Origin: a virus
Length of the DNA: 31,419 nt
IMG/VR virus record: IMGVR_UViG_3300037808_001869
Coordinates: 1 to 31,419 of that record
Strand: one strand, 5' to 3'
Shown here: positions 1-31,419 of the stretch, piece by piece
Layout of the letters: each line of letters opens with the position of its first letter
Numbering within the stretch: the stretch's first letter is position 1
The notes under the pieces: model-generated
Database searches by the model: none
What the model saw: the letters and a program-made list of their open reading frames with translations, nothing else
Told to the model about the DNA's origin: nothing
Translations under genes and position numbers: made by a program

Positions 1-11
1 TGCAGGAGGTC

Positions 12-1436
12 GTGAATGAGCTTGCCGGTACAGCCCTAAACGGGCTCCCAGTCATCGGCCCGCCCCCGTTCACCCTAAGCGCCTCCGTGGTGAACGGAGC
101 GCTCGTCATCAGGACCGACGGGCTCTCCGGGGCACCGACGACGATGGTGGTCAACGACCCTCTCTCCAGCTCGGTCCCGGCCCCCCTGGCCTTTGCTCCA
201 GCCTCCTCAGACGGCTGGACCGACTACACCGCGAGTGACAGGGCCGCCCTGGGGTTCTCCCCTCTCCAGGAGTCTACGGACTACTTCAGCCTGGAGACCG
301 TGGCCGCAGTCATCGCAGAGGTGGAGGAGGGGCCACCCGTCCCCGCGGTGTCTGCCTCCGTTGCCTCCGAGGTTCTCTGGGAGGGCCCTGGACGCTTCAC
401 GTCACAGACCCAGTACTGGCCCGTGGAGGGGTTGGTGGGCGCCCAGGCCGGGGACATCCTCGTCGTTAACGGGATCGGGCCCTACGTGGTGCAGTCCCTT
501 GTCGGCGAGCAGATGTTGGTGGAGGCGCTACACACTCGCACGGCCCCGATGCACCTCGACACCGCTGCGTCCGTGTCTCGGTCGCTGCTCTCCCTGGTGG
601 TTGCCGACACCGATGTGGGAAGCCAGATCAGCATCGGGTCCGGCACGGCGAACGCCCAGCTCGGCCTGACGGCGGGGGACTACAGAGGCCATGCCGTCAT
701 AGGGGAGGTCTTCGGCCGCCTCAAGGGGGAGAAGGCAAGGATCATCAGAGACCTGGAATGCCTGCACGTGGGTGTAGGCGCCGCGGTGGAGCTCGGCGGC
801 ACCAACTACCTCCTCACGGAGGTAGCCGCGGACAGGAAGAGCTTCTCGATGCCTCCTGTCCCGCTGGATCCAGGCCCGGCACCGCTGACGCTGATCAGCG
901 CCATGGCGACGAGCTTCGATACAGTCACCCTGGAGATCCGAAGTCTCCTCCAGCGCCCTCAGTGGCAGTGGGTGGGCCAGGCGTCGCAGGCGCTGGAGGC
1001 GCTGGAGGAGGCGTCGCAGGGAGCACCGAGCACATCTCAGTTGGTGACGGCGCTGGCTTCCCTGTACACCGTCTCCCAGCAGCTCGGTGCTCCCTCCGCC
1101 GATGCGCTGGCTGCCCTGCAGCGAGTAGGAGCTCGCAGCGTCGCAGACCCGGCGGACACGCTGCAGTCGGTGCTGACAGGGTGGACTCCGGGGATCTCGG
1201 ACGAGACGATTGCTCTAGCAGATGCCACGCTGTCCGCGCTGGCGGAGCGAGGGTATGATCGCCTCCGAGACTTCTTGCTCCGTGGCAGATACCACGATGC
1301 GGCGGCGGTTCGGTACGAAGGGGCGTCTTCGGCAGCGTTGGCAGCGTCTAAGATCTCAGGAGCAGCAGAGCACTTCGCCGTCGCGAGAGGCGCGAGTGGT
1401 CAAACCCGGATGGAAGATCCCTATGAGCGCCGCTGA
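12..1436 (+). CDS. Putative virion structural protein, 474 aa
   Basis: I do not recognise the family. The N-terminal half is beta-rich. Around residues 138-178 it carries one copy of the G-D-x-L-x-V...G-x-Y-x-V...L-V beta module that recurs in the following giant virion proteins, with a weaker copy near residues 252-285. The C-terminal third (from about residue 310) is Ala/Leu-rich and probably helical. The GTG start is supported by a GTGA overlap with a stop in another frame (13-15), the coupling signature seen at many junctions here; the reading frame is nevertheless open to the left edge, so a more upstream start cannot be excluded. The purine-rich GGAGG at 5-9 is too close to this GTG to be its ideal ribosome site. 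Its position ahead of baseplate genes suggests a tail or baseplate component (inference). Confidence 0.72.
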   Translation: MNELAGTALNGLPVIGPPPFTLSASVVNGALVIRTDGLSGAPTTMVVNDPLSSSVPAPLAFAPASSDGWTDYTASDRAALGFSPLQESTDYFSLETVAAVIAEVEEGPPVPAVSASVASEVLWEGPGRFTSQTQYWPVEGLVGAQAGDILVVNGIGPYVVQSLVGEQMLVEALHTRTAPMHLDTAASVSRSLLSLVVADTDVGSQISIGSGTANAQLGLTAGDYRGHAVIGEVFGRLKGEKARIIRDLECLHVGVGAAVELGGTNYLLTEVAADRKSFSMPPVPLDPGPAPLTLISAMATSFDTVTLEIRSLLQRPQWQWVGQASQALEALEEASQGAPSTSQLVTALASLYTVSQQLGAPSADALAALQRVGARSVADPADTLQSVLTGWTPGISDETIALADATLSALAERGYDRLRDFLLRGRYHDAAAVRYEGASSAALAASKISGAAEHFAVARGASGQTRMEDPYERR

Positions 1437-1734
1437 AGCTGCCAGCACCAACATCCGGGTGAGTCTGGGGAAGGCGTACGCTCTGGTACGCTCCCTGGAG
1501 ACCGCCACGGCGCTCAACGGGTACACGCTGGAAGACCTGCTGGTAGAACAGATCTTCTTTCTTGATAGCTCCCAGACTGGGGACGGTGCAGAGCTGGACA
1601 GCACCAGCACTATTCGGGCCCATCGGCCCGGACGGCTGCAGCGCATCGAGAACCTGGAGAAGACCTTGTTCGGTGAGGACGGCGCGTCCGGCGTGTTCAA
1701 GCAGGCTCGAGAATACGAGGGAGACGACGAATGA
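1423..1734 (+). CDS. Small hypothetical protein in virion cluster, 103 aa
   Basis: The family is not recognised. The start chosen is the ATG at 1423, preceded by GGAAG with six bases of spacing; it overlaps the end of the previous gene by 14 bases. The frame is open further upstream to about 1222, but that part lies entirely inside the preceding gene and reads as Arg-rich shadow sequence, so the short form is preferred. The protein has a predicted helical N-terminal half (from MSAAEAASTNIR), a central Leu/Ile-rich segment and a charged acidic C-terminus ending EYEGDDE. No Cys, membrane segment or signal peptide is visible. Its stop overlaps the next start as ATGA. It is probably a minor tail or baseplate component or chaperone (inference from place only). 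Confidence 0.65.
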   Translation: MSAAEAASTNIRVSLGKAYALVRSLETATALNGYTLEDLLVEQIFFLDSSQTGDGAELDSTSTIRAHRPGRLQRIENLEKTLFGEDGASGVFKQAREYEGDDE

Positions 1735-2369
1735 GGTCTCTGCAGATCACCCAGATCAGTGACTCCCTACCGGTCTCCCACATCGTTCAGCTGGACGGCA
1801 CGGACTTCTACCGAATCTACGGGGAGGACTTCCGCTTCGTGGAGCGGGTGCTTCTCAACGACATCGAGGCCCCGAGCTTCGCGGTAGAGAACAAGACTAC
1901 TCTCCTCGTCACGCTCCCCTTTCCCCGAGACCAGCTCCGCGAGGTGATGGTGCTCAGCTCCAGCGTCACCCTCACGGAGAGGAGCCTCGTACGCATGTCT
2001 CTCCGGGGAGGCTTCATCGAGGGAATCTCCCGGCTGGTGCAGCGGTTCACGAGGAAGATGTTGCAGACGCCAGGCACCGACATCTTCGCCCCCGAAGACG
2101 GAGGAGGGCTGTACGCCCTGGTGGGCACGGCTGTATCCGCCACGTCGATCTCCGACTTGGTGGCTCAGCACAACTTGGTCGTCACCCGCACCTCGGAGCA
2201 GATCCAAAAGCTCCAAGCGCAGTCAGATCGGTACATCCCTGCGTCGGAAAGGCTGGTTGGAGTGGAGGTCATGTCCGTGGATTTCGATAGGGATACGAGT
2301 ACCCTACGGAGTAGAGTGCTCCTCCGGTCCGCGGGCGGTGATGCCCTCCTGAACTTGGCGACAGTCTGA
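1731..2369 (+). CDS. Possible gp25-like baseplate wedge protein, 212 aa
   Basis: The middle of the protein (about residues 86-130) reads as a helix followed by LQTPGTDIF, then APEDGGGL. This resembles the core of the GPW/gp25 baseplate family, where a helix is followed by a T-x-x-G-x-R/D...P-x-x-G-x-x-L pattern. A second helical part (about residues 140-170) includes a Gln-rich QIQKLQAQ stretch, and the end is a beta-like segment with VGVEVMSVDFD. It is longer than the usual 100-150 aa, with about 80 extra N-terminal beta-rich residues. It lies directly before the baseplate J-type gene, as W/gp25 precedes J in P2-like and many other phages, which supports the call. ATG at 1731 has GAGGGAG seven bases upstream and overlaps the previous stop (ATGA). 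The family call is tentative. Confidence 0.55.
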   Translation: MRSLQITQISDSLPVSHIVQLDGTDFYRIYGEDFRFVERVLLNDIEAPSFAVENKTTLLVTLPFPRDQLREVMVLSSSVTLTERSLVRMSLRGGFIEGISRLVQRFTRKMLQTPGTDIFAPEDGGGLYALVGTAVSATSISDLVAQHNLVVTRTSEQIQKLQAQSDRYIPASERLVGVEVMSVDFDRDTSTLRSRVLLRSAGGDALLNLATV

Positions 2370-5300
2370 TGGCACAGCGCGAGGACATTGCGGCCCTGCT
2401 GCAGCAGCAAACGGCTGTGTTCGATCCCACGTTGGATACGACGGAGGGTTCGCCGTTCTATCGACAGGTGATCACCCCGCTCCTTGACGCGATGGGCCCG
2501 GACCCCCTGACGACTCCGCCCATGGAGTTCATCAAGGACCGCGTCCGCAAGGAGTACCCCCTCCTCGGCCTCGATGACGACGAGCCCCTGATGGACATGG
2601 TGGCCAAACCCCTCGCCCTGGCGATGGGGGCACTGAACGACCAGATCCTACGAGTCAAGCAGAAGCAGTCCCTGGCTCGCCCGGACCTGCTGACCGAGCC
2701 CGACGCCGACGACCTCATGGGCAACTGGTTCATCACTCGGGAACAGGGCATCCGGCCCGCCGCGTTCGTCCGGGTGTTCTACTCCTCGCCGACCCCCGTG
2801 TCGGTGAACCCGTCGCACCGCTTCTTCACCAGCGGGGGCCTGAACTTCTTCCCCCCGAACTCGCAGACCTTCAGCAGTGTGCAGATGGCCACGCAGATGT
2901 CTGGGGAGGAGTACTTCGTCGAGTTCCTCGTGCGTGCGGAGTTCCCTGGAGAGGACTACGCAGTAGGGGTGGGCGCAATCGCCAACGTGGAAGGCTTGCC
3001 GAACCACACGAGGGTCTCCAATCTCGCGAAGGCGTCCGTCGGGAGGGACCGCGAGAACAACCAGGAGTTCCTCCTCCGCGCCCGCCAGTCTCTGGTCGAG
3101 AGGTCGATGACCAGCCCTCGCGGCATCGCCGCGAGCATTCGAGAGCTGGGTACGATCACCCGCGTCGAGGTGGCCAAGTACAACGACGTCGAGATGCAGC
3201 GGGACATCCTCACCGGCGCCGGAGAGGGGCGGGTTCACCTGTCCGGGATGGGTGTCGTCTTCGGCACGAGCCTGCTCATCTGGTCGGGGTACGAAGACCG
3301 CGGGGAGACCGAGGAAGAGTTCGTGAAGGCGGGGTACGAGGTCACCTTGCACTACGGCAAGATCCTCTACGGACTCCCCGCCTCGCAGCGACACGAGGAC
3401 TTCCTCGTGGACTCGGTGATCTACGACAGCCGAGGCTCCTTCCCAGAACTCCCGAACATTCTGCTCATCCGGCTGGACCACGACCCAACCCCGACCAGCA
3501 CCATCTCGGGGGTCATCCCCGGGTTTCTGCCCGGGGTGTCCGCTGTCATCAAGCGCCCCGGCAAGATCCGCATCTCCGACATCCCCGGAGGCATCCAGGC
3601 CCCGGTCGGTCCGACCGGAGAGGTGGAGATCCTCGACGGCGAGGTGCACATCGGAGGCCACCACGACGTGTGGCTCCGCCCCGCAGCCCCGTCATCGGCC
3701 TCGGTCACCATGTCCCTTGCGGACGAAGACCCTCTGGTGGTGGGCCTCACCCTCCAGACCTTCGGCACTACTACCCCCAACGTCGTCTCCTCCTCTGACC
3801 TCGCCCTAGACTGGGTAGACGTCGGTGTGCAGCCCGGCATGTACCTCGCCATCGACGAGGGTGCAGACGTCGGGGTGTACCGCATCCTCGCGGTCAGGCC
3901 GACGCAGCTGGTACTGGACGCCGCCTTGACTGCGTTGGATGTGGGCATCCGCTTCCAGGTCGTGGACGGGCTGAAGCTGGACCTCGTGCAGCCGCGCGCT
4001 CCCCGTATCCCCTTCGGTGCAGATGCCCCTGGAAACGACCTGGAAACGATCATCGGGTCGACTGTGGTGGTGCTCGGCGTCAACAGCCTGAGCTTCGGCG
4101 TCGGCGTCGGCGACACCCTCCGCATCCTGGGGGGAGACGACGAGGGCGACTACCTGATCCAAGGCTTCGACTCCTCCGGCGGAGGCACGACTCCCATCGT
4201 TGACCGGGCGATGTCCAACAGCTCGAGCGGGCTGACCTACCAGATCTTCCGCGCAGGAGCGGGAGTGCAGCTCCCCCTGGTCCGCATCCCCGCGGGCGGA
4301 GTGGTGCTGCTGGACAGCTCGGACCAGCCCACCGACATCTCCGTGCCCTACGCCCTTCCCGTGGAGGCTCGATCTCGTCAGGCGTTCACCGGTGCCGGGA
4401 CGAAGGCGTGCGGGGACCTCGGGTTCACCGTGCCTGGCCTGGGTCTCGCCTTCGAGAACGCCGGGGCGGCTTGCCCGTCCACAATGGAAGCGGCCCTCGC
4501 GCTCATCCAAGGCACGTTGGTTCCTCTAGGAGAGGCTCCCGGAGCTCTCCTGGACCTGGACCCCTACCCCGACGTCTCCGAAGCCGCATTCAAGGCCGCC
4601 CGAGACCCAGACGTTCTGGTGGATCTGACGGGCACACCGATCCCCGGCGCAGTCGGTAGCGACATCGCTCTGGGCATGCAGCATGGATGGGCGGCGGCGA
4701 ACGGGGAGACCTTCACCCACGCCGTGGACTACTTCGTCACCCCCGTGGGACCGCCCTCCGGCCACTCCGCCTACGCCCCAGGGGCGGCGCACGTCGCTTC
4801 GTACGATTTCGGGTTCGAGCGGGGGTGGACCATGTCCCTGGCCCCGCGGGCCTTCTACCTCGCAGGAACCCCCTGCGAAGTTCAGGGGATCTTGACGGGG
4901 TTCGGTAAGGGGAGGAACGACCTCGTAGCGGACATCGCCGGGGGAGGGCCGTACACCGCTTTCTGGGAGAGCGCCCAGACCCCCCTGGGAGTCATTCCCG
5001 TACGAGGGCTGTGCTCCGCGGCGGACTTCGACCCCTCTTGGGAGTGGGGCTACTACCTGGGCTACAACTGGCCGTTGGTACTGCAGGCAGGACAGACCTA
5101 CTCGGATGTCTTCCCTGTGCAGGGAACCAGCGACCCCACTGCGGACGGCATGGCAGTGGGGACGCAGCTGCTGATGCGGCTGCTGTCGGCCCCCAGCAAG
5201 TACTCGGACGACTGCTTGGAGTGCGACGGGTACATCTTCTGCGTGACGTTGGACCCGACGGGCATCTTCCTGAACTACGACCTTCCTGCTGCGGGGCGCA

Positions 5301-8300
5301 CCTACGTCAACGCCATCACGGACTGGTTGACAAGGACGATCTCCGCGTTCTTCCCCTCGTTCGTGGCGAACATCCCTCCACTTATCGAGGCCGTCGACGG
5401 AGGGCTCAGGCTCAACTGGAACCGGCAGGGGTCGGTGGGCCTGGACAACGACGCGGTCGCCACAGCCATGCAGTTCGAGGTCTGTATTCCTCGAGAGCTG
5501 GTCGGCTGTTGCAGCAACCTCTTCATCGCATTCCCTGACGTTGACCTCGACCTCCTGCTGCGGAAGCTGTCGGACTGGGTGCAGGCCGCGGACACGGACA
5601 TCTCCTCCACGAGCGCACTCAACCTGCTGCGGGAGATCATTAACCTCCTCCCGAATGGCGAGCCCCCGTTGTGTGGCGCCATCGACGGGGACACGCTGCA
5701 GTTGACCGGAGGGCCGAATGTGGGCGGCTACGTGGTGGACAGCACCTACGAGCTGTCCCTGGACGTCACCCCGCTGGCCGGGGGCCTGGGCCTGCTGATG
5801 GCGCAGAAGGTGGTCGAGGGCGGAGACTTCTTCCACCTCATCGAGGGGCTGAGCGTCGCCTCCGCATTGATGGCGACGTCCAACAACGCCGCTGCTAACG
5901 ACCTGCTGGCGGATCTGCTGGCGGAACTGGAGCCGGGAGGCAACCAGGCGGCGGCCCTGCAGCTGCTCGCCGACTACCAGACCGGTCTCGACCTGTTCCG
6001 TCCCGTGCTGAAGATGTGCGCGGTGGGCATCAGAGGGCAGTTCCCGGTGGATCCGTGGAAGCCCTACTGCGAGATGTTCGCCTCCGGGTTCCCCGCCGTG
6101 CCGCCTCTCCCAGGTATCCCGCCCTTCGAGGCGGAGATCTGCGACAACTACGGCGACGCCGCCGACCCCTTCGACCTGCTGGTGGACCTCATCGCCTGGG
6201 TGTTCGAGTCGCTGCGGCTGATGGGCTTCGACCTGCCGCAGAACTTCGACGTCACCTTCAGTGAGATCCTGGCGGGCCTCCTGAACGGCATGAAGGCGCC
6301 GTACTGCGTGGGCTCCCGCACCTGTACCGGACAGATCCGCCTCTACTTCCACGAGCCAACCACGATGGAGGTCGACGCAGGCCGGCAGTGCGTTGCCTTC
6401 TACGACCCCACGAACGTGGACCCCGCACAGTTCCCATACGACTCCGCGGGCTGCACCGCCTTCTGGGACGGGCACGCCCTTGAGGACGACGTGGTGGCGG
6501 GGCTCTTGGCGGGCTACGCCGACGGACTGCTCGACCCCGTTACTGTTGCCGGGTCTGACGCCTTGGGGTACAGCTCGGCGGATATGGGGGCAGGGCTCCC
6601 CGGCACGTACGAGGGGGACGTCTTGGCGGTCGCAGGGCCCAGTTACCGCCCGACGGGGTACACCCTGGCGACCTACAACGACGCGTACACGGACGGCTAC
6701 TTCATCGGGTGGGGCCTGGACATGGGCTCCTCCACCGCCGGCGTTGCTACTGCGGACACGGTGGACGGGTACACCGCTGGCTTTGCGGACGGGGTCACCC
6801 GGTCCGCGACAACGACGGTGGCGCTGCTCGGCACCGGCCTGGGGTTCATCAACGCCCTCGAGGGGAGCTACGCCCCTCCGGCAGGACCGGCCAGCGCGAT
6901 CCAGGATTACCGAGCGGGCTACACCATCGGACGGATGACGGGGCTGTTCAGCTGTCTGCTCGCTTCCGACGTCGGCAGCTTCGGTTCTGGGGCCATCCCG
7001 GTAGTCCTGGATGCCCGCGTCCCAACGCTGCTCAGTTCCACCGTGGGCGCCCTGGAGGTGCTCTTCGGCGGAGACGACGCTGCTGCTCCCTACCAGGTCC
7101 TGCCTCCCCAAGAGACGGTGGCTGCCACGTCGTCGGTGGACTACCCCCGCGACTTGAGTGTGGGCGCCCCCCTCAGTGTGGACGGCAAGGTCTTTACCCC
7201 TCTGCAGCTCACGGACCCCACCCGGGAAGCCCCGATCTCGATAGGGATCCAGTCGTACTACGACAAGGTCGAGATCCACGAGGAGACCCTCCTTCTACGT
7301 GCGAGCGTCGCCGGAGTGAGGGACACCGTACGAGTGGCGGTGGTCGCCACCCGCAACGGGAGCAACATCGTCACTGTACTGACCGACGGCGTGGACTTCC
7401 TTGGCCAAGGGGCGGCAGCGCTGGCGGGCCTGGGGCCCGTGCGCGTCGGCGACCTACTCTTCATCGACGAGGGGGCAGACGAGGGCGGCTACACCGTAAC
7501 TCGAGTGGTCAACGGCACGCAGGTCCAGCTGGACCGCCCCATGACGGACACCTCCCTGCCCGCGGACAAGGGCGGGGCGACGGCATCGTACGATGCCGCG
7601 GTCGACCCTGACCGGGTGACGGTGGGAGCGGGCGCCTTCAACTCCGCCGACGCCGGGAAGTGGCTGTCCATCTTCAGCTCGCACTACCCCGAGAACACGG
7701 GGTCGTACAAGATTCTCGCCACGGACGGGACCTACGTGGACCTGGACAACGCGGCACTGGCCGGAGCCGAGGTCAGCGTGAACTGGGCTGTGACGTCTGC
7801 CCCTGCTCTGGCACCGGCCGCGGTGAGCGGAGGCACGGAACTGGCGGTGGGCCGCCGCATCCGGGTCTACGAGAAGACGGCCGCCTCCTTCAACGTGGTA
7901 GGGGTCTCCGACGATCTGGACCCGGCCACGGCATCGTTCTACGCATGGGCCTCGGATCAGCCGGCCTCCGCTGTCTTCCGAGGCACAGGCCAGCCCTTCC
8001 GCGTCGTCCGGCCGGGAATCCAGCGGATCTCCAGCACACAGATGGAGTCCAACCGCGAGGGGTCGCTCTACTACTTCGATATCTACGCCCGCGCCTTGGG
8101 GACCGACGCCGTCCACAACGTGCCGGCGGAGCAGAGGTTCGAGGCCGTCTTCGGGACGTACCGATCGGATGGGTACCACTACGAGGTGAAGGACACCAAC
8201 TTCACCTTCTCCCCCGAGGAGCAGGTGGCCCTACGCCTGTCGCCGTCGTTCCTGCCTGTGGGACGGGACGACACCCTAAGGGACCATGTGCCTTTGAACG

Positions 8301-8806
8301 GGCAGACCCTGCAGATCTCCTACGACAACGCCCCCGCGGTGGCGGACGTGCATCGCATGCTGACCGCCCCCGGGTCCCGCACGGTGAACGCGAACCCCAT
8401 CGCTCGGCACTTCCTGCCCTCCTACGTCAGCGTGGAAGTGCAGTACTACGGCGGAGAGTCGGAGACCCTGGTGGGGGCAAGGATCCAGGAGAAGATCCAG
8501 GGCCTGGACGCCGTGGACTCGCTGACCGTGGCAGGAGCAGTGGAGACCGCTCTGAGGGAGGCCAAGGCCACCGACTGGGTCCACGACATCTACCTTGTCA
8601 CCGTGACCCACGACATCGACCGGAGGCTCGTCGGCAACCGCTCTCGTGACAGGCTGGGCGGGGACGAGCCGCAGTTCTTCAACGGCAGCAACCGCCTCAG
8701 CTACTTCATCCCGGGGAAGAACACTGGATCGATCGACGAAGTGGACCTCACCCCTGGGGACATGGTCCGTGCCGTTCGCTTTACCCTTCCTATCGCATTG
8801 AGGTAG
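2369..8806 (+). CDS. Giant baseplate J/gp47-type protein with large internal insertion, 2145 aa
   Basis: Residues 1-280 look like the N-terminal part of Baseplate_J/gp47: the phrase NNQEFLLRARQSLVERSMTS followed by PRGIAASI (about residues 229-257) matches the family pattern of an acidic/Asn-rich turn, RAR and a helix leading to the conserved beta domain. The last 150 residues (YYGGESETLVG, GLDAVDSLTVAG, VHDIYLVTV) look like the family's C-terminal part. Ordinary members have a few hundred residues; here the two halves are separated by well over 1000 residues. The insert contains several beta modules (about residues 485, 580, 1110, 1693 and 1762) and a Cys-rich segment of about 850 residues with GX3 repeats. 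In the baseplate, gp47 forms wedges linking hub to rim. The start overlaps the previous stop as TGATG; no clear ribosome site is seen, so it is probably translationally coupled. The role of the insert is unknown. Confidence 0.85.
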   Translation: MAQREDIAALLQQQTAVFDPTLDTTEGSPFYRQVITPLLDAMGPDPLTTPPMEFIKDRVRKEYPLLGLDDDEPLMDMVAKPLALAMGALNDQILRVKQKQSLARPDLLTEPDADDLMGNWFITREQGIRPAAFVRVFYSSPTPVSVNPSHRFFTSGGLNFFPPNSQTFSSVQMATQMSGEEYFVEFLVRAEFPGEDYAVGVGAIANVEGLPNHTRVSNLAKASVGRDRENNQEFLLRARQSLVERSMTSPRGIAASIRELGTITRVEVAKYNDVEMQRDILTGAGEGRVHLSGMGVVFGTSLLIWSGYEDRGETEEEFVKAGYEVTLHYGKILYGLPASQRHEDFLVDSVIYDSRGSFPELPNILLIRLDHDPTPTSTISGVIPGFLPGVSAVIKRPGKIRISDIPGGIQAPVGPTGEVEILDGEVHIGGHHDVWLRPAAPSSASVTMSLADEDPLVVGLTLQTFGTTTPNVVSSSDLALDWVDVGVQPGMYLAIDEGADVGVYRILAVRPTQLVLDAALTALDVGIRFQVVDGLKLDLVQPRAPRIPFGADAPGNDLETIIGSTVVVLGVNSLSFGVGVGDTLRILGGDDEGDYLIQGFDSSGGGTTPIVDRAMSNSSSGLTYQIFRAGAGVQLPLVRIPAGGVVLLDSSDQPTDISVPYALPVEARSRQAFTGAGTKACGDLGFTVPGLGLAFENAGAACPSTMEAALALIQGTLVPLGEAPGALLDLDPYPDVSEAAFKAARDPDVLVDLTGTPIPGAVGSDIALGMQHGWAAANGETFTHAVDYFVTPVGPPSGHSAYAPGAAHVASYDFGFERGWTMSLAPRAFYLAGTPCEVQGILTGFGKGRNDLVADIAGGGPYTAFWESAQTPLGVIPVRGLCSAADFDPSWEWGYYLGYNWPLVLQAGQTYSDVFPVQGTSDPTADGMAVGTQLLMRLLSAPSKYSDDCLECDGYIFCVTLDPTGIFLNYDLPAAGRTYVNAITDWLTRTISAFFPSFVANIPPLIEAVDGGLRLNWNRQGSVGLDNDAVATAMQFEVCIPRELVGCCSNLFIAFPDVDLDLLLRKLSDWVQAADTDISSTSALNLLREIINLLPNGEPPLCGAIDGDTLQLTGGPNVGGYVVDSTYELSLDVTPLAGGLGLLMAQKVVEGGDFFHLIEGLSVASALMATSNNAAANDLLADLLAELEPGGNQAAALQLLADYQTGLDLFRPVLKMCAVGIRGQFPVDPWKPYCEMFASGFPAVPPLPGIPPFEAEICDNYGDAADPFDLLVDLIAWVFESLRLMGFDLPQNFDVTFSEILAGLLNGMKAPYCVGSRTCTGQIRLYFHEPTTMEVDAGRQCVAFYDPTNVDPAQFPYDSAGCTAFWDGHALEDDVVAGLLAGYADGLLDPVTVAGSDALGYSSADMGAGLPGTYEGDVLAVAGPSYRPTGYTLATYNDAYTDGYFIGWGLDMGSSTAGVATADTVDGYTAGFADGVTRSATTTVALLGTGLGFINALEGSYAPPAGPASAIQDYRAGYTIGRMTGLFSCLLASDVGSFGSGAIPVVLDARVPTLLSSTVGALEVLFGGDDAAAPYQVLPPQETVAATSSVDYPRDLSVGAPLSVDGKVFTPLQLTDPTREAPISIGIQSYYDKVEIHEETLLLRASVAGVRDTVRVAVVATRNGSNIVTVLTDGVDFLGQGAAALAGLGPVRVGDLLFIDEGADEGGYTVTRVVNGTQVQLDRPMTDTSLPADKGGATASYDAAVDPDRVTVGAGAFNSADAGKWLSIFSSHYPENTGSYKILATDGTYVDLDNAALAGAEVSVNWAVTSAPALAPAAVSGGTELAVGRRIRVYEKTAASFNVVGVSDDLDPATASFYAWASDQPASAVFRGTGQPFRVVRPGIQRISSTQMESNREGSLYYFDIYARALGTDAVHNVPAEQRFEAVFGTYRSDGYHYEVKDTNFTFSPEEQVALRLSPSFLPVGRDDTLRDHVPLNGQTLQISYDNAPAVADVHRMLTAPGSRTVNANPIARHFLPSYVSVEVQYYGGESETLVGARIQEKIQGLDAVDSLTVAGAVETALREAKATDWVHDIYLVTVTHDIDRRLVGNRSRDRLGGDEPQFFNGSNRLSYFIPGKNTGSIDEVDLTPGDMVRAVRFTLPIALR
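4408..6957 (+). other. Cys-rich insertion segment of the baseplate J-type protein
   Basis: By eye, all 19 cysteines of the 2145 aa protein lie between about residues 680 and 1528; I see none before or after. They include paired arrangements such as CLEC, GCC and CVGSRTC. The segment also has long hydrophobic stretches (for example near residues 1272-1290, FDLLVDLIAWVFESL) and many aromatic GY/GF motifs. Disulphides, metal binding or membrane contact are all possible; none is shown by sequence alone. Confidence 0.6.
6498..6950 (+). repeat. GX3-type GY/GF repeats within the baseplate J-type protein
   Basis: Short motifs of the form G-[YF]-x-x-G-x-x-x-G recur: GYADG, GYFIGWGLDMG, GYTAGFADG and GYTIGRMTG. 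Related forms occur earlier in the same protein (LGMQHGW, FGFERGW, WGYYLGY). This spacing suits tightly packed helices, and resembles the GX3 repeats known from other protein families; homology is not claimed. Confidence 0.5.
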
Positions 8807-9086
8807 GAGGGAGGATGGGGCTGGAGCACCCGACCTTCCGAATGACCCCGCTCTCGTGATCGAAGATGCAACCACACCGAGAACATCGCGCGACGTACCT
8901 GAAGCCTGCCGTCTGGTTGTCGAACGGGTTCGCCGGGTCTACGACGGGCAGTACTGCGTCGCCGCACTCGGGGCACGCGCTCTTCTCCACGCGAGAGCGC
9001 GCGGCAGTGTCGACGTCCGGCAAGATGCACTCCTGCCCCTCGACGGCGGCCAGCACTTGGGCCGCGGGTAATGGTCGGAAGATCAT
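8790..9086 (-). CDS. Antisense small zinc-ribbon protein, 98 aa
   Basis: This is the only convincing coding frame in the 294-base gap between two + strand virion genes, and it runs the opposite way. It has two Cys pairs, CPECG at about residues 38-42 and CSRCGC at about 68-73, separated by about 26 residues: a typical zinc-ribbon layout, with a fifth Cys (KVGC) nearer the end. Third codon positions are strongly G/C in this frame. Its end overlaps the 3' end of the baseplate J-type gene by 17 bases. The ATG at 9086 lacks a clear ribosome site; a TTG at 9023 has CAGGAG six bases upstream and would give a 77 aa protein that keeps both Cys pairs, so it may be the real start. Function is unknown; zinc ribbons commonly bind nucleic acid or protein. 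Confidence 0.62.
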   Translation of the reverse strand: MIFRPLPAAQVLAAVEGQECILPDVDTAARSRVEKSACPECGDAVLPVVDPANPFDNQTAGFRYVARCSRCGCIFDHESGVIRKVGCSSPILPPTSMR

Positions 9087-9100
9087 GAGGGGAAGCTAGC

Positions 9101-11383
9101 ATGGCCATCCCTTGGATCGGCAACCGCCACCCTGTGCCAGAGGCAACCGGGATGCTGCTGGAAGAGGACTACCGTCTCAGCCTCAGGGACTCCCACACGA
9201 GGATCGACAAGGCCACCCTGCGGACAGAGGTCGCCTACTCCCGAGCGAACTTCACGGCCAACTTGCTGTTGCCGGAGGATGATCCTGCTGTTGAGGAGTT
9301 TGGCAACTCCTTCGTTGCCACGTTCTCGGACGTGGGCGCGACCCCAGCGGCCCCGGAGGTGACGAGGGCTCTGGTGGCCGGACGCCTGCAGCTGGTTCGC
9401 CCCGGAGCAGGCGCGTTGATGGGTGCGCAGGTGGTTGCCTCCCTCGCATCCAGGGAAGTCCAGATGGGAGAGGTGACTTTGCGCCCGGTCACCACGACCT
9501 CGGGCGCCGCGGGCTACTTCGCCGAGCCGAACTACCAGGGCGTCTGCGCCGGCTTCGTGCATGGCCCCACCAAGAAGGGGATGTTCGTCTTCCTGGTGGA
9601 CGACGGCTTCGTGAAGACCATCCGCATCTCCCCTGCTGACGACGGGTCCAGCACCCGCCCGGGCAGCGTACTCGTGGTGTACGACTGGACTCTCGGCGTA
9701 GCCGTGAAGACGGTGTGGAATACCCAGCTCGACACCGTCGACGTCTACATCCGGGATGTAGACGATGCCGAGGCAGATGCGACGCAGGTGTACTCCGCCG
9801 TGCTGAGCGCGGAGCCCAACTTCATCGCCGGCGTCGCTCTGGGAAATGTCGGCTTGGGTCCTACGGACGCGGCTTCCAATGAGATCTTCAGCCTCGTGAA
9901 CCTGGACAGCCCCACGCCCGGGGACGAGATGCGGTCGGACTTCATCCGTGCCTTCGGGTACGGCAGGCTGCTGCTGAACGCCGGAGCGGTCCTCCCAGGG
10001 GTCTACCTGGAGATGCGCCCCTCGGACATCGTGGAGGCCGACTTCTCGAAACTCCCCGAGGACGCGCTCATCCCGTGGCAGTCCGAGCTGCAGGGAGGCA
10101 ACGTCGGAGTGGAGCTGACCAGCGACGGGGTTCGCATCGACAAGCTGGACGGGACAGCGAACGGGGACCTGCTCGGCTACCTAGCTAGGGACGAGCCCAG
10201 CATGGACTTCCTCGAGGGGGTATGGCTGGAAGCGGAGCTGATGGGCACGGACGTCGACCACCTGACCTCGGAGTCCTCTGGTATCGGCGTGGAGATCTTG
10301 GACGGGGCCAACGCACTCCTCCTGGCCTTCCTGGACAACTACGCGACCAAGTCGGTGGGCGTTCTTCAGGCAGGGCTCCCCTACTTGAAGGCTTCATACG
10401 CAGCCGGCGCAGAGGTGACGTGGGACCTGGCAGCCCAGAAGATTCGGCTCTGGGCGAACCCCGACCTGGACCGCGTGGACGTGTTCATCGGGGATGACGA
10501 CACCCCCTACGCCTCCGGCCAGGTCTCTGCCCTCCCGGCCGACGCTACGTCTCCGCAGATCCGCATCGGGCACGTTGACTCCTTCACCGGCCGCCCCGCC
10601 TACGGCAAGGTGGAGTTCCGGGAACTGAGGTACAGCACCAACGCCCGCGGCTACGACGCCGTCGAGGCAGTCGTCCCGGACCTTGCGGCACTGGCGTGGA
10701 CTCGAGTCGCCACCGGACCCGGCAGCGATGCTGTGGTGGGCGGGGAGCTCCAGCTGGTTGACAGCGGCTTCGGCGGAGCGGGGCAGCGCCGGTACTTCTG
10801 GAGGACCGTCCCGAGCTACAGCACCCTGCTGGGTATGTCGGTAGAGGCCCGCTTCCTTATCAGCGCCTACCAGGACCCCACCGGGGCGCTGAACCCCCTG
10901 AACACCTCTGTGGCGGCAGGGCCACTCCTGGATACCGGTATCCAGTCGGTGCAGCTGCGGTTCGTCTCGGCAGCGGCCGGCAAGTTCGCTTACATCCCTG
11001 GAGCGACTCCCGATGACTCGCGGGACGCGGTGATCGCGCAGTCAGCGGCGGGCCAAGCCATCTCCACACCCGTCGACTTCAGCGTGGCCCACACGTACCG
11101 GTTGGAGAGGAAGCCTGAGCAGGCCATTCGTCTCTTCGTGGATGGGGTGGAGAAGATCACCATTCCCTGGAGGGATGTGGACCTGCCCGGCTCCGTCTTC
11201 GGGCCCGGAGTGGGCTTCGGATCCTTCGAGGGAGACTCCGCCACCACCACCCACTGGAGGAGAGTCATCTACTTCGTGGGGGACGGGTACGATATGGCTG
11301 TTCGCCCCGTAGTGCCCTTCGGAGAGCGTGCCCGCATGTTCGGGTCCCTCTCCGAGCTGGTCGTGCAGGTGGAGGGGATCTAA
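9101..11383 (+). CDS. Virion protein with concanavalin/LamG-like domains, 760 aa
   Basis: After about 75 N-terminal residues, the protein appears to have up to three jelly-roll-like domains at roughly residues 75-270, 310-520 and 530-750. Each shows strands of the kind found in concanavalin A-like/LamG folds, such as VSVEAR-type strands (GMSVEARFLIS), HTYRLERK followed by IRLFVDGVEK, and VWLEAELMG followed by RLWANPDLDRVDVFIGDDD. The strand pattern [HY]-x-[YL]-x-[LV]-x-[RK]...[IR]-x-L-[FW]-V-[DN]-G is typical of the fold, which often binds sugars or surface polymers. The start has AGGGGA (9088-9093) seven bases upstream. The stop is followed at once by the GTG of the next gene, so the two are coupled. 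A tail-tip or rim role in adsorption is inferred. Confidence 0.75.
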   Translation: MAIPWIGNRHPVPEATGMLLEEDYRLSLRDSHTRIDKATLRTEVAYSRANFTANLLLPEDDPAVEEFGNSFVATFSDVGATPAAPEVTRALVAGRLQLVRPGAGALMGAQVVASLASREVQMGEVTLRPVTTTSGAAGYFAEPNYQGVCAGFVHGPTKKGMFVFLVDDGFVKTIRISPADDGSSTRPGSVLVVYDWTLGVAVKTVWNTQLDTVDVYIRDVDDAEADATQVYSAVLSAEPNFIAGVALGNVGLGPTDAASNEIFSLVNLDSPTPGDEMRSDFIRAFGYGRLLLNAGAVLPGVYLEMRPSDIVEADFSKLPEDALIPWQSELQGGNVGVELTSDGVRIDKLDGTANGDLLGYLARDEPSMDFLEGVWLEAELMGTDVDHLTSESSGIGVEILDGANALLLAFLDNYATKSVGVLQAGLPYLKASYAAGAEVTWDLAAQKIRLWANPDLDRVDVFIGDDDTPYASGQVSALPADATSPQIRIGHVDSFTGRPAYGKVEFRELRYSTNARGYDAVEAVVPDLAALAWTRVATGPGSDAVVGGELQLVDSGFGGAGQRRYFWRTVPSYSTLLGMSVEARFLISAYQDPTGALNPLNTSVAAGPLLDTGIQSVQLRFVSAAAGKFAYIPGATPDDSRDAVIAQSAAGQAISTPVDFSVAHTYRLERKPEQAIRLFVDGVEKITIPWRDVDLPGSVFGPGVGFGSFEGDSATTTHWRRVIYFVGDGYDMAVRPVVPFGERARMFGSLSELVVQVEGI

Positions 11384-14300
11384 GTGGTAGACCAGTTCTT
11401 CAACGTCGGGATGCAGCCGGAGAACGAAGCTCCAACGGCACGCGTGTACCCGGCGCAGCAGCGCTCCATCATCGGGGCGACCGTGAGATTGGACGGCCGG
11501 ACCAGCTCCGATCCGCAGGGAAACCCCCTCACCTACATCTGGAACTTCGTCCAGGTCCCCATCGGCAGCACGCTGGTCTCGGCGGACCTGGAAGCGCTGG
11601 CCCCAGACGACTCGGCGGCGGGGTTTGCCCCGGACATCACGGGCGTCTACGTCGTGGGCCTGGTGGTCAGCGACGGGCAGTACTTCAGCTCGCGGGCGCA
11701 GGCCGTGGTGAACGTGCAGGTGGTGCAGGTCCCCCTCTGCTCCGACATCCTGCCGGACGGCCGCTTCTTCTTCCGGGTCCTCAGCGACCACCTGCAGCAC
11801 ATGGAGAACAGCGAGCTTCTCCCCATCGTGTGGTCCGGCTTCCAGCAGCAGGCGGCCTCGGTACTCCTGAATGCGTACCAGGCGGACTACAACAAGTCGA
11901 TCCACACCATCCTCGAGACGCAGCAGCTCCGGTGGGAGCTGTATTCCCCTCACATCGACCTGAGCGCCCAGGAGACGCAGTTCTTCTTCGGCGGGGAGGA
12001 CGATGGGGCGTCGGCCACCACTGGGACGGTCGGGGAGCCTGCTTCGGGGTACCTCCTGTCCGACAGGGAGTTCGTGGTCGTCGCGGGGGCCGTGAAGCCG
12101 AGCTCAAGCGGGAAGACGCTGAGGCTGCTGACGAGCGAGGGCGCCAACATTGGCAGCTACACCATATCGGGAGTCGGTCGTAGGAGCCTGACCTACTTGG
12201 TGGACCGCGCCACTCCCTTCCCGGACGTGGCGGGAGAGCAGATGGGGTCCGGGGCGGACCTGAACAGCGTGATCGGCAGTGCCGTGGTCACGACGCCCGC
12301 CACGAACTTCACTCTCATCGTGGGCCTGGACGCGGGGGACGTGCTCCGCATTCCCTCGGGCCCCAACGCGGGGAGCTACCTGATCGACGCAGTGGGGGTG
12401 CCAACTCCCCTGTCGCTGACGTTGGACCGGCCACTGGCTGCCACACGCACGGACAACTACGTCCTGTACAACACCGTCAGCGCCCTGATCGAGACCTCGG
12501 CAAGCAACCCCTACACCGACGTGGTGTCCATCCCCGCAGGCGAGGGCGACTTCACCCTCCTGGACGGAGAGGAGAGGACCGGCCTAGCCACGATCCGGAG
12601 CACAAGGGAGATCGCTGTCGGGGAGATGTTCACCTACACCTCTGCGGTGGGGCGATCTCTGCGGGTGTTCGGAGCCCAGACCTCGGGGCAGTTCGTCATC
12701 AGCGGGGTGAACTCGGCAGGGGACGGGTACCTGATAGCAGGCAAGTTCACCGGCACCTTCCCGCAGGAGGGGGTGTCGTACCGCCTCCCGGCCATCGCTA
12801 CGGCAGAGGGCCGGCTCCTGGTCCTCAACGACAGGGCCTACACTATTCGGCGGACGAGGAACGACGACGCGCAGCTGGCCCCGCCCCTGGGCCCCGGCCC
12901 CGTGAGCTTGGCGGTGGTGGACCAGCCGTCCCTGGTTACAGGAGTTGCCGGCCTTCGCTGGCGGATTCCGTCCACGCTCTGGACGCGGGAACTCGACCTG
13001 GAGGAGCTCGGAGTACGCGCAGGGGACGTGTTGACCGTGCAGGTGCTGCACGCCTCGTCTGGGAGAGTGGCAGAGGTCTCTTGCACGATCGTCGGCTCCG
13101 ACCGTGAGCGGGCGGCGATAGTTGTAGGCACGCAGGACATCACCAACGGAGGGGCGGGCGGGCTGACCGACACCGAGAAGGTGGATCTCGCCCTGGAGCT
13201 GGGCATCTCCGGCGCCTCCTATGACGCGCTGGGCAATCCGGTCTTGGCAGGGGTGGCCCTCGACATCGACATCGCGCTGTCCAGCCTCGGCTTCCAGACG
13301 CGGTACGACAACCTGCCCCACACGGGAGACACCGTCTTCGAGGTTGCGGGGGAGGCCTTCAAGCTCGAGATGATGTCCATCTCCCGGAATACTCTGATTC
13401 CGGTGGACGAAGATGTCGTGTCCATCCCGTGCATGCGGGAGTACGTGGGCAAAGTCTACTTGGCGGAGAACAGCGACAGCACGTTCGGCGTACTGACTCG
13501 GGACGGCGTGAGAACCACCATCCCGCGTGCCCCGGTCGACTTCGTGGAGAACCGGGACTACGTGATCGAGGGGGAGTCCGACCTGACGGGGGTGGACGGG
13601 AGCACCACGGCAGGGTCGGAGGTGTTCACCTCGACCACAGGCAGCTTCATCAGCCGCAACGTCGAGGTGGGCGACGTCGTTGAGGTGGGGGAGGAGGACT
13701 TCGTCGTCCTGCAAGTGCTCTCCGAGACCCAGCTCCAGGCCGTGCGGACGTCTACCGGCGCCGTCTTCTTGTCCACCCTGGCGGACCTGCGCTACACCGT
13801 GCGGAGGCGGTCCGCCGACAAGTACATCCGGTTCGTGCCGGGCATCTTCAGCCTCACCTCCCCGACCCCGAAGAACCTGTGGGCAGAGGTGACCTTCGTC
13901 GACAACTCGGAGGCCATCGAGAACAACTTCGGCACACTGGTCGCACTCACGAGAGAGCAGCTGTCGAACCAGGAGACGAGCTCCACGACCTACCGCGAGG
14001 CCGTGCTCGGGTTGATGTACGCGTGGGCCAACGGACCCACCCTCAACAACCTGAGGTTGGGGGCGCAGATCCTCCTCGGACTACCCGCGGCAGACGTGCG
14101 CGGGGTAGTCCGAGCCGTCAAGGACGACTACCGGGTGATCGGCGGCGTCGCCAAGATGGGCCGCCTCCTCGTGGAGGACCTGGACGACAACGACTCTCCG
14201 ACAGGGCTGGTGCGGATCTACTTCTACAAGCCCCTCGTGGACGACACCCTCGACGACTACACGGGCATCGAGATCAACCCCGCCACCGGAGCGGCCTACG

Positions 14301-16081
14301 ACGTCGACGACGTAGTCGAGCGCTTCGCGCCCCTGGGTAAGGGGGTGATCGTCACCGACTACGTCGAGGACCCGGACTGGTGGAGAGGCAAGTTCCTCCA
14401 GGGGGACACGGGGGCGGAGCTGCGGAAGTTCCACACATGGACGCTCCGCGCCAACGTGGACGTCACCGACCCGGACGACCTCCTGCTGGTAGACGAGTTC
14501 GCCTCGGCGATGGACCCCGCGTGGACCGACGTCGAGGTGGTGATGGTGAAGCCGTTCGCGGACGACATCACCATCGAGGACGACCTCTACTTCGCATTGC
14601 GGGACCACATCATCGACGACCCGTTCGGCCGCATTGAGGCGGTGGCTTCGGCGGACGCGCTCAACGGCTTCGGGGTGAGCCTGCAGCACCTGAACGTGGG
14701 GCCCGTGAACTCCCGCATGTTCTTCGTGGGGAAGGACCTGGAGACGCCCGCGGGCGGAGCAGGGCCACTCACCTTCACTTCGGCCCGCGGAGGGTTCATC
14801 GACCCTCTGGTGGCGGCCCCCTACCCTGGGTACTCGACGATCACGGCGGAGCACGGGAGCCCCCTGGTTCGTGCAGGCGACCTGCTCCGTGTCTTCTCTG
14901 GCCCCAACAAGGGCTGGTATTTGGTGGTGGGCGTTCCGACGGACACCACAGTGCAGGTGGATGCCGTCACGGAGTACGACATCCCCTCTCCGGCGATGCT
15001 CGGGGTGCAGGTAGGGACGGGGCAGGAGTTCTTCATCTTCCGCCCCGCACGGAACCCGATCCATGACAGCAGTACCGTGGCTGCCATGGAGCAGACCGGG
15101 GTCCTCAGGGTGGTCCAGGATCTCACCGGCGTGTGCTTCTTCACAGAGGGCGTGACGGTGGACGACCGCGTCCGCTTCTACGACGGCACTTGGCGAGGCG
15201 TCTTCCGCATCATTGAGGTCATCGATCCCGGGGCGGGAATCTTCCCCTGGACCCAGCTCCGGCTTGACCCGGAGCCCCCGGCGGACGCGGGGCCGTTCCA
15301 GTACGACATTATCCGGCCCGTGCTAGAGACCAACCCTCTGGTCAGAGGCACCGCGACCTCCGTAGGCACCAACGTGGTGACGATGCCTGCGGCTGACCTG
15401 GACTTGCAGCTTCTGCAGTTCGGAGACGAGCTCAAGATCGAGGCAGGGGCGGGGGCAGGCACGTACCAAGTGGTGGATGCCCTGAGCGCCACCACCCTGT
15501 ACGTGCGGCCAGCCGTGCCGGCCGGGGGCCCCGCCGACGCGACCATCACCCGCGCCTCCCTCTCTGAGTCCGACGGCATGCTGGTGGACCAGGTCATTGA
15601 CTTCTTCCCTCAGACGGAGCTGACCCTGGCCATCTACCGCCCTCGCTCGGTGGTGACGGTGGGCTTCACGGTCACGTCCTCGGGCAGCTCCTTCACTCCC
15701 TCCGCCCCCACCGGGGCTGTGCCGGGGGACTTCCTTCAGGTAGAGGGCGGAGCGGACAGCGGGGTCTACCTGCTGGATGCTGTGGGCGCGACGTTGGACG
15801 TGACGGCGCACCTCGTAGGAGCTGGTGCAGAGAACGCGAGGGTCTTGCGGGACCTCGCGGACTTCGATGTCGTGGCCCCGGGGGATCAGGTAGTGTCGCT
15901 GGCGCTGGTGGACTTCTTCTTGCTGGGAGCACGGCCTGGGGACATCCTGGAACTCTTCGCGGGGGGTGTTCCGCCTGCCGGAGAGTACGTGATCGCGGAG
16001 GTGGTGGGAGGTACCCTCACCCTCACGCAGACCCTCCCCCTGGGAGTGGCAGCTGGTAGGATCCTCCGAGTCAAGAGGTAG
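11384..16081 (+). CDS. Virion protein with N-terminal PKD-like domain and many beta modules, 1565 aa
   Basis: Residues about 10-112 form a PKD/cadherin-like immunoglobulin-fold domain: RLDGRTSSDPQGNPLTYIWN, then a GVYVVGLVVSDG strand and a final VVNVQVVQV strand are characteristic. Residues about 120-200 are helical with a conserved-looking QADYNKSIHTILETQQLRWE segment. From residue 240 to the end there are about nine copies of the beta module G-D-x-L-x-[IV]...G-x-Y-x-[IV]...L-x-[LV], for example DVLRIPSGPNAGSYLIDAV and ELKIEAGAGAGTYQVV, with two larger unlike domains between (about residues 530-760 and 860-1110). GTG start; GGAGGGG (11371-11377) lies six bases before it, inside the end of the previous gene. 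It is probably an elongated tail or baseplate structural protein; PKD domains commonly mediate surface adhesion or act as spacers. Confidence 0.78.
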   Translation: MVDQFFNVGMQPENEAPTARVYPAQQRSIIGATVRLDGRTSSDPQGNPLTYIWNFVQVPIGSTLVSADLEALAPDDSAAGFAPDITGVYVVGLVVSDGQYFSSRAQAVVNVQVVQVPLCSDILPDGRFFFRVLSDHLQHMENSELLPIVWSGFQQQAASVLLNAYQADYNKSIHTILETQQLRWELYSPHIDLSAQETQFFFGGEDDGASATTGTVGEPASGYLLSDREFVVVAGAVKPSSSGKTLRLLTSEGANIGSYTISGVGRRSLTYLVDRATPFPDVAGEQMGSGADLNSVIGSAVVTTPATNFTLIVGLDAGDVLRIPSGPNAGSYLIDAVGVPTPLSLTLDRPLAATRTDNYVLYNTVSALIETSASNPYTDVVSIPAGEGDFTLLDGEERTGLATIRSTREIAVGEMFTYTSAVGRSLRVFGAQTSGQFVISGVNSAGDGYLIAGKFTGTFPQEGVSYRLPAIATAEGRLLVLNDRAYTIRRTRNDDAQLAPPLGPGPVSLAVVDQPSLVTGVAGLRWRIPSTLWTRELDLEELGVRAGDVLTVQVLHASSGRVAEVSCTIVGSDRERAAIVVGTQDITNGGAGGLTDTEKVDLALELGISGASYDALGNPVLAGVALDIDIALSSLGFQTRYDNLPHTGDTVFEVAGEAFKLEMMSISRNTLIPVDEDVVSIPCMREYVGKVYLAENSDSTFGVLTRDGVRTTIPRAPVDFVENRDYVIEGESDLTGVDGSTTAGSEVFTSTTGSFISRNVEVGDVVEVGEEDFVVLQVLSETQLQAVRTSTGAVFLSTLADLRYTVRRRSADKYIRFVPGIFSLTSPTPKNLWAEVTFVDNSEAIENNFGTLVALTREQLSNQETSSTTYREAVLGLMYAWANGPTLNNLRLGAQILLGLPAADVRGVVRAVKDDYRVIGGVAKMGRLLVEDLDDNDSPTGLVRIYFYKPLVDDTLDDYTGIEINPATGAAYDVDDVVERFAPLGKGVIVTDYVEDPDWWRGKFLQGDTGAELRKFHTWTLRANVDVTDPDDLLLVDEFASAMDPAWTDVEVVMVKPFADDITIEDDLYFALRDHIIDDPFGRIEAVASADALNGFGVSLQHLNVGPVNSRMFFVGKDLETPAGGAGPLTFTSARGGFIDPLVAAPYPGYSTITAEHGSPLVRAGDLLRVFSGPNKGWYLVVGVPTDTTVQVDAVTEYDIPSPAMLGVQVGTGQEFFIFRPARNPIHDSSTVAAMEQTGVLRVVQDLTGVCFFTEGVTVDDRVRFYDGTWRGVFRIIEVIDPGAGIFPWTQLRLDPEPPADAGPFQYDIIRPVLETNPLVRGTATSVGTNVVTMPAADLDLQLLQFGDELKIEAGAGAGTYQVVDALSATTLYVRPAVPAGGPADATITRASLSESDGMLVDQVIDFFPQTELTLAIYRPRSVVTVGFTVTSSGSSFTPSAPTGAVPGDFLQVEGGADSGVYLLDAVGATLDVTAHLVGAGAENARVLRDLADFDVVAPGDQVVSLALVDFFLLGARPGDILELFAGGVPPAGEYVIAEVVGGTLTLTQTLPLGVAAGRILRVKR
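12105..16045 (+). repeat. Beta-module repeats in the 1565 aa virion protein
   Basis: Copies are seen near nucleotides 12105-12225, 12332-12440, 12650-12750, 13668-13750, 14872-14970, 15160-15280, 15418-15520, 15721-15820 and 15931-16045. Conserved positions are G-D, a following L/V-x-I/V strand, a G-x-x-x-G turn before an aromatic (Y/W/F), an I/V strand, and a last L-x-L/V strand often ending D or R. The last four are nearly tandem at the C-terminus. Confidence 0.68.
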
Positions 16082-16085
16082 GCAA

Positions 16086-16739
16086 ATGAGCATCGCGCAC
16101 AGGTTCAAGGATATCGCTCAGCTCGCGGATCGGCTCCTTTTGGGCGGCCGCCGACGAGGGAGCGGAAGCTCAGGAGGAGACGGCCCGCAGATCGGCGGTT
16201 TCCTGAAGATGGAGCTGCGCGAGCGCGGGAAGCTGGTGACCCGCCGAGAGGGCCACAACATCTGGACCCTCTCAGGGCGCGAGTTCATCGTCGAGACGAT
16301 CACGCTGGCCGCCCTGACCCCCTCCCGTGCCAAGAACCGGGACGATGCGCTCCGCTACTTCGGGTTCGGCATCGGCATCACCCCTGAGGTCGCCGAGGTG
16401 ACCCGCTTGGTCTCCCCGGTGGAGTACCAGACGAGCCTGTTCCTGGCCCCCGCCCAGGTGCCCGTCACCTTCCCCTCCGCCTCCCTCGGCACCGCGCGCA
16501 CGTCGGTGCAGCTCCGCCGGGAGTACTCCGAGAACGAGTTGAGCCTGCCGAACCCCGTGGTGCTGACGGAGTTCGGCTGCTTCACCGATGGCAACCCCGC
16601 GGTCAACAACGAGGTGGGCAGACCCACCGACCTCGCCACCGCAGGCTCCCAGGCGCCGGTGGGTTACAAGCCCTTCGACCCCTTCACCAAGAACAGCAAC
16701 CGCACCCTCGAGGTGATTTACGAACTGAGGGTCGTGTAG
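16086..16739 (+). CDS. Putative virion-associated protein, 217 aa
   Basis: The family is not recognised. A basic N-terminus with a Gly/Ser-rich linker (GGRRRGSGSSGGDG, about residues 20-33) leads into a beta-rich domain with KMELRERGKLVTRREGHN and, near the end, NRTLEVIYELRVV. One region (about residues 90-110) reads YFGFGIGITPEVAEVT, and the protein refers to itself twice with long loops rich in Pro and Thr. A single Cys is seen (FGCFTDG). AAGAGG (16073-16078) is seven bases before the ATG, and the gene starts five bases after the previous stop. The stop touches the ATG of the next gene without a spacer. Its place between two giant tail proteins suggests a tail-fibre connector, tip protein or fibre chaperone (inference). 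Confidence 0.65.
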   Translation: MSIAHRFKDIAQLADRLLLGGRRRGSGSSGGDGPQIGGFLKMELRERGKLVTRREGHNIWTLSGREFIVETITLAALTPSRAKNRDDALRYFGFGIGITPEVAEVTRLVSPVEYQTSLFLAPAQVPVTFPSASLGTARTSVQLRREYSENELSLPNPVVLTEFGCFTDGNPAVNNEVGRPTDLATAGSQAPVGYKPFDPFTKNSNRTLEVIYELRVV

Positions 16740-19700
16740 ATGAGCGTCTTCCGCTTCCTCCGACGCCCCTTCCTCCGAGGCAACACGAACTCCCTGGTGC
16801 AGGGGGCACCCTCGCTGCGCAGCGACAATCGTCGCTCGGACGCAACCCTCAGCTTCGGCTTCGTCACCCCCGCCACGCTGTCGGTTCGAGTGGACGGCAC
16901 GCTCCGAGTAGTGGCCCTCGCTTCGGCCGCCATCAACGACATCGTCACCGCCCTCAACACCCCCATCACCGGGCTCATCGACGCCACCGCCTCAGACGAA
17001 GGCGGCTTCCTGGTCATTACGGGCAACAGCGTTGGCGATGGGGCGCAGCTCCGCGTGGAGAGCTCCGCTCCCGCCGTGGATGCTGCCGTGGACATGGGCT
17101 TCCCCACCCACCCGGACCCGTTGGCAACGTCTGACGGAGGAGACCGCTCCTTCTCTCCTGCAGGCCTGAGCGAGAACAACCCGCTCGGCACCTACTACGC
17201 CACGGGCGGAGAAGACGTCACCTCCGGCGTGATGAACAGGGCCATCGACGCCCTCGCCTACAACGGGGACTACCTCGCGGCCAGCCTGGACCGGCTCATC
17301 GCCCTCCCGATGGTCATCGATGAGATCGACCCGACCGTCGCTCCGTGGAACGCCGCCGGACGAGCAGTGTTCTCTGGGACAGCCGTCGAGCAGATCAACC
17401 TGGGCGACCTCAGCACCATCGACTCCGGTCTGTCGGACAGGGTCTACTTGGGCAAGGGCCTCTCTAACATCTCGAACCTCAACGACATCGCGGACTACTT
17501 CGCGGTGATCGAGGAGGACACGTTGTCTGAGATGGTGGTTGGCGGCGTGACCGTGCGAGTGGCCTGCGTCACCCACGGGCAGCGGTCGGTGTCGGTCCCC
17601 ACCTTCGACGCAGCAGGCAACCTCCTGGCAGGAGCCGTGCCCGATGTGGCGACGTGGACGCCGCTGGATGGCGGCAACCTGTTGGGGTTGAACTTCCAGA
17701 AGACTGTCGCCGCAGGCATCGACGAGGTCGTCTACAACACGGCGATCCGTGTGCTGGGCGCGACCTTTCAGACGACCGCGGGCGTCGAGACCTACGACCG
17801 AGTGGTCATCGCGGGCGCGGGTGTCAACGCCCCGTTCAACCACGACGGCACCTACCAGGTCGAGGCCGTCTACTCCGACGAGATGCTCCTCCTTCGCGGA
17901 GCCACCCCTCAGGACCGCGGAGAGCTCAACGACGCCCTCGGCGTCCTGGGCACTGCAGAGGTGTGGGCCAACAGCGAGTTCGCCACCGATGTGTGGCTGA
18001 CCTTCGACCCGCCCATCCCCGCAGGCAAGACGTTCCGGGTGATCGTCGGCGGCGGCTACCAGCTGGGCACCATGCCCACCGACTACCTGCTCAAGCTGGC
18101 CATCTCCACCTCCGAGGAGGTGGACTCGCTGATCCAGCAGGTGATCCGTGAGATGAAGGGGCCGCTGGTCAACTCGACCGACGACTTCACCGAGGCGCCC
18201 TTCGCGCACAGCGTGGTGGGCAACCCCTTCGTCTACAGCGGACCCCTGGATGGCAGCGGCGATCCCCTGATCTCCCTGGAGTTCCTGCACCGCCGCACCA
18301 CCCTGCAGGGTGCCTACGATGGGCAGGGACTCGGCGGAGGCGGAGGCTTCTTCGTCAACGTCGACTGGAACGCCCCGGAGTGGAACAACCAGACGCCTTC
18401 GACGCCGAGGGGGCACACCGCCGTGGGGCTCACGGGCACGGCGGCAACCGTCCTGGCAGGCAACGTCTTCTTCGATCCCGGGCAGGCGTTCACCATCGAC
18501 GACGTGGGTCGGCAGATCCTGATCACCTCCAAGGTGAGTGGGGCAGTCCGTCTGCGCGCGGCCTTCGTGGTCATCGACTACATCAACTCGGAGACCGTGG
18601 TCCTCGAGCCCGGCGAGTGGAACCCGACGATTCCCCTGGGCGGGGACTACGGCTACTCCGTCGTGACAGGCAGGTTCGACGGCTTCCCGGCGGCCATGTC
18701 CACCCACGTGCTCCAGAGCGCCAGCTATGGCCGCCTGGGCTACGTGCATGAGGAAGACCGTACCGTCGGCCGCTTTTACGGCCACCACATGCTCGCCGTC
18801 CGGGAGGCGACGACCCACTCCGATGGCGCTGAGCCCGCGGACCTGCTACGGCACTTCGTCGTCGAGTTCATCTCCGTAGGCCTACGCCTGGCAGCGGACG
18901 GGTGGGTACAGGTCGGCTTCGACCCCAGCGCCAGCTCGAACATCCGTGCCTTCGGGGGCATCGCTCCGAGCTACTCCCAGTCCGTGATTCGGCTGACCGA
19001 CACGGAGAACAACGACGGCTGGTACCTAGTCACCGACATCGACGGGGCGGCCCAGAGCCTTCGCGTCATGAACTTCGATGGCACGCACCCGGCGTTCGCC
19101 GCCTCTGCGGCTGACGGGGGCCGAGGCCACCTCTACACCCAGCCGCAGGGCACCTTCCTCTCTCGACAGGGCACGTCGCTGACACGAGTCGGCCACTCCT
19201 TCTTCGAGGACGCCATCGAGCTGAACGAAACGGTCACCGCCCCGGACACCATCTCGCAGCTGGGCGTGGTGGGCGTGGACTGGCGGGGAGCGTCGAACGG
19301 CTTCTTCGCCTACATCAACGACTCCGACTTCGCCGCGTACATCCGGGGCGACTCGGCGCGGGGCTCCGCTGCCTACTTCTCCTCGTACATGCCCGCCAAC
19401 GGGCTGGAGAGCTGGCACACGGGCTCAATCGTCGGGACGAACCTTGCTCCCGGCGGAGCTGCCATTGCTACCGCGGCAGAGCGTGGCGGCTGGGCCGGCG
19501 CCTTCGTCGCAGAGACCTGGTCCATGGCCGGGACCTCCGCAGACCCCCTCATGAGGGGGACGTCGCTGTACCTCGCACAGAAGGGGTCAGACTCCGCACT
19601 GGTAGCCGTGGGCCGAGAGGGAGGCGGCGCTCACAGCGATCCGCTGAGCCCGGACGACCTCACCTTCGTGGACGGCAAAGCGACAGCGGTCATCGTTCGC

Positions 19701-22394
19701 GAAGACGAGTGGTCCATGATGCAGGGCGGCGCGCTCGAGATCATGGGCGGTGTGTACCAGTGGGACCCCAATAGCTTCTGGCCCGGAGGAGGGAACCTCA
19801 GCCCACGGCACATGTACGGGGGCGTGTACACCGAGCTCGCCATGGGCTCAAGGTTCTCCAACTCCCCGATCCACGCCAACAGCCTACGGTACTACGACGT
19901 CGCGGAAGACAGCGGACAGCGGATCCTGGCTCGCCTGGGGCAGCCCGGCCAGACGCACCCGTACTACCACGCTGACGCCGACCTAGTGATAGCGATCGTA
20001 GCGGCCCCAGATCCAGCCAGATCCCGTAGTCATCGAAGTAGTGGCTTCATCACTCTGGATTTTGCGGCCCCCTCGCGATTCGAGCACCCCTCTACTTACA
20101 TCGGACAGCAGCTAGATGTGACCTTCGATGGCGGAGCAAACGTAGGCAACTCCGGCGTGTACGTGATTATCAACTTCAGGGTGCTTGACGACGTAGGCAC
20201 TCCCCTCAAGTTCGCGTACACGTTCGAGGTACTGCACGAGACGCTTACTCTCGTGAACGAGGAGCCCCCCGGCGCTCATAAGGTCCTCATCCGAGGAGGC
20301 CGCTGGCACTGGGCGAACATCGACATCGAGTCCTGGATGGCTATCGGCACCTACAGGACTGCTGATCCTGCGAGAGTGGAGCTGGATGAGTTCTTGGGGT
20401 GCGGAGTACTGGGTACCCCAGACGTGAACATGATCGATCTGGGAGAAGTTCCCTCCGGTATGGGTCAGCCAGGGATGTTGTCGGATCCGTCCGTAGGACT
20501 CAACGACTATGCCTTCGGCCTGGGCACGGACCCAACTGCTGCAGGGCTAGTAAGCCCCGACAACTTCGTAGCCCGGCCCCCGATCGCTAACGCCGCCTTC
20601 TCTCCTTTCGGTTCCTGGACGAGCGTATCGAATCCTGATGAGCTGTTTGACTCCAGTATCTTCAACACCACGACATTCCTGACATCGGAGTGGGTACTGC
20701 GTCAGCTGGCCCTGACCTCTGTACTGCGGGCCGGATTCGACTTTAGGGATGTAGATAACGATATTGGGGGTGCCGTTCGGCACCCCGCCTTGATGTTCCA
20801 CTGGGCCGGGGGAGTAGCTAACGTCGACAAGCGGACGGTGCGGGCACTCACTCGAGTCACTCACACTATCCGCGAGCACCACTTTCGTTTGCGGGTCCGA
20901 GCGACCATGCGGTGGGTCGCACAGAACTCTGCCCCAGGAGCAACGAAGAACATCACCGCAGAGCTGCGTGATGCGGATGAGACATCCATAGTCTCTACGA
21001 CGCATGCAGACACGCTAATCCGCAACACCACTACGGACTTGGACTTCTTCCTAGCCCCGCTCGCATCCCTAGCCGGCCTACGTGAGGCTGCACCGGATAC
21101 GCTGAGTAAGGCAGTTCAGGCGATCTTGAATTTCAACCTGGGGGAGACCCGCATGGATGCGGGGGGAGAGTCCGTAGAGGAGAAGCTCTTCATCTATTCC
21201 TGCCATGTGACAATGGAGGCCGTAGACGTACATCACGGGGCGCTGATCAATGAAGGCCCGGTAATCTCTTCGGGGTTCCACCTATCCGGGGCCGCACTCG
21301 ACTACAAGTCTTACGGCCCCGCGGATGCCGCCCCTTACGGGGACTCCGGATTTGGTGCGGAGGCGCCCTGGTGGTTCCGAGGCAGGTTCGAGGATGGCAC
21401 TCGTGTTGACGGTAAGATCGACCCTCCCAGCATTAGATTCATCTCCGGCAGTCGTTTGCGGCTGGTCGCTGCGGCCCCTCCCGGTCCGTGGCAGGCAGAG
21501 TGGGCACACAACGAGAACCTGTTCGACATGATGCCCCCTTCATTCTTCTGGAGGAGGGGAGCCAACGACGCTTGCTTCTACTTTCTAGGAGATAGGTTCG
21601 TGGCAGGAGAAGGAGACCGGGCGGGCGGCCAGGAACCTTCAAGCGATACGGCGACACAGCCGTTCATGGCCGGATTCTCCACCATGGTTGGGCACAGTAT
21701 TCGACTAGACCCTCCGCACGGCTCGCTGATGTCGACCCTACGTGTAGCAGCGAGTGTATTCTCGGCGGTCACTCTGGGGATGGGAGTCTACCGATCCGCA
21801 GAGCCCTGCGACACAGACCCGCTGAAGACAGTAAAGCCTGCTGATCCGGGATTCGTGATAGAGCTGCTACGGCACTCCATTCTACCGATAGAGACCCGGC
21901 CTTCTCGTAAAGTCGGTGGGACGGACGTGGCAGGGTGGGAGTTCGGTCACGCAGAGGTAATCGGTCGCTTTGCTGTGGACTCTGCCGCCGCCGGGACCGC
22001 CAGCCAAGCAGACGCTATGAACACCTCCGCCGAGTATGATTGTGACGGGCTCATCAACCGTATTGCCTCTGACGGAATCGGCGAGATTGCCCACTTGGTA
22101 GCGATAGACCTGATGGGTGAGTATGGGGGAGCGGCTGCGGTAGTAGATAAGAACATGCTGTTCGTAGATCGTAGGCAGTACGCCTATTCCTTGACAGTAC
22201 GGGCGTGGGGTCGGGGCATGGCGGATCTGGAGATCTTCTCTACCGGTGCGGCAGTTGGAGCACAAGCGGGTCAAACATTCGGACTAGCTTCCTCGTCCGA
22301 CGGTGCCCACTTTCCGACAGAGCTCGGCGACATCTCTAAGCTCAAGTTCCGCGGGGCCACGCTGGCGTGCGCGTACACCCGGATGAACCCATGA
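16740..22394 (+). CDS. Large tail-fibre-like virion protein with a codon-shifted C-terminal part, 1884 aa
   Basis: Residues 40-135 contain ATLSVRVDGTL, an INDIVTALNTPITGLIDA helix, then GGFLVITGNSVGDGAQLRV and VDMGFP; this strand-helix-strand pattern resembles modules seen in flagellar cap and some phage tail proteins, but the match is only by eye. The rest is a long mix of beta-rich domains with many aromatic and Gly residues and no membrane segment or catalytic motif I can name. One diverged copy of the shared beta module lies near residues 352-392. From about residue 1083 (nt 19985) to about 1857 (nt 22310) codon choice changes sharply, then returns for the last 25-28 codons. This is the usual behaviour of a swapped receptor-binding part. 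The ATG directly follows the previous TAG, with GAGGG about eight bases upstream. Fibre function is inferred from size, position and mosaic structure. Confidence 0.68.
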   Translation: MSVFRFLRRPFLRGNTNSLVQGAPSLRSDNRRSDATLSFGFVTPATLSVRVDGTLRVVALASAAINDIVTALNTPITGLIDATASDEGGFLVITGNSVGDGAQLRVESSAPAVDAAVDMGFPTHPDPLATSDGGDRSFSPAGLSENNPLGTYYATGGEDVTSGVMNRAIDALAYNGDYLAASLDRLIALPMVIDEIDPTVAPWNAAGRAVFSGTAVEQINLGDLSTIDSGLSDRVYLGKGLSNISNLNDIADYFAVIEEDTLSEMVVGGVTVRVACVTHGQRSVSVPTFDAAGNLLAGAVPDVATWTPLDGGNLLGLNFQKTVAAGIDEVVYNTAIRVLGATFQTTAGVETYDRVVIAGAGVNAPFNHDGTYQVEAVYSDEMLLLRGATPQDRGELNDALGVLGTAEVWANSEFATDVWLTFDPPIPAGKTFRVIVGGGYQLGTMPTDYLLKLAISTSEEVDSLIQQVIREMKGPLVNSTDDFTEAPFAHSVVGNPFVYSGPLDGSGDPLISLEFLHRRTTLQGAYDGQGLGGGGGFFVNVDWNAPEWNNQTPSTPRGHTAVGLTGTAATVLAGNVFFDPGQAFTIDDVGRQILITSKVSGAVRLRAAFVVIDYINSETVVLEPGEWNPTIPLGGDYGYSVVTGRFDGFPAAMSTHVLQSASYGRLGYVHEEDRTVGRFYGHHMLAVREATTHSDGAEPADLLRHFVVEFISVGLRLAADGWVQVGFDPSASSNIRAFGGIAPSYSQSVIRLTDTENNDGWYLVTDIDGAAQSLRVMNFDGTHPAFAASAADGGRGHLYTQPQGTFLSRQGTSLTRVGHSFFEDAIELNETVTAPDTISQLGVVGVDWRGASNGFFAYINDSDFAAYIRGDSARGSAAYFSSYMPANGLESWHTGSIVGTNLAPGGAAIATAAERGGWAGAFVAETWSMAGTSADPLMRGTSLYLAQKGSDSALVAVGREGGGAHSDPLSPDDLTFVDGKATAVIVREDEWSMMQGGALEIMGGVYQWDPNSFWPGGGNLSPRHMYGGVYTELAMGSRFSNSPIHANSLRYYDVAEDSGQRILARLGQPGQTHPYYHADADLVIAIVAAPDPARSRSHRSSGFITLDFAAPSRFEHPSTYIGQQLDVTFDGGANVGNSGVYVIINFRVLDDVGTPLKFAYTFEVLHETLTLVNEEPPGAHKVLIRGGRWHWANIDIESWMAIGTYRTADPARVELDEFLGCGVLGTPDVNMIDLGEVPSGMGQPGMLSDPSVGLNDYAFGLGTDPTAAGLVSPDNFVARPPIANAAFSPFGSWTSVSNPDELFDSSIFNTTTFLTSEWVLRQLALTSVLRAGFDFRDVDNDIGGAVRHPALMFHWAGGVANVDKRTVRALTRVTHTIREHHFRLRVRATMRWVAQNSAPGATKNITAELRDADETSIVSTTHADTLIRNTTTDLDFFLAPLASLAGLREAAPDTLSKAVQAILNFNLGETRMDAGGESVEEKLFIYSCHVTMEAVDVHHGALINEGPVISSGFHLSGAALDYKSYGPADAAPYGDSGFGAEAPWWFRGRFEDGTRVDGKIDPPSIRFISGSRLRLVAAAPPGPWQAEWAHNENLFDMMPPSFFWRRGANDACFYFLGDRFVAGEGDRAGGQEPSSDTATQPFMAGFSTMVGHSIRLDPPHGSLMSTLRVAASVFSAVTLGMGVYRSAEPCDTDPLKTVKPADPGFVIELLRHSILPIETRPSRKVGGTDVAGWEFGHAEVIGRFAVDSAAAGTASQADAMNTSAEYDCDGLINRIASDGIGEIAHLVAIDLMGEYGGAAAVVDKNMLFVDRRQYAYSLTVRAWGRGMADLEIFSTGAAVGAQAGQTFGLASSSDGAHFPTELGDISKLKFRGATLACAYTRMNP
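19985..22310 (+). other. In-frame region of altered codon usage inside the fibre-like gene
   Basis: In a hand count, codons from 20040 for about 77 codons have about 25 with A or T in third place (GC3 near 68%), against 2 of 48 just upstream (from 19260; GC3 near 96%). The shifted style (CTA, GTA, ACT, CGA, GGA, GAT) begins near 19985 and ends near 22310, after which codons again end mostly in G/C. The reading frame is uninterrupted. Horizontal exchange of a receptor-binding part is the simplest reading. Confidence 0.7.
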
Positions 22395-22660
22395 ACCCCA
22401 GGGACTTGGCGAAGCAGTCGGCGGAGGCGTCGCGGCTCACCAAGGCCCCTCGTGCGAAGGCGCCGGTGCGTGAGCCGGTGGAGCACCCGCAGGTCATGGC
22501 ACCAGGGGCGAACGTCATCGAGAACCGCCCGTGGCACGTGGAGCGCAGGCGCAAGATGGTGCAGTCGCGCAGCCCCAACTACTTGGAGGACTTGAAGCGG
22601 GCCAACGCAATCGTCAAGAGCCGCACCACGATGTTGCGAGCTAAGAAGAGGGGACGATGA
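22391..22660 (+). CDS. Small basic hypothetical protein, 89 aa
   Basis: The family is not recognised. The start chosen overlaps the previous stop as ATGA (22391-22394), as at other junctions; an in-frame GTG at 22367 lies inside the fibre-like gene without a better ribosome site. The protein is rich in Arg and Lys, with a low-complexity Ala/Pro/Lys start (KAPRAKAPVREPVEHP), a central PWHVERRRKM segment and a basic helix ending RAKKRGR. No Cys or membrane segment. It is the last gene of the + strand block and is followed one base after its stop by a strong hairpin. It might be a fibre-assembly or small nucleic-acid-binding protein; there is no direct evidence for either. Confidence 0.6.
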   Translation: MNPRDLAKQSAEASRLTKAPRAKAPVREPVEHPQVMAPGANVIENRPWHVERRRKMVQSRSPNYLEDLKRANAIVKSRTTMLRAKKRGR

Positions 22661-22678
22661 GCTGGCCCGAAGGCCAGC
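22661..22678. terminator. Hairpin at the convergence of the two gene blocks
   Basis: A perfect 7-base-pair GC-rich stem (GCTGGCC / GGCCAGC) with a CGAA loop starts immediately after the stop of the last + strand gene and eight bases before the end of the last - strand gene. There is no T-run on either side, so it is at best a weak or factor-assisted terminator, but its place between convergent blocks fits a two-way transcription stop. Confidence 0.5.
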
Positions 22679-22685
22679 CCACCTC

Positions 22686-22841
22686 TCACTCCTCGACCAG
22701 GTAGGCGAGCTGGACGATCTTCGTGAGCAAGCGTCCCCGCTTGTACCCCACGATGCGATCGCCCTTATAGACTAGGTCCGCGTCCTCGATCCGAAGACCC
22801 AGGATCGTAGCCGCCCAGTCCACTAGCTCTTCGTCGGTCAT
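22686..22841 (-). CDS. Small hypothetical protein, 51 aa
   Basis: The family is not recognised. The ATG at 22841 is chosen because GGAGGAA stands eight bases before it; an in-frame GTG at 22886 would add 15 residues but has only a distant purine tract. The protein is compact, with an acidic helix (MTDEELVDWAATILG), a central DADLVYKGDRIVGYKRG part that reads like two short strands, and a final helix ending LAYLVEE. No Cys or membrane segment. It is the last gene of the - strand block and is separated from the preceding gene by about 128 bases holding a hairpin, so it may be a separate transcript. Confidence 0.6.
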   Translation of the reverse strand: MTDEELVDWAATILGLRIEDADLVYKGDRIVGYKRGRLLTKIVQLAYLVEE

Positions 22842-22914
22842 ACCCCGGAGTTCCTCCGCGGAGACCTTCACCAAGTCGGCGTCCACTGGAGGCGCAATCC
22901 CCCGCTCCGAACCA

Positions 22915-22945
22915 CGAACGCCGGTCCTCTGTGGGCCGGCGTTCG
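22915..22945 (-). terminator. Strong hairpin after the 190 aa gene
   Basis: A 10-base-pair perfect stem (CGAACGCCGG / CCGGCGTTCG) can extend inward by three more pairs, one a G-T pair, leaving a 5-base loop. It lies in the 128-base non-coding stretch just downstream of the 190 aa gene on the - strand. No T-run follows on the - strand, so it is a candidate terminator or a mRNA 3'-end stabiliser. No promoter is obvious between it and the 51 aa gene. Confidence 0.55.
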
Positions 22946-22969
22946 CAGTCTCCTTTACGGAACGAGGTT

Positions 22970-23542
22970 CTACCCCTCCGAGGTCAGCTCCTTGCCGAAC
23001 TCGACGAGCTCATCGAAGCTGCCGTAGCCCTCCTCGGTGCTGGCGTCGTTGGCGATGACCACGAGGGCGAGAGCGACCCGGCCCTCGAACTCGATACGCC
23101 CCTTGCGCTCGGTCTCCAGGAAGTCCGCGATGTCGTTGAGGACCACGCCCAGCTCGGAGATCTTGCCCCCCAGGTCGGAGTCATCCTCGACGGCGACCTC
23201 CTTCTTAGCGACCGGCTTCTTGGCGCGGCTGGCCCGCTTCTTCGGGGCCGGCTTCTCCTCCTCGGGCTCGTCCTCCTCGTCCTGGGTCTCGGCGGGGAAC
23301 TGGATGGCGAGGAGCGCATCGACCATCTCCTCCTGGGGGGTGCGGAGAGCCAGGCCGTTGGCCTTCTTCCGCGCGTCGTCGTCGTCGGCGGGCCAGTCCT
23401 CTTCCGGCTTGAAGGTCGCCAGGGCAGCCTGCAGGTGCTTGCCCTTCAGGGGCTTCAGGAGAGCGCTCAGCTCCCGCTTCAGGGCAGGACGGTGCTTGGG
23501 CTCGAGCTCGGCCTTGCGGGCCTCGTACTTCTCGTTGGACAT
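22970..23542 (-). CDS. Charged hypothetical protein, 190 aa
   Basis: The family is not recognised. The ATG at 23542 (MSNEKYEARK) has a purine run (AGAGAAGAGA) about eight bases upstream, and GC3 is high from here on but lower before it. Residues 1-90 are helical and basic. Residues about 93-130 are a low-complexity acidic then Lys/Ala/Pro-rich linker (DEEDEPEEEKPAPKKRASRA). Residues 140-190 form a final compact acidic domain with FLETERKGRIEFEGRVALAL and a Gly/Ser turn. Flexible linkers joining an acidic end domain occur in single-strand DNA-binding proteins, but no OB-fold is visible here, so that is only a thought. The frame is open upstream to 23761 (see the separate entry), so a longer form is possible. 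Confidence 0.65.
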   Translation of the reverse strand: MSNEKYEARKAELEPKHRPALKRELSALLKPLKGKHLQAALATFKPEEDWPADDDDARKKANGLALRTPQEEMVDALLAIQFPAETQDEEDEPEEEKPAPKKRASRAKKPVAKKEVAVEDDSDLGGKISELGVVLNDIADFLETERKGRIEFEGRVALALVVIANDASTEEGYGSFDELVEFGKELTSEG

Positions 23543-23761
23543 AACTGGGGTCTCTTCTCTACAGGTCAGGTGGGACGTGGAGGTCTCCAGGAGTGCAACC
23601 ACTCCCAGGCGACCAAGGGTCAAGGTGTCCTGGCGAGCAGCCAGAACGTAAGGAGGAGCTTTGCTCCAGGAAACGCACGAGTGCGTCGATACTTGGTCAG
23701 GCCCTGCTCGAGCCGCCTCGGGACATTCCGCGATGGAGGAGCAGGTCAGGCAGGTGGTCAT
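23543..23761 (-). other. Upstream in-frame Cys motif: possible extra small gene or N-terminal extension
   Basis: An ATG at 23761 overlaps the previous stop as ATGA. The first 35 codons read with C-x2-C-x5-C and then H-x-C-x2-W, a spacing like many small zinc-binding phage proteins. The frame has no stop before the ATG of the 190 aa protein, so it would give a 263 aa fusion. After the first 35 codons the sequence reads poorly as protein and GC3 falls (about 26 A/T third positions of 73 codons, by hand count), and a hairpin (23590-23605, GGAGTG / CACTCC stem) sits in the region. Either the stretch is an untranslated leader, or it contains a small gene whose stop has been lost or misread. Confidence 0.35.
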
Positions 23762-24075
23762 CGTCGACTGATGTCGAGATGACAGTTGATGGCGATGGCG
23801 GGGGGACATCCGTAGGAAGTACAGTCGCCGCTGCACTCGACCCCACCCACGCTGATGGGCAGGGTGCAGCGGTCGCGGTACCTGGTGATGAACAGGGCCG
23901 TGGCCTTCCGAGGGGCCAAGGTCCCGCACTCCTCGATGTCCCGGGGTTCCTCCTCTCCCAGCACGAGCTTCTCGAGCCGCTTGCGTCCGATGCTGCGCCG
24001 AAGTGTGCCGAGCTTCTGCTGCTCGGCACACACGAGCAGCTCGGTGCGGTTCATCTCTTCGGTGAGCTGAGCCAT
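23758..24075 (-). CDS. Cys-rich hypothetical protein, 105 aa
   Basis: The family is not recognised. The start is the ATG at 24075 with GAGGAG directly before it; a second in-frame ATG at 24093 has no ribosome site. Cysteines lie near residues 16 (LLVCAEQQ), 50 (ECGTL), 70 (RCTLPIS) and then as a cluster, VECSGDCTSYGC, with a last Cys in NCHLDIS: eight in all. This cluster with the Gly/Ser loops suggests zinc or Fe-S binding. The N-terminus is helical and charged (KKLGTLRRSIGRKRLEKL type pattern). The gene overlaps the preceding Cys-rich gene by 25 bases, and its TGA overlaps the next possible ATG (23761). Function unknown. Confidence 0.6.
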   Translation of the reverse strand: MAQLTEEMNRTELLVCAEQQKLGTLRRSIGRKRLEKLVLGEEEPRDIEECGTLAPRKATALFITRYRDRCTLPISVGGVECSGDCTSYGCPPAIAINCHLDISRR

Positions 24076-24428
24076 GTTCTCCTCACTGTGCATCCAGAAC
24101 AGCTCTGGAATGGGTTGTCGATGCAGGTCTGAAGGGTCATCTGGTCGTCGACGATCTTCCCCGTCGTGGTCCTCTCCACGTGCAGGACGTCGGCAGTCCG
24201 CACGGGGTCGTCGGGCAGGGTGCCCTCGATGTAGTGGGTCAGGACGGGGCAGACGACCACCTGATCGGTCTTGACGATCAGGAGCTGGAAATCCCGGTGT
24301 GGGCACCGGGAACAGGCGTCGTAGTACTCCATGAGGCAGAGGACTCGGGACGTGCTCCGGTAGTACTTCTTCTGGCCGTCACGGTTGATGTATGTACCGT
24401 GTGCGGGGCATGGCACGTCGGAGATCAC
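24051..24428 (-). CDS. Cys-rich hypothetical protein, 125 aa
   Basis: The family is not recognised. The GTG at 24428 is chosen because AAGGAG lies seven bases upstream; a TTG at 24452 is in frame but less well placed. Cys residues are VPCPAHG, VLCLMEYYDACSRCPHRDF, VVVCPV, LQTCIDNPFQSCSGC, so eight in a protein of 125 residues, with the CSRC and CSGC pairs and neighbouring His typical of zinc sites. The central part (LLIVKTDQVVV) is a strand pair. It overlaps the RusA-like gene by 50 bases, an unusually long overlap, and the next gene by 25 bases. A metal-binding accessory protein is the most that can be said. Confidence 0.6.
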   Translation of the reverse strand: MISDVPCPAHGTYINRDGQKKYYRSTSRVLCLMEYYDACSRCPHRDFQLLIVKTDQVVVCPVLTHYIEGTLPDDPVRTADVLHVERTTTGKIVDDQMTLQTCIDNPFQSCSGCTVRRTWLSSPKR

Positions 24429-24963
24429 GAACGTACTCCTTCGGGACACCAAAATCCATCGGGTTCACGACTTCGATCAGCACCTCCGTGCGGGGGTTGT
24501 CAGGGTCCATGTACTTCAACACCGACCCCATCTGGAAGCGGCTGTCATCGACGCCCAGGGCCTCGGACAAACCGTCCTCGATCAGCTTCAGACGGTTGCT
24601 AGCGTCGAGCCGCTTGAAGCGCTCGCCCGACTTCCTCGTGCCGGCAACCTGCGCGGGCAACGTCACGTTCTTCCCCTTCCGTTTGCCTGGGCGCTCGGGC
24701 AGGGATGTCTTGTGGCGCTCCAGGAAGGATGCGTTCACGAGGGAGTCGAAGAAGAAGTAGTAGGACACCAGCAGCCACTGGTCTTCTCCAGCCGAGGTAA
24801 GCAGCGCGTCCAGATCGTCACCATACTTCTCCCACAAGAAGTCGTAGAAGTTGCGCTTCCACTTCTTCCCCTCTGGCTTGAGCACGCGATGGCTCCCCCG
24901 TACCGTGGCGTAGGCGTGGTTTGTAGTCAGCGGTAGCGCTGGGTAGACGATGAGGACCTCCAT
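24379..24963 (-). CDS. RusA-like Holliday junction resolvase, 194 aa
   Basis: The C-terminal half carries RLDASNRLKLIEDGL followed by ALGVDDSRF (residues about 119-143). This matches the RusA-family core D-x-[DS]-N-x-x-K-x-x-x-D...D-D, with D120, N123, K126, D130 and the D139/D140 pair as likely metal ligands or catalytic residues. RusA makes paired cuts in four-way DNA junctions in phages such as lambdoid types. The protein is longer than E. coli RusA (120 aa), with an insert of Lys/Arg-rich residues (about 82-115) before the core. The start touches the upstream stop as TGATG, so it is coupled; no separate ribosome site is seen. It is one of two resolvase-type nucleases in this block. The position of the signature supports the call well. 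Confidence 0.8.
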   Translation of the reverse strand: MEVLIVYPALPLTTNHAYATVRGSHRVLKPEGKKWKRNFYDFLWEKYGDDLDALLTSAGEDQWLLVSYYFFFDSLVNASFLERHKTSLPERPGKRKGKNVTLPAQVAGTRKSGERFKRLDASNRLKLIEDGLSEALGVDDSRFQMGSVLKYMDPDNPRTEVLIEVVNPMDFGVPKEYVRDLRRAMPRTRYIHQP

Positions 24964-25541
24964 CAGCGCTGCTTACGCCGCCGGCCCACGGCACCGCCTC
25001 GGGTGTGCTGGTGCTGCTCCTGGTCCCGCCGACTCACCTCACGGCTCACCGCGGAGTACCCCTTCTCGGAGGAAGGCACGATGCTCCGGCTCAGCAGGAT
25101 GTGCTGGACCTCGGCGCGCAGGTACTCGTAGCGCAGAGCCACGACTCGAGTGTCGAGGCGGACCATGTCGTCCTTCTCGTACTTCTTCGTCTCCGAACTC
25201 CGGGTCAGTTCTCTCCGCACCTCTGCCTCGGCGGTCCGCAGCGCCTGGTCCAGCGTGGTGCGCTTCGCGTCGACGAGCGCCATCAGCCGGGAGACGTAGT
25301 TGAACCACTCGGTGCACTGCCCCAGCAAGTCTCCCAGCTCTCGCGAGTCGAGGTCCGGGAGGTTGGTGGGGATGGAGCCCGTGAAGTCCTGCGTCGGGGC
25401 CTCTACAGACAGGTCGACCCCGCGGTTCTCCAGTTCGGTGACCCCCTCGTCGTAGGCCGAGGCGTACAGCTTGGCGGCATCTTCGTGTTTCTCCTCCATG
25501 TCAGTCTTCAGGCGCCGGCCGGCGCCGCGTCGTCCACTCAT
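24963..25541 (-). CDS. Helical hypothetical protein, 192 aa
   Basis: The family is not recognised. The ATG at 25541 is chosen: GGAGGAA precedes it by about six bases and it overlaps the previous stop as ATGA. An Arg/Gly-rich start (MSGRRGAGRRLK) is followed by an acidic helical part (EEKHEDAAKLYASAYDEG), a Pro/Asp linker, and a long helical stretch from about residue 75 to 140 with heptad-like Leu/Val spacing (LLGQCTEWFNYVSRLMALVD). The C-terminus is basic (GGAVGRRRKQR). This could be a coiled-coil DNA-binding or scaffold protein. Its neighbours are the Fe-S nuclease and the RusA-like gene, suggesting work in recombination, but no function can be assigned. Confidence 0.65.
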   Translation of the reverse strand: MSGRRGAGRRLKTDMEEKHEDAAKLYASAYDEGVTELENRGVDLSVEAPTQDFTGSIPTNLPDLDSRELGDLLGQCTEWFNYVSRLMALVDAKRTTLDQALRTAEAEVRRELTRSSETKKYEKDDMVRLDTRVVALRYEYLRAEVQHILLSRSIVPSSEKGYSAVSREVSRRDQEQHQHTRGGAVGRRRKQR

Positions 25542-26368
25542 CGGGTCTTCCTCCGGCGGGGCGGGGCGAACTGGCTGAACTTGCAGCTGTGTCGGTAGCC
25601 GCACCCCTTGCAGGTGAACTTGTTAACGACCTTGCCCATGGCGTTGATGGCGCCGGGGCCCTCCTCGTCGGGGCAGTCGAGAACGGAGTCCATGAAGGCT
25701 TCGACGTCGGCCCAGATCTCCTCGTCGAACAGCACGTGGTACTCCACGATCTGCGAGTTGTCCTTGCAGATGTAGACGAAGAGGATGAAGGGGATGTCCA
25801 GCATCTTGGCGTAGGTCATCGCCTGCCACAGGTGCTCAGGCTTTGGCTTCGACAGAGCCTCGAACCCCTTCCGGTTGATCGTCTTGATCTCCTGAATGAC
25901 GCGGATCTTCGGGAAGGTCCAGCGGCCGTCAGCTGACCCCGAGATGAGGCCGTCGGCGTCCTTGGCCCGCACCTCCCGCTCGAAGTCGTCTCCGTACATC
26001 CGCTCGGCGTAGGTTTGCAGCATGTCGTGCAGTTGGTGACCCACGTCGAAGATGAGCAAGAGCTCCGGGTCGTGGATGCTGATCTCCTCCACCGTCCCGT
26101 AGAGGTCAAACCACAGCCTCTGGCGACAGCCGTAAGGGCCGAAGCTCGAGGGGTGGAACACATCCACGGAGCGGGGGTGCTCGTGCATCATCCCCGTGCC
26201 CTCGCAAGGGCCGCAGGCGAAGGACTTGGTGGTCCTGTCTCCGCTCCGCCGGTTGCGGAACTCCTTCATGTACTTCAGCAGATCCGTACGGAAGGAGAAG
26301 GTCTTGAAGACCCCCAGGGCGACGGAAGGACCGACCTTCTTCAGGTCATCCAGAGTGTGAATCTTCAA
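25538..26368 (-). CDS. Cas4/RecB-like PD-(D/E)XK nuclease with Fe-S cluster motif, 276 aa
   Basis: The motif order matches the Cas4/AddB-RecB nuclease family: GC (C81) beside RQRLWFDLYG, GHQLH (about 110-114), SGSADG with D147, QEIKT with E160 and K162, then a HLWQAMTY segment with Q182 and Y186 (Q-x3-Y), and C-x2-C-x5-C (C253, C256, C262). C81 plus the last three Cys form the expected [4Fe-4S] ligand set. These enzymes cut or resect DNA ends and, in phages, may serve recombination or end-processing. An additional CGPC pair (C52, C55) lies near the N-terminus and is not part of the usual set. ATG at 26368 has GAGGAG five bases upstream and overlaps the previous gene by 23 bases. No CRISPR array is nearby, so the CRISPR role is not implied. 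Confidence 0.82.
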   Translation of the reverse strand: MKIHTLDDLKKVGPSVALGVFKTFSFRTDLLKYMKEFRNRRSGDRTTKSFACGPCEGTGMMHEHPRSVDVFHPSSFGPYGCRQRLWFDLYGTVEEISIHDPELLLIFDVGHQLHDMLQTYAERMYGDDFEREVRAKDADGLISGSADGRWTFPKIRVIQEIKTINRKGFEALSKPKPEHLWQAMTYAKMLDIPFILFVYICKDNSQIVEYHVLFDEEIWADVEAFMDSVLDCPDEEGPGAINAMGKVVNKFTCKGCGYRHSCKFSQFAPPRRRKTR

Positions 26369-26852
26369 CTTCTCTCCTCAGTAGGACCAGCAACTGGTCA
26401 AAGTCTTCTTCTCTAAGCACCACGTACGCATGGCGCTGACGCTCCCGGAGGAACTGAACTCGGAGAGCAGGCATCTCCCCGTTCGCTGCTGCCTGCCGTG
26501 CGACCTTGAGCAGGTCGGCCAGGCGGAGCGTGTAGCTCTTGGCCTCGGTCTCCTTATCCTCCTCACGGAGCGTGTCTTTCACGAAGACGTCGGCAGAGAT
26601 AGACAGGGCGCCCCGGTTGCCGGAGCCGGGGGTAGTGCCTCCCCCGATCTCCGCGGCCCGCCGGATCTCGTTCTTCGCACTCCGGCGGATCCGCTTCTTC
26701 GCTCGGCCCCTGCTCTGACTGCGACGTGTCTCCTCCTTGGCGACCAGATCCTTCCTGGGGACGACGTTCTTGCAGCCCCGGCACTGGAGCTTGCGGGTCA
26801 TCCCCAGGAAGGGCTGCCAGGAGTTGTCACCGCAGTTGGGGCAGGCCTTCAC
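26346..26852 (-). CDS. Zinc-ribbon PD-(D/E)XK resolvase-like nuclease, 168 aa
   Basis: An N-terminal zinc ribbon (C4, C7 in CPNCG; C24, C27 in CRGC) precedes a basic Arg/Lys linker (residues 42-66). The C-terminal part has a Gly/Ser-rich GSGN loop (about 76-79), SADVF (D88), EEDKET with E98 and K100, followed by SYTLRLADLLKVARQA and PALRVQF. This order, [ST]G-x-x..D-V...E-x-K-x-T...S-Y-x-[LI]...P-A-L-x-V-x-F, is what I would expect of PD-(D/E)XK phage Holliday-junction resolvase-like proteins, although I cannot confirm a named family. The GTG at 26852 overlaps the previous TGA (GTGA) and fits that coupling; longer frames upstream add only low-quality residues. Overlaps the Cas4-like gene by 23 bases. 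Confidence 0.7.
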   Translation of the reverse strand: MKACPNCGDNSWQPFLGMTRKLQCRGCKNVVPRKDLVAKEETRRSQSRGRAKKRIRRSAKNEIRRAAEIGGGTTPGSGNRGALSISADVFVKDTLREEDKETEAKSYTLRLADLLKVARQAAANGEMPALRVQFLRERQRHAYVVLREEDFDQLLVLLRREVEDSHSG

Positions 26853-27382
26853 CTCTTCTTCTCGGGCCGGACAGGCACGTGCTCGAAGAAGTCCCACGCC
26901 CACTCGAACTGGAACCCTGCGTTGGAGGCCGCGCCCAAGTCGGACATGCGGTCGCCGATGTACATCGCCTTGTCCCGCTCCTCGTCGCTGCCCCCGAGGT
27001 CTTCCCAGTCCGCCCAGCTGTTCAGCATGCCGGGGTTCGGCTTGCGATCCGGGTGGGACTTGTCGACGGCCGGGCAGTAGGCCACGTCGTCGATGTCAAA
27101 CATCTCGCAACCGATCTCCTTGTTGAGCAGGTCCATCGTCTCCCCCAGCAGCGCCTCTGTCTGCTCAGCGGTGACGTGGCCGGCTTCAATGCCGCCCTGG
27201 TTGGTTGCGAACTTCACGGGGATGCCCGCGTCGGCGTAAATGGCGAGTGTCTCGGCGACGCCCCGGTAGATGAACTGCTCACCGAGGTGGTTGGGGGGAC
27301 GCCAAGCAGCCTTGGCGTTGCCTCGAACCGTCTGGTCGAGGTCGAGGACCAGCAACTCAATGCCGGGGCGGGGGTGATCCAT
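26849..27382 (-). CDS. HAD-superfamily phosphatase (HisB-N/PNKP-like), 177 aa
   Basis: Haloacid-dehalogenase motifs are clear: DLDQT with D14 and D16, FATNQGG with T60, HPDRKPNPGML with K114, and MYIGDRMSDL with D144 and D148. FATNQGG and KPNPGM are typical of the branch with GmhB, HisB N-terminal domain and the 3'-phosphatase part of polynucleotide kinase. The GmhB-type Cys/His zinc loop is not complete (only one Cys at about 103), so a DNA or RNA end phosphatase is plausible but unproven. The ATG at 27382 has AGGAG five bases upstream. It overlaps the previous gene by 26 bases and the next by four (GTGA). Neighbours are recombination genes, which favours a nucleic-acid end-repair role over sugar metabolism. 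Confidence 0.8.
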   Translation of the reverse strand: MDHPRPGIELLVLDLDQTVRGNAKAAWRPPNHLGEQFIYRGVAETLAIYADAGIPVKFATNQGGIEAGHVTAEQTEALLGETMDLLNKEIGCEMFDIDDVAYCPAVDKSHPDRKPNPGMLNSWADWEDLGGSDEERDKAMYIGDRMSDLGAASNAGFQFEWAWDFFEHVPVRPEKKR

Positions 27383-27635
27383 TCGTGCTCCTGGTGGGGG
27401 GTGTGCTCCGCTTATCCCGTGACGCCCGGCGGGCGTGCACCTGCCAGAGCAAAGTCACGCCCGCCTCCGTGCATAGGTGCTCGGGATCCGCGTGGCAGAC
27501 AGGGCACCAGCGGCCGTAACCACTGCCGCGGATGGGGACGCGACGACGTTGGTACTTGCGGTACTCCCCTATCCCAAGACCGGCGATGGTGCAGACCACC
27601 ATCGACGAGGCAAACAGAATGAGCGCGAGGATCAT
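27357..27635 (-). CDS. Small membrane protein with Cys motif, 92 aa
   Basis: An N-terminal membrane segment spans about residues 2-22 (LALILFASSMVVCTIAGLG), followed by a positively charged run (YRKYQRRR) and a soluble part with CPVCHADPEHLC, a C-x2-C-x7-C with adjacent His residues, which resembles a zinc-binding knuckle. The C-terminus is Ser/Pro/Arg-rich and probably unstructured; its end is inside the next gene by 26 bases. ATG at 27635 overlaps the previous gene's stop (ATGA). The charge rule suggests the soluble part lies in the cytoplasm. A membrane anchor for replication or a superinfection or host-envelope factor are possible; nothing distinguishes them. Confidence 0.65.
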   Translation of the reverse strand: MILALILFASSMVVCTIAGLGIGEYRKYQRRRVPIRGSGYGRWCPVCHADPEHLCTEAGVTLLWQVHARRASRDKRSTPPTRSTNGSPPPRH

Positions 27636-28855
27636 CGGGGCGGGATGAAGGAGGCCCCGTTCTCGCGAACCTCGTAGTCGATGACGGCGTCACGGAGCCA
27701 CTCCATGGCTCCGTCCTCGTTCTTGAGCAGGGCGAGGAAGGCGTCCTTCCCCTGGGCCTTGAAGATCTCAGAGCCGTCGGAGTGATCCATCAGGTAGTAC
27801 CAGGACCCCTTGCTGACGATGATGCCTCGCAGAAGCCCCGCCATCAGATGCTCACGGAGGAGGTCGATGCCTACGCCGTAGCGGATCTCGTACTCGCCCG
27901 TGCCGCCGTCGTGGCAGCCGGCCTTGCCCTTCATAACGGTCCACTTGATCTTCTTACCGACCCGCTTCCGCTTCCCGCTCGTCTCCTCCCAGAGATCGAA
28001 GGACTCCAGGAAGATGGAGACCAGCTTGATGTGCTTCAGGGCGTAGCCGCCCTGCACGCTCATCTGCTTCATGGCCCCGGCCTTCGGGTTGGCGTTCATC
28101 TTCATCCGGTACTGGTTGATCCCGATGAGCGTCGTGTAGTTCCGCTCTCCGTCCCGGGGAACCACGAACTCCGGGGACAGCCGCCGTGCCCAGGAGGCGT
28201 TGACGTTCGCCCCGCCTCCGCCGGCGTACATCTTGTCCTGCATGTTGGAGCCTTCTTCGGCTTCCGTGAGGATGGAGCCCCAGGAGTCCAGGCCGAGGAC
28301 GTGGTAGGTGCGAGATGCCACGGCGTCGAGGAGCATGTCGTACAACGCCTCGACCGTGCCCGCAGCGAACTCATCGAACTCCCCTGTCTGGCTGCCCATG
28401 ACCGTGCGCTCTTCCTTGGTGAGCTTCCGCTTGAGGGTTGCCTCGATGGCGTCGATCTCCTTGGGGTGGATGGCGATGTTGACGCCGCAGTTGAACTTCG
28501 CGTGCCCCTTGTCGAAGGGCTGCTCTGTCATGGCGATGCCCAGCATCGCGTTCTTGCCCAGGATCTGCTGCTGGTAGCTGAAGACCTGGTTGAGCAAGGT
28601 GGTCTTGCCCGACGACTCGGCACCGATGATCTCGGAGACGCCTCCGCAGGGGAAGCCCCCGTTCAGGGCGAGGTCCAGTTCGAGGATGCCCGTGGGGATG
28701 CGGCGCACCATGAAGGGGGCTTCGTACTCGTCGCCCCGCATGATCAGGCCCGTGTCCTTGTACTCCTTCTTGATGTGGGCCTGGAAGGCCTGGCGGCGCT
28801 CCTGGCGGGTGGGTCCTCCGCCACGTGTGGCGGTCTTTCTCTTCTTAGCGGCCAT
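27632..28855 (-). CDS. RecA/UvsX-like recombinase, 407 aa
   Basis: Walker A is GAESSGKTT (residues 78-86); Walker B is YHVLGLDSWG with D190; a TEQPF segment gives E111 at the place of the catalytic Glu; GINQYR (about 245-250) followed by QGGYALKH (about 268-275) matches the RecA L2 region and the conserved N-Q-x-R and GG-x-A-L-K. These are diagnostic for a RecA-fold strand-exchange ATPase. It is longer than E. coli RecA, partly by an extended basic N-terminus (MAAKKRKTATR) and the part after residue 140. It pairs homologous DNA in recombination-dependent replication and repair. The ATG at 28855 with AAGGGGA five bases upstream is preferred; an ATG at 28891 would add 12 residues and stands directly after a GAGGAG. 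A pair of hairpins lies just upstream. Confidence 0.92.
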   Translation of the reverse strand: MAAKKRKTATRGGGPTRQERRQAFQAHIKKEYKDTGLIMRGDEYEAPFMVRRIPTGILELDLALNGGFPCGGVSEIIGAESSGKTTLLNQVFSYQQQILGKNAMLGIAMTEQPFDKGHAKFNCGVNIAIHPKEIDAIEATLKRKLTKEERTVMGSQTGEFDEFAAGTVEALYDMLLDAVASRTYHVLGLDSWGSILTEAEEGSNMQDKMYAGGGGANVNASWARRLSPEFVVPRDGERNYTTLIGINQYRMKMNANPKAGAMKQMSVQGGYALKHIKLVSIFLESFDLWEETSGKRKRVGKKIKWTVMKGKAGCHDGGTGEYEIRYGVGIDLLREHLMAGLLRGIIVSKGSWYYLMDHSDGSEIFKAQGKDAFLALLKNEDGAMEWLRDAVIDYEVRENGASFIPPR

Positions 28856-28866
28856 AGGGGTCCCTT

Positions 28867-28887
28867 CGAGCCTGCGTGACAGGCTCG
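28867..28887 (-). promoter_or_regulatory. Hairpin just upstream of the recA-like ribosome site
   Basis: A perfect 8-base-pair stem (CGAGCCTG / CAGGCTCG) with a 5-base loop ends just before the AAGGGGA ribosome site of the recA-like gene. It overlaps the alternative ATG (28891) region only at its upstream side. Such a stem could cap the ribosome site, mark a processing site, or attenuate transcription; no T-run follows. Confidence 0.4.
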
Positions 28888-28893
28888 TCATGG

Positions 28894-28909
28894 CTCCTCG
28901 TGAGAGGAG
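28894..28909 (-). promoter_or_regulatory. Second hairpin between the 54 aa gene and the recA-like gene
   Basis: A 6-base-pair stem (CTCCTC / GAGGAG) with a 4-base loop follows the stop of the 54 aa gene by three bases and lies six bases from the first hairpin. The GAGGAG arm could also act as a ribosome site for the 28891 ATG, so folding would hide it. This is a hypothesis from position only. Confidence 0.35.
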
Positions 28910-28912
28910 GAT

Positions 28913-29077
28913 CTACTTCTTGGGGGAGGGCTTCTTCAGCGGGGGCGGGGACTCCCAGGGCTCGGTGCCGTGGGTGTCGGAGATCGGCACGTTCGAGCCG
29001 CGCTTCTCCTGGTCGTTCTTGGCCGCGGTCTTCTCACCGGGTTTGGGCTTGTCGGTCACAACGGCGTACTTTTCCAA
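28913..29077 (-). CDS. Small hypothetical protein with GTEPWE motif, 54 aa
   Basis: The start is TTG at 29077 with a textbook AAGGAG six bases upstream, formed by the last codons of the HU-like gene, whose TAG lies three bases before the TTG. The reading starts M-E-K-Y-A-V-V-T-D, continues with a Lys/Pro-rich part, NVPISDTHGTEPWE in the centre (about residues 29-42), and a Pro/Lys-rich end (PPPLKKPSPKK). Nearly all third bases are G or C, so it is not a chance frame. It is charged and unlikely to fold alone; no metal site. I do not know a named family. Its place between an HU-like gene and a recA-like gene suggests a short accessory to one of them. Confidence 0.68.
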   Translation of the reverse strand: MEKYAVVTDKPKPGEKTAAKNDQEKRGSNVPISDTHGTEPWESPPPLKKPSPKK

Positions 29078-29080
29078 GAT

Positions 29081-29383
29081 CTACTCCTTCAGTGCGTCGC
29101 GCAGACGCTTGGACGGGCGGAACCGAAGGACGTAGTGCACCTCCTGGATGTCGGTTTCCCCGGTCTGGATGTTGTGGCGAGCGCGCCTCGGCCGAAACGA
29201 CGGCTTCAGTGTCCCGAAGCCTTCGATCTTCACCTCGATCTTGTCTCGCAGGGCACCCTCGACCTCGTCGAGTATACACCCCAGAATGTCCGAGACGAGG
29301 GTCTTCTGGTCAGTCTTCAGCATCTTCAGGCCGCCGCCATCCCAGCGGGCGGCGGCCCTCTCGATCAGCTCAGTCTTCGTCAT
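29081..29383 (-). CDS. HU/IHF-family DNA-binding protein, 100 aa
   Basis: The protein matches the HU/IHF fold: an N-terminal helix pair (MTKTELIERAAARW, then TLVSDILGCILDEVEGALRD), the IEGFGTLKPSFRPRRARHN turn and arm entrance, QTGETD in place of the usual NPQTGE, and the closing HYVLRFRPSKRLRDAL helix. HU proteins bend DNA in replication, recombination and packaging. It is slightly longer than bacterial HU (about 90 aa) because of a short insert near residues 14-22. ATG at 29383 has GGAGG five bases upstream. The gene lies 22 bases downstream of the polymerase stop and its end supplies the ribosome site for the 54 aa protein. Phage-coded HU proteins are known, often for nucleoid or promoter control. 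Confidence 0.9.
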   Translation of the reverse strand: MTKTELIERAAARWDGGGLKMLKTDQKTLVSDILGCILDEVEGALRDKIEVKIEGFGTLKPSFRPRRARHNIQTGETDIQEVHYVLRFRPSKRLRDALKE

Positions 29384-29405
29384 CCAAGCCTCCGTTGGTC
29401 ATTTC

Positions 29406-31419
29406 CTACTTAGCCTCTCCCCAGCTCGTCGCGTAGCCGCCCGAGACCGGAAGGTCCACCGCCAGCGGCTCGTCAAAGGGGTGTTCCATGTGGTGGTTGA
29501 CTCTCTCCTGCACGTCCCGCTTGATGTCTTCGTGGTCGGGGACGCTGAACATCAGCTCATCGTGGATCTGCAGGAGCATCAGCGCATCCGCTGCCTGCAG
29601 GTCCGGGTCATTCTCGCACTTGATCATCGCCATCTTCACGATGTCTGCCGCACTTCCCTGGATGATGGTGTTGACCGACTGGCGCTCTGCCTGAGTCGAC
29701 AGCTGCCGGTTGTCGGAGAAGATGGTGGGCAGTCGGCGGAACCGGCCCAGGTAGGTCTGGACGTAGCCCTCGCTGTGGACCCAGGCTTTCGTGTCGCGAA
29801 TGAACTTCTTCACGCCCGGGAAGACGCCGAAGTACTTGCCGATCAGCTTCTTCGCTTCGGGGCAGGTCTCCCTCTTCTTCCCGCGCTTGTCCACCCGCAC
29901 CACGACGGGCAGGCCGAGCTGCCGGCCGAGTTTGACCTCCCCGATGCCGTAGATGAGCCCGAAGCCCACGGCCTTAGAGCCTACGCGCTGCCGGAGGATG
30001 TCCGTCTCCCTCTCGGACAGGGACAGCCCCTCGTCGTCCTTGGCCTTGGCGGCCGCGACCTCCTCGATGGAGTAGCCCATCCCCATCTCGCTGACGGTGA
30101 ACCCGTGCAGGTCCACCTTCTTGCGGATGGCCCCGCGCATGGCCTTGTCGCCGGAGAAGTGGGCCATGACCCTCATCTCAAGCGTCTTGTAGTCCCACAC
30201 ACCCAGGGACCTGCCTCCATCAGCGATGAAGGCGTAGCGGATGCCGAAGCGGTCGTTGCGCAGCGTGGGGATGTTGGTCAGGTTGGGCTTGCTGGCAGTG
30301 ATCCTCCCGGTGCGCGCGATGTGCTGGTTGATCGTGCAGTGGATGCGGAAGTCTTCGTCGGCATGGACCTCGAGCCCGCGAACGTAGGTGCCCAGGAACT
30401 TTGTCAGCCCGCGGTGCTCCTGCAGGGAGTCGGCGAGGTCCTGGACGTAGTGAACCTCCTCCTCGTCCCCGGCAACCTCCCTCTGGCCATCCCAGAAGGC
30501 GATGTCCCCCTCGGCCCACGCCCCCAGGACCTCCTTGTCGCAGGAGGGGGTGACCTTGCCGGTGGCTGCGTGCGGCTTCCCGAACTTCGTGGGCATCACG
30601 CCCAGCTGCTCGAAGAAGAGCTCGCGCAGCTGCGGGGTGCTGTTGAGATTCAGCACGCGGCCCGCCGCTCGGTTGAACTTCCGCTCAATCTTCTCCACCT
30701 GCTGCTCGATGCCGGGAGCGATCTCCTCCAGGTAGTCGGTGTTGACCATCACACCGCGGCGTTCCATGTTCCAGAGGACTTGGCCGAAGGGCTCCTCAAC
30801 CTCCCAGTAGTGGTCGGCGAGGTTGTAGCCGGAGTCGTCGATGGGCTGTTTTTCGAGTTCGCCCAGCAGGTAGTTGCCGAGGCGCAGGGACTCCCACGGA
30901 TCGCGGCTGGTGTACTCGATGGCCTTCTGCCGCTCGGACTCGGAGTCCGAGTGCAGCATCGCCATCATCTCGCCAGCTTGGTTCTCCGCACGCACCGCCT
31001 TGCCGAAGACGTCCTTGAAGGCGGGCATCGGCTCACCGAAATGGTCCTTGATGCACTGCTTGAGGCCGTGGCTCCGGCGGTTCTCGTCGAGGAGCCAGTC
31101 CAGGACCAGGGTGCAGACGATGTTGCCGGCGAAGCCCCCGCCCCCGCTGTTGGCGATGATGTGCCGATCGTACTTGGCGTTGGTGAACACCTTCTGGGTG
31201 TTCGGCGCCATGAAGAGGGGCGAGAAGAAGGGGAGCAGGTCCCCCAGAATGCAGAAGCGACGATCCATCGTCGCGAGGCCCCAGAACAGGACGATGTCCT
31301 TGTGGATCTGGAGCCCGGTGGTCTCGGTGTCTACTCCGACGCGGCGCTGCTTCATCAGGTAGCGGAGGACCTTGGCGGCCTTCTCTTCGGTGTCGATGTA
31401 CTCAGCAGGCGGTCGGAGC
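29406..31419 (-). CDS. Family A DNA polymerase with 3'-5' exonuclease (5' end outside window)
   Basis: Residue numbers count from the Met at 31355, but the frame runs on to the right edge with sensible residues (EYIDTEEKAAKVLRYL) so that Met is internal. Exonuclease motifs: DTETTGL (D9, E11), NAKYD (D63) and YTSRD (D152). Polymerase motifs: TGRITASKPNLTNIP (about 349-363), motif A DYKTLEMR with D388, motif B R457...K461...F465...YG469-470, QAERQSVNTIIQGSAADIVK region (555-574), and motif C QIHDE (H598, D599, E600). The residue at the nucleotide-selection site is Phe, as in E. coli Pol I. No 5'-3' exonuclease domain is seen. It is about the length of other phage A-type polymerases. It replicates the phage DNA and heads the - strand block seen in this window. 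Confidence 0.93.
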   Translation of the reverse strand, partial: LRPPAEYIDTEEKAAKVLRYLMKQRRVGVDTETTGLQIHKDIVLFWGLATMDRRFCILGDLLPFFSPLFMAPNTQKVFTNAKYDRHIIANSGGGGFAGNIVCTLVLDWLLDENRRSHGLKQCIKDHFGEPMPAFKDVFGKAVRAENQAGEMMAMLHSDSESERQKAIEYTSRDPWESLRLGNYLLGELEKQPIDDSGYNLADHYWEVEEPFGQVLWNMERRGVMVNTDYLEEIAPGIEQQVEKIERKFNRAAGRVLNLNSTPQLRELFFEQLGVMPTKFGKPHAATGKVTPSCDKEVLGAWAEGDIAFWDGQREVAGDEEEVHYVQDLADSLQEHRGLTKFLGTYVRGLEVHADEDFRIHCTINQHIARTGRITASKPNLTNIPTLRNDRFGIRYAFIADGGRSLGVWDYKTLEMRVMAHFSGDKAMRGAIRKKVDLHGFTVSEMGMGYSIEEVAAAKAKDDEGLSLSERETDILRQRVGSKAVGFGLIYGIGEVKLGRQLGLPVVVRVDKRGKKRETCPEAKKLIGKYFGVFPGVKKFIRDTKAWVHSEGYVQTYLGRFRRLPTIFSDNRQLSTQAERQSVNTIIQGSAADIVKMAMIKCENDPDLQAADALMLLQIHDELMFSVPDHEDIKRDVQERVNHHMEHPFDEPLAVDLPVSGGYATSWGEAK

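Follow-up and report, generated by a model that had tools for sequence, protein, structure and literature searches.

The window analysed here, a 31,419-nt viral DNA fragment (IMG/VR record IMGVR_UViG_3300037808_001869), contains the ORF P0001, and the Cys-rich form of the encoded protein is known from this 31-kb fragment and five further contigs. The features of P0001 are as follows, with residue numbers referring to the P0001 protein.

2369-8806, plus strand: P0001, baseplate wedge (Baseplate_J-type) protein of 2145 aa, an open ORF matching PHROG_6, with Pfam Baseplate_J found in its relatives
2492-3187, plus strand: N-terminal J-like module, residues 42-273, matched by PHROG_6 and lying within the part aligned by the family profile (5-677)
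4379-6301, plus strand: variable slot 1, residues ~671-1311, left unaligned by the profile of insert-less relatives
4409-6955, plus strand: span of the 19 Cys codons, C681 to C1529, from codon positions
4502-5188, plus strand: GY-A, residues ~712-940 with C836 and C882, first half of the accessory Gly/aromatic-repeat module, missing en bloc in L008/L010 and enriched in G[YFW]xxG
5189-6415, plus strand: Cys core domain, residues ~941-1349 with 13 Cys (15 core Cys when C681 and C702 are included), defined by invariant Cys and by homology to Cys-poorer domains
6302-6406, plus strand: first beta-hairpin of the second J-like module, residues ~1312-1346, RLYFHEPTTMEVD, from the profile match at 1312-1338 and hhalign
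6416-6997, plus strand: GY-B, residues ~1350-1543 with C1362 and C1529, second half of the accessory Gly/aromatic-repeat module, missing en bloc in L008/L010 and with five G[YFW]xxG copies
7979-8677, plus strand: C-terminal J-like module, residues 1871-2103, from the insert-less profile and the profile self-match in relatives

The PHROG_6 family 'baseplate wedge subunit' matched P0001 residues 42-273 (E 1.4e-10), and Pfam Baseplate_J (PF04865) was found in 11/13 N-termini of the family (best E 1.5e-6). P0001 alone gave no significant match in Pfam or NCBIfam, nor did pieces of the insert in Pfam, and the full P0001 sequence had no significant match among PDB chain sequences. Searched against the PDB, the N-terminal profile of the family had a weak best match (E 0.004) to 'wedge protein gp31' (8kea, chain b), which we take to be the phage A-1(L) gp31 of PMC10966104. 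In relatives, the profile of the C-terminal J-like module also hit the opposite, N-terminal end of the same ORF (E 1.7e-6 and 3.7e-5), and P0001 thus appears to have two J-like modules; the first-pass annotation had placed the Cys-rich segment between parts of a J-type protein, and J-like modules are indeed located at both ends. Tandem J-like modules were noted in the window (2369-8806), in L011 (6692-10747) and in L008 (5600-10846), and a tandem J protein may provide two wedge copies within one chain. With a homologous J module recognised by profile, as in the Baseplate_J/wedge family (gp47, gp6-like), P0001 is a predicted J-family baseplate wedge protein with two J-like modules and a modular slot that lies partly between and partly inside these modules. 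Elsewhere in the window, a UvsX-like recombinase is encoded at 27632-28891 on the minus strand (PHROG_97, E 4.3e-33).

The Cys residues of P0001 are located at positions 681, 702, 836, 882, 949, 952, 958, 1039, 1047, 1048, 1102, 1217, 1234, 1258, 1313, 1319, 1341, 1362 and 1529. Their clustering had been noticed by eye in the first-pass annotation (about 850 residues, nt 4408-6957), and this was borne out almost to the nucleotide, with 19/19 Cys within 849 of the 2145 residues (681-1529, nt 4409-6955) and none outside this span. The chance of 19 random positions of 2145 falling within 849 residues was 6.7e-7 analytically, and was reached in 0/100,000 simulations. The other large proteins of the window are Cys-poor: eight further long ORFs together have 0.35% Cys (21 Cys in 6049 aa), versus 2.2% in the insert. 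The GC content was steady at 0.65-0.68 across the Cys segment, without a shift in base composition. The insert is rich in Ala, Leu and Gly and contains only 0.8% His, and the Cys core, with -8.1 charges per 100 residues, is more acidic than the flanks at -4 to -5. The long hydrophobic helices reported earlier do not have a membrane-like character, as no 19-residue Kyte-Doolittle window across the insert had a mean above 1.51, and a membrane anchor in the insert was rejected on hydropathy. The odd number of Cys residues implies that at least one is unpaired or paired between subunits, and the low Cys content of the other large ORFs makes it likelier that the partners are inside the insert or between copies of the insert.

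To survey the distribution of the segment, two IMG/VR relatives (84% and 71%) were used as seeds for successive profile searches, which gave a family of ~60 homologous IMG/VR loci (designated by L numbers), mostly on 70-210 kb contigs and encoding proteins of 1256-2322 aa. The profile of the insert-less relatives aligned with P0001 only at residues 5-677, 1312-1338 and 1871-2103, plus a repeat at 1660-1729, and by leaving the Cys-rich segment unaligned it supported the earlier view of this segment as an addition relative to most homologues. Alignment of the region throughout with ordinary gp47 was not observed, as L011 and dozens of other homologues have a different, shorter segment at this position. 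When measured between the motifs PYALPVEA and RLYFHEPT, the slot was ~93-107 aa long in the group with the smallest version and 177-236 aa long in the main clade, ~180-215 aa being the commonest length; L008 has 442 aa here and the window 644 aa, and the family range is ~93-692 aa. Whole proteins of the main clade contained 0-9 Cys, mostly 1-5, in scattered positions, and most of the relatives lacking the insert had 0-6. Judged from these alignments, the modular slot that holds the Cys segment is variable among related phages, with the baseplate wedge protein as its platform.

The inserts of the window (4394-6991) and L002 (7805-10393) were 73% identical, while the N- and C-terminal parts of these proteins shared 94% and 92% identity; the insert may have diverged faster or may have been exchanged. 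A Cys at position ~2007 (CANP/CADP...RHFLP) was present in L003, L008, L087, L091, L093, L095 and L098, and lacking in the window and L002. Using tblastn, the Cys insert had no match in the 50,697 phage records of INPHARED, where matches to cultured phages were limited to the end modules of the protein. The best cultured-phage match to L093 was the 'baseplate wedge subunit' gp188 of Bacillus phage G (residues 43-274, 28.5% identity, E 2e-15), in which the N-terminal module only is matched, with no counterpart of the Cys insert.

A profile of the window-clade insert (residues 671-1350 and equivalents) matched the slots of L093, L095, L082, L079, L087/L088, L094 and L091 (E 1e-39 to 1e-22), as well as the slot of L098 (E 1e-8). 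In a FastTree phylogeny of the conserved ends, the proteins with Cys-core-type slots formed a single group (support 0.976) with the window clade inside (support 1.0). The slot domain of the sister group is laid out in the same way with 3-6 Cys, and being far poorer in Cys it indicates that the fold does not require most of the Cys residues. The L098 homologue (6646-12969, 2108 aa) contains 17 Cys, and Trp and Pro are abundant in its 692-aa slot; most of the Cys positions of L098 differ from those of the window, which suggests independent gain of Cys in the same slot. Most of the Cys set was gained in the window clade, and L098 has extra Cys of its own. Derivation of the Cys core from the ordinary slot domain was also considered and was not shown, since hhalign of the two aligned only the beta-hairpin that follows (28 columns, probability 82%).

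The full set of core Cys was present in six contigs (the window, L002, L003, L008, L009 and L010), three of which (L008, L009 and L010) are near-identical. All 15 core Cys were invariant among five sequences, versus 213/467 (46%) of the ungapped insert columns, a comparison of effectively four lineages because L008 and L010 are nearly identical; Ala, Met and Leu were freely exchanged in columns of the same insert. The segment had been described as a single insert, which required correction: residues ~712-940 and ~1350-1543, with Cys 836, 882, 1362 and 1529, are jointly missing in L008 and L010 with the other 15 Cys kept, and C1362 and C1529 are located past the first beta-hairpin of the second J-like module. 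A partial L009 sequence showed the same Cys series as L008 and L010, and the accessory module with its four Cys is carried by the window and by the two relatives closest to it. The G[YFW]xxG motif is present in three copies in GY-A (reached in 5/1000 shuffles) and five copies in GY-B (0/1000). As GY-A and GY-B are present or absent together despite being 400 residues apart, they probably form one discontinuous domain, which would lie between the Cys core and the body of the wedge. The co-occurrence of C836 and C882 was discounted as evidence for a disulphide, since both are in one segment that is missing as a whole. The family thus contains a traceable series from a minimal slot via a Cys-poor domain and a 15-Cys domain to a 19-Cys domain with a second module, which illustrates how a virion protein gains a Cys-rich extension.

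Structure prediction was uninformative on distances between Cys residues, with AlphaFold2 models of the insert (pLDDT 28.8 from five sequences) and of the L008 core (pLDDT 47.6 from 13 sequences) both unusable for this purpose. Foldseek searches of PDB and BFVD returned no match at E <= 0.001, and the Cys core profile gave no significant match to PDB chain sequences. A search for a phage-borne oxidoreductase gave no thioredoxin match in five contig fragments, which counts against the disulphide reading favoured below.

On balance we favour, with moderate confidence, a disulphide-stabilised external extension of the wedge formed by the slot modules and analogous to the spike cage of AlgoCIS; each element of this reading has a precedent among known phages and injection systems. 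The Cys-rich extension would project from the wedge as a peripheral element, such as a cage, a skirt or a contact surface for fibres or the host, and would be repeated in each wedge; its exposure is inferred. The Cys residues would oxidise, mainly to intra-domain disulphides, after the virion exits the reducing cytoplasm, and these bonds would stiffen the extension and possibly couple it mechanically to the baseplate. Buried free Cys, enriched by packing in the hydrophobic, Gly/Ala-rich domain of one clade, could account for the same residues without any disulphides, as phage structural proteins fold in the reducing cytoplasm, the insert has an Ala/Leu/Gly-rich composition and its Cys number is odd. 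We consider this improbable, given the invariance of 15/15 core Cys against a column average of 46% with Ala, Met and Leu freely swapped, and given that the sister domain shows most of the Cys to be dispensable for the fold. Among the functions offered by the first-pass annotation, disulphides gave the best fit to the matched gain and loss of Cys, and a four-Cys metal site fitted less well; the third function offered there was an envelope-contacting element. In the wider alignment, Cys 949 co-occurs with 1048 and Cys 952 with 1039, L094 alone gains Cys at 1220 and 1319 together, and C1341, common to 12/13 sequences, has no consistent partner. A site in which C949-x2-C952, C1039 and C1047/C1048 bind Zn or Fe-S, with the remaining Cys being structural, would have the classic four-ligand spacing of a CxxC plus two more Cys, and neither the window clade nor L093/L095 lacks any of the four. 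Metal binding of this kind is known from tail-tip proteins of the lambda gpL type, and Fe-S clusters occur in lambda-like tail tips. The ligands are not kept or lost jointly, however: L079, L082, L087, L091 and L094 have 949 and 1048 and lack 952 and 1039, where loss of the whole site would be expected, and L098 retains 1039 and one Cys of the CxxC but has Glu at 1048 (the L098 alignment is ambiguous, as the Cys of its CDG fits either 949 or 952, and its C1232 was assigned to position 1234 manually and not by MAFFT). With the other 15 Cys left unexplained and very little His (0.8%) in the segment, metal binding is doubtful. The matched sets of Cys favour disulphides over the four-ligand metal site but fall short of proof, each pattern representing about one evolutionary event.

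Disulphide-linked baseplates are already documented for the contractile Agrobacterium phage Milano, where the cross-links were seen by cryo-EM, Cys makes up 2.1% of the structural proteins, and the Cys are spread across tube, sheath, wedges and fibres (PMC10811340). Disulphides join the Milano wedges to one another and have to be broken for contraction to occur (PMC10811340), and a similar inter-subunit network could lock the P0001 baseplate until a redox cue, making the Cys a redox trigger and not internal staples; the odd Cys count leaves at least one for an inter-chain bond. Both phages have Cys-bearing baseplate wedge proteins, but many Milano virion proteins contain Cys and many of the bonds are between subunits, whereas here they are restricted to a single insert in P0001. 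With 0.35% Cys in the other large ORFs of the window and none in the J modules, only an insert-to-insert network could form, and this confinement makes a Milano-type network unlikely. If the Cys of P0001 do form disulphides, as we favour, they would add an example of a phage baseplate that uses disulphides in a different arrangement; disulphide-linked fibres are described for phage Pam3 (PMC10329688).

Another comparison is offered by Alg11 of AlgoCIS, an elongated J-type wedge protein with a spike-cage domain IV (residues 278-643) inserted in its chain (PMC8894135, PMC13314943). Alg11 and P0001 are alike in having a large extra domain within the wedge protein, and the acidic Cys core resembles the acidic outer surface of the AlgoCIS cage (PMC8894135). 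The Alg11 disulphide C268-C1000 joins the cage to the iris and is required for firing (PMC13314943), and P0001 might carry an external plug-in module that is rich in disulphides, serves as a cage or contacts a second receptor, and makes the baseplate firing-competent through its oxidation after release, with an origin independent of the AlgoCIS cage. We regard this as a speculative and rather unlikely scenario. AlgoCIS is an injection system and not a phage, its cage carries carbohydrate-binding modules that were undetected in P0001, and one key disulphide is described there against 19 clustered Cys here. At the level of sequence, neither the core profile nor full P0001 had a significant PDB chain match that would indicate homology to the AlgoCIS cage, and membership of the cage group is therefore not claimed, although a fold in common would be compatible with this sequence-level result. 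An insertion is also present in the wedge gp31 of Anabaena phage A-1(L), where it contacts the hub or the long tail fibre (PMC10966104); it comprises ~100 residues (81-180) of a 390-aa protein, and the word disulfide is absent from PMC10966104. The N-terminal module of P0001 is homologous to that of Pfam Baseplate_J and PHROG_6, from which the P0001 family differs by its two J-like modules per chain, large variable slots and length of 1256-2322 aa.

One contig of the family (L011, JAFMJM010000368.1), which codes for an insert-less homologue, was binned in an Acidimicrobiia metagenome-assembled genome (MAG). Among 296 Acidimicrobiia genomes, a homologue was found in this starting MAG only, and L011 may either be a phage contig that hints at the host or result from misbinning. 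The wedge protein of L011 contains 2 Cys, and a 1341-aa ORF downstream of its gene (13217-17242) contains 17 Cys.
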